From Xylanibacter rarus (lineage in GTDB: Bacteria > Bacteroidota > Bacteroidia > Bacteroidales > Bacteroidaceae), in NCBI RefSeq assembly GCF_001275135.1, contig NZ_LFQU01000015.1, positions 31,147-95,146 on the forward strand: a stretch of DNA of 64,000 bases, read 5' to 3'. Each line of letters opens with the position of its first letter. Within the stretch, counting starts at the first letter, position 1. Of the stretch, positions 1 to 64,000 are shown piece after piece. The notes beneath the pieces were generated by a model that was not told where the DNA came from, did not search any database, and worked only from the letters and a program-made list of their open reading frames with translations. A program made the translations under genes and the position numbers.

Positions 1-1342
1 CTGCTACTTCAAGGACGTGAAGACGCCGTTCAGCCAGATGTACGCCACGAGCGAAGACGATGCCTACTGGGGATTCCTGAAGAGCGAGGGCAACGTATTT
101 GAGGGCAGCAGGGGCGAGGGTAACAGCAGCGGATTCGACGTGAGCCGCTACTATCAGTATGACTTCGCGATGGACGATGCGCAGAGCGTTCCGGGCCTGG
201 TGGCTCAGATGGGCTGCGTGGACGGTATAGAGAGCGACATCATTCCCTTTCCGGGCGACGGCGCAATAGGCGTTGTCAGAGGCACGCAGATAGCCTGCGG
301 CGACATAGAGGGCGCCACGGGTTATATATATAAGGTGGGCACTTCGCCCGATGCGCTCCAGCAGTGCGACCCTGCGGCGCTCGAGCTGCAGCCCGCCACG
401 ACATACTATTGGCAGGTTACGGTAGACGGAGGAGAATATTCGGGCAAGACTTCGGGCGTGTTCCGCTTCACCACAGCACCGGCCGAGGCCACATATCCTA
501 CGCCCTTTGACGGCGAGCAGCACGCTTCGCTGCGTGAGGTTGACGGCTCCACGTCGCCCTGCGTGCCGCTGAGCCTGCGCTGGCGCGAAGGCTTCGATGC
601 TGAGGGCTACACCGTGTATATGGGCACCGACAGCAGTCTTGACGACGCCGAGGCCAATTATGTCGAGACGGAGGAATGGCAGCCCGGCAGCCTGCGCTAC
701 GGTCAGACATATTATTGGCGCGTGGATGCCACCGCCGCCGACGGCTCTGTGGCTACGGGCGACGTGTGGAGCTTTACATCGGACATAAGCCATGCACATG
801 AAGGGCGCAACGAGGTGGAGCATGCCGTAAGGGGAGCGCTGTGCTTCCCTGAGCTCGACAACCAGCCTTCATGGATACTTGCCTCTAACGACTCGTGCAA
901 CGTGGGCGACCAGGGCCCCGGCTACATGAGCTTTGTGTGGGCCGGCGATGCTGCCGAATACGACATCACTACGGCCTACTTCGACGAGGCCTCGGGGCAG
1001 GGATGGTTTGGCCTGTACGTTGGCGAAGAGCTGAAAGACCAGTGGACGGCAAAGGCTAACAACAACAAGATGGCCACACGTGTTACCAGAAACGTGCCTC
1101 TCGATGCCGGCGACGAGCTGAGGATAGAGTTCTACACCAACGGCAACATGCGCTGCCGCACCGACTATATCGACATAGCGCCGTCGTCAGGCTCGTCGGG
1201 CATCGAGAGCATAGAAGGCCCGGCACAGCAGCAAGTGCGCATCTACTCGCTCGACGGCCGCTATCTCGGCAGCGACATCGGCAGGCTCGGCAAGGGCATA
1301 TACATCATTAACAACCGCAAGGTGGTTATATCAGGCAGATAA
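1..1342 (+). CDS. Secreted protein with Fn3-like modules and T9SS-type tail, 5' truncated by the window (possible pectate lyase-like)
   Basis: The reading frame is open from base 2 to the TAA at 1340-1342, so the true start lies upstream. The first ~65 residues (SQMYATSEDDAYW, GNVFEG, SRYYQYDF) look like the end of a parallel beta-helix polysaccharide lyase of the pectate-lyase kind; this is a tentative recognition. Two Fn3-like modules follow (ATGYIYKVGTSPD...TYYWQV and EGYTVYMGTDSSL...TYYWRV). Both carry the TYYW(Q/R)V strand common in Bacteroidetes surface enzymes. The last ~35 residues (VRIYSLDGRYLG...KGIYIINN) match a T9SS type-A sorting tail, so the protein is probably exported and surface-attached. 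A hairpin lies about 150 bp downstream. The enzymatic role is uncertain; the exported nature is well supported. Confidence 0.7.
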   Translation, partial: CYFKDVKTPFSQMYATSEDDAYWGFLKSEGNVFEGSRGEGNSSGFDVSRYYQYDFAMDDAQSVPGLVAQMGCVDGIESDIIPFPGDGAIGVVRGTQIACGDIEGATGYIYKVGTSPDALQQCDPAALELQPATTYYWQVTVDGGEYSGKTSGVFRFTTAPAEATYPTPFDGEQHASLREVDGSTSPCVPLSLRWREGFDAEGYTVYMGTDSSLDDAEANYVETEEWQPGSLRYGQTYYWRVDATAADGSVATGDVWSFTSDISHAHEGRNEVEHAVRGALCFPELDNQPSWILASNDSCNVGDQGPGYMSFVWAGDAAEYDITTAYFDEASGQGWFGLYVGEELKDQWTAKANNNKMATRVTRNVPLDAGDELRIEFYTNGNMRCRTDYIDIAPSSGSSGIESIEGPAQQQVRIYSLDGRYLGSDIGRLGKGIYIINNRKVVISGR

Positions 1343-2129
1343 CTGTCTGCAGCGGCAGCAGTGCCGCGGCTCTCTGCTTCGCATCTCGGTCCCGCAGGGA
1401 CAGGGCACGGGGCGGTCGGAGCAACGGCTATGCCAAACATCATGACATGGATTGTGAAACCATGTTTTTAACATTCTAGCAAATTTTGTTAACACTTCGT
1501 CTCGGCTTAAAATAGAGACGGAGTGTTAATGTTTTTAACCTTTCGCTCCGTTTTTCGGCTCTTTCCGTCCGTTTTCATGCCTTCTTCATCGCCGTTTGCC
1601 GCCTTTCATGTTGCAAAAGGTATCGTTTCGTATCGCAAAACATGGCCTTTTATGCCCCGAAACATGCCCTTTTGTAAGCCGAAAAGCCTTGTTTTGGCAG
1701 TCGTTTTGCAGTCGTTGAATTGCCGGTTGAATGTAACAGTCTGACATACAGCATGATATAAAAATGTCGGTTTTTACGCTTTTCTCTGCCAAACGCTTGC
1801 CGCTCTTGCAATATTTTCGTTTTAACTATTCTTAATTAACATAATTAACGATATTTTACTTGCATCAGTCCCTGTTTCCGTCCCTGCCCCTGCTGTTCTT
1901 CGCCGCATTGCTCTGCATGCTCATGAGGCAGCCTTTTCGCAGGTCGGCCGGCGCCGCCTTGTGGCTTGCTTAGGGCGTGTCGCATAGCCGTCTTTGCCGC
2001 CCCCGTTTCATGGTTGCCCGTGCTTATCCGCCGGCATGCTTATGCCGTAGGTAAGAGAGGCCGAAAGTTGCCATAAAGTCGCTTTCTCTATAAATATTGT
2101 ATTACAAACTGCATAAAAACCGCAAAATA
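1343..2129. other. Long intergenic region with hairpin and CTTTTGCA-type motifs
   Basis: No convincing gene. It holds a 15-bp hairpin (separate entry) and, at about 1608-1720, a run of short motifs alternating between (T)GCAAAAGG/CGCAAAAC and GGCCTTTT/CCCTTTTG. Similar runs occur at about 9950-10045 and 47825-47930. The short open frames here have no family resemblance and were left out. Confidence 0.6.
1489..1529 (+). terminator. Hairpin downstream of the first gene, possible terminator
   Basis: Left arm TTAACACTTCGTCTC (1489-1503) pairs with right arm GAGACGGAGTGTTAA (1515-1529) with one G-T wobble and an 11-nt loop. A short T-rich stretch (TGTTTTTAA) follows. It lies 147 bp after the stop codon, which is far for a simple terminator, so a structured regulatory element is also possible. 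Confidence 0.45.
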
Positions 2130-2161
2130 TTTGCTAACCTGCGATTTTATTGTTAATTTTG
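2130..2161 (+). promoter_or_regulatory. Promoter of the rimP-nusA-infB operon
   Basis: TTTG at 2130-2133, a 20-nt spacer, then TAATTTTG at 2154-2161. This is a full match to the Bacteroidetes -33/-7 consensus TTTG-N19/21-TAnnTTTG. Transcription should start near 2168, immediately before the leader hairpin and about 54 nt before the rimP ATG. Confidence 0.75.
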
Positions 2162-2174
2162 CAGCGTTCAGTGG

Positions 2175-2208
2175 AATGAGGGGCTTTACGAAGTCCCTCA
2201 TTTTATTT
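2175..2208 (+). promoter_or_regulatory. Leader hairpin ahead of rimP, terminator-like (attenuator or 5' stabiliser)
   Basis: AATGAGGGGCTT (2175-2186) pairs with AAGTCCCTCATT (2191-2202): 12 bp including one G-T pair, a TACG tetraloop, then TTATTTTA. It begins only about 7 nt after the predicted transcription start. It has the form of an intrinsic terminator but sits between promoter and gene. It could attenuate the operon (NusA is encoded in it) or protect the mRNA 5' end. Confidence 0.5.
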
Positions 2209-2221
2209 TAAATACCCGTTT

Positions 2222-2689
2222 ATGATAGACAAAAACGTAGTAAAAAATTTAGTTGACGAGTGGCTTAAGGACAAGGAGTATTTCCTGGTAGACATCGAAA
2301 TCAGCCAAGACGACAAGATTGTAGTTGAAATTGACCATGCCGACGGTGTGTGGATTGAAGACTGTGTGCAGCTCAGCCGCTTCATTGAGGACCATTTGAG
2401 CCGCGATGAAGAAGACTATGAGCTCGAGGTGGGCAGCGCCGGGCTGGGACAGCCCTTCAAGGTGCCGCAGCAGTATGTCAACTTTGTCGGAAAGGAAGTT
2501 GAGGTTCTCGACGCCGACGGCAAGAAGTTCCGCGGCGTGCTCAAGGCCGTTGACGGGCGCAACTTTACCGTAACGGTGAGAGAGAAGGTTAAGAAGGAAG
2601 GCTCAAAGCGCCCCGTGCTGACAGACGTAGACCACGATTTCAGCATGGACAGCGTTAAGTACACCAAGTATCTCATAAGCTTCAAGTAG
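2222..2689 (+). CDS. rimP: Ribosome maturation factor RimP
   Basis: 155 residues, the usual RimP length. RimP is a cytoplasmic factor needed for maturation of the 30S ribosomal subunit. The N-terminal alpha/beta domain (about 1-80) includes VDIEIS, VVEIDHADGVWIEDCVQLSRFIE and the hallmark YELEVGSAGLGQPFK, corresponding to the LEVSSPG(L/I)xRP motif of the family. The C-terminal SH3-like domain (about 85-155) follows. The gene is first in the order rimP-nusA-infB, which is conserved across bacteria, and this strongly supports the assignment. The ATG lies 54 nt after the predicted transcription start. The 97-nt gap to nusA contains no terminator. Confidence 0.95.
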   Translation: MIDKNVVKNLVDEWLKDKEYFLVDIEISQDDKIVVEIDHADGVWIEDCVQLSRFIEDHLSRDEEDYELEVGSAGLGQPFKVPQQYVNFVGKEVEVLDADGKKFRGVLKAVDGRNFTVTVREKVKKEGSKRPVLTDVDHDFSMDSVKYTKYLISFK

Positions 2690-2786
2690 GAGCAGCGCGC
2701 CCCGTGGCGCCGATATGTGCATGAGCCTAAGGCGGCACTGCCGCCCTGACAGATGATAATAATAAAATAAAAATATACAGACAGCT

Positions 2787-4055
2787 ATGGTAGCAAGAAA
2801 GAAAGAGGAAGAAACCGTGAGCATGGTTGACACCTTCAAAGAGTTTAAAGATACCAAGAATATCGACCGTACCACTCTGATGAGTGTGCTGGAAGAGAGT
2901 TTCCGCAACGTTATCGCGAAGATTTTTGGCAGCGATGAGAACTTTGACGTTATTGTCAACCCCGATAAAGGCGACTTCGAGATTTACCGCAACCGTATTG
3001 TTGTGGCCGACGGCGAGGTGAAAGACCAGAACAAGGAGATAGCCCTCAGCGACGCAATAAAGATTGAGCCCGACTATGAGGTGGGCGAGGAAGTGAGCGA
3101 GAAGGTTGACTTCAGCAAGTTTGGCCGCCGCGCCATCCTTAACCTCCGCCAGACACTGGCATCAAAGGTGCTCGAGCTTGAACACGACAGCCTCTACAAC
3201 AAGTATAAAGACCGCGTGGGCCAGGTTATCGCCGGCGAGGTATATCAGGTGTGGAAGCGCGAAGTGCTGCTCGTTGACGACGAGAACAACGAGCTCATCC
3301 TGCCCAAGTCGGAGCAGATACCTCACGATGTTTACCGCAAGGGCGAGACCGTGCGCGCCGTGATCAAGGAGGTGAACAACGAGAACAACAACCCGAAGAT
3401 CATACTTTCGCGCACAAGCAACATGTTCCTTGAGCGCCTGCTCGAGGCTGAGGTGCCCGAAATAGCCGACGGACTCATTACCATAAAGCGCATTGCCCGC
3501 ATGCCGGGAGAGCGCGCCAAGATAGCCGTTGAAAGCTATGACGACCGTATAGATCCGGTTGGAGCCTGCGTAGGTGTTAAGGGTAGCCGCGTTCACGGCA
3601 TCGTACGCGAGCTGTGCAACGAGAACATCGACGTTGTTAACTACACCGCAAACATCAAGCTCTTCATCCAGCGTGCGCTCAGTCCGGCAAAGATTTCGAG
3701 CATCAACGTTGACGAGGAGAACAAGAAGGCAGAGGTTTATCTCCGTCCCGAAGAGGTGTCTCTGGCCATCGGCCGCGGCGGTATGAACATCAAGCTTGCC
3801 AGCATGCTTACCGAATATACTATCGACGTATTCCGCGAGCTCGACGAGAGCGAGGTAGACGAGGACATCTATCTCGACGAGTTCTCTGACGAGATCGACC
3901 AGTGGATCATCGACTCTATCAAGGGCATTGGTCTCGACACCGCCAAGGCTGTGCTCAACGCTCCGCGCGACATGCTCGTAGAGAAAGCCGACCTCGAGGA
4001 AGAGACCGTTGACAACGTGCTGAAGATACTCAGAGCCGAGTTTGAAGGAAATTAA
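2787..4055 (+). CDS. nusA: Transcription termination/antitermination factor NusA
   Basis: 422 residues. NusA binds RNA polymerase and nascent RNA and modulates pausing, termination and antitermination. The N-terminal polymerase-binding domain (about 1-135) is followed by an S1 domain (about 145-210; GQVIAGEVYQVWKREVLLV...LPKSEQIP). KH1 and KH2 follow (about 240-350), with GACVGVKGSRVHGIVREL and the second KH loop VSLAIGRGGMNIKLA. A short helix-hairpin tail (IDSIKGIGLDTAKAVLNAPRD) ends the protein. It is shorter than E. coli NusA because the duplicated acidic C-terminal repeats are absent, as is usual outside Gammaproteobacteria. It lies between rimP and infB and is probably co-transcribed with both. 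Confidence 0.96.
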   Translation: MVARKKEEETVSMVDTFKEFKDTKNIDRTTLMSVLEESFRNVIAKIFGSDENFDVIVNPDKGDFEIYRNRIVVADGEVKDQNKEIALSDAIKIEPDYEVGEEVSEKVDFSKFGRRAILNLRQTLASKVLELEHDSLYNKYKDRVGQVIAGEVYQVWKREVLLVDDENNELILPKSEQIPHDVYRKGETVRAVIKEVNNENNNPKIILSRTSNMFLERLLEAEVPEIADGLITIKRIARMPGERAKIAVESYDDRIDPVGACVGVKGSRVHGIVRELCNENIDVVNYTANIKLFIQRALSPAKISSINVDEENKKAEVYLRPEEVSLAIGRGGMNIKLASMLTEYTIDVFRELDESEVDEDIYLDEFSDEIDQWIIDSIKGIGLDTAKAVLNAPRDMLVEKADLEEETVDNVLKILRAEFEGN

Positions 4056-4257
4056 GTAATTCATAGTTCATAATGCATAATTCATAATCAGGCCTCCGGG
4101 CTTTTGGGTTGGCATTATGAGGCTTTGGCCGCCGGACGGGCGCCAGTGGCGTCCGCCGGGTACAGATGCCAATTATGAATTATACACACTGGTGATATTT
4201 TACGAATTATGAATTATTAAACAAATTTCGGCAACAGCCAATTACTTAATTAAGAAA
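4056..4257. repeat. AT-rich repeat element between nusA and infB with AATTCATAAT inverted ends
   Basis: Copies of AATTCATAAT-type sequence at about 4057-4090 face ATTATGAATTAT-type copies at about 4169-4217. Between them is a GC-richer core (about 4091-4168) with CCGGGC and GCCGCCGG blocks that can fold. Related AT-rich words occur in the suf region at 34190-34262 and 37433-37553. It looks like a small non-coding interspersed element inserted in the operon, not a terminator. Confidence 0.5.
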
Positions 4258-7137
4258 ATGAGCATAAGATTAAATAAAGCAATACGAGAATTGAATATAG
4301 GACTCCAGACCGCAGTTGAGTTCCTGAGAAAAAGAAGTGACCTTGGAGAGGTCAAGGAAGAACTGAGCTTCAAGCTCAGCGACAGTCAGTATAACGCACT
4401 TGTTGAGGCTTTCAAGTCGGACAAGGAGGTGAGAAGCCAGGCCGAGAAGCTGTTGCTCAAGCATCCGAAGGAGAAGAAACGCCAGTCGGACGGCAACAAG
4501 GAGCGCCGGGCGGACAACGCTGTGAGAAGCGTAAAGCCGCAGAAATATACACCCCTTGGAAAGATTGACCTCGACAGCCTGGGCAAGAAGCCTGCCGCCA
4601 AACCGGCGGCGCCGGCCGAAAAGCCGCAGGAGGCTGCCGTTGCAGAACAGCCTAAGCCCGAGGTGAAAGAGTCTGCTGCCGCTACGGTGCAGGCCAAGAG
4701 CCAGGAGCCTAAGCCCGAACAGCCGGTTGCGGCGGCTGAAAAGAAGCCGGCAGAGCCAGCACAGCCCGCAGGCAATACTACAGCTGTTGTCGAAGAGAAG
4801 AAGACTGAGCCTGAAAAGGTTCAGCCCGAAGCAAAACCCGAGGCCAAGGCCGCAGAGCCGCAGGCACAGCAGCCGGCAGCACCCGAAAAGCCGGCAGAGC
4901 CGGAGCCCGTAAAGGAAGAGAGCAAAATCTTCACACTGAAGAGCGAGAAGAAGCTCGCACCGAAGGTGAACGTGCTCGGAAAGATTGACCTCGACTCGCT
5001 CAACCAGAGCACCCGCCCGAAGAAGAAGACCAAGGAGGAGCGCCGCAAGGAGCGCGAGGAGAAGGCCATGCAGGCTCATCCCGACGGAAAGAAGAAACGT
5101 TCGCGCATAACAAAGGAGCGCGTAAACATAGACCAGGCCGTTAAGCAGAACAACAACGGCGGTGGCGACAGCCATGCAGACAAGGGCAACGCCAAGAAGA
5201 AGAACCGCAAGCGCAACCACAAGCCGCTCGAGGTTAACGAGGAAGACGTTGCACGTCAGGTAAAGGAAACTCTGGCACGACTCACCAGCAAGGGCCAGAA
5301 CAAGAAGGGAGCCAAGTACCGCAAGGAGAAGCGCGAGGCCGCTCAGGAGCATCTGAAGGAGCAGCGCGCCGAGGCAAAGGCAGAGAGCAAGACGCTGAAG
5401 CTTACGGAGTTTGTAACCGTGAGCGAGCTTGCGAGCATGATGAACGTATCTGTAAACCAGGTAATCGGTACATGTATGAGCGTAGGCATCATGGTTTCTA
5501 TCAACCAGCGACTCGATGCCGAGACCATCAACCTTGTTGCCGACGAGTTCGGTTTCAAGACAGAGTATGTAAGTGCGGAAGTTTCTGAAGCCATAACCGA
5601 GGAGGAGGACGACGAGAACGATCTCGTGCCGCGCGCTCCTATCGTAACAGTGATGGGACACGTAGATCACGGTAAGACATCGCTCCTCGACCACATACGC
5701 AACACCAACGTGATTGCCGGTGAGGCAGGAGGCATCACGCAGCACATCGGAGCGTATAACGTTACGCTTGCCGACGGCCGCAAGATAACCTTCCTCGACA
5801 CCCCGGGACACGAGGCCTTCACCGCCATGCGTGCCCGCGGAGCTCAGGTAACCGACATCGCCATCATCATCATATCTGCCGACGACAGCGTCATGCCTAC
5901 CACACGCGAGGCCATCGCTCACGCTCAGGCAGCCAACGTTCCGATGGTGTTTGCCATAAACAAGATAGACAAGCCGGGAGCCAACCCGGACAAGATACGC
6001 GAAGACCTGGCCAACATGAACCTGCTCGTAGAGGAGTGGGGCGGTAAGTACCAGTGTCAGGAGATAAGTGCCAAGAAGGGCATCGGCGTTGACGACCTTC
6101 TGGAGAAGGTGCTTCTCGAGGCAGAGATGCTCGACCTCAAGGCCAATCCTAACCGCAAGGCTACGGGCAGCATCATCGAGTCGTCGCTCGACAAGGGCCG
6201 CGGATATGTGTCTACGGTGCTTGTAAGCAACGGAACACTGCGCGTAGGCGACAACGTGATAGCCGGAACAAGCTACGGCCGCATCAAGGCCATGTTCAAC
6301 GAGCGTAACCAGCGCATCGAGAAGGCATCTCCCGCAGAGCCTGCCATCATTCTCGGTCTTAACGGAGCGCCTACAGCCGGCGACACCTTCCATGTGCTTG
6401 AGACCGAGCAGGAGGCACGCGAGATAGCCAACAAGCGTCTGCAGCTGCAGCGCGAGCAGGGCTTGCGCACACAGAAGCGACTCACCCTCAGCGACATCAG
6501 CCACCGCATTGCCCTCGGTTCGTTCAAGGAGCTTAACATCATCGTCAAGGGTGACACCGACGGTAGTATCGAGGCTCTTAGCGACTCGTTCATCAAGCTC
6601 TCTACAGAGAAGATCAAGGTGGACGTAATCTACAAGGCCGTAGGTCAGATTTCAGAGAGCGACGTTACGCTTGCCGATGCTTCTGACGCCCTCATCGTGG
6701 GCTTCCAGGTTCGTCCTTCGGCAGCAGCCCGCAAGCTTGCCGACCAGGAAGGCGTTGAAATCAACACCTATTCGGTTATCTATGATGCCATAGAAGACGT
6801 CAAGTCGGCTATGGAGGGTATGCTCGAGAAGGTCAAGAAGGAGGTTGTTACCGGTCAGGTTGAGGTTCGTGAGGTTTACCACATCTCTAAGGTCGGAACC
6901 GTTGCCGGAGCTTATGTTACCGAAGGCAAGGTTCACCGCACCGACAAGGCGCGCGTCGTGCGCGACGGTATCGTGGTTCATACCGGCGAGATCAATGCCC
7001 TGAAGCGCTTCAAGGACGACGTCAAGGAGGTTGGCGTCAACTTCGAGTGCGGTATCAGTCTGGTCAACTTCAACGACATTCAGGTGGGCGATATCCTCGA
7101 GACCTTCATGGAGATTGAGGTTAAGCAGAAGCTATAA
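4258..7137 (+). CDS. infB: Translation initiation factor IF-2
   Basis: 959 residues. IF-2 is a GTPase that places initiator tRNA on the 30S subunit and promotes subunit joining. An N-terminal IF2_N helix (about 1-55) is followed by a long charged, Ala/Pro/Glu/Lys-rich linker (about 75-390) and a second IF2_N segment (about 400-450). The G domain follows: G1 GHVDHGKT 467-474, G3 DTPGH 514-518, G4 NKID 568-571, G5 SAKKG 604-608. Domains II, III and C2 complete the protein to [14 protein letters not shown]. The linker is lower in complexity than the rest and compositionally Lys/Pro biased, as is normal in Bacteroidetes IF-2. Start at ATG 4258. It is the last gene of rimP-nusA-infB and is followed by a strong terminator. 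Confidence 0.97.
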
Positions 7138-7179
7138 CATAACGAGTGATTTTTCTTTCACAAATAGATTCTTCATTAT

Positions 7180-7211
7180 GCGCCGTTCCTTTTAAGGGGC
7201 GGCGCTTTTTT
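7180..7211 (+). terminator. Intrinsic terminator after infB
   Basis: A 12-bp stem (left arm 7180-7191 starting GCGCCG; right arm 7194-7205 ending CGGCGC, with two G-T pairs) and a 2-nt loop are followed by six T residues (7206-7211). It ends the rimP-nusA-infB transcript 43 bp after the infB stop. Confidence 0.85.
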
Positions 7212-7249
7212 GTGCCGTGAAATTTTATTCATATTTAATTCACTATTAT

Positions 7250-7280
7250 TTTGCGCCATACACTATTTATACTATATTTG
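7250..7280 (+). promoter_or_regulatory. Promoter of the porin gene
   Basis: TTTG at 7250-7253, 19-nt spacer, TATATTTG at 7273-7280: a complete Bacteroidetes-type promoter. The predicted start is near 7287, giving a leader of about 34 nt before ATG 7321. Confidence 0.7.
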
Positions 7281-7320
7281 CACTCGTTTAATGCGATTAA
7301 CCTAAATTCTGATATAATAA

Positions 7321-8346
7321 ATGAAAAAGCTTATCGGTGCCGTTTTGTTCGGTGCGTGTGTCCTGACCGCCAATGCGCAGGACGAAATACTGAGGCTGAA
7401 GATGCTTACAAGGGTCGACTACCAGAGAGAATACATCAACGGTGAGGCCATACACGACAACTCCGGCTTTAAGGGAAAATATCTTATGTTTGCCATAGAC
7501 GGAAAGATAGACGAGCATTTCTCTTATGCCTATCGCCAGCGTCTTAACGTGGGTCATTCAGACATGAGCTTCTTTGATGCTACTGACTGGGCCCGCGTAG
7601 TATATACTCCCGACGGCCAGTGGGAGTTCTCGGCAGGTAAGGATGTCGTCGCTGTGGGCGGATATGAGTATGACAAGAACCCCGTGGACGTCTACGCAGC
7701 ATCTGAATACTGGAACAACATATCGCCCTTCCAGCTCGCGGCCACTGTCAGCTACACCACGCCAGGCAGGCACAGCAAGTTTATAGCGCAGTGCAGCCAG
7801 AGCATCTACCGCTCCAATGCTCCCGACATGTATTCGTATAACCTTATGTGGATAGGCAACCACGGCTGCCTGGGCACGATGTATTCGGCCAACCTTGTTG
7901 AATATATGCCCGGCAAGTATATCAGCTATCTTGCTCTCGGCCATAAGCTAACGCTCGGCAAGCTGTGCATCGAGGCCGACTTTATGAACCGCGCCTCGTC
8001 GGGGCACACATTCCTGTTTAAAGACTGCTCTATAATGGCAGAGCTTGCCTATCGCCCGATAGAGAAGCTTAATCTGCTCGGCAAGGTTACTTACGATGTA
8101 AACCATACGGGCAAGGATGCCGACTATTCGGTGTACGACGGCACGGAGCTTACATCAGTTGGCGGCGGCGTTGAGTTTTATCCGCGCGACAACATCCGCC
8201 TGCACGCCATGTATGCCCATACGTTCGGCACCAACGGCAACCCCGAAGGCACCATGAAGCCCGGACGCGACTATATGAGCGTAGGCCTTACGTGGAACGT
8301 CAACCTGCTTAGCCTGAAGAATCCCTGGAAGAAAGACGACAACTAA
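7321..8346 (+). CDS. Putative outer-membrane porin (phosphate-selective porin O/P-like)
   Basis: 341 residues. The signal peptide MKKLIGAVLFGACVLTANAQ ends at a typical AxA/Q cleavage site. The mature part is rich in alternating aromatic/polar strands (YLMFAIDGKIDEHFSYAYRQRLN, SKFIAQCSQSIYR, ISYLALGHKLTLGKLCIEADFMNR, IRLHAMYAHTFG). This is the pattern of a 12-18-stranded beta-barrel, with a spaced resemblance to the OprO/OprP-like porins annotated widely in Bacteroidales. Probable role: a passive or selective channel in the outer membrane. It has its own promoter. The downstream Gate-domain membrane protein starts about 107 bp later and may be co-transcribed, suggesting an outer-plus-inner-membrane uptake pair, but the substrate cannot be read from sequence. 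Confidence 0.7.
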   Translation: MKKLIGAVLFGACVLTANAQDEILRLKMLTRVDYQREYINGEAIHDNSGFKGKYLMFAIDGKIDEHFSYAYRQRLNVGHSDMSFFDATDWARVVYTPDGQWEFSAGKDVVAVGGYEYDKNPVDVYAASEYWNNISPFQLAATVSYTTPGRHSKFIAQCSQSIYRSNAPDMYSYNLMWIGNHGCLGTMYSANLVEYMPGKYISYLALGHKLTLGKLCIEADFMNRASSGHTFLFKDCSIMAELAYRPIEKLNLLGKVTYDVNHTGKDADYSVYDGTELTSVGGGVEFYPRDNIRLHAMYAHTFGTNGNPEGTMKPGRDYMSVGLTWNVNLLSLKNPWKKDDN

Positions 8347-8453
8347 AGACCGTTCTTTCTGACTGTTATACTGTCGTCCGGCTGTCCTGACACAGCGGCA
8401 TGCGGCCGGACGCCTTGCAGAACAAAAGATATAACTTAACCTTAATAACTGCT

Positions 8454-9599
8454 ATGATGAAGACAATGTTAAAGAGAGTCTGGCAGGCCATACCGAGCGG
8501 AATAGTCTGTCTGTGCGTAATTTTTGCGCTTTTCGGTTACATCGGTTCAATCATGGGCGTGCCCAATATGCTTAACACCATAATGAAGACCGCCCACGAC
8601 CTTCTGCTCAACACCGTGTTTTATCTCATGGGCATCTGCGTCATCACGGGCGCCATAGGCCGCCTGTTTGTAGAGTTCGGCGTGGTGAGCCTGCTCGAGA
8701 AGCTGCTCCGCCCGCTCATGCGTCCGCTTTTCAATCTGCCCGGAGTGGCATCGCTCGGAGCCGTAATGACCTTCCTGTCGGACAATCCGGCCATCATCTC
8801 GCTGTCGCAGGACAAGCGCTTCAGCAGTTATTTCAAGAAATATCAGTTTATCTCGCTCACCAACTTCGGAACGGCCTTCGGTATGGGTCTGCTCGTCATG
8901 GTGTTCATGGTGGGGCAGGGCTTCTACATCGAGCCTCTGATAGGCCTCTTCGGAGCCTTTGTCGGCTGCATCGTGTCCACTCGCCTCATGCAGCGCAAGA
9001 TTCTGAAGGCATATCCGCAGTATGCCGAAGAGCAGGTGTGCGACCCGCATGAGGTGGAGGAAGAGGAGCAGAAGGAAGAGCAGAAGAGCCTGTTCCTGCG
9101 CACGCTCAACTCGCTTCTCGACGGCGGACGCACTGGTGTAGACATCGGCATAGCCATCATTCCCGGTGTGCTCATTATATCTACGCTCGTCATGATGCTA
9201 ACGTTCGGCGCCGGAGCCAACGGCTACGACGGCTCGCCGTATCAGGGCGTAGAGCTTCTGCCGTGGCTCGCCAACAAGATCGACTTCCTGTTTGCGTGGC
9301 TTTTCGGCTTCAACGACCCGCATCAGGTGGCATTCCCCATAACAGCTCTCGGCGCAGTTGGCGCGTCGCTCGGTCTTATACCCGGCTTTATGAGCGCCGG
9401 ATGGGTAGACGGCAACGCCATAGCCGTGTTCACAGCCATCGGAATGTGCTGGAGCGGATACCTCAGCACACATACAGCCATGCTCGATTCTCTCGGCTAT
9501 CGCGAGCTGACGTCCAAGGCCATTGTTTCGCATACCATCGGCGGCATTGCAGCCGGCATGGTGGCGCATTGGACTTATGTGCTGGTGATGCTGATATAA
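8454..9599 (+). CDS. Nucleoside-recognition (Gate) domain membrane protein, SpmA/SpmB-like
   Basis: About 381 residues from ATG 8454. The frame is open from 8400, but those 18 residues are polar and precede a Met-Met that opens directly into an amphipathic segment and the first membrane helix. At least eight hydrophobic segments are visible (IVCLCVIFALFGYIGSIMG; LLLNTVFYLMGICVITGAIG; FGMGLLVMVFMVGQGFYIEP; IGIAIIPGVLIISTLVMML; TIGGIAAGMVAHWTYVLVML). Conserved-looking motifs are SDNPAIISLSQDKRF and NFGTAFGMG. This is typical of nucleoside-recognition/Gate proteins, a family of uncertain transport function. A charged cytoplasmic loop (EVEEEEQKEEQK) splits the two halves. It follows the porin. 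The structured GTGACGAGT element begins right at its stop codon. Confidence 0.7.
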   Translation: MMKTMLKRVWQAIPSGIVCLCVIFALFGYIGSIMGVPNMLNTIMKTAHDLLLNTVFYLMGICVITGAIGRLFVEFGVVSLLEKLLRPLMRPLFNLPGVASLGAVMTFLSDNPAIISLSQDKRFSSYFKKYQFISLTNFGTAFGMGLLVMVFMVGQGFYIEPLIGLFGAFVGCIVSTRLMQRKILKAYPQYAEEQVCDPHEVEEEEQKEEQKSLFLRTLNSLLDGGRTGVDIGIAIIPGVLIISTLVMMLTFGAGANGYDGSPYQGVELLPWLANKIDFLFAWLFGFNDPHQVAFPITALGAVGASLGLIPGFMSAGWVDGNAIAVFTAIGMCWSGYLSTHTAMLDSLGYRELTSKAIVSHTIGGIAAGMVAHWTYVLVMLI

Positions 9600-9790
9600 A
9601 AAAGTTTTGATAAAAACTCGTCACTCGTCACATCTCCATGTATCATTCTGATTATCAGCAGTATAAGGTGTGACGAGTTGAAAGTCCCACTCATCACGCG
9701 TGACGAGTGGGATTTTTAACTCGTCACGCTCTATGGCGTTGACATACAGACGGTTATGTCTGTTTGTGACGAGTGATGAGTTTTTAAGAA
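9597..9790. repeat. GTGACGAGT multi-dyad element, copy A
   Basis: Three nested dyads built from one 9-10 bp unit. AACTCGTCAC at 9615-9624 (with overlapping ACTCGTCAC 9623-9631) pairs with GTGACGAGTT at 9670-9679. CCCACTCATCAC at 9686-9697 pairs with GTGACGAGTGGG at 9700-9711. AACTCGTCAC at 9718-9727 pairs with GTGACGAGT at 9766-9774, extended by GATGAGTT. A second copy with the same framework lies at 47575-47796. The element starts at the stop codon of the preceding gene and could act as a 3' RNA structure, but its spread to another locus suggests a mobile or protein-binding repeat. Confidence 0.75.
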
Positions 9791-10320
9791 AAATATTTGT
9801 GCGCGTTTAATAGTCTGTCCTTTCCTGAGTTTGGTTGATTTCAGGCGGTCTTTTTCCTTATAAAAGTTGACTCCGGTTATACTTTATAACTGTTATTGGT
9901 TGACGCTACTTATTATAAACCACAAGCCTTTGTTTATACTTTCAGCCTGAAGACACGCCTTTCGCATTATAAAATGCCGTCTTTTACATCATAAAAGGCC
10001 ACCTTTTGCATTGCGAAAGGTCACATATTGCAGCCTTATTTGCCGTCTTTTACCTGTCGTTATAGTTTATCCTCAATAGCTTTCGTCAGGCATGTTATTT
10101 TAGTTGCCGCAATTATGTTGCCCCCGTCCATGCGTTTTCTGCCGTTGCCTGTTTGATGACGAGCGGCAATCCGGCCGGGCCAAAATGCTCTTGGCTTAAA
10201 CCATGTCATGCCATTTTGTGCCTTATGCCCCATATTCCTAGTTCGGTGTCTTAAAATCCCAGTTCATCGTTTATTTGTTTTATTTATGCTTGTGTATGGC
10301 TAACTTTGTGAAAAAAAGCA
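9791..10320. other. Intergenic region with CTTTTGCA-type motif run and a weak promoter
   Basis: No gene seen. Between about 9955 and 10045 is a run of motifs (CGCCTTTCGCAT, GTCTTTTACATC, CACCTTTTGCATTGCGAAAGG). The last is a palindromic pair, CCTTTTGCA/TTGCGAAAGG. A -7-like TAACTTTG at 10301-10308, with TTTG 23 nt upstream (slightly too far), may start the next gene with a very short leader. Confidence 0.5.
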
Positions 10321-10791
10321 ATGAGAAGAATATTAACCTACACAATCACGCTTATGATGCTGTGCATCACGGCAGGTAAGCTCTCGGCGGCTCCGCGCGA
10401 GCTGCGCATCACTGACGGCAGCAACAGTATAACATTGGCTTTCGACAGCGAGCCCACGGTTACGTTCTCAGAGACGGCACTTGTGGTTACGGCAGGCGAA
10501 AGCACGCTGGAATATCCGCTGACATCTACAGTGACCTTCGATTTTGTCGATGCCTCAGGCGTCAAGTCAGTAACCGCACCCGACGTGCGCTTCTCGTTCA
10601 GCTCTTCGGCAATAAGCGTCGAAGGACTTGCAACCGGCGAGGCCGTGGCCGTCTACACCTATGGCGGACAGATGGTTGCCCGTGCCGTTGCCGACAACGG
10701 CGGCAGCTGCACCATCGATGCCGGCACGCTGCCCAGACAGCCCCTTATAGTAAAGACAAGTAAAACCGCATATAAAATAATATTAAGATGA
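10321..10791 (+). CDS. Small secreted protein with T9SS-like C-terminal tail
   Basis: 156 residues. The signal peptide (MRRILTYTITLMMLCITAGKLSA) precedes a short beta-rich domain of unknown function. The last ~60 residues (ISVEGLATGEAVAVYTYGGQMVA...LPRQPLIVKTSKTAYKIILR) look like the IYDLxGRxV...GIYIVK fold of Bacteroidetes sorting tails. No known catalytic motif was found. Its stop codon overlaps the start of the leucine-rich protein (ATGA at 10788-10791), so the two are translationally coupled and probably function together on the surface. The -7-like element at 10301 is so close that the leader would be only a few nucleotides. Confidence 0.7.
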   Translation: MRRILTYTITLMMLCITAGKLSAAPRELRITDGSNSITLAFDSEPTVTFSETALVVTAGESTLEYPLTSTVTFDFVDASGVKSVTAPDVRFSFSSSAISVEGLATGEAVAVYTYGGQMVARAVADNGGSCTIDAGTLPRQPLIVKTSKTAYKIILR

Positions 10792-12038
10792 ACACCATGA
10801 ACAGAATAATGTCAGCATTCCTGTTGACGGCGGCTGTATGCATGCCTGCCATGTCACAGACAGTTACGGTATTCCAGAAGAACGGCGAAACCGTGAAATA
10901 TAAAGTGAGCGATGTAGAGAAGATTGTCTTCGAGGGAGAGAAGCCCGATGACGAGACCAACCTTCTGAGCGAGAAGTATGTTCCGTGTGAGGCCTTCCGC
11001 AACTGGATAGACCAGAACCTGGGCGACGGCAGCGGATATTATTCGCTCGACCAGGCTGCCGCTTACGACGGCACGATAGACATAACGGGCAAGACCGACA
11101 TAACCGACATAACGGGCATTGAACACTTCACGTCGCTTACGCGCCTTGTCAGCGAGAACGTAACCTTCCCCGACTTTGACGTTGCGGCGCTTAAGAACCT
11201 TACATATCTTAAGATTGTGAACAACTCAAAATGCACCACGCTCGACCTTTCGCAGCTTGTCAAGCTTGAGACAGTCAGTCTGTCGCACGACGCCCTGACA
11301 ACTCTCAAACTGGGCAACAACAGCGTGCTGAAGACTCTTATCTGCGACACCAACATGCTTCAGGATATAGACCTCACGGGATGCACCTCGCTCGAGTCGT
11401 TCGTGGCTTCGTGCAACAACCTCTCAAACCTCGTGCTGCCCGACTCACCGCTTAAGACGCTCGCTATACACACCAACAGCAACATAAGGTCGATAGACGT
11501 AACCAAGGTGAAGCCTACGCTCGAGCTGCTTAACGTCAATGCCTGCGGACTGACAGAGTTCGACCCGACAAACTGTCCTAAGCTCGACTGGCTTGAGTGC
11601 GGACAGAACAATCTGAAGACTCTCGACCTTTCAGGCTGTCCGCTGCTTACAAGCGTGCGCTTCGACAACACTTCCATAACCGAGGTAAATCTCTCTGAGT
11701 GTGTCAAGCTGCAGGGCGTATATTGCGAGTATGCCAAGCTGAGCAGGCTCGACCTTTCGAACAATCCCGACGTTAACGAGGTCAACGCCATGGGCAACGG
11801 CCTGACAGAGATAAATGTGAAGGGCTGCACCAACATGGGCTACATGAACCTGAGCGAGAATAAATTTAAGCAGGTGGACATAAGCGACTGCAAGAACATC
11901 TGGCTGTTCTATTGCAACCGCTGCACGACGAGTCCTGAAATCAAGGTGTGGAAGGAGTTCGACATTGCGAATGCCGCAACCAACGGATTCTACTGCGACA
12001 ACGGCAAGTTTGTCTATGAGTTCAGCTCAGAGCAATAG
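10788..12038 (+). CDS. Secreted leucine-rich-repeat protein
   Basis: 416 residues. The signal peptide is MNTMNRIMSAFLLTAAVCMPAMSQ; Met4 is an alternative start. A short Por-secretion-like segment (about 25-50, TVFQKNGETVKYKVSDVEKIVF) resembles sequence found at the N-terminus of many Bacteroidetes LRR proteins. Irregular 21-residue leucine-rich repeats run from about 100 to 395 (for example LKTLDLSGCPLLTSVRFDN, LSRLDLSNNPDVNEVNAMGN, YMNLSENKFKQVDISDCKN). The pattern is of the Listeria internalin/BspA-like type and implies protein or glycan binding at the cell surface. It shows no recognisable C-terminal sorting tail. The gene overlaps the preceding small secreted gene by 4 bp. Confidence 0.8.
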   Translation: MNTMNRIMSAFLLTAAVCMPAMSQTVTVFQKNGETVKYKVSDVEKIVFEGEKPDDETNLLSEKYVPCEAFRNWIDQNLGDGSGYYSLDQAAAYDGTIDITGKTDITDITGIEHFTSLTRLVSENVTFPDFDVAALKNLTYLKIVNNSKCTTLDLSQLVKLETVSLSHDALTTLKLGNNSVLKTLICDTNMLQDIDLTGCTSLESFVASCNNLSNLVLPDSPLKTLAIHTNSNIRSIDVTKVKPTLELLNVNACGLTEFDPTNCPKLDWLECGQNNLKTLDLSGCPLLTSVRFDNTSITEVNLSECVKLQGVYCEYAKLSRLDLSNNPDVNEVNAMGNGLTEINVKGCTNMGYMNLSENKFKQVDISDCKNIWLFYCNRCTTSPEIKVWKEFDIANAATNGFYCDNGKFVYEFSSEQ

Positions 12039-12154
12039 GCCGACGGCACAGGCGGCCATCAGATACGGCAATCGTGATTAAGTGACAGATATAACAGCAC
12101 TTTAGAAATGTTTGGATTTTGATTAGTAAAGACGAATCATGGGCTTCGTGTCAG

Positions 12155-12189
12155 AAAGGTCCCGGGCGGCAACACTGTCCGGGGCTTTT
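12155..12189 (+). terminator. Intrinsic terminator downstream of the LRR gene
   Basis: AAAGGTCCCGG (12155-12165) pairs with CCGGGGCTTTT (12179-12189), giving 11 pairs with two wobbles, and the T run forms part of the 3' arm. It lies between the convergent LRR gene and lytR-type regulator, just beyond the regulator's stop. Confidence 0.6.
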
Positions 12190-12193
12190 GGCG

Positions 12194-12958
12194 TTATCGG
12201 CCCAGCCACGCCAGAAAGTCGGCGCGGCGGGCGGCACTTACGCACACCTCGCGCTCGTTGCCAATACATTCAATCTTCACCTTCAGCTTGCCCTTGAACC
12301 ATCTCGACACCTTCGTCACAGCCTCTATCGAGGTTATCACGTCTCTCGACACGCGGAAGAAGCGCTGCGGGTCGAGCTGGTCGTCAATCTCGTTGAGGCT
12401 TCTGAACGATGTTATGTGCTCCTTGCCGTTGGTGCATACGGCATATACATACTTGTCTTCGCTCAGGAAGAAGGCCACGGTGCCGATGTCTACCGACTCA
12501 AAGCGGTCGTTGATGGATATGAGCAGGCGGCTTATGTAGTTCTTGCGCTGAAGCGAGGCTTCGAGCCTTGTGAGGGTTTCGGCGGCTAGCCGCTGCACGC
12601 GGCGCTCTATCTTCTCAAACTTTATGAAGGCCCTCTCGAGCGCGCCCGCCTCAAGCGGCTTCAGCAGATAGTCGATGCTGTTGAGCTTGAAGGCGTCGAG
12701 CGTATATTCGTCGAAAGCCGTGATGAATATTACGGGAAACTCCGCCGGTATCTTTCTGAATATGCTCAGCGACAGGCCGTCGTCGAGCTCTATGTCGCAC
12801 AGGGCAAGTCCGATGTCTGGATTAAGCTCAAACAGCCTGCACGCCTCTTCCACGGTTGATGCCGTGAACGCCAGGTGCCATTCGGGCCGCAGCCTCTCGC
12901 ACATGGTCTTTATGCGCCGCAGGCTCAGAGAGTCGTTTTCTATTATAACATAATTCAT
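12194..12958 (-). CDS. LytTR-family response regulator
   Basis: 254 residues. An N-terminal receiver domain (about 1-120) contains the acidic pair near residue 8-9, the phospho-acceptor Asp55 in LALCDIELDDGLSL, and a later Lys in LLKPLEAG. The C-terminal LytTR DNA-binding domain (about 150-254) contains FLSEDKYVYAVCTNGKEHITSFRSLNEIDDQLDPQRFFRVSRDVITS. It is the partner of the LytS-type kinase encoded 34 bp upstream on the same strand, and the pair forms a two-component system. LytR-type regulators commonly control surface polysaccharide or surface-protein genes. The neighbours on both sides encode secreted proteins, so they are plausible targets, but that is inference. Confidence 0.92.
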   Translation of the reverse strand: MNYVIIENDSLSLRRIKTMCERLRPEWHLAFTASTVEEACRLFELNPDIGLALCDIELDDGLSLSIFRKIPAEFPVIFITAFDEYTLDAFKLNSIDYLLKPLEAGALERAFIKFEKIERRVQRLAAETLTRLEASLQRKNYISRLLISINDRFESVDIGTVAFFLSEDKYVYAVCTNGKEHITSFRSLNEIDDQLDPQRFFRVSRDVITSIEAVTKVSRWFKGKLKVKIECIGNEREVCVSAARRADFLAWLGR

Positions 12959-12992
12959 CAGCGTCTGTGTTTTAATTATATTCTTTAATGGG

Positions 12993-14021
12993 CTACAGTG
13001 CCGGTATCGTTACCGAGAACATGTTGCCGCATCTGCTTACGTCTGTCTTCTTGCCGCTGGCGGCATACATGCTGCTCAGATATTTCAGTCCCATCCCCGT
13101 GCTTCTGCCTGTTTCGGTGCTTTTGGGGTGGCAGGGGTTGCTCACGGTTATGGCATCCTCCTTGATGCTTATAGTTATTGTCATAGGCATCGTGGCCGAT
13201 ATCACGTTGTGCTTCAGCACGTTTTCTATGAGCAGCTGTATCGAGAACGGCACTATCATCATGTCGGTGTCTCTGTCGCCCGTAACCTTTACTTCGAGGT
13301 TGTCGCCATAGTGTTGCGACACAATCTTAAGATAGCAGAACACCGTTTCAAGCTCGTCTTTCACCGTTACCTTCATCACGTTCTTGCGGCGGAGCATGCC
13401 GCGGTAGTAGGCCGTGAGGTTCTCTATGAACTCGAGCGACTGCTTCTTCTCGTCGACTTCTATCATAGAGCAGAGCATGTCGAGCGAGTTGAACAGAAAG
13501 TGAGGATTGACATACGACTGCAGCAGCTGCAGCTTGTGGGCGGCATTCTCCTTCAGCAGCAGGCTCTCGCGTATCAGCGCACGCTGCCTCTGCAGGCTCA
13601 CAGCCCAGAACTCTATGCCCATCCATATCATTATTCCGTTGAACACCGTGCCGCCCCAGTTGATTTCAAGTCCGGTGGTGAGCAGGAACAGTATGTTTAC
13701 GATGATCACAATGCATGAGGCCATCAGCAGGTCGAGCGTTATCTTCTTCCACAGAACAGCAATGTTGCGCGTAAGCCATACCGACCACAGGGCGGCTATG
13801 GCTATTATCAGGAACGGAACAAAGTTGAACGGCAGCGAATATATGAACGAACCCCAGTCGCCGTTGAATGTCGGCGAGCCGAAGCGCATCCAGCAGTATG
13901 TGGCCTGAAAGAAAACCGAATAGAAGAATATTATCAGTATCAGGCCCAGGGCGTTATAAATCAGTCTTTTATGCTTTTTGCCCATAGTTATTGCAAAGTT
14001 AATTATTTTCTTCGATTTCAT
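12993..14021 (-). CDS. LytS/YehU-type sensor histidine kinase
   Basis: 342 residues. Four membrane helices lie in the first ~150 residues (NALGLILIIFFYSVFF, FVPFLIIAIAALWSVWL, LLMASCIVIIVNILFLLTTG, VFNGIMIWMGIEFWAV). The His_kinase domain follows, with phospho-acceptor His174 in NPHFLFNSLDML. An HATPase segment follows with N-box LLIENVLKHN (Asn267) and G-box TGMGLKYLSSMY. It has no large extracytoplasmic sensor, so it likely senses a membrane or small-molecule signal. It is upstream of, and co-transcribed with, the LytTR regulator. The second Met (residue 13) is an alternative start. Confidence 0.9.
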   Translation of the reverse strand: MKSKKIINFAITMGKKHKRLIYNALGLILIIFFYSVFFQATYCWMRFGSPTFNGDWGSFIYSLPFNFVPFLIIAIAALWSVWLTRNIAVLWKKITLDLLMASCIVIIVNILFLLTTGLEINWGGTVFNGIMIWMGIEFWAVSLQRQRALIRESLLLKENAAHKLQLLQSYVNPHFLFNSLDMLCSMIEVDEKKQSLEFIENLTAYYRGMLRRKNVMKVTVKDELETVFCYLKIVSQHYGDNLEVKVTGDRDTDMMIVPFSIQLLIENVLKHNVISATMPMTITISIKEDAITVSNPCHPKSTETGRSTGMGLKYLSSMYAASGKKTDVSRCGNMFSVTIPAL

Positions 14022-14121
14022 TGGTGTAAACGTTAAATTTATTTTAACTAAAAACGGTCATTAGTATTGTTTTTCGTTGCTGTCATGCAGGCGCTTATGC
14101 TTTATGCACCAGACATGACAA

Positions 14122-14151
14122 AAGGCTCTGCAATGCTTGTTGCAGAGCCTT
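14122..14151 (-). terminator. Hairpin terminator after the 438-residue secreted protein gene
   Basis: AAGGCTCTGCAA (14122-14133) and TTGCAGAGCCTT (14140-14151) form a perfect 12-bp stem with a 6-nt loop. On the minus strand it is followed by TTGTCA with a short T run. It sits between two minus-strand units and probably ends the gene at 14197. Confidence 0.6.
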
Positions 14152-14196
14152 CGCCGTGTGCAAGGTCAGCCTGCGGTTGTCCTTGCGCATAGGGTG

Positions 14197-15513
14197 TCAG
14201 CGTATCATCAGTTTCTTTCCGTTGCAGATATATACGCCCTTAGGCAGGCGGGCTATGTCTGCAGGCGTGGCGTTGCTAATTATCAGGGTGCCGCTTATTG
14301 TGTAGACATTGCCGCTGATTTCGTCCGTTGTCGTAACCTTGTCAACAGATGTTGTGCCTGCGGTGAATATTCCCACTTCGTCGCCCTCTTCAAGTCCGGT
14401 CAGACTGAAGTAGTTGGAGTATTCCACCGTGCGCGGCCGTCCGTTTACGGTTACGCCCTCAATGCTGCAGTCGTCGTTTACGGCCATTATTGCCATCGAC
14501 GGCTCGTCGGCCGGAACGGTGACAGTGTTGGCTCCTGCTTCAAGCTCCAGCACGTCATAATAGCTTTCGCTCACGCGGTAGACGATTACGTTGTCAGGGT
14601 TGTCGATGTTTACGTTTACTGTTATTTCGGGCTTTCTGACGGCCTGTTCCACTATTATTTTTGTGTCGTGTTTCACCACGAAGCTGTAGCCAGGGCCGAA
14701 CCACGCTGGGGTCTTGCCGTCTATCGTAACTGTTAGTGGCGTGCCGCTTTGTTCGTCCTCCCAGCATGCCGGATTGTAATATAGGCTTACGTTGTCGCCG
14801 CAGCGTACGGTCAGTTCGTTGCTGAAGTCGCCTGCCGACTGGCCGTTCACCTGTATGTCGGTGAAGAAGCGCCCTATGTCTTCAGCTTGTTCAAAGGTCA
14901 GCGTGCAGTCCTTTTCGGGAAACTCTGCTATTATCACAATCTTGCTTCCGTCCTTGGGCATGACGCTGTAGCCGTAGTTATATGTCTGCTCAACGCCGTC
15001 GAGCGTAACGCTGTAAAGGTCTTGTCCGTAGTTCACCGATCCTATTATGAGCGGCAGCTCGCTCTGCGGCATGCTCATCTCATTGACTCCTTCGCTGAGG
15101 CTGATGTTCTTGTAGTTGCAGTCGAGCACGCTTACCTCCGAAGGCTTGTCCACCTCGATGGTGAATGCCACTTCGCCTTCTTTTTCAGATGTGATGGTCA
15201 GGGTCTCTTCCGTCTTCTCGTCGGTTAGTAGTATGGTGGCAGTGTTAGAGCTGATGGCAATGCTCTCTCCGGCAGAGTTCACCACCGACTTTAGCGTGCA
15301 GCCTTTTGCCGCACTGATTTCGATGTTTGTCCACGGGCTGACTTCAAGTTCGTTGTCGCCCTCTTTCAGTCCTTCAAGCGGTTCGCCGAAGATGGCAACG
15401 CTGACACGTTCGGGGTTGTCAACGTTCAGCGTCAGTTTTATTTTACCCTCGTCCTGGCCGTATGCTGTTATGCCTGCAATAAAAGTGACGAGCAATAGTA
15501 GGAGTTTTTTCAT
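14197..15513 (-). CDS. Secreted repeat protein with T9SS-type sorting tail
   Basis: 438 residues. The signal peptide is MKKLLLLLVTFIAGITAYGQ. At least three diverged repeats of roughly 80-100 residues start with V(N/E)(V/I)DNPExVxV and continue through GxNxxxVxxxxP to a CxxxxVxxxGxxx segment. Examples begin LNVDNPERVSVAIFGEPL, IEVDKPSEVSVLDCNYKN and VNIDNPDNVIVYRVSES. These look like tandem Ig-like beta domains. The C-terminal ~45 residues (GNVYTISGTLII...LPKGVYICNGKKLMIR) form a typical sorting tail, so the protein is likely surface-anchored through T9SS. A TAACTTCG -7-like box with TTG 20 nt upstream precedes the gene. Function unknown; adhesion is a guess. Confidence 0.75.
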   Translation of the reverse strand: MKKLLLLLVTFIAGITAYGQDEGKIKLTLNVDNPERVSVAIFGEPLEGLKEGDNELEVSPWTNIEISAAKGCTLKSVVNSAGESIAISSNTATILLTDEKTEETLTITSEKEGEVAFTIEVDKPSEVSVLDCNYKNISLSEGVNEMSMPQSELPLIIGSVNYGQDLYSVTLDGVEQTYNYGYSVMPKDGSKIVIIAEFPEKDCTLTFEQAEDIGRFFTDIQVNGQSAGDFSNELTVRCGDNVSLYYNPACWEDEQSGTPLTVTIDGKTPAWFGPGYSFVVKHDTKIIVEQAVRKPEITVNVNIDNPDNVIVYRVSESYYDVLELEAGANTVTVPADEPSMAIMAVNDDCSIEGVTVNGRPRTVEYSNYFSLTGLEEGDEVGIFTAGTTSVDKVTTTDEISGNVYTISGTLIISNATPADIARLPKGVYICNGKKLMIR

Positions 15514-15749
15514 AATACTAATATTTTGATGATTACGTTACGAAGTTACATAATATAATATGCTGCGGCAATGGATTTGCGGCAAACTGGGCAAAGCGTT
15601 TACCGAACTGGTATTTCCTTGGATTAAAGTTGGTATTCTAATTGGGAGTGATAGTATTATGATGCAGATGTTTTTTATTATGCGGCCATAAGTTTTCGTG
15701 CATTTTTATCTAAATCCGTTTAAATCTTGTCATTTTGACGTTTATTTGT

Positions 15750-15757
15750 TATATTTG
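15750..15757 (+). promoter_or_regulatory. Possible -7 box for the lipocalin gene
   Basis: TATATTTG fits TAnnTTTG. The -33 partner is weak (TTGT 19 nt upstream). It lies 51 bp before the lipocalin ATG at 15809. Confidence 0.4.
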
Positions 15758-15808
15758 CTGTCAAATTAATCGTCAGACTTAGATTAGCTGACCATAAAAC
15801 CTTTGCCT

Positions 15809-16321
15809 ATGAAAAAGATAATGCTATTTTTGCTTTCGCTTATGTGTCTGGGCGGATGTGCCGACGAGCCGGTTACTGTTGACAACACCACCGTTAGACA
15901 GCTCGACCTCAAGCGGTTTATGGGCCGCTGGTATGAGATAGCGCGCTACGACCATAAGTTTGAGCGCGGAATGACAAACGTGACGGCTACATACACCCTG
16001 CTCGACAACGGCAGGATAGAGGTGGTGAACGAAGGCCTGAAGGACGGAAAGCGCAAGACGGCCAACGGCAAGGGCAAGCTGCCTGATGCGTCTGAGCCGG
16101 GCAAGCTGAAGGTGGCTTTCTTTCTGTGGTTCTATGCCGACTATTACGTGCTCGACATTGCGCCCGACTACAGTTATGCGCTCGTGGGCAGCAGTTCAGA
16201 CAAATATCTCTGGATAATGAGCCGCACAAAGGCCCTGCCGCAGTCGGTGCTGACCGGTCTTCTCGACAACTTGCGTCGTCGCGGCTACGACACCACTAAG
16301 CTTATCTGGGTAAGACAGTGA
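15809..16321 (+). CDS. blc: Blc-type outer-membrane lipocalin lipoprotein
   Basis: 170 residues from ATG 15809 (an in-frame TTG two codons earlier is less likely). The lipoprotein signal MKKIMLFLLSLMCLGGC ends at the lipidated Cys, followed by A-D-E. The lipocalin fold has the signature LDLKRFMGRWYEIARYDHKFERG (GxW motif) and a VTATYTLLDNGRIEVVNEG strand pair. The Blc-type middle segment KAKGKLPDASEPGKLKVAFF is here read as GKGKLPDASEPGKLKVAFF, and the YVLDIAPDYSYALVG strand and a C-terminal helix complete the fold. Blc lipocalins bind fatty acids or lysophospholipids and are linked to envelope stress. It is a single-gene unit facing the MarR operon. Confidence 0.9.
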   Translation: MKKIMLFLLSLMCLGGCADEPVTVDNTTVRQLDLKRFMGRWYEIARYDHKFERGMTNVTATYTLLDNGRIEVVNEGLKDGKRKTANGKGKLPDASEPGKLKVAFFLWFYADYYVLDIAPDYSYALVGSSSDKYLWIMSRTKALPQSVLTGLLDNLRRRGYDTTKLIWVRQ

Positions 16322-16368
16322 GCATGGGCTTAATCATAATCACCGCTTTTTGAGCTATAAGCCGTCAG

Positions 16369-16476
16369 AAGCAAAAGAAGAAATATTTTGGATAACGCCG
16401 CAGCAAGATAAAAATCCGTTTTGTAGTTTTGTCCATTGAGGCTTTTGGGCGTGTCCTGCTGTTTCTTCTTTTGCTT
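16369..16476. repeat. 15-bp perfect inverted repeat around a 78-bp AT-rich segment
   Basis: AAGCAAAAGAAGAAA (16369-16383) and TTTCTTCTTTTGCTT (16462-16476) are exact inverted copies. The 78-bp interior has no gene. It lies between the lipocalin stop and the MarR promoter. It could be a relic of a small mobile element or a long hairpin that ends the lipocalin transcript (TTTCTTTTTG follows). Confidence 0.45.
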
Positions 16477-16583
16477 TCTTTTTGTTTATTTTAGTTGCCT
16501 TTCCGTGGCTATTAGTTCCTTTAGTATTTCCTTTTAGGCATGGTTGCACATAATATGCCGTGCTTGAATGAAAGCAATCAAAT

Positions 16584-16601
16584 TAGTCAAATATTTGACT
16601 A
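16584..16601. promoter_or_regulatory. Perfect 18-bp palindrome, probable MarR operator
   Basis: TAGTCAAATATTTGACTA reads the same on both strands and overlaps the -33 TTTG (16594-16597) of the marR-efflux promoter. MarR-family dimers bind 16-20 bp palindromes of this kind next to or inside their own promoter. It lies 51 bp upstream of the marR ATG. Binding here would block RNA polymerase, so autorepression is the expected mode. Confidence 0.65.
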
Positions 16602-16625
16602 TCTCGATAAAAAGATGTACTTTTG
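16594..16625 (+). promoter_or_regulatory. Promoter of the MarR-TolC-EmrAB efflux operon
   Basis: TTTG 16594-16597, 20-nt spacer, TACTTTTG 16618-16625: a full Bacteroidetes-type promoter. The -33 element lies within the 18-bp palindrome. Confidence 0.7.
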
Positions 16626-16651
16626 CAGCCGAAAAGAAAAAGAAGAATTTT

Positions 16652-17101
16652 ATGGAGGATAACAACGGACATTTTTCATCGCGCGACTGCATCATCCAAC
16701 TTATAAGTACGCGTATGGCATCACGTCAGGCCATGCAGCGCCTTTTGCGTGATTCGGGCGCAGGCATCACTTTCGAGATGCTTCAGATAATGAGCTGTCT
16801 GTGGACAGAACAGGGCATATCGCAGCAGACGCTGGCGGTGAGGACGTCGAAGGATAAGGCCTGTCTTACTAATCTTATGCTGAATCTTGAGAAGAAAGGC
16901 TATGTCTGCAGGCGTGAAGACCCTAAGGACAAGCGCAACAAGCTGGTTTATCTTACTGATGAGGGCGAGGCCTTCAGACGGTGGATATCTCCCAAGCTGT
17001 CGGCATATTATACGCGGCTTGACGAGATACTGGGCAAAGATGTTATCAAGCAGACGGAGAAACTATTAAAAGACCTGCAGCATGCAATCGAGACATATTA
17101 G
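16652..17101 (+). CDS. MarR-family transcriptional regulator
   Basis: 149 residues from ATG 16652. The open frame begins 84 nt earlier, inside the promoter, so that longer form is excluded. Winged-helix MarR core: GITFEMLQIMSCLWTEQGISQQTLAVRTSKDKACLTNLMLNLEKKGYVCRREDPKDKRNKLVYLTDEGEAF contains the recognition helix and the wing with the DxRDKR-like DPKDKRNK motif. It probably represses its own operon (tolC-like, emrA-like, emrB-like) through the palindrome at 16584-16601 and is released by a toxic ligand, as for EmrR/MarR. Its 3' end overlaps the TolC-like gene by 20 bp. Confidence 0.9.
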   Translation: MEDNNGHFSSRDCIIQLISTRMASRQAMQRLLRDSGAGITFEMLQIMSCLWTEQGISQQTLAVRTSKDKACLTNLMLNLEKKGYVCRREDPKDKRNKLVYLTDEGEAFRRWISPKLSAYYTRLDEILGKDVIKQTEKLLKDLQHAIETY

Positions 17102-18404
17102 AACTTTTATCGTTGCGCTCCTGACATCGTCGGCGGCACTGCCGGCATGTGCGCAGACAGCGTGCGACACGTTGTATCTCAGTGTTGAGGAGCTTTTGTC
17201 AAAAGTGTCGCGCAGTCATCTTCAGGTGGCTGCCGACCGCCTGAAGGAGCAGATGGCTGCCGAGCGCGCCAAGACGGCACGCATGTCGAGGCTGCCTTCG
17301 GTCAGCGTGGGGCTGCGTGCCGGATATTTGGGCCAGCCGATAGTGTGGGAGAACGGACTGAGCCACGCCACCAGGCCCGACTCGCCCGACTGGCAGCAGA
17401 ACTATACGGTAGACGTAAGTCAGCCAGTATATCAGGGCGGCAGGATAAAATACTCCATACGCAAGGCCGACCTTGAGCAGGAACTTGCGCGGCTGCAGAC
17501 TGCTGCCGACGAGGGCGACATAAGGCTTGCCATGCTCAGCCGCTACCTTGAACTCTTCAGCATGTATAAGCAGCACATGGTGCTTGACAGAAAGATTGCT
17601 GAGTCGGAGCGTAGGCTGAAGGACATACGCCGCCTGAAGGCCGAGGGCGTAATAACCAACAACGACGTGCTGCGCAGCGAACTGCAGCTCACCGACGACC
17701 GGCTGGCACTGCAGGAGACAGACAACGACATACGCATAGCCTCGCAGCAGATAGACATCCTTCTCGGGCTCGACGAGCGCCTGCTGCTCATGCCCGACAC
17801 GGCTTTGCTGGCAGACGAGCGTCATGTGGACAGCTATGAATACTATGTTGAGCGCGCATCGCTTGCCGACCCTTCGGTGCTTGCGCTGCACAAACAGACC
17901 GAGATAGCCGAAAACAACGTGTGCATAAAGCAGTCGGCATTGCGCCCCTCTGTATCTCTCACGGCGTCTAACACGCTGGCGCGTCCCGTTTCGCGCACTA
18001 TGGCCGACATGTATAACAACGCATGGAACGTGGGCGTGTCGGTGTCTTATCCGCTGTCGGCACTCTATACCGACCGCCATCAGCTGCGCGAGGCACGGCA
18101 GAACGTTCAGCTCATGCATAACGCCGAGGAGCAGAAACAGCAGCAGATACGCATGGCCGTGCAGTCGGCCCTGCTGCGCCACCGTGAGGCCATCAGCCGT
18201 GTAGAGGCCCTGAAGCTTTCGGTGAGGCAGGCATCAGAGAACTACCGCATAATGTATAACAGGTATATGAACCAGCTTGCAATACTGACAGACCTGCTCG
18301 ACGCCGACAACCTAAGGCTTAACGCCGAGCTGCAGCTTACCACGGCACGCACGCAGGTGGCATACACCTACTATGAACTGCAGCGCGCTGTCGGCGAACT
18401 GTAG
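17082..18404 (+). CDS. TolC-family outer-membrane efflux protein
   Basis: 440 residues with a signal peptide (MQSRHIRTFIVALLTSSAALPACAQ). Two OEP (outer membrane efflux protein) repeats of long alpha-helices follow. The first half contains LQVAADRLKEQMAAERAKTARMSRLPSVSVGL and QPVYQGGRIKYSIRKADLE. The second contains ALHKQTEIAENNVCIKQSALRPSVSLTASN, PLSALYTDRHQLREARQNVQ and LTDLLDADNLRLNAELQLTTARTQVAYTYYELQRAVG. TolC-type trimers form the outer-membrane exit duct for the EmrA-EmrB-like partners encoded next. It overlaps marR by 20 bp and precedes the EmrA-like gene by 39 bp. Confidence 0.93.
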   Translation: MQSRHIRTFIVALLTSSAALPACAQTACDTLYLSVEELLSKVSRSHLQVAADRLKEQMAAERAKTARMSRLPSVSVGLRAGYLGQPIVWENGLSHATRPDSPDWQQNYTVDVSQPVYQGGRIKYSIRKADLEQELARLQTAADEGDIRLAMLSRYLELFSMYKQHMVLDRKIAESERRLKDIRRLKAEGVITNNDVLRSELQLTDDRLALQETDNDIRIASQQIDILLGLDERLLLMPDTALLADERHVDSYEYYVERASLADPSVLALHKQTEIAENNVCIKQSALRPSVSLTASNTLARPVSRTMADMYNNAWNVGVSVSYPLSALYTDRHQLREARQNVQLMHNAEEQKQQQIRMAVQSALLRHREAISRVEALKLSVRQASENYRIMYNRYMNQLAILTDLLDADNLRLNAELQLTTARTQVAYTYYELQRAVGEL

Positions 18405-18443
18405 TAAGGACAACATTTTATTAAAGTAACCTACATAAACGAC

Positions 18444-19514
18444 ATGTCTATAATCCATCTGAAATATAAGCGCCTGAAGCAACGGCGCCGCCGCAATATC
18501 ATTCTTAACATAGTGTGTGTCATCATAGCCGGCTCTGGACTGGCCTGGACTGCAAACTATTTCTGGCGATACATCAGCTACGAAATAACCAACGACGCGT
18601 TTGTTGACCAGTATATAGCCCCGATAAACGTCCGTGTGGGCGGATATATCCAGGAAGTGCGCTTCCGCGAGCATCAGTTTGTGCATCAGGGCGACACCCT
18701 TGTTGTGCTCGACAACCGCGAATATCTGATAAAGCAGAAGGAGGCACAGGCCGCCCTGCTCAACGCCCGCGGTTCGCGCGGGGTGCTGGCTTCGGGCATA
18801 CAGACGTCGCACACGCGCATAGCTGAGCAGGATGCCAACCTTGCCGAGGCAAAGGCAAAGCTGTGGCAGGCGCAGCAGGACTATAAGCGATACGAGCGCC
18901 TGCTGCATGAAGAGTCGGTGCCCGAGCAGCAGTTTGAGCAGGCAAAGGCCAACTATGAGGCTGCCAAGGCACGCTATGACGCTCTGCTGCGGCAGAAGGA
19001 GGCTGCCAGTTCGCAGTATGACGAGACAAGCAAGAAGCAGGTGGGCGTTGAGGCTGGCATACTCAGTGCTGAGGCGGCTCTCGACATGGCCAACCTCAAC
19101 CTGTCGTACACCGTGGTAACGGCGCCATACAGCGGCTACATGGGCCGCCGCACGCTCGAGCCGGGCCAGTATGTCAGCGCCGGACAGACGCTCTCGTACA
19201 TCGTCAGGCAGTCGGGCAAGTGGATAACGGCCAACTATCGTGAGACTCAGATAGCCAACATCTATATAGGCCAGCCTGTGCGCATAAAGGTCGACGGCGT
19301 GCCCGGCCGCGTGTTCCACGGCCATGTTACGGCCATATCAGAGGCCACGGGCTCTAAATATTCGCTTGTGCCTACCGACAATTCGGCAGGAAACTTCGTG
19401 AAGGTGCAGCAGCGCATACCCGTGCGCATCGACATCGACGACGCCGGCGAGGAGAGCATGAGGCTGCTGCGTGCAGGCATGATGGTTGAAACAGAAGCAC
19501 TCAGACGCAAATGA
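18444..19514 (+). CDS. EmrA/HlyD-family periplasmic adaptor
   Basis: 356 residues. A cytoplasmic basic N-terminus (KRLKQRRRRN) and one membrane helix (IILNIVCVIIAGSGLAWTANYFW) are followed by the biotinyl-lipoyl-like half-motif (PINVRVGGYIQEVRFREHQFVHQGDTLVVLDNREY). A long coiled-coil hairpin comes next (about 90-200, KEAQAALLNARG...QTEFEQ-type heptads), then the second lipoyl half and beta-barrel (LSYTVVTAPYSGYMGRRTLEPGQYVSAGQTL). This is the standard EmrA/HlyD domain order. It links the inner-membrane pump to the TolC-like duct. Its stop codon overlaps the ATG of the pump gene (ATGA at 19511-19514). Confidence 0.93.
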   Translation: MSIIHLKYKRLKQRRRRNIILNIVCVIIAGSGLAWTANYFWRYISYEITNDAFVDQYIAPINVRVGGYIQEVRFREHQFVHQGDTLVVLDNREYLIKQKEAQAALLNARGSRGVLASGIQTSHTRIAEQDANLAEAKAKLWQAQQDYKRYERLLHEESVPEQQFEQAKANYEAAKARYDALLRQKEAASSQYDETSKKQVGVEAGILSAEAALDMANLNLSYTVVTAPYSGYMGRRTLEPGQYVSAGQTLSYIVRQSGKWITANYRETQIANIYIGQPVRIKVDGVPGRVFHGHVTAISEATGSKYSLVPTDNSAGNFVKVQQRIPVRIDIDDAGEESMRLLRAGMMVETEALRRK

Positions 19515-21115
19515 AAACAGCCAAGGAGCTCGACATACCCGTCAGGTCGTGGGTGCCCGACCGTCTGGCCGTGGCAGCCGTGTTTATTATCATGCTGCCC
19601 ATAGCCATGCTCAACGGCACCTATACCGGAAGCATGGTGGAGGTGTCTAATACGCTGGGCGTATACACCGAGGACATCACCATAGGCTATTATGCCGCGT
19701 CGGCCGGCATGGCTGTGGCCTATCCCATAGTGCCCAAGATTCTTAACGCGCTGCCGGCAAAGACGCTTCTGCTTGTCGACCTCGTGCTGCAGTTCTTCTT
19801 GAGCTGGTTTTGCGCCCGTCAGGTCAACATCGACCTCCTGATAACCGCAAGTTTCATCATCGGCTTCCTTAAGGGCTTTCTCATGCTGTGGATAATACGC
19901 CGCATAAAGTTCATATTCAGTCCGAAAGACGTGCGCAGCGAGTTCTATGCCTATTTCTATCCGCTCGTGTTCGGCGGCGGCCAGCTCTCGATGGTCATCA
20001 CGGCCCTGCTGGCCTATCATTACGACTGGAAGTATATGTACTACTTCATGATGCTCCTTCTGGCCGTGGCCATATTGTCGGTCATCATGTTCTTCCGCAT
20101 CGACCGTCAGGCACGCCCCATACCCTGGAAAGAGCTTCATCCGCGCGAGATGCTCATAATATCCACCGGCCTGCTCATGCTCATCTATGTGATAACCTAC
20201 GGCAAGACGCTCGACTGGATGGCCTCTCCGCGCATACGCATCTACATCGTCATAGCCCCTCTGCTCGTGGCACTGTTCCTTTGGGAGCAGTTTCATTCGC
20301 CCCGTCCGTTCGTAAGCCTTAAGCCCCTGTTCCAGTGGAAAGCCATTCTCGGATATTTCTATATGATGCTCGTGATGTTCTTCAGCACGTCCACGAGCCT
20401 GCTGACAAGTTATATGACCACAATATTGCATGTCGACAACACCCGCACCTACACCATATACATCTGGCTTCTGCCGGGCTATGTCCTCGGCGCGTTCATC
20501 TGTTTCTGGTGGTTCCGCTGGCAGCGGTGGCGTTTCCGTTTCTTCATTGCCGGCGGCATGTCGTGTTTTGCCCTTTTCTTCGGCATGCTCTATTTCGGCA
20601 TATCGCCCGACAGCACCTACGAGATGCTCTATCTGCCGATGTTCCTGCGAGGCCTGGGCATGCTTGCGCTGATAATAGCCTTCGCGCTTTTTGCCGTAGA
20701 AGACCTTCAACCCAAGTATCTTCTATCCAACGCCTTCTTCCTCATAACGTTCCGCTCGGTGCTTACGCCGGTCATAGCCTCGGCATTCTACAGCAACACG
20801 CTCTATCGCCTGCAGCAGCGCTATATGGTTGAGCTGTCGGAGACCATGTCGGCAGCCGACCCTCTTGCCGCGTCGCGCTGGCAGTCGGCCTTCAGCAGTG
20901 CGCTGGCGCAGGGACACGGAGCCGACGAGGCGGTGCAGATGGCCACTAACACGCTCAACACCATTCTGCAGCAGCAGGGCACTCTGCTCGCGCTGAAGCA
21001 TATCCTGGGTTGGCTCTTTGCCGTGACGCTGGCAATAGCCATAATATCACGCTTCATTCCGTTCCACAAGACCGTGCGCGTACCGGTGGTAAGGACAGGC
21101 GAGGATATGGTCTGA
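19511..21115 (+). CDS. EmrB/QacA-like MFS drug efflux permease
   Basis: 534 residues. Hydrophobic profile of a 14-helix DHA2-type MFS transporter: first helix about 20-40 (LAVAAVFIIMLPIAMLNGTYTG), YYAASAGMAVAYPIVPKIL, then a basic loop KDVRSEFYAYFYPLVFGGGQ, with further helices through AVTLAIAIISRFIPFH. The N-terminus lacks the usual first proline-rich DxTIVNVALP motif of EmrB, carrying GSMVEVSNTLG in that region, so it belongs to a divergent branch common in Bacteroidetes. It works with the adaptor and the outer-membrane duct encoded upstream to export drugs or other toxic compounds across both membranes. A basic C-terminal tail ends the operon. Confidence 0.88.
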   Translation: MKTAKELDIPVRSWVPDRLAVAAVFIIMLPIAMLNGTYTGSMVEVSNTLGVYTEDITIGYYAASAGMAVAYPIVPKILNALPAKTLLLVDLVLQFFLSWFCARQVNIDLLITASFIIGFLKGFLMLWIIRRIKFIFSPKDVRSEFYAYFYPLVFGGGQLSMVITALLAYHYDWKYMYYFMMLLLAVAILSVIMFFRIDRQARPIPWKELHPREMLIISTGLLMLIYVITYGKTLDWMASPRIRIYIVIAPLLVALFLWEQFHSPRPFVSLKPLFQWKAILGYFYMMLVMFFSTSTSLLTSYMTTILHVDNTRTYTIYIWLLPGYVLGAFICFWWFRWQRWRFRFFIAGGMSCFALFFGMLYFGISPDSTYEMLYLPMFLRGLGMLALIIAFALFAVEDLQPKYLLSNAFFLITFRSVLTPVIASAFYSNTLYRLQQRYMVELSETMSAADPLAASRWQSAFSSALAQGHGADEAVQMATNTLNTILQQQGTLLALKHILGWLFAVTLAIAIISRFIPFHKTVRVPVVRTGEDMV

Positions 21116-21758
21116 CGCTGTGTATGTTATGCCAGTATAGTCTGTCAAGTCCTCATGGCGATAGACATATTTGTAAATAAAAGTGAAAAATTCCGGACGT
21201 TTGACGCTCTCAGAATGGCGGTGCCCGTCGCAGATGCGTGGTTTAGCGTGAAAATGGCCGAAAATCGTGCTTTTTGATAAGTTGTTGATTATTAGTGATT
21301 TATGCTGTTTGTGAAGTGAAACAACAACAGTTAAAAAATATTACCGGGCCACTTTTGCATCAAAAGTGGCCCGTTTACGATATCATACTTATGCTTTTGC
21401 AGCCTGAAAGTGCAGCTTTTGGATATAAAAATCAGCCATTTCTGGGTTTTTTAATGCTTTAGATGTAAACGTATGTTAATTAACTTGCGCTGTTGATACG
21501 GCCAAATTAACATCTGTTATACATTATTTCCCTAGATTGAAAAAATATTTTGTCATGACTTTTTACTGCCGATTTTGTAAGTCATAAATTTCCATTTATG
21601 CAGTTAATCGTAGATTTCCATTCTCAGTGTAACACGGTATACAGCGTATTTCTGATACTCCGTCTGATTTACTCAATAATTCAATACCTATGTCAGCACA
21701 TACTTTCAGGTCTAAACTATCATTGACAACCTTTTTAAGGTAAGATTACTAAAGTGTC
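21116..21758. other. Intergenic region carrying the first 227-bp repeat
   Basis: The convergent gap between the efflux operon and the TPR regulator. Apart from the 227-bp repeat at 21341-21567 (separate entry) I see no gene or clear terminator. Confidence 0.5.
21341..21567 (+). repeat. 227-bp interspersed repeat, copy 1
   Basis: It opens with a perfect hairpin: GGGCCACTTTTG, loop CAT, CAAAAGTGGCCC. CTTTTGCAGCC and GTGCAGCTTTTGG words follow, then a second dyad (ATGTTAATT...AATTAACAT). It matches 27328-27554 on the same strand over its full length with about a dozen differences, most of them clustered in one internal stretch. A related hairpin alone is found at 59917-59951. Confidence 0.85.
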
Positions 21759-22832
21759 TTAAACCTGTGGCTTCCAGTCGTTTACCAGATTAAATAGTTC
21801 TTCAACACTTTCTATGTTCATTTTCTTACGCAGTCTGTAGCGTGCTTTCTGAAGACTTTCGGTTGATATTCCTAAGGCTGTTGCCGTTTCTTTTACAGGT
21901 ATCTTCATGCGCATAAACCCGAGAATAAGGATGTCGTTATGTGTAAGTTGCGGATATGTCTTTTTGATATATTCCACAAAGTCTGTATTTATAGTGGCTT
22001 CGAGCATGTCAAGGCGTGTCATGGCTGTCTGCCGTGCTGTGGCTTCACCGACAATCTGTGCCACGGTTTCAGCGTTCTTGTTTTTTGTCTTCTCCAGTTC
22101 ATTTATGGTCTGGTTCATCTTCAGCGAAATCAGCTCGTTTTCCAGTTTCTTGTATTCCACTTCTGTTTCAAGCCGCTTGTGCTCTTCCTCTTCTGTCTTC
22201 AGCCGCATCTTATTTTGTCTGTACAGCAGCAATATTATTATGCATGCGGCTATGGCCGTTAAGGCGAGTCCGCTGAACAGCAGTATTCTTATGATGTGCG
22301 TCTTTTCAGCTTCTCGTATTATCCTGTTATATTTATATTGTTCTTTTATAACGGCGATGCGCTGTGCAGTTTCTCCGTTTTTAATCACGCCCGCAAGGCT
22401 GTCGTATTTGTCTCGGTTGCGTATGTATTCTGTCAGATTTCCGTTGATGCTGTCAGAGCGCATAATTATTTTCAGGGCATTGGCTTCGTTTTCCATTTCG
22501 CCGTATCTCGACGAGTATTCCATGCTCATCTTTGCATATATCCGCGAACTGTCCGTCTGTCCCTCTTTTTCCAGCAGCATTGAGTGTACATAGTAGGTCT
22601 GAGACAGATATCTGTCGTCTTTCAGCGGATTGCTCTCGAGCCTTTTTATAGTTTCCCATGCTTTGGCGGTTTGTCCTGTTACATAGAACATTTCGGCCAT
22701 GTTGGCCATGTCCATATACAGCCATGTCTTTTTGCCCGGAAAGTCTTTCTTGTCCAGCTCAAGGAGATTTTTCATGCACGTAAGAGCTGTTTTGTAATCG
22801 TTGTCGAGGGTAAAGGCATAATACGCCATCAT
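21759..22832 (-). CDS. C-terminal part of a TPR, membrane-anchored HTH regulator (frame-split)
   Basis: 357 residues as an independent frame, beginning MMAYYAFTLDNDYKTALTC, which is mid-TPR. Order: TPR-like helices (1-135), one membrane helix (IIRILLFSGLALTAIAACIIILLLY, about 180-205), a coiled coil (EEEEHKRLETEVEYKKLENELISLKMNQ), and a LuxR-like helix-turn-helix (TYPQLTHNDILILGFMRMKIPVKETATALGISTESLQKARYRLRKKM). It is the second half of a protein whose first half is at 22829-23164. A -1 shift at the A8 run (22863-22870) joins them in register. It is likely to control the adjacent secreted-protein genes. If translated alone it would depend on the ATGATG overlapping the upstream TGA. Confidence 0.8.
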   Translation of the reverse strand: MMAYYAFTLDNDYKTALTCMKNLLELDKKDFPGKKTWLYMDMANMAEMFYVTGQTAKAWETIKRLESNPLKDDRYLSQTYYVHSMLLEKEGQTDSSRIYAKMSMEYSSRYGEMENEANALKIIMRSDSINGNLTEYIRNRDKYDSLAGVIKNGETAQRIAVIKEQYKYNRIIREAEKTHIIRILLFSGLALTAIAACIIILLLYRQNKMRLKTEEEEHKRLETEVEYKKLENELISLKMNQTINELEKTKNKNAETVAQIVGEATARQTAMTRLDMLEATINTDFVEYIKKTYPQLTHNDILILGFMRMKIPVKETATALGISTESLQKARYRLRKKMNIESVEELFNLVNDWKPQV

Positions 22833-23164
22833 TCTCCAATAATATTGTGAGCTGTAGTTACCTTTTTTTTAACGTGATAATACTTTGTAGACTTCAGCAA
22901 TTTATATCCTTCGCGTTTCTGTCCTATTATTCCGCATATAATTCCGAGATGCGAGTTTGCCTCAAACACCCCGACGTTGTCTCCTTCTTCTTTGAATGCA
23001 GCCGCAGCACGGTGAAACTGCCGGTATGCCACAGGGAGGTTCTGATTTTCCCATTCAATCATTGCCTGGTCAAATATCGACCGTCCGTTTTCGTGTTTGG
23101 TTTCGCAGGACAACAGGACGGTGAGCGTAAGCAGAAAAGTGATATATCGTATAAAGATTTTCAT
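22829..23164 (-). CDS. N-terminal part of the frame-split TPR regulator
   Basis: 111 residues: an N-terminal lipoprotein-like signal (MKIFIRYITFLLTLTVLLSC) followed by TPR helices (AMIEWENQNLPVAYRQFHRAAAAFKEEGDNVGVFEANSHLGIICGIIGQ). Reading stays in this frame through HVKKK and then ends after NIIGE. At HVKKK the minus strand reads AAA-AAA-AAG-G, containing the heptamer A_AAA_AAG. Slipping back one base there gives KKKGNYSSQYYWRMMAYY, a smooth TPR continuation into the downstream frame. It is therefore a split gene, by indel, phase variation or programmed -1 frameshifting. Confidence 0.75.
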   Translation of the reverse strand: MKIFIRYITFLLTLTVLLSCETKHENGRSIFDQAMIEWENQNLPVAYRQFHRAAAAFKEEGDNVGVFEANSHLGIICGIIGQKREGYKLLKSTKYYHVKKKVTTAHNIIGE

Positions 23165-23328
23165 TTATTTATGGTTAATATGGAATATTGCTCTGATTAC
23201 AAAATTAGCAATTTTTTTATTTTAAGAAACATGTCTGTCCTTATTTGTCCGTCCTATTAAATATTATTTAACATAATTGTCCGGTTTATTGTCCGTATTA
23301 TCCCTGTTGTGGTATAAATGAATTAAGC

Positions 23329-23336
23329 TAAATTTG
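23329..23336 (+). promoter_or_regulatory. -7 box of the 803-residue T9SS protein gene
   Basis: TAAATTTG matches TAnnTTTG. GTTG lies 19 nt upstream as a near-consensus -33. The predicted leader is about 40 nt before ATG 23383. Confidence 0.5.
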
Positions 23337-23382
23337 GCCACAACATTATTTTGAAGTAAAAACACACTAAAAGTTTTGCATT

Positions 23383-25794
23383 ATGAAAAAAAGAGATTTG
23401 TACGTTGCTTTATTGGGGCTTTCGTTAGCAAGTCCTGTTACAGCTCAGGTGTATGTAACCGAAGGGCAGTTCTTTTCTACAGGAGTAAATAATGATGGTG
23501 AGGTGCTGATAATGGAAAATCAGTGCTCTCCTTATAATATTTGGAAACCTAAAAACGACATCAATGACATTACAGAAATTGGTGGTGTTTCTGCAGGAAA
23601 TGGTATAGGAGGTGAAGCTAAATGGACAGAAGATGGAAAGTTCGTAACTGGTACAACTCCATGGGATAATATTGTCATACAAAAAGGATGGAATTGTTCG
23701 GCGTTTGAAGAACCGGCAGATGCTCCGCAGCCACATCATGTGAGCAATGTGTTTTTCATAGCTAACAGTTTGCTTGTCACCACAGCCAGTACGGCAGACG
23801 GAAGTGATATGCGCATACGCTGGACAATGAATAATGGTGACCGTTGGAGAGCGGGTAATATTATCGTATCTGGTCTTCCTGTTGAAAGTGTTGAGGGTGT
23901 TATGCTCGACGGATGTAGATTTACTTCGTTAATAGGTTATATGTGTGGCCGTAATGCATCTATGTATTATATTGGATCAAATGGAAATGACATACATGCA
24001 ATAACGCCTGTATTAAATGGATTTGATGGTGAAGTGGACACATATTGGGCAGTTGATTTTGTGGTTACTTCAAACACTTATGATCCTGCTAAATATGGAC
24101 TTTTAAGCGTCGAGGCTAAAGATGGTGAGTGCAGCGTTTGGTATACAGCCGACGGAGGCGACACTTACAGCAAGGCCGACGGAACTTATGCAGATGCTGC
24201 CGCAACCGACTTCTGCTATACAGGTACTGAGGCAGATGCCGTTATGTGGCTGGTAAACAGTAAAGGTGCTATACAGAAGTCTGTTGATTTTGGCGTTACA
24301 TGGACAACGGTTTGTGAGATAGAAGGTTCTTTCAATCGTATCCACTTCTCTGGCAGCGATAACGGCGTAGCCGTGGCCGATGACGCAGTGTATGTAACCA
24401 CTGACGGAGGCGAGACATGGACAAGGTGTGAAGTCGGATCTGACGACGTGGAGCTGAATCCGCTGGCCGGAACAGTGTGGAACGATGCTTGCTGGAGAGA
24501 GAACACTCTGTATGTGTTCGGAACTAACGGCATGGCATACAGCTCGCAGAACTATGGAAAAGAATGGAAAAAGGAGAATATAGACGATGCTGAAGGCCAT
24601 GACCTTAACCGAGCCACTCTTTCGGCAGACGGAAAATATATTCTCGTAGGCGCTAACGATTTCCGCGTTTTCCGTCTTGGCTTTGAAGACTCACGCTTTG
24701 GATATGTAGCTGGAAAATATGAAGTTGAAACAGACACCTGGACTCCAATGGAGTGTAGTGGGGTTTTCTCGCAGGATGTTAATAGTTGCTCATATAACGT
24801 ATCTGGAGACGGCCATGTACTGGTAGGTAATTCTTATCAGATGATAGGCGAAGGAGGCGATGCGCAGAGTCGTGCTCAGGCGGCTGCATGGGTTGATGGC
24901 AGTCTGGTTACTCTGCCAGTTTTGGATGAAGAAAGCAATCGTGCTACTCAAAGCTATGCTACAAGTTATGACGGAAGTGTAATTGCAGGATGGAACGACT
25001 TTGTAGGTCCTTGGAACGGATGCTATTGGACACGCAACGACGACGGAAGCTACACGCAGCACATGCTGCTCAAGGCTGGTGTAGATGTAAAAGATGTTGA
25101 CTTTTATAATTTTGATGACACTAAGCGTTATTGCTTCGGTCCTGCCCATGCCGTGTCGCCTGACGGAAAGTGGATAGGAGGTGCTGGCACGTCGCTAAAT
25201 TATACTTTGAACGCATGGCTCTATAACATAGAGACAGGAGAGTTTAAAGATCTTGGAATAGACGGCGGTACGGTTGTAAGAGTGAACAATGAAGGAACAA
25301 TGGCTGTCGGCTATGGTGCAACAGGACTTAGTGCCTTTATATGGACAGAGAAAGATGGATATAAAGATCTTAATGATTATGCCGCAGAACTCGGACTCGA
25401 CTATACAAACAGCGAATTCTCGATGATAAGTTGCGTAGATGCATCTCCAAACTGGCGCTATCTGTGCGGTTGGGGTATGGCCGGCATGGGTAAATATGCC
25501 TATATGATGGATACAAAGGGCGAGTCTACCGGCATAGGTCAGGAGATTATCGAACAGTGCAAGGCAGAGATTTATCCTAATCCGGTGTCAGACATCCTGT
25601 ATGTGGCGCTGCCTTATGAAGGACTTAAGACAACCGTTACGTTGTTCGACCTTCAGGGACGTGCCGTGAAGACGCTGAAAACGGAAAACACAACCAATGA
25701 GATTGATGTTACAGACGTAAGGCCCGGCATGTATATCCTCGACGTTGAGGCTAAGGGCCTGCACAAAGGCTTCAAGGTGATGGTTAAGCATTAA
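23383..25794 (+). CDS. Large secreted BNR/HAF-like propeller protein with T9SS sorting tail
   Basis: 803 residues. Signal peptide MKKRDLYVALLGLSLASPVTAQ. The first half (about 100-440) has BNR/sialidase-like repeats (SVWYTADGGDTYSKADG, VYVTTDGGETWTRCEVG, YSSQNYGKEWKKENI). The second half has HAF-type repeats (YATSYDGSVIAGWNDF, AVSPDGKWIGGAGTSLNYTLNAWLYN, VNNEGTMAVGYGATGLSAFIW). The C-terminal ~75 residues (AEIYPNPVSDILYVALP...LFDLQGRAVKTL...PGMYILDVEAKG) are a textbook T9SS type-A sorting domain, so the protein is exported and likely surface-anchored. The regulator encoded divergently 218 bp away is a plausible controller. Function of this surface family is unknown. Confidence 0.85.
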   Translation: MKKRDLYVALLGLSLASPVTAQVYVTEGQFFSTGVNNDGEVLIMENQCSPYNIWKPKNDINDITEIGGVSAGNGIGGEAKWTEDGKFVTGTTPWDNIVIQKGWNCSAFEEPADAPQPHHVSNVFFIANSLLVTTASTADGSDMRIRWTMNNGDRWRAGNIIVSGLPVESVEGVMLDGCRFTSLIGYMCGRNASMYYIGSNGNDIHAITPVLNGFDGEVDTYWAVDFVVTSNTYDPAKYGLLSVEAKDGECSVWYTADGGDTYSKADGTYADAAATDFCYTGTEADAVMWLVNSKGAIQKSVDFGVTWTTVCEIEGSFNRIHFSGSDNGVAVADDAVYVTTDGGETWTRCEVGSDDVELNPLAGTVWNDACWRENTLYVFGTNGMAYSSQNYGKEWKKENIDDAEGHDLNRATLSADGKYILVGANDFRVFRLGFEDSRFGYVAGKYEVETDTWTPMECSGVFSQDVNSCSYNVSGDGHVLVGNSYQMIGEGGDAQSRAQAAAWVDGSLVTLPVLDEESNRATQSYATSYDGSVIAGWNDFVGPWNGCYWTRNDDGSYTQHMLLKAGVDVKDVDFYNFDDTKRYCFGPAHAVSPDGKWIGGAGTSLNYTLNAWLYNIETGEFKDLGIDGGTVVRVNNEGTMAVGYGATGLSAFIWTEKDGYKDLNDYAAELGLDYTNSEFSMISCVDASPNWRYLCGWGMAGMGKYAYMMDTKGESTGIGQEIIEQCKAEIYPNPVSDILYVALPYEGLKTTVTLFDLQGRAVKTLKTENTTNEIDVTDVRPGMYILDVEAKGLHKGFKVMVKH

Positions 25795-25813
25795 ATTATA
25801 TAGTGTAAGGCGG

Positions 25814-25842
25814 AGAGAAGGCCTTAGCGGCTTTCTTTCTGT
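25814..25842 (+). terminator. Terminator after the 803-residue gene
   Basis: AGAAGGCC (25816-25823) pairs with GGCTTTCT (25829-25836) with a TTAGC loop, then TTCTGTCTT. It sits about 20 bp after the stop and about 40 bp before the next ATG. Confidence 0.5.
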
Positions 25843-25878
25843 CTTATTCATAAATGTAGATGTTATAATTTGTATGCT

Positions 25879-27021
25879 ATGAGAAAGATATTATTATTGG
25901 CTGCCGTAATGATTTCGCTCTGTCTGCCGGCACAGAATATTACAGGGCTGGTTGACGTAAAAAGAGTTTCTGAATCCTTCAGGACATTGCCCATATGCAG
26001 CCCTCGTACAGATATGATGAGTGTCAAGGCTCAGGCAGACAAGCCGGCAAAGGCGCCTGCAGGAGATGTTGAGACTTTTTATCTTGAATATTACGACAGA
26101 GTTTACGGCTTTGAGAATTTATGCGTGAGGTCGCACGTGAAGTCTGACTTCATATTTGGCAACGACGGCAAGGTGTATATCCCCAACATGTTTTTCATGT
26201 CTCAGCTTCCGGGATATATCGAGGGTACGCTTTCAGACAACACAATAACAGTAAGCGGGGCGCACAATGCAGGCACAGTAGGCGAAAACACCTATTATGT
26301 GTCTCAGGTTGACCCTGAGACAGGAAGTCCTAAAAATGAGGCTTTCACGCTGACAAAAGATCCTGCCACTGGCATTTGGAAAACAGACGGGAACACGCTG
26401 CTGGGACTTTATGTAGATGAACTTATCCCTGAAAATCTTTATTCTTATTGCGCCATGCTTAATTATCTTCCTGCCGGCGCGTTTCCTGCCTCAGTGCAGT
26501 GCAGACTGACAGCGGTGGATAATTATGACAGAAACATAAGCAAGACGCTAGAGGTGATAAAAGTAGAGGACGGTTATTATATAAAGGGCCTTATGAGAGG
26601 ATATGACGACTCGTGGGTGGTTGGCCTGTATGGTGAGAACGGAGATATAAAAATTCCTTCATATCAGGTGCTTGGCGATGACGTGGCTGCTGTATTTGTA
26701 GACGAGTTGAACTACAACCAGCCCGAAGGCCTGTTCGTATATGACGCTGAGGCTGACACTCATTCATTGCAGGATAATATATCTTTGATGGATATGTATT
26801 CAGACAACGGTACGGACTTTTATGCAACGCAGGTATATGCAAGGATGACCATAAGCGGACTATCTGCAGACATATCAGACGTAAAGGCAGACAGAAAGAT
26901 TGTTGGTACGGAATATTTCGACCTGTCTGGGCGTCGGGTCAGCGATGCTTACAAAGGGCTTATAATAAGGGTGACGAGATATGCCGACGGCACCAGCAGT
27001 GCTGGGAAAATTATGAAATGA
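25879..27021 (+). CDS. Secreted protein of unknown function with degenerate sorting-like tail
   Basis: 380 residues from ATG 25879 (an in-frame TTG nine bases earlier is less likely). Signal peptide MRKILLLAAVMISLCLPAQN. The body is beta-rich (DGKVYIPNMFFMSQLPGYIEGTLSDNTITV; YYIKGLMRGYDDSWVVGLYGENGDIKIPSYQVLG), a pattern seen in many Bacteroidetes extracellular proteins. The end (VGTEYFDLSGRRVSDAYKGLIIRVTRYADGT) is a sorting-tail relative. It is close downstream of the 803-residue gene and may share regulation. No catalytic motif was recognised. Confidence 0.7.
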   Translation: MRKILLLAAVMISLCLPAQNITGLVDVKRVSESFRTLPICSPRTDMMSVKAQADKPAKAPAGDVETFYLEYYDRVYGFENLCVRSHVKSDFIFGNDGKVYIPNMFFMSQLPGYIEGTLSDNTITVSGAHNAGTVGENTYYVSQVDPETGSPKNEAFTLTKDPATGIWKTDGNTLLGLYVDELIPENLYSYCAMLNYLPAGAFPASVQCRLTAVDNYDRNISKTLEVIKVEDGYYIKGLMRGYDDSWVVGLYGENGDIKIPSYQVLGDDVAAVFVDELNYNQPEGLFVYDAEADTHSLQDNISLMDMYSDNGTDFYATQVYARMTISGLSADISDVKADRKIVGTEYFDLSGRRVSDAYKGLIIRVTRYADGTSSAGKIMK

Positions 27022-27100
27022 GCTTGTTTTTCATTTTCAGGGTCTTGATTGATTATAATTTCTAATATTTTCATGGTTTTGTTTATTGAAAATAAATCAT

Positions 27101-27222
27101 GAAAAAGTTATTGTGAAAGAAATTACAAGCTGTGATGCTGACGGATGTAGGGTGTCGGTATCTGTAAGGAACCTGACATCGTGAAACTTTCTGATGGACG
27201 TACAATAAAAATTATGAAATGA
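27101..27222 (+). pseudogene. Decayed remnant of a T9SS-type protein C-terminus
   Basis: Two out-of-frame fragments can be read: EKVIVKEITSCDADGCRVSVSV, then (P)DIVKLSDGRTIKIMK ending at TGA 27220-27222. The last fragment matches the usual ...YIVKLSDGRT(V/I)KIMK tail of Bacteroidetes sorting domains and resembles the end of the neighbouring gene (KIMK-stop). It is most simply the broken 3' end of a lost paralogue. Confidence 0.45.
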
Positions 27223-27853
27223 AGTAATTGTTCTTCATTTTGAGGGTTCTTAGTTTATAGGATGCGGTTAGGCAATAAATGTGATTTATTCGCTTAACCG
27301 CAATTTCTATTTACGCTTCCTTCTGAATTACCGGGCCACTTTTGCATCAAAAGTGGCCCGTTTACGATATAATACTTATGCTTTTGCAGCCTGAAAGTGC
27401 AGCTTTTGGATATAAAAATCAGCCATTTCATGGTCCTTAAACGCTTCATGTGTAAACGTATGTTAATTAACTTGCGCTGTTGATACGGCCAAATTAACAT
27501 CCGTTATACATTATTTCCCTAGATTGAAAAAATATTTTGTCATGACTTTTTACTACATATTTTATAAGCCACAATCCATTATTGGCTGCATAGAACTTTG
27601 TTTTCAACCTGTCATCTGATGATGCCTGATGGCGTTTGTTAATTTGTATGGGTAATAATAATTCTTCATTTTAAATTAATACCTATAATATCAGTTTTCA
27701 GACTTTTTCCTTTATTTTTTATATACATTTTGGTAAATTTATTATCTTTGCATAAAGAATCTGTGCATATAGGCACTGCTGAACTGAAAGCATTGGTTTG
27801 GTGTTCCAATGTTTTTCGCTTCCACCATTCTTCCAAATTACGTAATGATATAA
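27223..27853. other. Intergenic region holding repeat copy 2 and the AraC-gene promoter
   Basis: It contains the second 227-bp repeat (27328-27554) and a TATCTTTG box at 27743-27750 that fits the Bacteroidetes -7 consensus, without a clear TTTG partner. No gene was seen. Confidence 0.5.
27328..27554 (+). repeat. 227-bp interspersed repeat, copy 2
   Basis: Same length, orientation and start (TTACCGGGCC) as 21341-21567. The two direct copies bracket a 5.8-kb block (split TPR regulator, two secreted proteins, one gene remnant). Differences cluster in the stretch following AAAATCAGCCATTTC; the hairpin and the TTAATTAAC dyad are unchanged. Confidence 0.85.
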
Positions 27854-29602
27854 TTGCGGAAAACTTATGCTAACAATGATAAAAAAATAATCATATTATT
27901 TATATTCATGCTGTCACTATTGCCGCAGACTGTTTTTTCCGCAGGCGGTACCCAATACTCAAGGCTTGTGCATAAGGTTGACAATATGCCGTCTGCAAAG
28001 ATTATAGAATTGGCAGACAAATACGAAAAGCAGAACAGACACGGCGACGCATTGGTGCTTTATGCTGTTGTTTATGGCCGATTTAAGGATAGTATGAACG
28101 ATGACGAAAAAAATCAATGTGCCATGGCCAGACTGAAAGCCGGCAAAATATATTATGACAAAGCAGACTATTCAAAAGCTCTTGATGAGTTTATTTGTGG
28201 CGTTAAAGTAAGCGAGCAGTGCGACAAGCCCAAGTTTGCCGCCCGCATATACAATAATATAGGAAATGTGTATTGCCTGTTCTTTGAATGGGAGAAAGGT
28301 ATTGGATATTACCATAAGGCTTATAAGCTAAGCAAATATAGTTGCGACAGTAAGGTGGAACATGATATTTTATTGAATATGGCCGGAATGTATACATTCC
28401 TGGGTGATCTGCCGAATGCCATAAAATACTATAAAATGTCAGAACAGACTAAAGACCCTGGCGATCCTGAAGATGTTTATATGAGCGGATATGCGAAAAG
28501 CCTGATACAGATATATAAAGGTAATGTCGCAGAGGGTGTGGCCCGACTTAAAAGTTTGGCTGTTTATGCCGTCCAAAAAAAGCTGGAACCCAAGTACCAA
28601 TGTTTCGCTTATCAGGAAATATGCTATGCATATGTTCAGCAAGGGCGGTCTGATTCTGCGTTGAAATACATGAACCTTTGTGATACTACGTCTCGCCGTT
28701 ACAACCTGCAGCATAATTTTGCATCTGTACTGAAAAGCCTTTCTGAATTTTATGAGGACAATGGCGATGTGGTGAAGTCTAATTATTACAAATCGCGTTA
28801 TCTCAGCATAATGGATTCGATTTATAATACACGTAAGTTTGACGCAGCCAAAAATTCATTGTTTACATATGAAGTAGACAAGACCATGCGTGAGATTTCA
28901 GATTTGCACACACGAGAAGAACAGCGCCTGCAAACCATACGCTTGCAGCGTGTCGTCACATATGCAGCACTGATTGTGGCCATTGTCACTATGACATTTC
29001 TTTTTGTTGTGTGGCGTCAGAAACGTCGACTTCATCAAAGTTACGCGGATCTTTACTCGGTGAACCGAAATTTCATTGATACGCAGGAAGAACTTATAAG
29101 TCGCCTGCGTCAGGCTGACAAGACCATCAAGGCTAAAGATGAGGAATTGGAGATTATGAAAGCGGAGCGGGCTGATGTGGCTATAATGGGCGAGGGGGCG
29201 CAGGACGAACAGGCGAAATGCCAGAAAAAGGGACTCACCGGAGATCAGGCGCAGATCCTGGCAGACGCCATACGTAACGTGATGGAGAATACGACGGCAT
29301 ATTGTAATGTGAATTTCTCTCTCGCAATGCTGGCTGAAATGGTGGGATCCAACAGTAAATATGTGTCGCAGGTTATAAATGACACATTCCATAAAAGTTT
29401 TTATGATTATGTAAACCCCTATCGTATCCATCTGGCTTGCGCCCGTTTTAAAGATACGGAGCATTATGGTCATCTCACGATGAAAGCTGTTGCAGAGAGC
29501 GTAGGGTTCAGGTCTTACTCCTCGTTCGTCAGCGTGTTCAGAAAAATTACCGGCATCACGCCATCGCTTTATCAGAATATGGCCTTGAAAGACAAAGTCT
29601 GA
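27854..29602 (+). CDS. TPR, membrane-anchored AraC-family regulator
   Basis: About 575-582 residues. The signal-like N-terminus is KKIIILFIFMLSLLPQTVFSAGG. TPR helices span about 50-330 (KAGKIYYDKADYSKALDEFICGVK; IYNNIGNVYCLFFEWEKGIGYYHKAYKLSK; LLNMAGMYTFLGDLPNAIKYYKMSE), followed by one membrane helix (VTYAALIVAIVTMTFLFVVWR, about 368-390) and a coiled coil. A C-terminal AraC HTH_18 domain has LAMLAEMVGSNSKYVSQVIND and the second helix pair MKAVAESVGFRSYSSFVSVFRKITGITPS. The frame opens only at TTG 27854. An ATG at 27876 (M-I-K-K then stop) would read straight into KKIIILF if the A7 run 27881-27887 had one more A. This suggests either a TTG start or a slipped homopolymer at the real start. 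Confidence 0.8.
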   Translation: MRKTYANNDKKIIILFIFMLSLLPQTVFSAGGTQYSRLVHKVDNMPSAKIIELADKYEKQNRHGDALVLYAVVYGRFKDSMNDDEKNQCAMARLKAGKIYYDKADYSKALDEFICGVKVSEQCDKPKFAARIYNNIGNVYCLFFEWEKGIGYYHKAYKLSKYSCDSKVEHDILLNMAGMYTFLGDLPNAIKYYKMSEQTKDPGDPEDVYMSGYAKSLIQIYKGNVAEGVARLKSLAVYAVQKKLEPKYQCFAYQEICYAYVQQGRSDSALKYMNLCDTTSRRYNLQHNFASVLKSLSEFYEDNGDVVKSNYYKSRYLSIMDSIYNTRKFDAAKNSLFTYEVDKTMREISDLHTREEQRLQTIRLQRVVTYAALIVAIVTMTFLFVVWRQKRRLHQSYADLYSVNRNFIDTQEELISRLRQADKTIKAKDEELEIMKAERADVAIMGEGAQDEQAKCQKKGLTGDQAQILADAIRNVMENTTAYCNVNFSLAMLAEMVGSNSKYVSQVINDTFHKSFYDYVNPYRIHLACARFKDTEHYGHLTMKAVAESVGFRSYSSFVSVFRKITGITPSLYQNMALKDKV

Positions 29603-29857
29603 GATGTATGCTGCTTGTGTAGGATTTTTATCTATGGCGGTGTCATTTTACTGAAATGGCATCAGGCCAAAATCATTAGGCAGATGTTTTGCTCCTGCAG
29701 GTAGATTAATGTTTCTAATAGTTGTCTTGCGGTTTGCTCTTTTGACATAACCGGCTATATTTATTGAAAGGCAAACGGTAATCCTGCCAAATCCGGAGGA
29801 TAGTTTTGGTTAAAATATTTGTTTTTGCTTCGGATTCATGTATTCGAAGCGCCTTAT
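29603..29857. other. Intergenic spacer, no gene seen
   Basis: AT-rich sequence between the AraC-type gene and the next promoter. No hairpin followed by T residues was found and no convincing open frame. Confidence 0.4.
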
Positions 29858-29889
29858 TTTGCAAAAAAATAATATAGTTCTTATTTTTG
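29858..29889 (+). promoter_or_regulatory. Intact promoter in front of a truncated gene
   Basis: TTTG 29858-29861, 20-nt spacer, TATTTTTG 29882-29889: full consensus. It drives only the 69-residue fragment at 29927, which suggests that a longer gene once lay here. Confidence 0.6.
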
Positions 29890-29926
29890 CTTATGTTAAG
29901 TTTATTATTAACCAAACTTATTTGTT

Positions 29927-30136
29927 ATGAAAAAACCGTTACTATTATTGGCTATAGTGCTTGCAACATTTGCTGAAAGCGCATGGGCAGACAAAAACTT
30001 TAAAACATCAGCAGAGTTAACCTCTGGAGTGGCAATCTCACCCTGCGGACAATATCTTGTAGGAGCGTATCCATCATATCTCGTTGGAGAAACTTACACC
30101 GTCAGTTATCTGTATGATAATCTGTTCGGGGAATAA
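29927..30136 (+). pseudogene. Truncated N-terminal fragment of a HAF-like secreted protein
   Basis: 69 residues: signal peptide MKKPLLLLAIVLATFAESAWA, then KNFKTSAELTSGVAISPCGQYLVGAYPSYL, which resembles the first HAF-type repeat (V-S-x-x-G-x-Y-x-V-G) of the paralogues at 23383, 30454 and 62523, then an abrupt stop. Proteins of this type are 440-1030 residues, so this is a remnant. An IS630-like fragment lies 66 bp downstream, so a rearrangement may have removed the rest. Confidence 0.6.
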
Positions 30137-30202
30137 AGTTAGTGCATACTTAATTCTGCCTACGGATTGATATTGTATCAATGTAATTGATAAATGTAAA
30201 TC
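30137..30202. other. Spacer between two gene remnants
   Basis: Nothing recognisable; part of the 317-bp stretch 30137-30453 that otherwise holds only the IS630-like remnant and AT-rich sequence. Confidence 0.4.
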
Positions 30203-30280
30203 ATGAAACACATAAAAGTGTATGAATTAAGTGAGGCTGACAGCCTCAAACTAGAGAAAGACTATCAGACCGTTCTTTGA
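30203..30280 (+). pseudogene. N-terminal scrap of an IS630-family-like transposase
   Basis: 25 codons, MKHIKVYELSEADSLKLEKDYQ..., then stop. The (H)IKVYELTExExxxLExxY opening is, from memory, how Bacteroidetes IS630-family transposases begin. The rest of the transposase and the ends are absent. Short and therefore uncertain. Confidence 0.35.
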
Positions 30281-30453
30281 TAATACCAGAATTTTCAAGG
30301 AAGATTTGGAGTCTCTTCTAACTTTTAAATTCCTTTTATGTAATTCGCAGAATATTTCTTTTTATTTCTAAACGGTTTTTGTGTAGATTAAATGAGGTTC
30401 TGTCTACTAAAACCAGAAACCGAATTATAGAGCCTCCCTTAACTTTATTTATT

Positions 30454-31836
30454 ATGTTACGTATGAAGACATTTCTCTCAACCGCACTCATCATGCTAAT
30501 CATCCTATCGGCTAATGCCGAAGAGAAATTCCTCCATTGGAAGGATATAACAGCTAACCCTGTAATTACCGGAGTCTCATCCAACGGAAAATACGCGGTA
30601 GGCTATAATGGTTTGACAGAATCCAGTTTCATCTGGGACATTGACAACGACACGAAAACATGGCTAACCAGTTTTGAACCAGGCTCGACAGACTATTCAA
30701 AATCCGGGGTCTTTACTGACATCAGCGATAACAAGACCATTACCGGACAATACCGTGATACCCGATACACGATAACTGTAGACGGAACGTCCACCCCGAT
30801 AAAAGTGGCTGCAGTATGGGACGAAAACGGAAATGTCACTAATCTAGGTATCGGCGATGACCTCACAGTTGAAGACATAAAAGTAACAAGCCACGGTACG
30901 GTTGCAAACGCAATATCTGCCGATGGCACGGTAGTTGTGGGCGAATACAACGGTCAAGGCAAGTTCGGTGCATGCTGCTGGCGCAAACAGGCTGACGGCT
31001 CATGGAAATACGAGCCGCTTCCACTCCCCGAATATCCTGCCGACGATGACGGCAACATCATCCCTATTGAGGATGCGTCGGCCGTCGATGTAAGCGCAGA
31101 CGGAAGCGTAATAGTGGGATGGTTCCAAATGCAGCACACATCATACCCATGTTATTGGAAAGACGGACAGATATTCCGCATGCAGTACGACATGGGGGAT
31201 TGGACTTCGCTTATGAACGAGAAGCAGAACCTTGCGACATCTGTATCTCCCAACGGACGTTTCATGGGCTTTTATTTCAACGGCAAACGCATTCCCGGCA
31301 TATATGACATAGAAAACAAGATTTATGTCAAGATGGAAGTTCCTGACGACGGCGCAAAGACTACTGAAAATATCATAGCCGATAACAACGGCGACCTCTT
31401 TTACACCTTGATGTATGGCAGCGTATTTACCGGCAATTACAGCAGGCCTATGTGGTACTCGGCCAAATCTGGCAGCAGCGTGGACCTAAACTACTTCCTC
31501 TCCATTTACGCCCCGAATGTAAAGCCTTCCGCAGACAGTCTCAACTTTGCTTTCGAAGCCAAACAACAGCTTAGCACAACTGCCGTATCCGCAGACGGAA
31601 CTCTCGTGGCAGGCACGCTCATACACAGCGGTATGCCGCGTGCTATGGAATCATGGATATTCCGTATAGACGAGAACCAGACAGACATACCCGACGTGCC
31701 GGAATCACCAACGGGAGAACTCATCGGCGACAGGACAGTGAAGCTGAAATGGAAAAAAACGTGTCGGCACTTCAAAAGGTTTCACCATTATGTCATACAA
31801 CGTTTACAGCAACGGACGTTTAATAGCTACCGTTAA
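30454..31836 (+). CDS. N-terminal part of a frame-split HAF-like T9SS surface protein
   Basis: 460 residues in this frame from ATG 30454 (Met4 at 30463 possible). Signal peptide MLRMKTFLSTALIMLIILSANA. HAF-type repeats follow (VITGVSSNGKYAVGYNGLTESSFIWDI; AISADGTVVVGEYNGQGKFGACCWRK; DVSADGSVIVGWFQMQHTSYPCYWKD; AVSADGTLVAGTLIHSG). After TVKLKWKK the frame continues with unlikely, basic sequence (TCRHFKRFHHYVIQRLQQ) to a stop at 31834-31836. The A7 run at 31753-31759 lies at TGG-AAA-AAA-A. Removing one A gives KWKKRVGTSKGFTIMSYNVYSNG, in register with the frame starting at 31790. The whole protein would be about 1035 residues. Confidence 0.75.
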   Translation: MLRMKTFLSTALIMLIILSANAEEKFLHWKDITANPVITGVSSNGKYAVGYNGLTESSFIWDIDNDTKTWLTSFEPGSTDYSKSGVFTDISDNKTITGQYRDTRYTITVDGTSTPIKVAAVWDENGNVTNLGIGDDLTVEDIKVTSHGTVANAISADGTVVVGEYNGQGKFGACCWRKQADGSWKYEPLPLPEYPADDDGNIIPIEDASAVDVSADGSVIVGWFQMQHTSYPCYWKDGQIFRMQYDMGDWTSLMNEKQNLATSVSPNGRFMGFYFNGKRIPGIYDIENKIYVKMEVPDDGAKTTENIIADNNGDLFYTLMYGSVFTGNYSRPMWYSAKSGSSVDLNYFLSIYAPNVKPSADSLNFAFEAKQQLSTTAVSADGTLVAGTLIHSGMPRAMESWIFRIDENQTDIPDVPESPTGELIGDRTVKLKWKKTCRHFKRFHHYVIQRLQQRTFNSYR

Positions 31837-33559
31837 AGCTGAAGACAATAAGGATGAATACGAATATATTGCATCTGACGAGGACGCAGGCTACATCCGG
31901 TACTCTTTGGCATGCAACTACCGTTCCGAATCAACAGACAGTCTCGAATCTCCGCATTCCCATTCATGTGAAGTCTGCGTCCCGGAGAACTTCTCATTTC
32001 CTTTCTTTGAAGACTATGAGAACGAAAACTGGACGGATAACTATTGGGAACTTCATGACGACGATGGTGTTGTATGGGGTATGCGGAAGCACTGTGGCTT
32101 CGGAAACTCCATGGTAGGTGCCAGTGTGTCCATGTCAGGAGTGGATCCATCCAAACCATATTGTGCCACAGTGTTGTCGCGCCCTATTGATGCCACCGGG
32201 ATAAGCGACAATATCCACTTCTCTTTCGCCATATATCCGATTGTCCCTGCCGAGAATGTAGGCGGAGACTTCACCAAGGATTCCATAAGTATTGATGTCG
32301 CAGAAGCTTTCACTGACGAGTGGCACAACGTGAAATCCATCTCGCTCAAAGATATGGATTACTATTACAAATTCTTTGATGCCGACTTGACAGAATATGC
32401 CGCCGGCAAACTCTTCCGCATACGTATGCGTGTCCACGGACAGAACTCGCTAAATTCTAAATTTGTTTTTGACAAAGTATCTGTCGATGTCGAAAAAGGT
32501 GAAGCCCCTGAAGGATTGACCGGACATACAATCAACGGTTACGGGCGCATCATATCGTGGAAGAATTCCATCGGCGCATACGAACTCAATTACCTTCCAA
32601 ATATCTACGGCAATGTTTATACGAAAACAGCAGGCAACGCTGGAAAAGATTTCATTGGCGCCAATCTCTTCACGCCTGATTATCTTTCTCAGTTCAATGG
32701 CAAATACCTCACAGCTGTCAAGACGAGAATAAACAACTACGAAAGCGAAGATAACACGAAGACAACGAAAGTCTCCGTCATGGTATATTCTGATGATGAG
32801 CTGATACTTGAGGAACCCGTAAATAACTTCACCACGTTCAATCGTGACACCCTGTTGATACTTGGAAGCCCAATACAAATTGACGGCTCAAAATCCATGA
32901 AAGTAGCTTTAAAAGTATATGACTACGACGAACATCAGATACCACTCGTGTACGTATGTTCAAATCAGTACAGAGACGGATACAGTAATATATATTCCGA
33001 AGATGGCGGAAAAACATGGCTTACTCTCTCTGACGCTTATGCCGGCACAGAAAATCCGGAAGACGGATGGGGATCATGGTACATCTCCGGGCAGATTACT
33101 GACGAGCCGAATATTGATGCGGACGTAGAAATAAACGATTCGCTCGTGGCGTACAACATATACTCAAACGGCAAGCAGATTAATGAAAAACTTATATCCG
33201 CACAGGAAGCAAGGTTCGTCGACTCCGAGTCATCCTTGAATATAGACTATCAAGTCAAGGCATTCTACAACAACGGAGGAGTATCCCCGATCTCTGATAT
33301 ATATAGCTACGACAGCACAGATTTGCCTATCGTCAAAGACGAAATCGGCAATTCCTTCTCAATATGGCCCAACCCAACAGATGACGTAATAAACATTAGA
33401 GGTGAGTTCGATTCTGCATCACTCTTCACTGTTGGCGGATGTAAGGTCATGAACATCATCAGCTCAACAACAGACATCTCTGGCTTAAGCCATGGCATTT
33501 ACCTTCTTGAACTCAGGAAAGACGGCCGTGCAGAATTGCACAAGATAATCAAACGTTAA
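31790..33559 (+). CDS. C-terminal part of the frame-split HAF-like T9SS surface protein
   Basis: 589 residues as an independent frame. It opens in an Fn3-like module (MSYNVYSNGRLIATV), followed by a jelly-roll-like segment (NFSFPFFEDYENENWTDNYWELHDDDG...FSFAIYPIVP) typical of Bacteroidetes MAM/cleaved-adhesin-like domains. A second Fn3-like piece comes next (VAYNIYSNGKQINEKLISAQEARFVD). The end is a T9SS type-A tail (NSFSIWPNPTDDVINIRG...LFTVGGCKVMNI...LSHGIYLLELRKDG). It has no signal peptide of its own, so it depends on joining to the upstream frame for export. A hairpin terminator follows at 33587. Confidence 0.8.
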   Translation: MSYNVYSNGRLIATVKAEDNKDEYEYIASDEDAGYIRYSLACNYRSESTDSLESPHSHSCEVCVPENFSFPFFEDYENENWTDNYWELHDDDGVVWGMRKHCGFGNSMVGASVSMSGVDPSKPYCATVLSRPIDATGISDNIHFSFAIYPIVPAENVGGDFTKDSISIDVAEAFTDEWHNVKSISLKDMDYYYKFFDADLTEYAAGKLFRIRMRVHGQNSLNSKFVFDKVSVDVEKGEAPEGLTGHTINGYGRIISWKNSIGAYELNYLPNIYGNVYTKTAGNAGKDFIGANLFTPDYLSQFNGKYLTAVKTRINNYESEDNTKTTKVSVMVYSDDELILEEPVNNFTTFNRDTLLILGSPIQIDGSKSMKVALKVYDYDEHQIPLVYVCSNQYRDGYSNIYSEDGGKTWLTLSDAYAGTENPEDGWGSWYISGQITDEPNIDADVEINDSLVAYNIYSNGKQINEKLISAQEARFVDSESSLNIDYQVKAFYNNGGVSPISDIYSYDSTDLPIVKDEIGNSFSIWPNPTDDVINIRGEFDSASLFTVGGCKVMNIISSTTDISGLSHGIYLLELRKDGRAELHKIIKR

Positions 33560-33586
33560 TCCCATGAGTTAAAGGACATTCAAACA

Positions 33587-33640
33587 AAAGAGAGTGTGTC
33601 AATATGTATGCTAAAGTACATTTTGGCGCACTTTCTTTTT
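33587..33640 (+). terminator. Terminator after the split T9SS gene
   Basis: A 22-nt left arm (33587-33608, AAAGAGAGTGTGTC...) and right arm (33617-33638, ...GGCGCACTTTCTTT) pair with four mismatches, three of them wobble, and an 8-nt loop. TT then ATT follows. It lies 28 bp after the stop codon. Confidence 0.55.
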
Positions 33641-34290
33641 ATTATGAAAAGAAGGCGTGCCAAAATGAAAATGACTACTCTGTGCCGTATGGTATATATC
33701 CACAAGAATATTGTGCCGGCTTATTTGCAATCCGTCGGAATATAGTATAAGAACCAATTGTCTGCGAAGCTAATTTTCAATCCGCTAACTTTTTTATGGT
33801 TAAGTGAAGAACGAACAATGAAAAGTGAAAATCCATAAGCATAGCATTATTGAATATAAATTTATCAATGACAGACAGTATAAGCAGTATGCAATCCGAG
33901 ATACATACCTGTTTGAGTGGTTAAATCCAAATAGATCATTAGACCGCACATAGCTTTATCAATTTTGTGCATTTATGATTTCAGCCTGTCTTTTTATTTC
34001 TGTTGTCGTCTTTTTAGTTAGATTTTCGCTTAATGTAAAAAATCCCGACCGATTCATAATAACTATTTGGATTAGAAAGTTAAATTGACAGCCTTGTGGA
34101 TTCTTATCAACCACTTTGCTTTTTGATTGGCTAACGCCGGGTTTCGTATCTTCGCTCTTCACTTATTTGGCACTTTGATTTTTCACTTCCAATTTTTAAT
34201 TTTTCATTGAGCTTTGCGCCTCTGCGCTTAAACTTCGTTTCTCAATTCTCAATTTTTCATTCTCCTATGTTGCCGTATTATATTTTTTCG
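33641..34290. other. Intergenic region upstream of suf operon
   Basis: No convincing gene. From about 34128 it carries words shared with the sufC-sufD gap: GGCTAACGCCG (34132-34142), AAACTTCGTTTC, and AT-rich CAATTTTTAATTTTTCATT-like runs (34190-34262). The 67-codon minus-strand frame at 33959-34162 was not accepted as a gene. Confidence 0.5.
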
Positions 34291-34298
34291 TAACTTTG
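34291..34298 (+). promoter_or_regulatory. -7 box of the suf operon
   Basis: TAACTTTG matches TAnnTTTG. A weak TGTTG lies about 18 nt upstream. The predicted leader is about 42 nt before the sufB ATG. No IscR- or Fur-like operator could be recognised with confidence. Confidence 0.5.
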
Positions 34299-34346
34299 CA
34301 GACCACAGCAGATTTTTATTTTTCTGCAAAATTACGACAAATAGAG

Positions 34347-35810
34347 ATGGATAATAAAGAAATAAATAAAAACAACGAGTTCGTAAGACAGGTGGCTGAG
34401 CAGAAATATGAGTTCGGCTTCACCACCGACGTGCATACGGACATAATCGACGTGGGCCTTAACGAGGACGTGGTGCGCCTGATTTCGCAGAAGAAGGGCG
34501 AGCCCGACTGGATGCTTGACTTCCGCCTGAAGGCCTACAACTACTGGAAGACGCTGGAGCAGCCTACCTGGGGACACGTGAACGTGCCCGAGATAGACTA
34601 TCAGGCTATATCATATTATGCCGACCCGCTGGCAAAGAAGAAGGACGAGGGTAAGAAAGAGATTGACCCCGAGCTGATGAAGACTTTCGACAAGCTGGGC
34701 ATTCCGCTCGAAGAACGCCTTATCCTTAGCGGCCAGACGGCCGTAGACGCCATTATGGACTCGGTGTCGGTGAAGACTACTTATAAGGAGAAGCTGGCCG
34801 AGAAGGGCATCATATTCTGCTCTATCGGTGAGGCGATAAAGGAACATCCTGACTTGGTAAGAGAGTATCTCGGCACGGTTGTGCCTTACCGCGACAACTT
34901 CTTCGCAGCCTTGAACAGCGCTGTGTTCAGCGACGGCTCGTTCGTCTACATACCAAAAGGCGTGCGCAGTCCGATGGAGCTTAGTTCTTATTTCCGCATC
35001 AACGCAAGAAACACGGGCCAGTTTGAGCGCACACTGATTATTGCCGAGGACGACAGCTATGTGTCTTATCTCGAAGGCTGTACGGCTCCGATGCGCGACG
35101 AGAATCAGCTTCATGCCGCCATCGTTGAGATTATCGTAAAGGACAACGCCGAAGTGAAATATTCTACGGTGCAGAACTGGTATCCGGGCGACGAGAACGG
35201 CAAGGGCGGAGTGTTCAACCTTGTTACAAAGCGTGGCGACCTGCGTGGAGTTAACTCAAAGCTGTCGTGGACTCAGGTTGAGACAGGCTCGGCCATCACG
35301 TGGAAATATCCTTCGTGCATCCTGCGCGGCGACAACTCTGTGGCTGAGTTCTACAGCGTAGCCGTTACCAACAACTATCAGGAGGCCGACACGGGTACGA
35401 AAATGATTCACTTGGGAAAGAACACCAAGAGCACTATAATAAGCAAGGGCATCAGCGCCGGACACAGCCAGAACTCTTACCGCGGATTGGTGCGTGTGTC
35501 GCCTAATGCCGACAATGCCCGCAACTATTCGTCGTGCGACTCGCTGCTGCTGGGCAGCGACTGCGGTGCCCACACGTTCCCGTATATGGACATACACAAC
35601 GACTCGGCGATAGTGGAGCACGAGGCTACGACGAGCAAGATAAGCGAAGACCAGCTGTTCTACTGCAATCAGCGAGGCATACCTACAGAGCAGGCCGTGG
35701 GCCTTATCGTCAACGGATATGCCAAGGAGGTTTTGAACAAGCTGCCTATGGAGTTTGCCGTTGAGGCTCAGAAGCTGCTCAGCGTGTCGTTGGAAGGCAC
35801 TGTGGGATAG
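34347..35810 (+). CDS. sufB: Fe-S cluster assembly scaffold protein SufB
   Basis: 487 residues from ATG 34347 (the open frame begins upstream, overlapping the promoter). SufB is the core of the SufBC2D complex that builds Fe-S clusters from cysteine sulphur. Family marks: [18 protein letters not shown] near the N-terminus, [72 protein letters not shown], and the C-terminal core [24 protein letters not shown]...[19 protein letters not shown] with its conserved Cys, Glu and His. The length is normal. First gene of sufB-(omp)-sufC-sufD-sufS. Confidence 0.97.
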
Positions 35811-35888
35811 TTCTTCAAATTAAAAATTGGTGGGGTAGTGCCGTAGGGGTTTATCGGTTCATCAACGATATATATTAAAAATATTATT

Positions 35889-36629
35889 ATGATGAATACA
35901 AGACCATTGATTGTTTTAGCCTTGCTGCTTTGTCTGTCAAGACCTGTGGCAATCGCTCAGGACGATGACTCGCGGCGATGGGCAATAGACTTCAGGCTAA
36001 GTCCTGTAAAGCCGGTTGTGTCGCTAAACGAAACTCCCGACAAGTATTACGACCCTTTGAAGGCAGGCGGCGGTCCTAACTTCTCTGCTCACCTAGAGTA
36101 TTTCATTCCGCAGACAGGCTTCTCTGTTGTCGGCGGCTATGACCACGAAGTGATGGATTTCTACTCAGGCGACGTGTCAGCCGATCTGTCGCAGATTATG
36201 CTTGGCGGCCGCTGGTATTTCCTGTCAAAGTCATGCCCGCTGCAGCCTTATCTCGGCGTAAGCACCTTCTGGAACGTTGCCGGGCGCAAGGATGCAGGTA
36301 CGATAAGCATGTCGGGAATGTATGGCAGCTATGAGCGCAAGTACAGCGTGAGCAGCCCCGTGCTGAGTGTGGCGCCGGTGGTGGGTCTCGACATATATCT
36401 GTTTTCGTGTGTGGCTCTTGAGGTCGATTATGGCTTCCGCATGGCTGTTGACGGACATACATCGTCGCAGACGACATTCGGAAAGGACACAACACCCTAT
36501 GCAATGCGCTCGCCGATGCACCGCCACGCGCTGTCGGTGGGACTGAAAGTTACGTTCCCGTTCAAGTTTACAAACAGTGATGTCACCGGACTGCTGGACA
36601 CTCTGCTGACATATCTATATCTGAAATAA
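35889..36629 (+). CDS. Outer-membrane beta-barrel protein encoded inside the suf operon
   Basis: 246 residues. Signal peptide MMNTRPLIVLALLLCLSRPVAIAQ. It has an eight-strand-like barrel pattern (RWAIDFRLSPVKPVV; FSAHLEYFIPQTGFSVVGGYDHEVMD; DLSQIMLGGRWYFLSKSCPLQPYLGVSTFWNV; PVVGLDIYLFSCVALEVDYGFRMAV; HALSVGLKVTFPFKF) like OmpA-type or porin-family small barrels. It sits 78 bp after sufB and 53 bp before sufC on the same strand, with no terminator on either side, so it is probably co-transcribed. No known link between small barrels and Fe-S assembly is evident, so either the location is incidental or it serves iron/sulphur uptake. Confidence 0.75.
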   Translation: MMNTRPLIVLALLLCLSRPVAIAQDDDSRRWAIDFRLSPVKPVVSLNETPDKYYDPLKAGGGPNFSAHLEYFIPQTGFSVVGGYDHEVMDFYSGDVSADLSQIMLGGRWYFLSKSCPLQPYLGVSTFWNVAGRKDAGTISMSGMYGSYERKYSVSSPVLSVAPVVGLDIYLFSCVALEVDYGFRMAVDGHTSSQTTFGKDTTPYAMRSPMHRHALSVGLKVTFPFKFTNSDVTGLLDTLLTYLYLK

Positions 36630-36682
36630 ACAATCACGGCAGGCGAAAGCCGTAAGGCCGGAATAAATTATAAGCAAGAATT

Positions 36683-37432
36683 ATGTTAGAAATAAAAGAC
36701 TTACACGCCAAGATTGGCGACAAGGAAATATTGAAGGGCATCAACCTCACCATAAAGGACGGTGAGACACATGCCATAATGGGACCTAACGGTTCGGGCA
36801 AGAGTACATTGAGCGCTGTGCTGGTCGGTAATCCGCTTTATGAGGTTACGTCAGGCTCGATAACCTTCAACGGCAAGGACCTGCTCGAGATGAAGCCTGA
36901 GGACAGGGCACACGAAGGACTCTTCCTTTCGTTCCAGTATCCCGTGGAGATTCCGGGCGTGTCGATGACCAACTTCATGCGTGCCGCCATAAACGAGAAG
37001 CGCAAGTATGAGGGCAAGGAGCCGCTCAACGCAGCCGACTTCCTGAAGCTGATGCGCGAGAAGAGAAAGATTGTTGAGCTTGACAGCAAGCTGTCTAACC
37101 GCTCTGTGAACGAAGGTTTCAGCGGCGGCGAGAAGAAGCGTAACGAGATTTTCCAGATGGCAATGCTCGAGCCGAAGCTCAGTATTCTGGATGAGACAGA
37201 CTCTGGCCTCGACGTTGACGCGCTGCGCATTGTTGCCGAAGGCGTCAACAAGTTGCGCACACCGGAGTCGAGCTGCATCGTAATCACTCACTATGAGCGC
37301 CTGCTCGACATCATCAAGCCCGATATCGTTCACGTGCTCTACAAGGGACGCATCGTAAAGACCGCCGGTCCGGAACTGTCGAAGGAGATAGAGACACGCG
37401 GATACGACTGGATTAAAGAAGAGGTGGACTGA
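36683..37432 (+). CDS. sufC: Fe-S assembly ATPase SufC
   Basis: 249 residues. ABC-type ATPase that drives conformational change in the SufBC2D scaffold. Walker A GPNGSGKST at 34-42, Q-loop LFLSFQYPVEIPGV, the SufC-type signature FSGGEKKRNEIFQMAML, Walker B LSILDETDSGLDVDAL and H-loop VITHYERLLD are all intact. It has no membrane domain, as expected for SufC. Confidence 0.97.
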   Translation: MLEIKDLHAKIGDKEILKGINLTIKDGETHAIMGPNGSGKSTLSAVLVGNPLYEVTSGSITFNGKDLLEMKPEDRAHEGLFLSFQYPVEIPGVSMTNFMRAAINEKRKYEGKEPLNAADFLKLMREKRKIVELDSKLSNRSVNEGFSGGEKKRNEIFQMAMLEPKLSILDETDSGLDVDALRIVAEGVNKLRTPESSCIVITHYERLLDIIKPDIVHVLYKGRIVKTAGPELSKEIETRGYDWIKEEVD

Positions 37433-37554
37433 ATTTAATTTATAATTCACAATTCATAATTCATAATTGGATTGCGCTGAACTTCGTTTCATAATTCACA
37501 ATTCTTAATTCGTAATTGGCTAACGCCGAACTTCGTTTCATAATTAATATACGG
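37433..37554. repeat. AT-rich direct repeats between sufC and sufD
   Basis: Two tandem units each contain AATTCATAATT/AATTCACAATT-type words, then AATTGG, then GCGCTG or CTAACGCCG, then AACTTCGTTTCATAATT. The GGCTAACGCCG and AACTTCGTTTC words recur at 34128-34245 upstream of sufB. It interrupts the operon but contains no obvious terminator. Confidence 0.5.
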
Positions 37555-38901
37555 ATGGATAGCGAAAAACAATATATAGACCTTTACAACCAGTGCCGCG
37601 ACATGATATGCGCGCACAGCTCAGCGCCGCTCAACGCCGTGCGCGATGCTGCGTTCGACGACTTCAAGCGGATGGGATTCCCGACAAAGAAGGTCGAGAG
37701 ATATAAATACACCGACATTCCGTCGCTATTTGAGCCCGACTACGGCCTTAACCTCAACCGCCTTAACATACCGGTTGACCCGTATGAGGCTTTCAGATGC
37801 GACGTGCCTAACCTCAGTACATCGCTCTATTTCATAGTGAACGACGGCTTCTATGGCAAGTCTACGCCTAAGGGTCAGCCGCTTCCCGAAGGAGTGATTG
37901 TCGACTCGCTGGGCAAGGTGGCTGCCGAAAGGCCAGAACTGATAGAGAAATATTATGCCAAGCTGGCAAAGACTTCTGAAGACGGCATAACGGCTCTCAA
38001 CACAATGCTGGCACAGGACGGACTGCTGGTTTATGTGCCCAAGGGCGTTGTGGTAAACAAGGCCGTGCAGGTGATCAACATCCTGCGCTCTGACGTCGAC
38101 CTGATGGTTAATCGCCGTGTGCTGATAATAGTGGAGGAGGGGGCTGAAATCAAGCTGCTCTTCTGCGATCATGCCGCCGACGACCGCCGTTTCCTCACCA
38201 CGCAGGTTATCGAGGCTTATGTGGGCGACAATGCCGGACTTGACCTCTACTGCCTTGAGGAAACTCACGCAAAGAACGTTCGCGTGAGCAATCTGTTCAT
38301 TGAGCAGCAGCGCAGCAGCAGAGTCAACCATAACATAATAACGCTGCACAACGGCATAACACGCAACCGCACCGACCTCGTGTTTGCAGGTGAGGGTGCC
38401 GAGTGTAACCTCAGCGGATGTGTTATAGCCGACAAGAAACAGCATGTTGACAATAATACGCTGATAGATCATCGCGTGGCTCACTGCACGAGCAACGAAC
38501 TGTATAAATACGTTCTCGACGAGAGCGCCACGGGAGCCTTTGCCGGCCGAGTGCTGGTGCGTCATGGTGCACAGAAGACCGACTCGGTGATGCGTAACCA
38601 GAACCTCTGTTCAACCAAAGAGGCGCGTATGTACACGCAGCCGATGCTGGAGATATATGCCGACGACGTTAAGTGTGCCCACGGCAGCACCGTGGGTCAG
38701 CTCAACGATGCGGCCCTGTTCTACATGCGCCAGCGCGGCATCAGCCTTAAGGAGGCCAAGCTCCTGCTTGAGTTTGCCTTCGTCAACGAGGTCGTAGACG
38801 GCATAAAGCTCGAGCCGCTCCGCGACCGTCTGCATTATCTCGTAGAGAAACGCTTCCGCGGCGAACTCAACAAGTGCGAGGGATGCAAGCTGTGCAGATA
38901 A
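37555..38901 (+). CDS. sufD: Fe-S cluster assembly protein SufD
   Basis: 448 residues from ATG 37555 (the longer open frame starts within the repeat). SufD is the SufB paralogue in the SufBC2D scaffold, thought to help iron acquisition. Marks: RMGFPTKKVERYKYTDIPSLFEPDYG (Trp/Tyr-rich N-terminal motif region), LLVYVPKGVVVNKAVQVINIL, VNHNIITLHNGITRNRTDLVFAGEGAECNLSG, LVRHGAQKTDSVMRNQNLCSTKEARMYTQPMLEIYADDVKCAHGSTVGQLNDAALFYMRQRGIS. A Cys-rich end (CEGCKLC) is typical of Bacteroidetes SufD. The gene is 122 bp downstream of sufC. Confidence 0.96.
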   Translation: MDSEKQYIDLYNQCRDMICAHSSAPLNAVRDAAFDDFKRMGFPTKKVERYKYTDIPSLFEPDYGLNLNRLNIPVDPYEAFRCDVPNLSTSLYFIVNDGFYGKSTPKGQPLPEGVIVDSLGKVAAERPELIEKYYAKLAKTSEDGITALNTMLAQDGLLVYVPKGVVVNKAVQVINILRSDVDLMVNRRVLIIVEEGAEIKLLFCDHAADDRRFLTTQVIEAYVGDNAGLDLYCLEETHAKNVRVSNLFIEQQRSSRVNHNIITLHNGITRNRTDLVFAGEGAECNLSGCVIADKKQHVDNNTLIDHRVAHCTSNELYKYVLDESATGAFAGRVLVRHGAQKTDSVMRNQNLCSTKEARMYTQPMLEIYADDVKCAHGSTVGQLNDAALFYMRQRGISLKEAKLLLEFAFVNEVVDGIKLEPLRDRLHYLVEKRFRGELNKCEGCKLCR

Positions 38902-39209
38902 AATTCGGTAGTTAGAAGTAGTTAAAGGAGTTAGAGTAGTTAAAGTCATTACCTTTGTTGATGTCGTCATTCTTTATGTAATAATGTTGACTGGAATTTG
39001 GCTTTGGCTGCTCTAATTCTGAAAATAAGCTCGGATACTTGCATGTTTTCATCTCTTGCAATATAAAGTTTCAAGGCTTGTATACTTCAACTGCTCTGAC
39101 TTCTGTAGTTTACTGAATATTCTCGTTAGTCTTTGGCCACGTTACTTTGTATAAAATTATTTAGGCTATTGACTTTAACTACTCTAATTCCTTTAACTCC
39201 TAAAAAAGT
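38902..39209. repeat. Spacer between sufD and sufS bounded by a 26-bp inverted repeat
   Basis: The 26-nt arm at 38920-38945 (AGTTAAAGGAGTTAGAGTAG...) is an inverted copy, with one mismatch, of 39173-39198 (CTTTAACTACTCTAATTCC...). The 227-bp interior is AT-rich with no gene. It could be a small MITE-like insertion in the operon or a long-range RNA hairpin that insulates sufS. Confidence 0.55.
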
Positions 39210-40424
39210 ATGTTCGACGTAACCAAAATAAGAGAAGACTTCCCGATACTCAGCCGTAAGGTTTACGACCGTCCGCTGGTATATCTCGACAACGGTGCAA
39301 CAACGCAGAAGCCGCTGTGTGTGCTCGATGCCATGCGCGAAGAGTATCTCAATGTCAATGCAAACGTACACCGCGGCGTGCATTATCTTTCGCAGCAGGC
39401 AACCGACCTGCACGAACAGGCACGCGAGAAGGTGCGCAAGTTTATCAATGCAGGTTCGGTTAACGAAATAATCTTCACGCGCGGAACCACCGAGAGCCTT
39501 AACCTTGTGGTTTCGTCGTTCTGCGACGGGTTTATGAGCGAGGGCGACGAGGTTATCGTGTCCGTCATGGAGCATCATTCCAACATCGTGCCGTGGCAGC
39601 TTCAGGCAGCGCGTAAAGGCATATCGCTGCGCGTGATACCGATGAACGACAAAGGCGAACTGCTGCTCGACGAATACGAAAAGCTGTTCACTGAGCGCAC
39701 TAAGATAGTCAGCGTTACGCATGTAAGCAATGTCCTCGGAACGGTAAATCCTGTTAAGGAGATTGTGCGCATAGCCCACGAGCACGGCGTTCCCGTTATG
39801 GTTGACGGTGCACAGAGCACTCCTCACTTTGCCGTTGACGTGCAAGACATCGACTGCGACTTCTTTGCCTTCAGCGGGCATAAGATGTATGGTCCTACAG
39901 GCGTAGGCGTGCTATACGGAAAGGAAGACTGGCTCGACCGCATGCCGCCGTATCAGGGCGGAGGCGAGATGATAGAGAGTGTAAGCTTTGAGAAGACTGT
40001 GTTTGAGCATCTCCCGTTTAAGTTTGAGGCCGGCACGCCCGACTATGTTGCCACTCACGGCCTTGCCACCGCCATCGACTATATCAGTTCGATAGGCATC
40101 GACAACATCTCGCGTCATGAGCAGGAACTCACAAGATACTGCATGGAGCGGATGCAGGAGATAGACGGCATCAGACTCTTCGGCACGGCCAATGATAAAG
40201 ACGCCGTGGTTTCGTTCCTCGTAGGCGACATCCACCATCTCGACATGGGCACGCTGCTCGACCGTCTCGGCATAGCCGTTCGCACCGGTCACCACTGCGC
40301 CCAGCCCCTCATGATACGTCTCGGCATACAGGGCACGGTGAGAGCCTCGTTTGCCATGTATAACACAAAGCAGGAGATAGACGTTCTTGTTGAAGGCATA
40401 AAGCGCGTAAGCAAGATGTTTTGA
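39210..40424 (+). CDS. sufS: Cysteine desulfurase SufS
   Basis: 404 residues. PLP-dependent, class V aminotransferase fold; it removes sulphur from cysteine and passes it to the Suf scaffold. Start MFDVTKIREDFPILSRKVYDRPLVYLDNGATTQKP is family-typical. The PLP lysine is Lys225 in FSGHKMYGPTG. The persulphide-forming Cys363 lies in RTGHHCAQP. The group-II pattern (MEHHSNIVPWQ) indicates SufS/CsdA. No sufE or sufU follows in this window, so the sulphur-acceptor partner must be encoded elsewhere. Last gene of the operon; a bidirectional terminator follows. Confidence 0.97.
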   Translation: MFDVTKIREDFPILSRKVYDRPLVYLDNGATTQKPLCVLDAMREEYLNVNANVHRGVHYLSQQATDLHEQAREKVRKFINAGSVNEIIFTRGTTESLNLVVSSFCDGFMSEGDEVIVSVMEHHSNIVPWQLQAARKGISLRVIPMNDKGELLLDEYEKLFTERTKIVSVTHVSNVLGTVNPVKEIVRIAHEHGVPVMVDGAQSTPHFAVDVQDIDCDFFAFSGHKMYGPTGVGVLYGKEDWLDRMPPYQGGGEMIESVSFEKTVFEHLPFKFEAGTPDYVATHGLATAIDYISSIGIDNISRHEQELTRYCMERMQEIDGIRLFGTANDKDAVVSFLVGDIHHLDMGTLLDRLGIAVRTGHHCAQPLMIRLGIQGTVRASFAMYNTKQEIDVLVEGIKRVSKMF

Positions 40425-40451
40425 CTTTAGTATTTACTTTTTATATAATAG

Positions 40452-40493
40452 AAAAATCCTGGAAGTGTAGAGTTTTATTCTTCCAGGATTTTT
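40452..40493. terminator. Bidirectional terminator between sufS and the SusE-like gene
   Basis: AAAAATCCTGGAAG (40452-40465) pairs perfectly with CTTCCAGGATTTTT (40480-40493) around a 14-nt loop. T runs occur on both strands. It separates convergent sufS and the minus-strand SusC/D operon. Confidence 0.85.
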
Positions 40494-40514
40494 GTTTGTT
40501 TCATGCTTCAAGGG

Positions 40515-42401
40515 CTATTTCCTCTTAATGCTGCCTTTGATTTTTGTTGCCTTTAGCATGATATTGCTAGACATCTTTGTCTTATAAATGTATCTTGAAT
40601 TCTTATTAAACATTCTTGGAACGAAATTTCTAATCTTAATGTTATTCTTGGTAGAGATTCCTTGTGCTCCATTAATTTCAAATGTTTCGTATGCACCACC
40701 GAGCCAGCCATACTCACCATTAACATAAACGTAATAAATGGTACCAAACACGAACATTTGGGCTTCTTGGTCATATCCGCTTGTATGTTGGTCTGTGACA
40801 CCGAACAGAAGCGCAGCATCTCCTACATATAGAGGTCCGTATGTCTGATGAGAGAATCCGGTGTCAACATCTTTGAACGAAATATAGCCTTGATCGTCCA
40901 TAGTGAATGTTAAACTGCCTTCTTGTGTTATCCATGGTTCAATCTTATAGTTAAATGGATTCTTCTTATCCTGATACATTGTGGCAGAGTATGATGGAGT
41001 AATATCATTGATTATAGGATTACCTACGAAATTATCACTGCCCTCACCATCTGTTATAAATGCCGGTTGTACATTATGTGTAAATGTTCCAGAATAAACA
41101 GGTTGCCAGTCTGCGGCACTTGATTCACCTCCCAATGAGAATTTAAATGGTGTTGCAGAATGATTTTTCATGTTGCCCTGAGCGTCATATGTAACTATAA
41201 TCATAATATAATTACCGCTTTCTGTTAATTGTGCCTGTATGTCTTCTCCCGATGTAATATAGTTTGACTCTATATTACCATCATTTATGGCTGTTACAAT
41301 TTCATTTATGTCATCACCTTCTGCAGCGATTACCCATCTTGCAAAAGCGACATCTTTGCCAAGAGTTATTGTACCTTGTACATAGCTGTTGTCTTTTGCA
41401 TCGGTAAATCTTCCCGTATAGGTGAATGAAGATGTATAGTCGGTTATTTCATACCCTGGCATTGCTATTGCAAACATTCCGTCTGAATTTGTATAATAGG
41501 TTGGACTTGTTATCTGTGAAGGTCCAAGCTCCATTAAGAAACTTTGTGCAGGCATGGTAATTATACCATCTTGATATGTTCCGAAATATTCAGGCGCAAT
41601 CTGCTTTAACGTTTCTACATCGTATCCGTTAAGTACATTTAGTGCAGTTACATAACTGTAAAGAAGAATATTGTCTGAACCGTATTTTCCTGGAAGTATT
41701 GTTCCATCTACATAGGCATGAGCTGGATCCGAAACATCGAAGATGATACCATTGTCATTATTAAATGTGATAGCACTTCCATTATACATTTTATAAATTT
41801 CCGTATCTTCGCCGTAAGGATTCTTGAGACGGTAACGGCCTTCTTTTAGAGCACTTTTTTGTAGTGGAACTTTGTAGGTTAGAGGTTCTATACCGAAAAC
41901 AGAAGATATGAGACCTTCACGATAAGTTACTTCTTCTCCTGTATCAATCCATTCTGTAAGACCAGCTGATATTGTGCATGATGAATCTCCGTATGGAGTG
42001 GTATAAGCTTCATCTCCAATACTGAGTGTAATGTTTTCATAATATCCATATCCGCATTTGTCTGACAGAAGGGTTTTGGGGTCGTATGCAATATTTATGT
42101 CTGCTGTTGTCGCACCGTCTGCAAAAGTCACTGTTGCTGGGACAGTGTAGATACTGCCGTCTTTAGTTACAGCGTTTATTTTTACGGTAAGTTCACCTTC
42201 GCTCTGAATACGGTTTATCTGTACCTGAAAACTGTTTTTTGCAGGATCCAAGTCGTAATTTGAGGCAAGGGTTGTTTTAAAATATACCTGTTCACCCTCG
42301 GCTGTTGCAGCAGTATGCTCATATTCTTCGGTACATGACCCCATAACGAGTGCAAGCGCCACGAAAATGAACATCGTGCAATAACTGAATATTTTATTCA
42401 T
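40515..42401 (-). CDS. SusE/F-like surface lipoprotein, operon 1
   Basis: 628 residues. Lipoprotein signal with lipobox VMGSC and acidic +2/+3 region (CTEEYEH), consistent with a Bacteroidetes surface-export signal. An N-terminal beta domain (VQINRIQSEGELTVKINAVTKDGSIYTVPATVTFADGATT) resembles a Calx-beta/BACON-type module. The C-terminal third includes WQPVYSGTFTHNVQPAFITDGEGSDN...PWITQEGSLTFTMDDQGYISFKDV, closely similar to the operon-2 protein at 53889. By position after SusC-SusD it should be an accessory glycan- or ligand-binding lipoprotein. The substrate is not identifiable. Last gene of the minus-strand operon. Confidence 0.8.
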   Translation of the reverse strand: MNKIFSYCTMFIFVALALVMGSCTEEYEHTAATAEGEQVYFKTTLASNYDLDPAKNSFQVQINRIQSEGELTVKINAVTKDGSIYTVPATVTFADGATTADINIAYDPKTLLSDKCGYGYYENITLSIGDEAYTTPYGDSSCTISAGLTEWIDTGEEVTYREGLISSVFGIEPLTYKVPLQKSALKEGRYRLKNPYGEDTEIYKMYNGSAITFNNDNGIIFDVSDPAHAYVDGTILPGKYGSDNILLYSYVTALNVLNGYDVETLKQIAPEYFGTYQDGIITMPAQSFLMELGPSQITSPTYYTNSDGMFAIAMPGYEITDYTSSFTYTGRFTDAKDNSYVQGTITLGKDVAFARWVIAAEGDDINEIVTAINDGNIESNYITSGEDIQAQLTESGNYIMIIVTYDAQGNMKNHSATPFKFSLGGESSAADWQPVYSGTFTHNVQPAFITDGEGSDNFVGNPIINDITPSYSATMYQDKKNPFNYKIEPWITQEGSLTFTMDDQGYISFKDVDTGFSHQTYGPLYVGDAALLFGVTDQHTSGYDQEAQMFVFGTIYYVYVNGEYGWLGGAYETFEINGAQGISTKNNIKIRNFVPRMFNKNSRYIYKTKMSSNIMLKATKIKGSIKRK

Positions 42402-42428
42402 AATATTGTCTATTTAAATTATTTCTAT

Positions 42429-44033
42429 TTATTTTGCGTAGTTATTTGCCGGGTCAGGGTTGTTATAATATCTTACACCGGCATTATTTGTCTCTTCTGA
42501 GCGTACTATAGCCCAGTTCATCCATGCAGGACGTGAAGTAGTCTTGAATTGTGCCCGAGATTCTATGTTGACAGATGTAGTCTTGTCAACAGCATAGCCT
42601 AGGCGTTTAATGTCGAAGAACGACTGGCCTTCACCCCAAAGCTCAATTTGTTTCTGGAAAACAATTTCTTCTATAATTTGGTCTTGGCTTGTACCTTTAA
42701 AAGAATACTTCGTGTCACGTGACAGCATGAAGGTTTCGAGCAATTTCTTTCCACGTTCAGCGTCTTGGTGAGCAGCAGCTTCAGCTTCAATGAAATACAT
42801 TTCTTCAATTCGCATTATCGGGAATGCCGTGACATTTCCTGCTGTATAGTCGCTAACGTTTCCACCGGCAGGACGGAATTTAGTTGAAGTATAATCTTCA
42901 AGAGCTTCGCCTATTTCTGCATCGCAATATGTATTCTTTCCATACAGTGAAGAACCTTCTGGAGCTTTAAACATAAGTTTACGCCAGTCAGTATTGCTCA
43001 TTTTATTATAAGTAGCTGAAGGAATCTGTGGAAGAACACCAGCTCCTCCCATTGACAGAGGACCACTGTATCCATACGTGTTTTCTGATGTCATGAATGC
43101 AGCCCAATTCATAAGATTGCTGACATTGCCGCGTGAATAAGTTGCTCCCCACATCCATTTTGTAGCATCGTTGAATCCTGTAGTTATGTTGAGTGCCTCT
43201 TCCTTTGTCATTGGCTGTGACGTAGAGGCATCTATTGCCATGCGTGCATATTTTTCAGCCATAGGATAGTTTTCCATCCACATATAAAGACGTGCATAAA
43301 GACCATAAACGCAGTCGATCTTAGGTACGGATGTGCTTGATATTTTCAGTAGGGGTACAAACTTTTCTGCAGCCTGCAAGTCACTGAGGATAAAATTGAA
43401 CATGTCTTTTTTCTTTGCACGCGGGTTGTTACGTGCTTGCTGTTCTGTTGTCTTCTCTGTTACAATAGGTACTGTCAGACCGGAAATGTCATTTCCCTCT
43501 GGACTTATTGGCTTCGTCTTGTCATTTTCAAGGAACTCGTATTCGCGGGCCATATCGAGATAAATCAAAGCGCGGTAGGCAAATGCTGCACCGGCAAGAC
43601 CTTTTTCAGAGTCAGTTCCGCTTATTGTGTCAACTGCAGCAATAGCGTTATTAGCAGCCAGGACAAAACCTGTTTGATATTGCCACATGAATTGGGCTGT
43701 AAGGTATTCGCGTCCCCAATATAAATCATAGTACCAGTTGCCCCATTGGTTGTATTGGTAGCCATTGGGACTGAATGCCAATTCGCCAGACTGTATATCT
43801 CGAATAATCATCAAACCGGCATATCCGATTGACCAATGGTAACTTGACGTCCATATTTTTGAAAATTGATTGTTCAGACCCATGACAAGTGCTTCTGCAC
43901 TTTCTTCTGTAGGTGGCACCTGTTCATCGGTAACGCCACTTGTAGGCAGGGTTTCGTCAATACAGCTTGAAAGCGTAAATGACGATACCAAGACCATCAG
44001 CATGCTAAGTCCGTATATAAATATCTTTTTCAT
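42429..44033 (-). CDS. SusD/RagB-family surface lipoprotein, operon 1
   Basis: 534 residues. Lipoprotein signal ends FTLSSC-IDE. SusD marks: MIIRDIQSGELAFSPNG, ANNAIAAVDTISGTDSEKGLAGAAFAYRALIYLDMAREYEF (TPR-type helices), DCVYGLYARLYMWMENYPMAEKYARMAID, MRIEEMYFIEAEAAAHQDAERGKKLLETFM, and WGEGQSFFDIKRLGY near the C-terminus. It captures ligands at the surface and closes over the SusC barrel encoded immediately upstream (24-bp gap). Paralogue of the operon-2 SusD. Confidence 0.94.
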   Translation of the reverse strand: MKKIFIYGLSMLMVLVSSFTLSSCIDETLPTSGVTDEQVPPTEESAEALVMGLNNQFSKIWTSSYHWSIGYAGLMIIRDIQSGELAFSPNGYQYNQWGNWYYDLYWGREYLTAQFMWQYQTGFVLAANNAIAAVDTISGTDSEKGLAGAAFAYRALIYLDMAREYEFLENDKTKPISPEGNDISGLTVPIVTEKTTEQQARNNPRAKKKDMFNFILSDLQAAEKFVPLLKISSTSVPKIDCVYGLYARLYMWMENYPMAEKYARMAIDASTSQPMTKEEALNITTGFNDATKWMWGATYSRGNVSNLMNWAAFMTSENTYGYSGPLSMGGAGVLPQIPSATYNKMSNTDWRKLMFKAPEGSSLYGKNTYCDAEIGEALEDYTSTKFRPAGGNVSDYTAGNVTAFPIMRIEEMYFIEAEAAAHQDAERGKKLLETFMLSRDTKYSFKGTSQDQIIEEIVFQKQIELWGEGQSFFDIKRLGYAVDKTTSVNIESRAQFKTTSRPAWMNWAIVRSEETNNAGVRYYNNPDPANNYAK

Positions 44034-44056
44034 ATTTTTTCTGTTTGTAATTGTTT

Positions 44057-47000
44057 TTAGAATGTAACTGTTATACCGCCTGATATGGTGCGCATTGCAG
44101 AATAGTAGGCAGTTGAAGCTCCTCCTGTTATGCTTTGGCGTGGGTCAAGTCCTTGACGTTTAGACCAAACCCAAAGATTTGTCGCCGTAAGATAGAGTCT
44201 TAATTTGCTTATTCCTGCTTTTGCAGTGAACTTGCTGGGCAGAGTATATCCGAAATTGAGGTTTTGCAGACTTAGATATGAGGCATCGGTAAGGAAACGG
44301 TCTGAAGTATAGTTGACGTCCTGATCTGCATAGACGATATGGGGAATGTTCGAATTTTTGTTTTCCGGTGTCCATGCATTCAATAAGTCAGCATGGATAG
44401 CAGATCCTCCTGTCGCCATGCTCATCATGCTTGCATAATCAGAATCGTAAATTTGACCACCAAGCTGATACGTGAAGTCTAATGATAAATCGAAACCTTT
44501 ATATGAGAAACGTGTGCCGAAGCCTCCATAGGCCCATGGCAGTGCTGTTCCGCAAAGATATTGTGTGGCATCAGAAGATGATTCTGTCGTTTCTTTGCCT
44601 GCGACATAAGTCTTCTTGTTTCCGTATTCGTCTAACACAGGATTCCCGTTTTCATCAACAACGTCTTTAAGGACATCTTTCCAGTAAAGTGCTTTACCTG
44701 TTTCGGGGTCAACACCGGCATATTTAGCCATATAGAAAGTGTAAAGAGGTTTTCCTTCACCATAGAAATAGCTGCCGCTTGCATAGCCTTCAACGCCTTC
44801 AGAAGTGGTTGTTGTCTTGTTTTCATCTGCAATTCTTACAATTTTGTTTTTATAAGCTGTAAAGTTTATGTTTGCGCCCCACTCAAAGTCTCTAGTCCTG
44901 AAGATTGTTCCGTCGAGTCCTATTTCAACTCCCTGGTTAGTCATATCTCCAATGTTGTCATAATATCCTGTATATCCGAATGAACCAGGAAGTGAGAACC
45001 ATGAAAGCATGTCGGTTGTCTTACGGTAGAAATATTCAATGCTGCCGGCAAGACGTCCGCGGAACAGAGAGAATTCGAAACCTGTATTGAAGTTGCCGCC
45101 TGTCTCCCATGTTATTTCTTTGTTACCCATAGTGGTACTTGGTATCAGTGAGGCAACTCCGTCTGAAGGTGCTATTGTGTATGTGTTTGAGTAGAGGTAG
45201 TTGCCGATGTTGTCGTTACCCTGCTCACCATAAGAAGCCTTGAACTTCAACTCGTCAACCCAAGAAGCGTTGAACCACTTTTCCTTGCTGATGATCCATG
45301 CGCCGCCAAATGACCAGAAGTTACCCCAGCGGTGATCCGGGTGGAAGCGTGAAGAAGCGTCACGACGATAAGATACTGAACCGAAGTACTTGTTGTCATA
45401 GTTATACTGTGCACGTCCGAAGAAACCTTCTGTATTGTAGTCGGTAGTGTACGAATCCATAGTTCCGTCAGTTACAGCTCCTGCCAATTCATCATTGAGG
45501 AATGAATACATATTGCTTTTTGATGCAGACAATATGTAAGATCTTGTACGATAATACTCATGACCGAGCATAATCTCAACATCATGCTTGCCGAACAGAC
45601 GATGCCAATTCAATATTTGCTGATAGTTATATGACCAGTCACGTCCGTGCGATTTGCTTACGATACCGTTTTGTGATGCAAACTGTCCAAAATATGGCTG
45701 CTGTGTACTTGTTCCACGGCTCTCATTAAGCATGACACTATTTGTCGTTGTGAATTTAAAGTCTCTTAGGAAACGTATTTCCGCAAATCCTGTAGCATTG
45801 AGGTTGTTACCCTCTGCGTAACTCTTGTCAAGCTGATTTGAGCAAATTGGGTTAGAACCTGCAAATACGGAACGCTGTTGGCCGTTAATTTTTCCGTCGC
45901 CCCAGTCGTAAGACGGAAGTCCTGTCTGGGCATCTTGTAATATGTTCCCATTTGCGTCGCGGATATAAAGAGGATAAATAGGCGCAATAGAATTTACTGC
46001 GAAAATATTTCCGCTTGAACTGCTGCTGCCGTCGTCTCCAAGATAATTTGATACATAGTGTGCATAGCTGAAGTTTGCACCAACTTTAAGCCAATTTCTT
46101 ATTTGGTAGTCTGCTTTAAGACGACCGGTGAAACGTTCATAGTCAGAACCGATTGTGATACCTTCGTTCTTCAAGTAACCTGCAGAACCATAGAAAGAAC
46201 CTTTTTCGTTGCTTCCTGTTGCTGTAATATTATATTCTTGACGAAGACCGTTCTGGAATGTGGCATCACGCCAGTCGTCAGGGAGGAGCATATAAGAATT
46301 GCCGTTGTAGTTTACAATGTTTCCTAATGTGGCGTTAGGGTTGATTCTTCCATTTGTTCCAATTAGATATTGTCCTTCTGGAACAGCATAGACATTATAG
46401 CCCAATCCATAGGAATTATTGGCGCAAAGGTTGTTGTTTGCCCATATATAAGATTCTCTGTCAGTATGCTTTAAGTATCTGTCTTCTGCAGGCATCCCTT
46501 CTTGCCAATTGGGGTTAGGATACCAATCTTTATAGTAATTGTAAAGTGATTTGTAATACGTTTCATAGTATGCCGCAGGGCTGTTTACAGTCTTGTAATA
46601 TGGAGTGCCTTTTGAATTGGCTCCCCACTTGGCATCAACAGTGATTGATGAGGTGCCTTCGCGGCCGGTCTTTGTTGTGATGATGACAACACCATTGGCA
46701 CCACGCGCACCGTAAAGAGCTGCAGAGGCAGCATCCTTCAGGACGGTCATTGAGGCGATGTCGTTAGGGTTTATATTCTGAATATCACCATCATAAGGCG
46801 AACCGTCAACGACAATAAGCGGTGATGTGCCTGCATTAATAGAACTGATACCACGGATTTTAATGCTTAGACTTTCTTGTCCGGGGGCACCAGTCGCAGA
46901 ATTGATCTGTACACCTGCAACCTTACCGGTCAATGCTGTTACTGCGTTAGAACTAGAGGTTTTTGTTATTTCCTCTGACTTTACAACCGCTGCAGAACCG

Positions 47001-47353
47001 GTGAAGGCTGATTTCTTAGCCGTACCGTAAGCAACGACCATCACCTCGTCGAGGTTGGTCTCGTCAGGAGCGAGCACCACGCGTACGCTGTTGCCCTTTA
47101 CCGTTACGTCCTGATCAACCATGCCGACATAGGTTACTTTCAGCTTGTTGTGCCCTGCGGGCATGCTGATAGAGAACTTACCGTCAGCGTCTGTCACGGC
47201 ACCGGCGCTGGCGCCCACAACGCGGACAGTAGCACCGATAATCGGCTGACCGTCCTCCTGAGACACCACGGTTCCCGTAACTGCTGTTTGTGCCAGTGCC
47301 ATTCCCAGTGACAGGAACAGGCAGGCCAAAATCATAGTTAGTCTTTTTTTCAT
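44057..47353 (-). CDS. SusC/RagA-family TonB-dependent receptor, operon 1
   Basis: 1098 residues. Signal peptide MKKRLTMILACLFLSLGMALA, then a CarboxypepD_reg-like domain (about 22-95), TonB-box-like DEVMVVAYGTAKKSAFTGS (about 103-121), plug (GVQINSATGAPGQESLSIKIRGISSINAG...LKDAASAALYGARGANGVVIITTK) and a large barrel ending in GGITVTF with a terminal Phe. Residues 1-~125 are almost identical, also in DNA, to the divergent SusC at 49046; the extracellular barrel parts differ. Only a degenerate AACCTTTG (plus-strand 47393-47400) and no TTTG partner precedes it, so in this orientation its promoter looks poor. Confidence 0.95.
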   Translation of the reverse strand: MKKRLTMILACLFLSLGMALAQTAVTGTVVSQEDGQPIIGATVRVVGASAGAVTDADGKFSISMPAGHNKLKVTYVGMVDQDVTVKGNSVRVVLAPDETNLDEVMVVAYGTAKKSAFTGSAAVVKSEEITKTSSSNAVTALTGKVAGVQINSATGAPGQESLSIKIRGISSINAGTSPLIVVDGSPYDGDIQNINPNDIASMTVLKDAASAALYGARGANGVVIITTKTGREGTSSITVDAKWGANSKGTPYYKTVNSPAAYYETYYKSLYNYYKDWYPNPNWQEGMPAEDRYLKHTDRESYIWANNNLCANNSYGLGYNVYAVPEGQYLIGTNGRINPNATLGNIVNYNGNSYMLLPDDWRDATFQNGLRQEYNITATGSNEKGSFYGSAGYLKNEGITIGSDYERFTGRLKADYQIRNWLKVGANFSYAHYVSNYLGDDGSSSSSGNIFAVNSIAPIYPLYIRDANGNILQDAQTGLPSYDWGDGKINGQQRSVFAGSNPICSNQLDKSYAEGNNLNATGFAEIRFLRDFKFTTTNSVMLNESRGTSTQQPYFGQFASQNGIVSKSHGRDWSYNYQQILNWHRLFGKHDVEIMLGHEYYRTRSYILSASKSNMYSFLNDELAGAVTDGTMDSYTTDYNTEGFFGRAQYNYDNKYFGSVSYRRDASSRFHPDHRWGNFWSFGGAWIISKEKWFNASWVDELKFKASYGEQGNDNIGNYLYSNTYTIAPSDGVASLIPSTTMGNKEITWETGGNFNTGFEFSLFRGRLAGSIEYFYRKTTDMLSWFSLPGSFGYTGYYDNIGDMTNQGVEIGLDGTIFRTRDFEWGANINFTAYKNKIVRIADENKTTTTSEGVEGYASGSYFYGEGKPLYTFYMAKYAGVDPETGKALYWKDVLKDVVDENGNPVLDEYGNKKTYVAGKETTESSSDATQYLCGTALPWAYGGFGTRFSYKGFDLSLDFTYQLGGQIYDSDYASMMSMATGGSAIHADLLNAWTPENKNSNIPHIVYADQDVNYTSDRFLTDASYLSLQNLNFGYTLPSKFTAKAGISKLRLYLTATNLWVWSKRQGLDPRQSITGGASTAYYSAMRTISGGITVTF

Positions 47354-47378
47354 AAATACTCTCTAATTAAATAAATAA
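46980..47378 (-). repeat. susC inverted repeat, left arm (~400 bp)
   Basis: Covers the leader (from TTATTTATTTAATTAGAGAG), start codon, signal peptide and first domain of the minus-strand susC. The matching arm is 49019-49421 on the opposite strand. From start codon to about codon 92 only two substitutions were found by direct reading, plus a 2-bp GA length difference in the leader. A short more diverged patch follows, then another identical ~65-bp stretch up to about codon 125, after which the genes diverge. Confidence 0.9.
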
Positions 47379-47574
47379 GTTACATAATTATCCAAAGGTT
47401 TATTGCTGCGGCACTTATGTCTGCTGATGGCTGTCCTGTCACATGTGTAAGTAAAATTTTCTGTTAATGCCAGAGTCAATCAATAATAGTCATATGTTTA
47501 ACAGAAGTCAACTTTAATCAGTGAAAAGGCTATTTGAGGGCAACCCCAATAAGGAAAGGACATATAGCTACAGG

Positions 47575-47796
47575 ATAAAAAAGTTTTCGATAGAAACTCG
47601 TCACTCGTCACATCGACGGGTAAAATGCTGACTGTCAGTTAAATATGGTGTGACGAGTTGCTTCCCCTGACTCGTCACACTTGCGTTGATTAACAGTGCT
47701 GTGACGAGTTGAGATTTTAACTCGTCACATCGTAACGGCTTGTTTGTCAATGAATTATGGCCGATTGTGACGAGTGACGAGTTTCTGCGAAAATTT
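47575..47796. repeat. GTGACGAGT multi-dyad element, copy B
   Basis: AACTCGTCAC 47595-47604 with GTGACGAGTT 47650-47659; GACTCGTCAC 47669-47678 with GTGACGAGTT 47701-47710; AACTCGTCAC 47719-47728 with GTGACGAGTGACGAGTT 47767-47783. Distances in dyad 1 (55 nt), the gap to dyad 3 (18 nt) and dyad 3 (48 nt) equal those of copy A. Dyad 2 has a longer loop. Both copies begin ATAAAAAAGTTTT. Confidence 0.75.
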
Positions 47797-48965
47797 ATTA
47801 TAAGTAAGATCCCGATTACGTAAAAGCTTGCTTACGGCCCTGCGAAACGTGGCTTTTTGGCGTGCAATATGTATGCTTTTGCACGATGAAACATGGCTTT
47901 TTGTATCTAACAGAGGCTTCTGTCTGTATGGAGCTTGCCTGCTGTTTAAATAAGCATATTAATTTTAAACGGTCAGGATGTTATGTCGTCTTGCATTTTG
48001 CACCGATATAAAAGTCTTGTGGAAAGGTTGTGCCAAGTGGCGTTGCAAAGGCTTGCTCAGCGTTATTTTATCGGTAGTCGCAGTTTTGTGGTAAGTAATG
48101 TCAAATCTGTTTTGCATAATTTATAGCAGAAAACTTTATGATTATAAGTCATGATTTTGCTTGTCCGGAGCTGCATATTGAAATAAATCCATATCTCATC
48201 GCGTCAAAAAGTTATTGATAATGTAATCTGTCTTTGCTGTTTTTATGTGCTATGAAACTAAAATTTCTGTATAGGAATGTGGCATGAAATGTGGCTGCCG
48301 AGTGTTTGAGGCAGTGCTAAAATACTATAATTTTAAACTTTATATAATACTTTTTGTTGACATTCTGCTCTGTGTTTGCGTTTACATTATGCCATATTGA
48401 ATCGTTTTTGCTTACATTTTGTCAGTGCTTTATTTATATTTATGCAGAAAATATTGCATATTTATCCAATATTGTTATAATTAAGTTAATTACACCTTAT
48501 TATATATACAATGAACCATAATTACTGCCTGCATTATTTGATGTATTGAAATAGTTTTGTGTCATAATGTCTGCCGGGCGATATTAAATATCAGTAAATA
48601 AGCAATTTACATGCATTTTGTGCATAATATCTTAAATATTTGCATGTCAACATAGACGAAACAGATATTAAGCATTATTTAAAGTGTAAAATTTTAACTC
48701 AAAAAATGTGCGAATAAACATAATGCAAGCATATAATTAATTATTTATGCATATAGATTTAAATTTCTTTATATGAATGTTCAGGTGTAAATTGCCTTTA
48801 TTTTGATGCATTCTAAAAGTCAAGAAGTGGTGTATATACACTTTATATACAAATCAAAATGAAAGTAAAATAACACTCAAAGTTTCATTTTACATGAATT
48901 TTTATGTGATTCTGTCAGATTTATGTTAAAAACCCGACTTAAACCCACTTTTTTTTCTTTCATTT

Positions 48966-48996
48966 TTTGGACTTTATGAAATAATCTTTATTTTTG
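48966..48996 (+). promoter_or_regulatory. Promoter of SusC/D operon 2
   Basis: TTTG 48966-48969, 19-nt spacer, TATTTTTG 48989-48996: full consensus. It lies in the unique spacer only 23 bp outside the right susC inverted-repeat arm, so an inversion between the arms would carry it to operon 1. Confidence 0.7.
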
Positions 48997-49018
48997 CATA
49001 TTGTAACAAAAGTATAAT

Positions 49019-49421
49019 TTATTTATTTAATTAGAGAGAGTATTTATGGAAAAAAGACTAACTATGATTTTGGCCTGCCTGTTCCTGTCACTGGGAATGG
49101 CACTGGCACAAACAGCAGTTACGGGAACCGTGGTGTCTCAGGAGGACGGTCAGCCGATTATCGGTGCTACTGTCCGCGTTGTGGGCGCCAGCGCCGGTGC
49201 CGTGACAGACGCTGACGGTAAGTTCTCTATCAGCATGCCCGCAGGGCACAACAAGCTGAAAGTAACCTATGTCGGCATGGTTGATCAAGACGTAACGGTA
49301 AAGGGCAACAGCGTACGCGTTGTGCTCGTTCCGGATCAGACCAACCTTGACGAAGTGATGGTCGTTGCTTACGGTACGGCTAAGAAATCAGCCTTCACCG
49401 GTTCTGCAGCGGTTGTAAAGT
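49019..49421 (+). repeat. susC inverted repeat, right arm (~400 bp)
   Basis: Opposite-strand partner of 46980-47378. It includes the leader, ATG 49046, signal peptide and CarboxypepD_reg-like domain of the operon-2 susC. Confidence 0.9.
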
Positions 49422-52237
49422 CGGATGACATCGCGAAGATTTCAAGTTCTAACGCAATGTCTGCACTTAGCGGTAAAGTATCTGGTGTGCAGATCAACTC
49501 TGCTACAGGTGCTCCTGGTCAGGAGAGCTTCAGCATCCGCATCCGCGGTATCAGCTCTATCAACGCCGGTAACGACCCGCTGATCATAGTAGACGGTGCT
49601 CCTTACAACGGAGACATCAACAACCTTAACCAGAACGATATCGCTTCAATGACCGTCCTGAAGGATGCTGCCTCTGCAGCTCTTTACGGTGCGCGTGGTG
49701 CCAACGGTGTTGTCATCATCACAACAAAGAACGGCCGCGAGGGTACTTCTTCAATCACTGTTGACGCTAAGTGGGGTGCTAACACACGTGGCGTTGAGTT
49801 CTACAATACAGTAGAAAGTCCTGCCGGATATTATGAGGCATACTATCAGTCATTGAAGAACTATCGTACAAGTCTCGGCGATGATGCTGCAACAGCTCAC
49901 AGATGGGCTCTGAACAATATGTTCTCTGGCGGTTACGACCTTGGCTATAACGTTTACACTGTTCCTGAAGGACAGGACTTCATCGGCCCGAACGGAAAAC
50001 TGAATCCTAACGCAACACTCGGCCGCGTTATTAACGTTAATGGCACAGAATACCTGCTCTATCCTGATTCATGGCGCGACGCTGCTTATCAGACAGGTGT
50101 ACGTCAGGAGTATAACGTTACTGCTACAGGAAGCAACGACAAAGGTTCTTTCTATGGTTCTGCAGGTTATCTGAAGAACGAAGGTATCAGTATCGGTTCT
50201 GACTATGAACGTTTCACAGGCCGTCTGAAGGCTGACTACCAGCTCAGATCTTGGTTGAAACTTTCTGGTAACTTCAACTATGCTCACTATAAGGCTAACT
50301 CACTGGCTGACGATGGTGGCAGCACAGTAGGAAACGTGTTTATGGTTAAGAACATGGCTCCTATCTATCCTCTGTACATCCGTGACGCAGCAGGCAACAT
50401 CCTGCAGGATTCTAAGACAGGTCTCGCTATGTACGACTGGGGTGATGGCACTGTAACAGGTCTTACACGTCCTACAATGACAGGTTCTAACCCTATCTTC
50501 GCTAACTATTTTGACAAGAACCAGAACGAGGGTAACAGCCTCGACGCTACAGGTACAGCTGAAATCCGTTTCCTCGAGGACTTCAAGTTCACATCAGCTA
50601 ACACTGTAATGCTCGACGAAACTCGATTCACATATACAAACAACCCGTATTATGGTCAGTTCGCTGCCAACAACGGTTCTGTTCAGAAGGCACACGTACG
50701 TACATGGGCTTACAACTACCAGCAACTCTTGAACTGGCATCACCTGTTCGACAAGCACGACGTAGAGGTTATGCTCGGTCATGAGTACTACCGTACACGT
50801 TATTATTATCTGACAGCATCTAAGAACAATATGTTCTCTGTATTCAACGATGAGTTGGCAGGTGCTGTTAACACTGGTACAATGAACTCTTACACAACTG
50901 ACTACAACGTTGAGGGTTGGTTCGGACGCGTTCAGTACAACTATGACAACAAGTACTTCGGATCACTTTCTTATCGTCGTGATGCCTCTTCACGCTTCCA
51001 CCCGGATCACCGCTGGGGTAACTTCTGGTCATTAGGTGGTGCATGGATCATCAGCAAGGAAAAATGGTTCAACGCTCCTTGGGTTGACGAGTTGAAGTTC
51101 AAGGCTTCTTATGGTGAGCAGGGTAACGACAACATCGGCAGCTACCTCTACACAGATACATACAGCATTGTTCCTTCTGGCGATGGCGCTGGCGTGAAAC
51201 CTTCTTCAACTAAGGGTAACGAAACTATTACTTGGGAAAAGAACGGTAACTTCAATACAGGTTTCGAATTCTCATTCTTCCGCGGACGTCTTGCCGGTAG
51301 CATCGAGTACTTCTATCGTCGTACAAGCGATATGTTGGCATTCTTCGCACTTCCTGCTTCTTCAGGCTGGAGCGGATACTATGACAACGTAGGTAACATG
51401 CAGAACATGGGTGCTGAAGTTGAACTCGACGGAACACTGATCCGTACAAAGGACTTCGAGTGGGGACTCAACCTTAACTTCACTGCTTATAAGAACGAAA
51501 TCACATCTATCGCTGATAAGAACAAGACTCAGACTGTTGAGGGTTCTGAAGGTTATGCAAGCGGTAGCTACTTCTATGGTGAAGGCGAGTCACTCTATAC
51601 ATTCTACATGCCTAAATATGCAGGTGTTGACGAGAACGGTAAGTCTATGTTCTATAAAGACAAGCTGGATGAAAACGGAAACATAATTGGTCGTGAGACA
51701 ACAACAACTCCGGGTGAAGCTACATACTATCTCTGTGGTACAGCTCTTCCATGGGCATACGGAGGTTTCGGAACACGCTTCTCTTACAAAGGCTTCGACC
51801 TCGCTGTTGACTTCAACTATCAGCTTGGCGGTCAGATCTACGATTCAGACTATGCCGGCATGATGGGTATCACCAGCAGCGGTAGAGGTAGCGCTATCCA
51901 CGCTGACTTGCTGAACTCTTGGACAGAAGAGAATCCTAATACAAACATACCTAAGCTGATTATCGACGATACAAGTACAACAACCACTTCAGATCGCTTC
52001 CTGATCGGTGCTTCTTACCTGAGCCTGCAGAACCTCAACTTTGGTTACACATTCCCGACAAAGATGACAAGCAAGGTAGGTATCGGCAAACTTCGTGTTT
52101 ACCTTACAGCTACAAACTTGTGGTTGTGGTCTAAGCGTCAGGGACTTGACCCACGCCAGAGCATTACTGGTGGTGCTTCTTCTGCATATTACTCTGCAAT
52201 GCGCACAATTTCAGGTGGTATTTCTGTAACATTCTAA
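49046..52237 (+). CDS. SusC/RagA-family TonB-dependent receptor, operon 2
   Basis: 1063 residues with the same layout as the operon-1 SusC: signal peptide (MEKRLTMILACLFLSLGMALA), CarboxypepD_reg-like domain, DEVMVVAYGTAKKSAFTGS, plug with LKDAASAALYGARGANGVVIITTKNG, barrel, terminal GGISVTF. The first ~125 residues are nearly identical to the divergent paralogue. Other blocks are also very close in DNA (for example RFHPDHRWGNFWS and ELKFKASYGEQGNDNIG), while surface-loop segments differ. Probably imports a glycan or peptide related to, but distinct from, that of operon 1. A consensus promoter lies upstream. Confidence 0.95.
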   Translation: MEKRLTMILACLFLSLGMALAQTAVTGTVVSQEDGQPIIGATVRVVGASAGAVTDADGKFSISMPAGHNKLKVTYVGMVDQDVTVKGNSVRVVLVPDQTNLDEVMVVAYGTAKKSAFTGSAAVVKSDDIAKISSSNAMSALSGKVSGVQINSATGAPGQESFSIRIRGISSINAGNDPLIIVDGAPYNGDINNLNQNDIASMTVLKDAASAALYGARGANGVVIITTKNGREGTSSITVDAKWGANTRGVEFYNTVESPAGYYEAYYQSLKNYRTSLGDDAATAHRWALNNMFSGGYDLGYNVYTVPEGQDFIGPNGKLNPNATLGRVINVNGTEYLLYPDSWRDAAYQTGVRQEYNVTATGSNDKGSFYGSAGYLKNEGISIGSDYERFTGRLKADYQLRSWLKLSGNFNYAHYKANSLADDGGSTVGNVFMVKNMAPIYPLYIRDAAGNILQDSKTGLAMYDWGDGTVTGLTRPTMTGSNPIFANYFDKNQNEGNSLDATGTAEIRFLEDFKFTSANTVMLDETRFTYTNNPYYGQFAANNGSVQKAHVRTWAYNYQQLLNWHHLFDKHDVEVMLGHEYYRTRYYYLTASKNNMFSVFNDELAGAVNTGTMNSYTTDYNVEGWFGRVQYNYDNKYFGSLSYRRDASSRFHPDHRWGNFWSLGGAWIISKEKWFNAPWVDELKFKASYGEQGNDNIGSYLYTDTYSIVPSGDGAGVKPSSTKGNETITWEKNGNFNTGFEFSFFRGRLAGSIEYFYRRTSDMLAFFALPASSGWSGYYDNVGNMQNMGAEVELDGTLIRTKDFEWGLNLNFTAYKNEITSIADKNKTQTVEGSEGYASGSYFYGEGESLYTFYMPKYAGVDENGKSMFYKDKLDENGNIIGRETTTTPGEATYYLCGTALPWAYGGFGTRFSYKGFDLAVDFNYQLGGQIYDSDYAGMMGITSSGRGSAIHADLLNSWTEENPNTNIPKLIIDDTSTTTTSDRFLIGASYLSLQNLNFGYTFPTKMTSKVGIGKLRVYLTATNLWLWSKRQGLDPRQSITGGASSAYYSAMRTISGGISVTF

Positions 52238-52263
52238 AAACATTAAAAAACAAATTGAACATT

Positions 52264-53853
52264 ATGAAAAGATTCATGACAATATGCCTTGGTGCAGCTT
52301 TAACTCTGATGACTTCAATGTCATTCACAAGCTGTATCGACGAGGTTGAGCCCACAGACGGAGCGTCAGACGGCCAGGTTTCGGGTTCAGAATCAGCGGT
52401 GGCGTCATTGGTTAGCGGTCTTAACTCATACGCTACAAATATTTGGAATACATCAAGCTTCCCCGCAAGTTTCGGTTATCCTGCAATTATGATAATCCGT
52501 GACATTCAGTCTGGTGAGCTTGCTTATGGTGAGAAAGCTAACGGATGTCTGTTCCTTAACTGGCTTGCAGATGTTTATCTGTCACGTGAGTATATGGTAA
52601 ACCAGTTCTTGTGGTATTATCAGACACAGTATGCAGGCGCTGCTACTAACGCTATTGCAAAGATTGATACTCTTGCCAGCGATGCCAACAAGGGCTATTA
52701 TGCTGCAGCTCTGGCTTATCGCGCAATGCTTTATATCGATATGGCACGCGAGTATGAGTGGCTGCCCAACGACATCACTCAGGGTGTCAGCCCCGAAGGA
52801 AAAGACATCACAGGTCTTACAGTGCCTATCGTTAAGGAGGGCATGACAGAGGAGCAGTGGCAGAACAATCCTCGTGCAAATAAAGCAGATATGGCTGCCT
52901 TCATCCTTGGCGACCTTCAGAAGGCTGCAAGCATGATAGGCTATCTTGACGACGCAAGCAAGACAATGCCTCATCTCGACTGTATCTATGGTTTGATGGC
53001 ACGTTGCTATATGTGGCTTGAGGATTATCCTAACGCTGAGAAGTATGCACGTCTGGCTATCGACAACTCAACATCTGCACCTGTAACACAGGCACAGGCT
53101 CTTAACACAACATCTGGTTTCAACGACCTGAGCCAGTGGATGTGGGGTACACAGTACTACACAGGTTACGTTAACAACCTATACTGCTGGACAGCAAATA
53201 TGTGTAACGAAATCAGCTACGGATATACAGGTACTCAGCTCGGAACTTATGTTCAGATTGACGCTAACATGTATAACCGTATCAGCGACGGCGACTGGCG
53301 TAAACTCCTGTGGAAAGCTCCAGAAGGAACATCTCTCGAAGGCAAGAACCAGTTTATCAGCGCTGAAGTTGGAGAACAGCTTCCTGGATATGCTTCTTTG
53401 AAGTTCCGTCCGGGCGGTGGTAGCATCAATGACTACACTGTAGGTAACGTTGTAGGTGTTCCGTTCATGCGTATTGAGGAAATGTACTTCATCGAGGCTG
53501 AGGCTGCTGCACACAGCGACCAGGCTAGAGGTAAGGAACTTCTTGAGTCATTCATGAAGCGTCACCGTAACCCGAACTACACATGCCGCGCTGCTGATGT
53601 TATCGACGAAATCGTATTCCAGAAGGCTGTTGAACTTTGGGGTGAAGGTCAGTACTTCTTTGATGTTAAGCGTCTGAACAAGACTGTTACAAAGGACTAC
53701 AACGGAACCAACCATACAGCACCTTATCTGTATAACACAACAACTCGTCCTTCATGGATGAACTGGCAGCTGAGCCGTCTGGAAGAGATGAACAACAGCG
53801 GAGTAACGGGATACAACAACCCGACACTCGCAGATCAGCCTTATGCTAAATAA
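52264..53853 (+). CDS. SusD/RagB-family surface lipoprotein, operon 2
   Basis: 529 residues from ATG 52264 (an in-frame TTG at 52255 is less likely). Lipoprotein signal ends FTSC-IDEVEPTDG. SusD-family segments: IMIIRDIQSGELAYGEK, AATNAIAKIDTLASD, AALAYRAMLYIDMAREYEWLPND, DCIYGLMARCYMWLEDYPNAEKYARLAID, MRIEEMYFIEAEAAAHSDQARGKELLESFM, WGEGQYFFDVKRLNK. It parallels the operon-1 SusD along its length but the middle differs, in line with a different ligand. It starts 27 bp after susC. Confidence 0.94.
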   Translation: MKRFMTICLGAALTLMTSMSFTSCIDEVEPTDGASDGQVSGSESAVASLVSGLNSYATNIWNTSSFPASFGYPAIMIIRDIQSGELAYGEKANGCLFLNWLADVYLSREYMVNQFLWYYQTQYAGAATNAIAKIDTLASDANKGYYAAALAYRAMLYIDMAREYEWLPNDITQGVSPEGKDITGLTVPIVKEGMTEEQWQNNPRANKADMAAFILGDLQKAASMIGYLDDASKTMPHLDCIYGLMARCYMWLEDYPNAEKYARLAIDNSTSAPVTQAQALNTTSGFNDLSQWMWGTQYYTGYVNNLYCWTANMCNEISYGYTGTQLGTYVQIDANMYNRISDGDWRKLLWKAPEGTSLEGKNQFISAEVGEQLPGYASLKFRPGGGSINDYTVGNVVGVPFMRIEEMYFIEAEAAAHSDQARGKELLESFMKRHRNPNYTCRAADVIDEIVFQKAVELWGEGQYFFDVKRLNKTVTKDYNGTNHTAPYLYNTTTRPSWMNWQLSRLEEMNNSGVTGYNNPTLADQPYAK

Positions 53854-53888
53854 ATTAATAAATAAGTAATAATAAAACAGAAAATATC

Positions 53889-55763
53889 ATGAACAAGATA
53901 TTCAAACATTCCATGATGCTCCTCTTTTCGGCACTGGCACTCGTGCTGGGCTCATGTACCGAAGAGTTTGAGTACATAGGAGCAACGATTGAAGGAGAGC
54001 AGGTGTATTTCAGCAATGCGCTTTCTTCAACAGTGAACCTTGATCCTAATGCCAGTGAGGTGAAAATACCGGTAAACCGCATCCAGCGTACCGGTGAACT
54101 CACTGTAAACTTCAATGTAACTACATCTGAAAACTGTGCAGTTAGTGTTCCTTCTTCTGTAACATTTGCTGACGGCGACTCTGTAGCATATCTGACTGTT
54201 ACTTACGATCCTCAGACAATACAGATGGGTCACTTTGATGATGTTACTGTAGCTATTGCAGATGCTAACTATACAACTCCTTACGGAAGTTCATCTTATA
54301 CATTCACTATCGGACTGTCTGAGTGGAACTCAATCGGTACAGGACTTTATCGCGATGCAATCTATCCGGGCTTCTATGGCGCAGATCAGCTGACTTACAA
54401 CGTAGAGATTCAGGAGAACATCCTGAAACCGGGTTACTACCGTATCGTAACTCCTTATGGACCTGGCACAACATTCTATAACACTTATGTTGCTACAGGT
54501 ATGATGGCATGGGCTAACAAGGATAACACAAGCCTGGTTATCAACGCAACAGATCCTAACTTCGTTTATGTAACAGGTGACTTCTATCCTGGCACAGACG
54601 ACGGTATGGCTTCTCAGGGATATGGTGTAATGCACTTGTTCAGCATCGTTGACGAGTATATTAAGGAGGGTAACAGCCTTGAGGATATCAAAGCAGCTAA
54701 ACCGGATCTCTTCGGAACTCTGAAAGACGGTATGATCACTCTGCCTCAAGTGTGCATCTATGTAAACTTCGACGATTCATTCACTCCGCTTGGCTATCTT
54801 GACACAACAGGTTGGGCAATTGCTCTGCCGGGCAGCGAATTTACTGACTACTCTTCTTCGTTCACATACAAAGGCCGTTTCACCGACGTTGCAGGCAACA
54901 ACTACGCTGAGGGTACTATCACTCTTGGTGAGGATGTAGCTAACGCAAAATATGTATTGGCTGCTGACGGTGACGATATCAATGCTATTGTTGAAGCTAT
55001 CGCTGACGGTTCTCTCGAGGCAACAGGTATCACTGAAAGCGATGATGTAAGCATCCAGATAGCAGAAGGTGGTAAGTATACAATGGTTATCGTTACATTC
55101 GATGCTGAAGGCAACATGAGAAGCAGTTCTGCTACAACATTCACATTCAGCACTGGTGGCGGTTCAGGTACAGCTAACTGGCAGCCTGTAACTTCTGGTA
55201 CATACGACCAGAACTACTTCCCGAACTTCATCACTGACGAGGGCGGTCAGCCGGTAGGTAACCCGTTTGGTGACGGTACATATTCAACAACTCTCTATGT
55301 TGACGGTAACGACCAGACTCACTACAAACTTGAGCCTTGGCTGACACAGGAAGGTAGCCTTGAATTCACTCTCGACGATAGAGGTATCATCTCATTCGAT
55401 GTCATCGATACAGGCGTAGACTCTCAGACAGGTTATGGTAATGTGCTTGTTGTAAACGCTAACGACATGTTCGCTGATAATCCTAACTATCCGTTCAGCT
55501 TCTATGCTGAGGAAGGTATCTTCGCATTCGGTATGATGTATTATGTTAACATGAACGGCCAGCAAGGCTGGATGGGTGGTGCAACAGAAACATTCACTCC
55601 GTCACAGAGCGGTGCTCCTTCAATGGTTAAGATGCCGGCTGCTAAGAAAGGTGTTAAGAGTTATAAGGCTGTCAAGGGTGTTAAGAAAGTGCTCAATGCT
55701 AAAGTTGACAGAAGCTATGACTCTAAGTTCTTCAGCAACAGAGGACTGACTATCAAGAAATAA
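53889..55763 (+). CDS. SusE/F-like surface lipoprotein, operon 2
   Basis: 624 residues. Lipobox VLGSC followed by TEEFEY. It parallels the protein at 40515: IPVNRIQRTGELTVNFNVTTSENCAVSVPSSVTFADGDS, SEFTDYSSSFTYKGRFTDVAGNNYAEGTITLGEDV, GDDINAIVEAI, ANWQPVTSGTYDQNYFPNFITDEGG, PWLTQEGSLEFTLDDRGIISFDVIDTG. A Lys-rich end (KMPAAKKGVKSYKAVKGVKKVLNAK) precedes the terminus. It is likely the accessory binding lipoprotein of operon 2 and starts 36 bp after susD. A strong terminator follows. Confidence 0.82.
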   Translation: MNKIFKHSMMLLFSALALVLGSCTEEFEYIGATIEGEQVYFSNALSSTVNLDPNASEVKIPVNRIQRTGELTVNFNVTTSENCAVSVPSSVTFADGDSVAYLTVTYDPQTIQMGHFDDVTVAIADANYTTPYGSSSYTFTIGLSEWNSIGTGLYRDAIYPGFYGADQLTYNVEIQENILKPGYYRIVTPYGPGTTFYNTYVATGMMAWANKDNTSLVINATDPNFVYVTGDFYPGTDDGMASQGYGVMHLFSIVDEYIKEGNSLEDIKAAKPDLFGTLKDGMITLPQVCIYVNFDDSFTPLGYLDTTGWAIALPGSEFTDYSSSFTYKGRFTDVAGNNYAEGTITLGEDVANAKYVLAADGDDINAIVEAIADGSLEATGITESDDVSIQIAEGGKYTMVIVTFDAEGNMRSSSATTFTFSTGGGSGTANWQPVTSGTYDQNYFPNFITDEGGQPVGNPFGDGTYSTTLYVDGNDQTHYKLEPWLTQEGSLEFTLDDRGIISFDVIDTGVDSQTGYGNVLVVNANDMFADNPNYPFSFYAEEGIFAFGMMYYVNMNGQQGWMGGATETFTPSQSGAPSMVKMPAAKKGVKSYKAVKGVKKVLNAKVDRSYDSKFFSNRGLTIKK

Positions 55764-55830
55764 TGTGATGAATGCTGTGAGTCAAGTTCTTCACTGTAAG
55801 ACTTGACAATACTACAGACATCATTAAATA

Positions 55831-55880
55831 ACAAGAAAGGCCCTGCCTGACCAATGTGTCGAGGCAGGGCCTCTTGTTTT
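55831..55880 (+). terminator. Terminator of SusC/D operon 2
   Basis: AGGCCCTGCCT (55838-55848) pairs with AGGCAGGGCCT (55862-55872). The stem is extended by ACAAG/CTTGT with a 2-nt bulge, followed by TTTTTT. It lies about 70 bp after the last stop codon. Confidence 0.85.
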
Positions 55881-56332
55881 TTGATATAATTATAATAATA
55901 CAAGTATTGTCATTCGGGATAAAACATTCTCAGATGAGTGAGATATATAGTGCTATAAATGTTAAGAATTTGTCTGTTTTTAGTATTTGTATCTCATCAG
56001 ATATGTGCTTTTTCGCCTCTTGATTCGCCCTTTCAGATGGGACAGACGACAGTCTCTCCTCATAAAAACTTATTTATGAGAAGGAAAAAATATTTTTGCT
56101 GACGCATGTTAAATATAAAAATTTACTATTATATTTAATTTAACACATATTAGATTTGGCTTAATGTTAGCGGCCGTGATAATCAGTCTATCAAGGCAAA
56201 TTATGAAATCAATAAATTTAGGGGTTTAATAATATTCTAGTAATCCTTTGGGATTCAGACTGTACGCTTGACATACTAATCAGTTCTGTACGTTGAGTCT
56301 GTAGGCATCGGTCTTTGCTGATGCGTCAAGAA
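55881..56332. other. Intergenic region between operon 2 and the recombinase gene
   Basis: AT-rich, no gene seen. Near its right end are two similar words, CTGTACGCTTGA (about 56259-56270) and CTGTACGTTGAGTCTG (about 56286-56301), close to the recombinase 3' end. They are too short to call an attachment site. Confidence 0.4.
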
Positions 56333-57256
56333 TTATCTTACAGACTTTAGCATCTTGTCAATGCATTTGCGCTTTTGGCCCATGTCCGGGTGGACATACA
56401 GATTAAGCGTCGTGCTTACGCTTGAGTGTCCGAGAATTGAACTTACAGTCTTGTAGTCGCAGTTGCTCTCTATACATCGTGTTGCAAAGGTATGTCTCAG
56501 ACCGTGGAACTTCATTGCGGGCAAGTTCAGCTTGCTCATGAAGCGTTTATAGTAGTGACGGTAAATTCGTGGCTCAAGCGGCTTTTCGGTGTTAGTTAAT
56601 ACGAAGTATGTGCTGTTGATAAGACCAATAATCGGCTTCAGCAGCCGTAGTAAATCGCCGCTTATGGGTATGTCGCGTATTGAACTGGCTGACTTTGGCG
56701 TGCTTATAATGAGCTTTGTGTATTTATGTCCGTCTTCTATGACATAAACCCGCTCAATGGTGCGGCGTATACAGATGGTCTGAGTCTTTACGGATATGTC
56801 GCTCCATTTAAGAGCGCAGATTTCTCCGATGCGCAGTCCGGTGCAAAGACAGATATACAGACCAAGGTTCTTGAACGAGAAATGTGATTTCAGAAATGTC
56901 ATAAGCTTTCGCTGTTCGTTAATAGTAAGAACCTGAAACTCGTGTCTCTCTGCTGTTGTCGGGAACTTGATGTCCCATTCGCAATGTTCGAGCCATCCTT
57001 GCCGTGTCCCATAGGCCACAATCATCTTCAGCACGAGCAGTATGTCTCTCACTGTGCGCTGGCTTAAGCCTGCCTTCAGTTTGTCAAGAACAAATTGCTG
57101 AACGTTGCTCTCTTTTACCGAGTGCATGTCGCCAAGCACCGGCAAAATGTGCTTCTCTGCATTGGTTACATAAGTGGCAAACGTCGATTCCTTGACGAGA
57201 CTTACTTTCATCTCACGCCATGCGAGATAGACTTCTTTGATAGTTTTTCTTTCCAT
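56333..57256 (-). CDS. Tyrosine recombinase (integrase family)
   Basis: 307 residues. A SAM-like core-binding domain (about 5-90) is followed by the catalytic domain. All catalytic positions can be read: Arg142 (CTGLRIGE), Lys188 (TPKSASS), His251 and Arg254 (HGLRHTF), His277 (LGHSS) and Tyr287 (LNLYVHP). It therefore looks active. The length and simple two-domain form suit XerC/D-like or Bacteroides invertase-type (Tsr-like) recombinases more than large conjugative-element integrases. It lies alone on the minus strand, 570 bp beyond the SusC/D-operon-2 end, with no phage or conjugation genes around it. This makes local DNA inversion a reasonable role. Confidence 0.93.
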   Translation of the reverse strand: MERKTIKEVYLAWREMKVSLVKESTFATYVTNAEKHILPVLGDMHSVKESNVQQFVLDKLKAGLSQRTVRDILLVLKMIVAYGTRQGWLEHCEWDIKFPTTAERHEFQVLTINEQRKLMTFLKSHFSFKNLGLYICLCTGLRIGEICALKWSDISVKTQTICIRRTIERVYVIEDGHKYTKLIISTPKSASSIRDIPISGDLLRLLKPIIGLINSTYFVLTNTEKPLEPRIYRHYYKRFMSKLNLPAMKFHGLRHTFATRCIESNCDYKTVSSILGHSSVSTTLNLYVHPDMGQKRKCIDKMLKSVR

Positions 57257-57557
57257 AATTTATACATTTTAATTGTTTGTCGCTATAAAAGTAATAAATT
57301 ATGATATTTAGATGGCAGAAATAGCAAAAAAGGATGAATTTCAAATAATGCATTATATACCTACTTCATCTTATGTGCATCACGCTGATGTGTTCCGCCG
57401 TCCCTCAGCTTTCATCCGTCATGAAGTATGGCTACTGAAAGCTGACGTATGCAAGAAACTTAATGATTTTAAAGTTGCTGTCTGAAACAGTTGGTGATAA
57501 ACAGCGGACGGGGCAGGGCGCCTATATGTAAATTGACTCGCATTGATGCAGCCCGGC
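57257..57557. other. Spacer between recombinase and WYL regulator genes
   Basis: No gene, hairpin terminator or repeat recognised. A TACTTTTA box on the minus strand near 57283-57290 could be a weak -7 for the recombinase. Confidence 0.35.
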
Positions 57558-58475
57558 TTATTGCTCCTTATGGGTGTATGACGAAGCCATGGCTGCCACT
57601 TTCTGCTGCAGGTATGCTATGAAACCTTCATCGCCAAGCACCTCAATGTCGTCGAACAGGCCAAGCACAAAGCGTCCTATGCCTGCATAGCTGCACACCG
57701 GCAGATCAAGCCTGTGGCGTCCGTCGCCGCACGTGGTCATGTTGGCCTCTGCCGCGGGATATTCTTCGCGGAACACGTTGTAAGACAACTGGCCCAGCAG
57801 CATGCTTACGGGCATCATCTTTTCACCGCTGAACATAAATACGTCGGTGTACATCTGCTGATGGCGGTCTTTGTATGCCCACTCCGTATCGAGCAGCTCT
57901 ACCTCCTGCATGCGGCTCACCTTGAAGGTCTTGTTAAGCTTCGACGACGGCTCATAGCAGCGCACCTCGTTATTGTTGTTCATCAGCAGGAACGGCTCAA
58001 CGAGCCTGTCCTTTGTGGTGCGGCTGTGAGGCGATGCATAGCCATGTATCACCACCTGACGCTGCAGCTTTATGGCATCATACAATACGCCGATGTTGTA
58101 CACCTTCTGCTCTCGCAGCTCGTCGTTGTTTATGATGTCGAAGTCGTAGAAGCGTTCAAGTTTCTTCCTGAGGTTGTCCGCCAGCACATCGCCTTGTCCG
58201 GCCTTGTCCAGCAGGCGCCTTATCATCACCGCCTCCTCTTCCGTTATGGATATCCGCTCTATAAGGCGGTTGAAGAAAGGCGAATTGCGGTCGATACTGT
58301 AGCAGTTACCGTGCTTGTATACCTTAAATCCGCTGTCGCGGAAAAACTCAAGATAGTAATACAGGTTGCGGCGCGATATGCCGAGCTTCTCGCACAGCCG
58401 CTCAATGGTGTATGTGCGGTTTTCGGTGAGCAGCTGCAGCAGATACAGTTCGCGTTCGAGTTTGTCGTGTCGCAT
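57558..58475 (-). CDS. WYL-domain transcriptional regulator (YafY-like)
   Basis: 305 residues. An N-terminal HTH_11-type helix-turn-helix (LLQLLTENRTYTIERLCEKLGISRRNLYYYLEFFRDSGFKVYK) precedes a WYL-type domain (about 130-210, VVIHGYASPHSRTTKDRLVEPFLLMNNNNEVRCYEPSSKLNKTFKVSRM). The WYL motif itself is altered here to RCYEPSS. A WCX-like C-terminal part follows (DVFMFSGEKMMPVSMLLGQLSYNVFREEYP). WYL proteins sense nucleotides or nucleic acids, often in defence or stress regulons. No defence gene is adjacent, so the target is unknown. Confidence 0.8.
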   Translation of the reverse strand: MRHDKLERELYLLQLLTENRTYTIERLCEKLGISRRNLYYYLEFFRDSGFKVYKHGNCYSIDRNSPFFNRLIERISITEEEAVMIRRLLDKAGQGDVLADNLRKKLERFYDFDIINNDELREQKVYNIGVLYDAIKLQRQVVIHGYASPHSRTTKDRLVEPFLLMNNNNEVRCYEPSSKLNKTFKVSRMQEVELLDTEWAYKDRHQQMYTDVFMFSGEKMMPVSMLLGQLSYNVFREEYPAAEANMTTCGDGRHRLDLPVCSYAGIGRFVLGLFDDIEVLGDEGFIAYLQQKVAAMASSYTHKEQ

Positions 58476-58655
58476 AAATTCTTTATTAACGTGATAATTT
58501 GCGGCATAAACGTTGTTGCCTGCCGGTGCGTGTCTTTGCCCTTACATACGTCATAAGCCGTCAGAACGTGCATAAATGGCTTTTGCCGCTTTCCTTTTGT
58601 GCCATTGTCTGCTTTGTCCTGCGCTTCAGATGCTGATATCTACTCAGACGTTTGG

Positions 58656-59231
58656 TTAAAGCAGCCTGAACGTCTTGCGGTGATATGGCGTAATGCCGTG
58701 CTCGGCAATGGCCTGGCGGTGCTTCTTTGTGGGATAACCCTTGTTTGATATCCAGTCATACTGCGGATATTCCTCTGCCAGGCGGTCCATGTAGTCGTCA
58801 CGGTAAGTCTTTGCCAGGATGCTTGCCGCCGCTATCGACATAAACTTGCCGTCGCCCTTTACCACCGTGGTGTAGGGTATGAAGTTGTAAGGTTTAAAGC
58901 GGTTGCCGTCTACGATGATGGCCTCCGGGCGCACCTTCAGTCCGTCAAGCGCCCTGTGCATGGCCAGGATGCTGGCATTAAGTATGTTAATCTTGTCTAT
59001 CTCCTCATGTGTAACCACGCCCACGGCCCATGCCACGGCGTCGCGCTCTATTATCTTGCGCAGCTCGTAGCGCCTGTGCGGCGTAAGCTGTTTCGAGTCG
59101 TTCAGGTCGTCGTTCCTGTAGTCTTCGGGCAGAATAACGGCCGCCGCATACACGCTTCCGGCCAGGCATCCGCGCCCGGCCTCGTCGCATCCGGCCTCAA
59201 TCAATCCTTTGTTCAGCGAACTTTTAAGCAT
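58656..59231 (-). CDS. rnhB: Ribonuclease HII
   Basis: 191 residues from ATG at 59231. The open frame extends to 59330, but Bacteroidetes RNase HII typically begins M-L-x-x-x-L-N-K-x-L-I-E-A-G-x-D-E, as here. Cytoplasmic endonuclease that removes single ribonucleotides and RNA from RNA-DNA hybrids. The active-site acids are visible in order: Asp-Glu in GCDEAGRG, Asp in IIVDGNRFKP and Asp in AKTYRDDYMD. Other marks are NDSKQLTPHRRYELR, ILNASILAMHRALD and KGDGKFMSIAAASILAK. Complete. Confidence 0.95.
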   Translation of the reverse strand: MLKSSLNKGLIEAGCDEAGRGCLAGSVYAAAVILPEDYRNDDLNDSKQLTPHRRYELRKIIERDAVAWAVGVVTHEEIDKINILNASILAMHRALDGLKVRPEAIIVDGNRFKPYNFIPYTTVVKGDGKFMSIAAASILAKTYRDDYMDRLAEEYPQYDWISNKGYPTKKHRQAIAEHGITPYHRKTFRLL

Positions 59232-59485
59232 ATTTATTTTCAGTTTATTGTTATAAGCCATGTCACGCAGCCATGTGCCCCGGCCGCCATCTTGCAGTTG
59301 GCAGACAGCCATGTGCCGTTCATTAGGCACAGATTTTACGCTTATTTAACAGATAACGGCCCGAGTTTGAACTTATTGTGCACAAACAAGCATTTATTTT
59401 GCACACGGAAAGCCACACCAAAGCGTGGCACATATATAAAAAACAATATTTACAACGAAACAAAAAACATTTAAAACATACGATT

Positions 59486-59773
59486 ATGGAAAAGCAGATA
59501 ACACTGGAACAAGCCGGCACTGCATGCGGCAAGATTAATTCAATGATAAAAAAGACAACCAGTATGCTTAACGCTCCGCTCCGTCTTCTTGGCAGATATT
59601 ATTCATATGTGATAGAGCGCGACCTGGACATGCGCCAGACAAAGGCCATAACCGAAGCCCAGATAGCATTCTTTGCCACCATACTTCCGGTTGAGATGCC
59701 CATACTGCTGCATCTGGCAGCCTGCATATGGTTTATCATGTCGCTGAAGAAATGCCGCTCTTTGCTGAAGTGA
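59486..59773 (+). CDS. Small protein with one membrane helix, function unknown
   Basis: 95 residues from ATG 59486 (the open frame extends upstream through unlikely sequence). An amphipathic, Lys-rich N-terminal half (MEKQITLEQAGTACGKINSMIKKTTSMLNAPLRLLGRYYSYVIER) is followed by a hydrophobic segment (AFFATILPVEMPILLHLAACIWFIMSL) ending in a basic tail (KKCRSLLK). No family recognised. Codon use and a plausible start support a real gene, but conservation should decide. Confidence 0.55.
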   Translation: MEKQITLEQAGTACGKINSMIKKTTSMLNAPLRLLGRYYSYVIERDLDMRQTKAITEAQIAFFATILPVEMPILLHLAACIWFIMSLKKCRSLLK

Positions 59774-59916
59774 TGCAGCCTGAATGTATGCCGGTGACAG
59801 CATCATGAAAGGGGTTGCATAGCTGAATTAAAGCCGTTCTGTAGCTTGCCAGCGTTGTAGCTGCGTGTGGATGTCTTGTTGCCGACAGACAAACCACTGG
59901 TTTAGACATAAAAACT

Positions 59917-59951
59917 CGGCCACTTTTGATGCAAAAGTGGCCGAGTTACGA
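59917..59951. repeat. CACTTTT...AAAAGTG hairpin related to the 227-bp repeat
   Basis: ACTCGGCCACTTTT pairs with AAAAGTGGCCGAGT around GATGC. The stem core GGCCACTTTT/AAAAGTGGCC and the loop (GATGC, versus GCATC in the 227-bp repeats) show this is the same hairpin in inverted orientation. The remainder of the 227-bp repeat is missing. Confidence 0.65.
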
Positions 59952-60242
59952 CCCGAAAACAATAGGTTAATGATTTGAAACCAATACGTTATATTTTGCT
60001 TTCGGTTTATACTTTAATCGCTGTTCAGGTGATTGCTTATTAATTAAAAAGACGTGTATCCCTTTCGATTTTTCGGCCGCTTGAAGCTATGCTTCTTTTG
60101 CGGTGCATATGCCGTGTGAGAAATTCATGCAATAAACTTGTTTCTGCCTGCGTCATAGATGTTCAATGATGCTTTCATGCAGCATTGCCCACTGGCTGTA
60201 TTATGGCTTGCGTTATCGGCATTGTAAAATAGTGAAAAAGAA

Positions 60243-60298
60243 ATGCCGCCCTGCGCTGTCGAACCGGCATCGGTCCAGCCTGTTGCGCATGGCGGCAT
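60243..60298. other. 14-bp stem-loop in intergenic DNA
   Basis: ATGCCGCCCTGCGC (60243-60256) pairs with GCGCATGGCGGCAT (60285-60298) with one mismatch and a 28-nt loop. GC-rich relative to its surroundings. No T run, so it is not an intrinsic terminator. Confidence 0.4.
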
Positions 60299-60557
60299 AT
60301 ATGTTTGATGTGTGTGGTTCGTAGTGTTAAGTTGGCGTCCGCGATAATCGCATCTGCAAAGTGTGCCATTTACCTTGTTGTTTAACATGCTCATGCACCA
60401 TACTGGCGACATTCCTCTGTAGATGCATCTGGCACGCCAACTATTACATCAGGATAGTTGTATGATGTCCGACATAGAGATGCTGCCTGCTGCGGGATTA
60501 TATCCGCTGTGGCGAGATTGCTTGTCCTCGTTGATTTTGTTATTCGTCATAACATAA

Positions 60558-62402
60558 TCAGTCGGCCATAAGCTTCATCACCTTCTGTCCGTTGCCGCAT
60601 ATGATTGTGGCAATGTAATATCCGCGGTCGAGGAAACCGAGGTCGGCAGTGTCGTCTGCTGTGGCGGAGTAGACCTGACGGCCCGACATGTCACATACGG
60701 TGAGGCGGCTGAATCCGTCTTTTACCATGAGTGTGCTGCCGTCCCATGATACGTGCATGGGCTTAGCAATGGCGTTTTCTATTCCTGCAACGCCCTCATA
60801 AGGCACCTTTGCCTCTTCTGCGTTGAGCACGCGGCAGTTGTTCTTGTCTTCAGCATCATAGTTGGCCACAAACGCCACCACACTTAATCTGGCCGCATCC
60901 CATCCGGTCTGCACCGGAACAGTATAGTCGGCTGTATAGCCTTTTATGTCAATAGGCTCTCCCCATGTCGGCGTTACGCTCTGTCTTGCCATGTGGCGAT
61001 GGTAATATCCGCCGGATGCACCGCTCTGGTTGGTAGAGTAGACGCTGTCTTCAGAAACAAAGACAAACAGGCGTGGCGATTCTACGTCAGTGTCTATAAG
61101 CTGCTCACCCTCAACATGGATGAGTATGTTGCCGCTTTCGTCCGTTTTCACCGTAGGTTCAACCGATACGAATGCCGGTGCGCAGCTCTGTTCGGCATAG
61201 AGAGTCTTTAGCTTTGATGCACCAACGCTCACCACAGGCACTCCGTCTGAATAAATGTCGGGATAGTTGTCCGACATCTCCGTGCGGTCGAGCATCACTG
61301 CCGGAGCGTAGAGTCTGCCTTCCTTGTAGAACCACTCATACTCCTTGCTTGCTGCTATGGTGTAGTTGTCCTCGTAGAAACCGGCATGATGGCCCAGTTC
61401 TATGATTCTTTCGCATGTGTCGGCAACGGCAGAAATCTGCTTGTGAACGGTAGGGCAGTTGGTGCAGCGTTCCGTAGAGAACACCTCGAGCAGCACCTTT
61501 CGCTGCGGCATTACGGAGCGGCAGAGCACCTGTTTCGTGCGCGATGTGTTGTCAGACGGGTCGAAGTCGGCCTCGCCGTTTACAGCCGATATTTCCACGC
61601 TTACCTGTGGCTCGCCTTCAGACAGGATGCGCAGTCCGTTCATCTCGAAGGTGCCTGTGCCGCGCGGCTTCACTTCCGTCACGCTTACCGTCTCTGTGGC
61701 CAGGCTGTCGCCAACGTGATAGGTGAACGTGAGGCTCTCAACCGGCACGGAACCAAGATTGATAAAGTCGCCCGAGAAGGCCAGCGGTTCGCCCAGCCGG
61801 GCGTATCCCGGCATGACAATGTTGCCTAGACTGACGTTGCAGCGCGGCAGATTGTCGCTCTCTACTGTGGCATAAAACGCAGCGCTGAATCCCTCGACGC
61901 TCGACTTCCATTCAGAGCCGTCGGTGCAGATATACTCTTCGCCGTCCACAAGGCTCAGGGCATACGGAATGTTCAGTATGCCTTCTACGAGATAAGACAT
62001 ATAAAACGCCTTGCCGTCTATCCTGAACGGCTTGTCAAGACGCACCTCATTCCATCCGTATTTTTCAAGGGTGGCTGTCTGTTCATAAAGTGCCTCGCCT
62101 CCGTCAAGGCTGCTCCTGATGGCGAAGTGTACGGTAGAAGGCTCCATGATGCTTGACCAAATGTGGAACGATACGATGTCCGTGCCGCTATATGCCTGCA
62201 TAAGCGTTTCGGGAAAGAATACCGCCGAGCCGCCAGCCGGAGATTCTTTGGCGGCGGGGTAGAAAGACACGGCATTGCCCTCGCAGTAGCCCAGCTTCAT
62301 GCTGTTGGCATATATCGTTTGTGTAGCAGCCAGCATCAGTGCCAGCGTTAAGATAATCTTGCTGACGTGGCGCGTTGCTGACGATAAAATATAATTATGC
62401 AT
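60558..62402 (-). CDS. Omp28-like secreted protein with CxxC motif and T9SS-type tail
   Basis: 614 residues. A hydrophobic signal segment lies near the N-terminus (ILTLALMLAATQTIYANS; an internal start at about residue 14 is unlikely for lack of Met). A beta-sandwich region (about 40-180) and an Ig/CARDB-like middle (RCNVSLGNIVMPGYARLGEPLAFSGDFINLG) lead to a thioredoxin-like Omp28 region beginning KVLLEVFSTERCTNCPTVHK. That region has Cys313-xx-Cys316 and HHAGFYEDNYTIAASKEYEWFY. The end (LTVCDMSGRQVYSAT...LDRGYYIATIICGNGQ) is a T9SS-type sorting tail. Omp28-type proteins are surface proteins of unclear, possibly redox, role. The minus-strand gene follows the HAF-like gene and is separated from it by a terminator. 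Confidence 0.8.
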   Translation of the reverse strand: MHNYILSSATRHVSKIILTLALMLAATQTIYANSMKLGYCEGNAVSFYPAAKESPAGGSAVFFPETLMQAYSGTDIVSFHIWSSIMEPSTVHFAIRSSLDGGEALYEQTATLEKYGWNEVRLDKPFRIDGKAFYMSYLVEGILNIPYALSLVDGEEYICTDGSEWKSSVEGFSAAFYATVESDNLPRCNVSLGNIVMPGYARLGEPLAFSGDFINLGSVPVESLTFTYHVGDSLATETVSVTEVKPRGTGTFEMNGLRILSEGEPQVSVEISAVNGEADFDPSDNTSRTKQVLCRSVMPQRKVLLEVFSTERCTNCPTVHKQISAVADTCERIIELGHHAGFYEDNYTIAASKEYEWFYKEGRLYAPAVMLDRTEMSDNYPDIYSDGVPVVSVGASKLKTLYAEQSCAPAFVSVEPTVKTDESGNILIHVEGEQLIDTDVESPRLFVFVSEDSVYSTNQSGASGGYYHRHMARQSVTPTWGEPIDIKGYTADYTVPVQTGWDAARLSVVAFVANYDAEDKNNCRVLNAEEAKVPYEGVAGIENAIAKPMHVSWDGSTLMVKDGFSRLTVCDMSGRQVYSATADDTADLGFLDRGYYIATIICGNGQKVMKLMAD

Positions 62403-62440
62403 AAATGTTCATTGTGAATTAACTTGCAGACAAAACTGAA

Positions 62441-62470
62441 AATGTGACAGGACGCACTGCCTGTCACATT
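62441..62470 (-). terminator. Terminator of the 441-residue HAF-like gene
   Basis: AATGTGACAGG (62441-62451) and CCTGTCACATT (62460-62470) form a perfect 11-bp stem with an 8-nt loop. On the minus strand it is followed by TTCAGTTTTG. It is 52 bp after the stop codon at 62523. Confidence 0.65.
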
Positions 62471-62522
62471 ATGTAAAAATGATTTTCAGCCGACATTATA
62501 TCAGCCTGATGTTAGTGCTGTT

Positions 62523-63848
62523 TTAGCGTAACACCTTGAATGTCTTAGAACCGCCGTTGTAAGAAACCTTTACAACATAAGTGCCTGAGGGCAGAGATGA
62601 CAGGTTGAATGCTTCTCCCTGGCCGCCTTTCATTACGAGGTTGCCGCCAACGCCATATATTTCAGCGCTGTTGTATTCGCCGTTTACGTACAGTGTTCCG
62701 CCCTTGCGGTAGTCGATGCTTACATCGCTCTTTACAGCCTCAGGCTTAGATATGCCGGTAGCTCCTTTTGAAACGATCATAGCGGGGCAGTTTACAACAC
62801 CGAAACCAATGTCTATAGTCTCGCCGCCGGCAAGAACCTTTCCGTCAGTGCTGCAGTCGAGAAGTGAATACATGCCGCCTGCCGGAACAGCCTGTGCCTC
62901 GCCGTTCTCGTCATAGGCAACAGACGGACCGAATTTATATCCGCCTCCTGCGCAAGTAACCAGCTGGTCGAAATATACGATGCTGCCGTCTGCCTTTACG
63001 CTAAAGTATTTGTACACGTCAGAGTCGTCAAGGAAGTAGCCGTACATGTTTCCTTCTGCGTCGATGCTGCAAAGTATTCCTCCGTAGAATGTATTTGTTT
63101 CAGGGTCGTCGCAGCTGAACACGTTGTATAGCTTGCCGTCTTTGATGTATGCAGGATTCTGTCCGCCGTTTTCAGCAGTATTGACACCTACAACGGTGTT
63201 GCCGTCTTCACTGATGCCGTACACATAGAAAGTGTTTATTCCGAGGTCGTCATAAACCTTCTTTATTTCGTTGTTCTCCCATACGACAGGCAGCAACTTA
63301 ACTTTCTCAATGCCGAAGTATTCGTCAATCTCACCTGTTGATACATAAACCTGTCCGGCCATATATTTTCCGTCAGATGAAACGGCGCGTACGCAGTTGA
63401 GTGTGCGCGTTGGGCTGAACTCGTTCGACTGGTCAGAAGAATAATTCTCAGGTACAGGCAATAGTTTCCATCCTCCGTCAGGCGTAAATGTTGCAGGCCA
63501 TTGTCTTACATAAGTCTCACCTGTCAGCAGCGAGTCAACGCTACCTGCCATAAGTCCGTCGTTGGTTACGTCGTTAAGAGTTGAATATCCTCTGGAATAA
63601 TCCCAGGCCATATTGATGACGTCTGGTGCGTCGGCATTCCAGTAGTAGCTCGTCATCGAAATCAAATCGTCCACGCCAACGGCATATTTGCCATTGTTTG
63701 ACACATGATTAAATACACCGCAAACCGGTGTTTCATAGCCTTCGATTATGAAAACTGCATCGTTAAAGTTGTAAAGGGTTGCCTCTTCTTGGGCTGATGC
63801 ACCGCAAGCTAAACTTGCCATTGCTGCTAAAAGTAGTAATTTTTTCAT
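62523..63848 (-). CDS. HAF-like secreted protein with T9SS sorting tail
   Basis: 441 residues from ATG 63848 (an in-frame GTG two codons earlier is less likely). Signal peptide MKKLLLLAAMASLACGASAQ. HAF-type repeats: NHVSNNGKYAVGVDDLISMTSYYWN, AVSSDGKYMAGQVYVSTGEI, GISEDGNTVVGVNTAENGGQNPAYIKD, DCSTDGKVLAGGETIDIG. The tail (YVNGEYNSAEIYGVGGNLVMKG...LPSGTYVVKVSYNGGSKTFKVLR) is a T9SS type-A-like signal. Paralogue of the proteins at 23383 and 30454-33559. A TAATTTTG box on the minus strand (plus positions 63940-63947) may be its -7, giving a leader of about 85 nt. Confidence 0.85.
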   Translation of the reverse strand: MKKLLLLAAMASLACGASAQEEATLYNFNDAVFIIEGYETPVCGVFNHVSNNGKYAVGVDDLISMTSYYWNADAPDVINMAWDYSRGYSTLNDVTNDGLMAGSVDSLLTGETYVRQWPATFTPDGGWKLLPVPENYSSDQSNEFSPTRTLNCVRAVSSDGKYMAGQVYVSTGEIDEYFGIEKVKLLPVVWENNEIKKVYDDLGINTFYVYGISEDGNTVVGVNTAENGGQNPAYIKDGKLYNVFSCDDPETNTFYGGILCSIDAEGNMYGYFLDDSDVYKYFSVKADGSIVYFDQLVTCAGGGYKFGPSVAYDENGEAQAVPAGGMYSLLDCSTDGKVLAGGETIDIGFGVVNCPAMIVSKGATGISKPEAVKSDVSIDYRKGGTLYVNGEYNSAEIYGVGGNLVMKGGQGEAFNLSSLPSGTYVVKVSYNGGSKTFKVLR

Positions 63849-64000
63849 AAGCACTTTAGTTGGTTTTTAATTTGCGTAGATTTGCAGCAACAAGAATATA
63901 AAACTTATGTGCTGCTCTTAGTTTCTGTTTGCAATGATACAAAATTATTTTATAAAAGTATTGATTATTTGTAATAAATATGATAAAATTAAATTATTTT
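63849..64000. other. AT-rich window end with probable promoter of the HAF-like gene
   Basis: Minus-strand TAATTTTG (63940-63947) fits the -7 consensus. A TTTG at the proper -33 distance is not seen. Nothing else recognised. Confidence 0.4.

Follow-up and report, generated by a model that had tools for sequence, protein, structure and literature searches.

A candidate invertible promoter between two divergent SusC-SusD-lipoprotein operons in a Prevotella relative

In Bacteroides fragilis, the SusC/SusD shufflon of the invertase Tsr0667 was reported by Nakayama-Imaohji et al. 2009 (J Bacteriol 191:6003, as cited in PMC4747536 and PMC12632263), and PMC4747536 presents Tsr0667 as a master invertase whose shufflon-type multiple inversions affect nine regions besides three SusC/SusD clusters. 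The surface polysaccharide promoters of the Bacteroidales (Mpi, Tsr19 and others) are described in PMC4747536 and PMC12118408 as promoters placed within an invertible segment that is bounded by short inverted repeats and served by a near or distant invertase. The capsule segments are given in the latter source as approximately 180-350 bp long, each switching one operon (PMC12118408).

In this work, we analyzed a 64,000-nucleotide stretch of DNA (the window) from a gut-type bacterium related to Prevotella, in which two back-to-back receptor operons appear to be served by one promoter that lies in flippable DNA between them. SusCD receptors mediate nutrient uptake in the Bacteroidales; they are surface-exposed and are met by phages and by immunity. 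We consider it likely that the locus is a phase-variation switch in which an invertible promoter serves one or the other of two complete SusC-SusD-lipoprotein operons. A search of titles and of the opening parts of abstracts, with most subscription papers outside its scope, found no description of a switch of this kind in Prevotella.

Two operons, their inverted arms and the spacer

The left operon, on the minus strand, consists of susC1 (44057-47353; 1098 aa, intact; TIGR04056 OMP_RagA_SusC, 799.8 bits), susD1 (42429-44033; PF07980 SusD_RagB, E 4.6e-11, with no match in NCBIfam) and a gene for a SusE-like surface lipoprotein (40515-42401), each of them an uninterrupted ORF. Its counterpart on the plus strand comprises susC2 (49046-52237; 1063 aa; TIGR04056, 795.6 bits), susD2 (52255-53853; PF07980, E 8.3e-11; the listed start is TTG, with an ATG three codons in) and a second SusE-like surface lipoprotein gene (53889-55763). 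Both SusC proteins exceed the TIGR04056 cut-off of 368.25 and thus qualify as SusC/RagA TonB-linked receptors. The lipoproteins were assigned from their ORFs and from the N-terminal sequences LVMGSC (operon 1) and LVLGSC (operon 2), lipobox-like by eye; Pfam and NCBIfam matches of the operon-1 protein are weak.

The inverted susC arms around a one-sided promoter are real. The left arm (46977-47378, 402 bp, minus strand) contains the leader and the first ~125 codons of susC1, the right arm (49019-49422, 404 bp, plus strand) contains those of susC2, and the two match in inverted orientation at 97%, with perfect identity over their outermost 68 bp (46977-47044 and 49355-49422). The sole further match to either arm in the 3.79-Mb genome extends over 86 bp at 74%, and the arm-arm match is far better. 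The synonymous divergence between susC1 and susC2 (dS, NG86) is 0.066 for codons 1-124 and 1.716 for the other 937 codons of the alignment, changing abruptly near codon 125, and this step rules out protein conservation alone as the origin of the arms. Additional near-identical islands are found at codons 201-225 and 651-725. The arms of the window are not fully identical and carry mismatches.

Within the leaders, the 16-bp core TTATTTAATTAGAGAG, a candidate crossover site, is located at 47359-47374 on the minus strand (exact copy, G000:C15:78505-78520) and at 49023-49038 on the plus strand (exact copy, G000:C15:80169-80184). The window genome has no other exact copy of it, and one further copy with one mismatch lies elsewhere. 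The leader core also shows, by eye, a weak palindrome, although chance matches of such kind are expected in AT-rich DNA.

The spacer between the arms (47379-49018), which is the candidate invertible segment, contains no ORF of at least 100 aa. A consensus Bacteroidetes-type promoter, TTTG-N19-TATTTTTG, is present at 48966-48996 on the plus strand; it begins 80 bp upstream of the susC2 ATG and reads into this gene. It is the sole match to the full consensus pattern (TTTG-N17-23-TAnnTTTG) on both strands of the spacer, where no leftward consensus promoter was found. The GTAACAAAAGTATAA block, which leader comparison places on promoter-bearing sides only, lies at 49003-49017 on the same strand. 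As in an inverton, inverted repeats flank a segment with an outward promoter near one of its ends. As assembled, susC2 is predicted to be ON and susC1 would be OFF, to judge from the missing upstream consensus promoter; the left operon could nevertheless have a promoter of a type outside the consensus used here. A sequence-only reading of this DNA had described two complete SusC-D-E operons, ~400-bp inverted repeats (46980-47378 and 49019-49421) and a full consensus promoter serving operon 2 only, and all three descriptions are borne out by these data. The same reading had called the spacer unique, which does not hold for 47453-47903, as this part matches a dispersed genomic repeat, with ACTCGTCAC / GTGACGAGT motifs at 47596-47782.

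The recombinase and the loci with related design

A gene not mentioned in that reading adjoins operon 2 and encodes a tyrosine recombinase of 307 aa, the candidate invertase (56333-57256, minus strand; PF00589, E 2e-27). Its frame is intact, and the motifs TGLRIGE (139), TPKSASS (186), FHGLRHTFA (250), LGHSS (275) and NLYVHP (285) agree with the catalytic R-K-H-R-H-Y signature of tyrosine recombinases. The genome, which has 19 PF00589 matches, encodes a site-specific recombinase as expected for an inverton, here adjoining the locus. Members of this recombinase family were found in the genomes of the leader-type pairs (window, G227, G228 and G273) and in 0/6 of the other listed pair genomes. 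In G227, G228, G273 and Marseilla massiliensis the recombinase is encoded on a contig other than that of the susC pair, and many relatives of the window recombinase have no related susC pair nearby.

A similar leader together with a divergent pair was identified at four other loci (G227, G228, G273 and M. massiliensis), with a one-sided promoter block in each. The GTAACAAAAGTATAA block shows no mismatches on 6/6 promoter-bearing sides (those of the window, of these four loci and of the single-operon locus of G053) and 4-7 mismatches on 5/5 opposite sides. The operon that it fronts is the left one at two loci (G227 and M. massiliensis) and the right one at three (the window, G228 and G273). G273 and M. 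massiliensis keep the -7 box and the block, the full consensus promoter being missing. The 16-bp core is inexact in G273, was not found in the susC leaders of G228, G053, G043 and G068 even with one mismatch allowed, and has one further copy in M. massiliensis, where a susD-like gene ends. In G053, one susC lies behind the block, with a remnant of the window recombinase family 775 bp upstream of it. Near relatives of both operons were sought in 200 genomes of the genus and in 100 relatives (59 other genus genomes among the latter overlap handles of the 200-genome search), and none was found, long DNA matches being at ~64-72%. In G178, two contigs begin with exactly the same 141 bp, which was considered as a sign of mixed orientation and set aside, since an exact repeat of assembly-word length suffices to produce it.

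A parallel class of 29 loci in the same genus carries a recombinase within the spacer. An inverted site, CACCTC-N7-GAGGTG, is present on both sides in 22 of them, and the N7 is equal on both sides in 21/22, versus a mean of 1.2 after shuffling. The -7 box is one-sided in 26/29 loci and the full consensus promoter is missing in 13/29. Among the eight best-matching receptor pairs (bodies 85-100% identical, across two species each), five show opposite promoter states, namely the two receptors of G232/G259 and a single one from each of G131/G153, G035/G037 and G095/G037, and three agree in state (on in G051/G296 and G218/G037, off in G374/G335); an operon common to G095 and G035 is likewise off in either genome. 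DNA comparison showed the spacer visibly reversed with respect to the shared operons in G232/G259, G131/G153 and G095/G037. The recombinases of this class are 14-18% identical to that of the window (seven compared), and neither family was confirmed in IMG/VR. The window itself was rejected as a member, its spacer having neither an ORF of sufficient length nor CACCTC-N7-GAGGTG at up to three mismatches.

Proposed mechanism and alternative explanations

We propose that two inverted short leader elements, around 47359-47378 and 49019-49038, would be recombined by a site-specific tyrosine recombinase, for which the product of 56333-57256 is the most likely candidate. The spacer would thereby be flipped, so that the single outward promoter that it carries, adjoining its right end, would serve either operon 2 (the assembled state) or operon 1. 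The crossover probably takes place in the ~20-bp leader core and not in the coding arms; the latter, ~400 bp long, are probably inessential, because in M. massiliensis the N-terminus of the partner SusC differs (43% vs 84% match to susC1) while the 20-bp inverted leader core is exact. The pair of G227 has an exact 88-bp coding stretch in common and, therefore, the coding arms could also act as a crossover substrate. That the first ~125 codons are nearly identical would probably be a second, slower effect of gene conversion or homologous recombination acting on the two inverted N-termini, through which receptor bodies could be swapped below a constant leader and N-terminus.

Promoter hand-over between two complete SusC-D operons, as the sequence-only reading had suggested, is supported by the one-sided design of the four related loci and of most of the 29 loci, and from the opposite states in 5/8 pairs. 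Its further suggestion, recombination between the arms, is revised in that the coding arms are probably not an essential substrate, to judge from M. massiliensis. The comparison of spacer orientation that it had called for revealed reversal in three parallel-class pairs and no relative with the two operons of the window. The evidence of inversion comes from parallel-class loci, whose recombinases are distant from that of the window. Flipping in this species is inferred, as relatives with the same two operons are absent among the genomes searched, and so are the acting recombinase, the exact crossover point and the consequence for expression.

The same switch might need no dedicated recombinase and be driven by RecA-type homologous recombination of the ~400-bp arms. 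The arms are long and 97% identical, the identity tracts of susC pairs end at differing codons from species to species, as homologous exchange predicts in contrast to one fixed site, and the exact coding stretch of the G227 pair is in line with such exchange. We nevertheless regard this explanation as unlikely in view of M. massiliensis, of the recombinase gene that adjoins the locus and of the parallel class, in which a recombinase accompanies a matched inverted site. A relic, in which a once active switch has become fixed in the operon-2-on state, would resemble the state of G053 and could account for the mismatches in the window arms, but the recombinase retains its motifs and frame and no gene of operon 1 is interrupted, which renders it quite improbable.

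It seems very improbable to us that no switch exists and that the operons are divergent paralogues whose 5' ends gene conversion keeps similar, with operon 1 transcribed from another, regulated promoter. Conversion or local recombination is clear, both from the islands beyond codon 125 and from the best matches, which fall on the own partner for 33/62 N-termini and 3/60 bodies. Yet this explanation accounts neither for the one-sided block in 5/5 leader-type pairs, facing either side, nor for the intact second operon, nor for the reversal of spacers and promoter states seen among related species of the parallel class.

Significance and comparison with known systems

If the invertible-promoter switch is true, receptor phase variation in Prevotella-like species could be predicted from sequence, by way of a recognizable site and promoter signature, and tested by PCR, and the mosaic in which constant N-termini are joined to exchangeable bodies would provide a handle on the spread of receptor repertoires. 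It is tempting to extend it to a genus-wide, two-layer receptor-slot system, in which two barely related tyrosine recombinase families, one of them hsdS-invertase-like, would flip one promoter between two SusCD operons, and, independently of this, the shared leader plus N-terminal arms would act as docking homology for swapping whole receptor operons between species, with a constant N-terminus before changing bodies; this extension we are slightly more inclined to doubt than to accept.

In L073, a recombinase related to that of the window (57% identical) neighbors two hsdS genes in inverted arrangement, as identified with Pfam, and similar inverted repeats were seen by eye at L079, L080, L081 and L101, whose recombinases are 54-56% identical. 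The hsdS repeats of these relatives and the leader core share, by eye, a TTTAATTA-like similarity that was not counted as evidence. The window resembles the type I restriction hsdS invertons in its related tyrosine recombinase family and differs from them in that the recombinase lies beside susC operons with no specificity subunit: Methylase_S had no match among the 10 window proteins scanned (39126-58475).

The proposed switch shares with the surface polysaccharide promoters a promoter within an invertible segment between short inverted repeats, and an invertase; in the window, one promoter would be passed to and fro between two operons over a distance of 1.6 kb. As far as the Tsr0667 shufflon is described in the sources cited above, it shares with our proposal a dedicated invertase and an inversion that changes the SusC/SusD expressed. 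Whereas Tsr0667 causes multiple inversions in many regions, the window has two operons, one spacer and a promoter that is predicted to move; one arm pair and two exact leader cores were found in the genome, and not the multiple alternative inversions at one cluster of the Tsr0667 type. What is new here relative to the known Bacteroides SusC/SusD inversions is the proposed promoter hand-over variant.

The divergent susC pair of the window

Two complete operons are arranged back to back in the window, operon 1 (lipoprotein, susD and susC; 40515-47353, minus strand) and operon 2 (susC, susD and lipoprotein; 49046-55763, plus strand). The two susC leaders, together with the first ~125 codons of the genes, are inverted copies of each other (402/404 bp, 97% identity); elsewhere in the genome these arms match only an 86-bp stretch, at 74%. 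The synonymous divergence between susC1 and susC2 is 0.066 over codons 1-124 and 1.716 over the remainder, with an abrupt boundary. The sole full promoter match in the spacer lies 80 bp upstream of the susC2 ATG and reads rightward. The sequence-only reading had proposed that the spacer inverts and hands this promoter from operon 2 to operon 1, and its placement of arms and promoter was borne out when we re-located them in the window. We regard an invertible promoter switch as the best explanation of this locus, and a probable one.

Beyond the arms, the two susC genes are ~70% identical except for near-identical islands at codons 201-225 (99% at the nucleotide level) and 651-725 (93-95%), suggesting additional gene conversion. 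A dispersed repeat (motifs ACTCGTCAC and GTGACGAGT) is found at 47453-47903, with its motifs at 47596-47782, and at 9616-9774; when the spacer was used as query against the window genome, ~106 of the 111 matches fell on the stretch 47453-47903.

A common leader and the candidate recombinase

We searched 398 genomes of the genus with the susC1 N-terminus, considering the best matches listed. Among these, at least 10 genomes have a pair of divergent matches no more than 4 kb apart (the window genome, G227, G228, G273, G040, G138, G332, G067, G213 and G351), and an eleventh, G095, was recognised on reading the flanks. One leader type is common to the window, G227, G228 and G273, and Marseilla massiliensis (Prevotellaceae) supplies a fifth such pair. 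In each of the five, one side bears the block GTAACAAAAGTATAA together with a -7 box, directly outside the leader common to both sides, which starts at -27 in the window and G227, -24 in G228 and -23 in G273. The block is exact on 6/6 promoter-bearing sides and carries 4-7 mismatches on 5/5 opposite sides; it faces the left operon in G227 and M. massiliensis, the right operon in the window, G228 and G273. Of the five pairs, those of the window, G227 and G228 have the full two-box promoter consensus, which was not found at the G273 or M. massiliensis pair. In G053, the block is followed by a single susC, and the remnant of a recombinase lies 775 bp upstream of that gene.

The right-hand susC of M. 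massiliensis encodes a different receptor (N-terminus 43% vs 84% for the left one), and its leader matches the left leader exactly, in inverted orientation, over 20 bases, TTATTTAATTAGAGAGAGTA. In our view the leader is the likelier common element and a candidate recombinase site. Its 16-bp core TTATTTAATTAGAGAG was searched in eight genomes at no more than one mismatch: it occurs twice exactly in the window genome and in G227, and twice with one mismatch in G273, in all cases at the pair, and three times exactly in M. massiliensis, twice at the pair and once at the end of a susD-like gene (contig C257, L195). Single copies with one mismatch occur away from susC in G053 and elsewhere in the window genome (L203), on contig C31, which also carries that genome's best PF00589 match. 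The core was not found at this threshold in G228, G043 or G068, and a reversed control pattern gave no match in any of the eight genomes. Counting against a leader-only site are the exact runs of 238, 32 and 68 bp common to the coding arms of the window, and an exact 88-bp coding match between the two sides of the G227 pair. On balance we lean, with some reserve, towards the leader core as the crossover point.

Immediately past operon 2, and overlooked in the sequence-only reading, lies a tyrosine recombinase of 307 aa (56333-57256, minus strand; PF00589, E 2e-27) with its catalytic motifs in place. Among the matches listed, its family is present in 4/4 pair genomes of the window leader type (window, G227, G228, G273) and in 0/6 other pair genomes; without the window, the source of the query, the contrast is 3/3 vs 0/6, which by hand calculation is one chance in 84. 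In G227, G228, G273 and M. massiliensis the recombinase would act at a distance, since it is on a different contig from the susC pair. With 19 PF00589 matches in the window genome, another enzyme is possible. We regard the recombinase at 56333-57256 as the likely agent of the proposed switch, with less certainty than the switch itself.

Relatives of this recombinase occur at E <= 1e-40 in 29/398 genus genomes, the window's counted. Flanks were searched with the window Sus proteins and for inverted repeats in 27 of the 28 other genomes (all but G170), and ORFs were listed for part of these loci. By Pfam, one relative (L073) lies beside HsdM and two inverted type I restriction specificity genes (hsdS), and by eye L079, L080, L081 and L101 have similar repeats. 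Some relatives (L089, L090, L091, L093, L095) are no more than about 250 bp from a contig end, and two more distant ones (L084, L085; 49%) are divergent from a distant susC gene ~215 bp off. The M. massiliensis relative (64%) has gpmI on one side and, on the other, the WYL regulator that also occurs in the window, and the interval holds one 292-aa ORF; the gene adjoining this regulator in both is presumably RNase HII. A search with the window Sus proteins found no related susC on that contig. The relation to M. massiliensis suggests that the window comes from a Prevotella-like organism.

Pairs with the recombinase inside the spacer

Seven pairs (G040, G138, G332, G067, G213, G351, G095) belong to a parallel class, with a tyrosine recombinase, 14-18% identical to that of the window, within the spacer. 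A search with one of these enzymes returned 64 rows in 59/398 genus genomes (E <= 1e-60); among 247 genomes drawn from the order, 2 matched besides the window's own genome, at 40%. We inspected the neighbourhoods of the first 47 rows and of the one from the window's own genome (47 loci in all), and in 29/47 a divergent susC N-terminus is found on either side, namely in the 7 pairs selected for divergent susC and 22 of 40 further fetched loci.

Allowing up to 2 mismatches in 12 arm bases, the palindrome CACCTC-N7-GAGGTG precedes both susC starts in 22/29 loci, one in 4/29 and neither in 3/29. Tyrosine recombinases require identical site centres. The N7 centre is the same on both sides in 21/22 loci, with 19 different centres among the left sites, as against a mean of 1.2 and a maximum of 7 identical in 10,000 shuffles, a test not fully independent because the neighbouring leader is often alike and the consensus was derived from the same loci. 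The centre never equals its own reverse complement, so the pair of sites is genuinely inverted. A -7 box (TAnnTTTG), sought on the spacer side up to 90 bp from the site, occurs on one side only in 26/29 loci, on both in 1/29 and on neither in 2/29, and the one-sided box is on the 3' side of the recombinase in 23/26; the full two-box consensus within 420 bp is one-sided in 15/29, two-sided in 1/29 and absent in 13/29.

Promoter states, receptor mosaics and known inversions

In all, 8 pairs of receptor bodies were best matches with an identity of 85% or more. With on and off denoting promoter position only, 5/8 are in opposite states: two from G232/G259, where this holds for both receptors (89%, 91%), and a single receptor from each of G131/G153 (90%), G035/G037 (99%) and G095/G037 (95%). 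The other 3/8 share a state, on in G051/G296 (100%) and G218/G037 (89%) and off in G374/G335 (85%); the operon common to G095 and G035 (84.6% DNA identity) is likewise off in both. DNA comparison shows the recombinase-bearing spacer reversed relative to both operons between G232 and G259, and inverted at 85.5% identity between G131 and G153, the adjoining operon being collinear at 89.0%.

For 33/34 pair loci (all but L143, cut by a contig end), the best match was the gene's own divergent partner for 33/62 N-termini (residues 1-115) and 3/60 bodies (from residue 261), with some start codons approximate and three short or cut genes and one without a usable partner dropped. G051 and G296 are 97.7% identical along one flank and have different left receptors, the collinear match stopping inside the susC N-terminus. 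These counts and this junction indicate a tendency for N-termini to become homogenised within loci, with exchange of bodies. In G178, contigs C56 and C79 (L123, L124) share their first 141 bp and carry different susC sequence beyond, the assembly breaking inside the arms.

The listings and excerpts retrieved in our literature search describe neither a two-operon promoter hand-over in this genus nor its two recombinase families and site signature. Within these excerpts, capsule promoter repeats are described (PMC12118408), three SusC/SusD clusters of B. fragilis undergo shufflon-type inversions under the control of Tsr0667 (PMC4747536), SusCD orthologues are listed among invertible loci (PMC12632263), invertible regions within or near SusC/SusD systems are differently oriented in inflammatory bowel disease (PMC10939037), and nutrient-receptor shufflons are mentioned for B. 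thetaiotaomicron (PMC12548429). Judged from these excerpts, the principle is already known.
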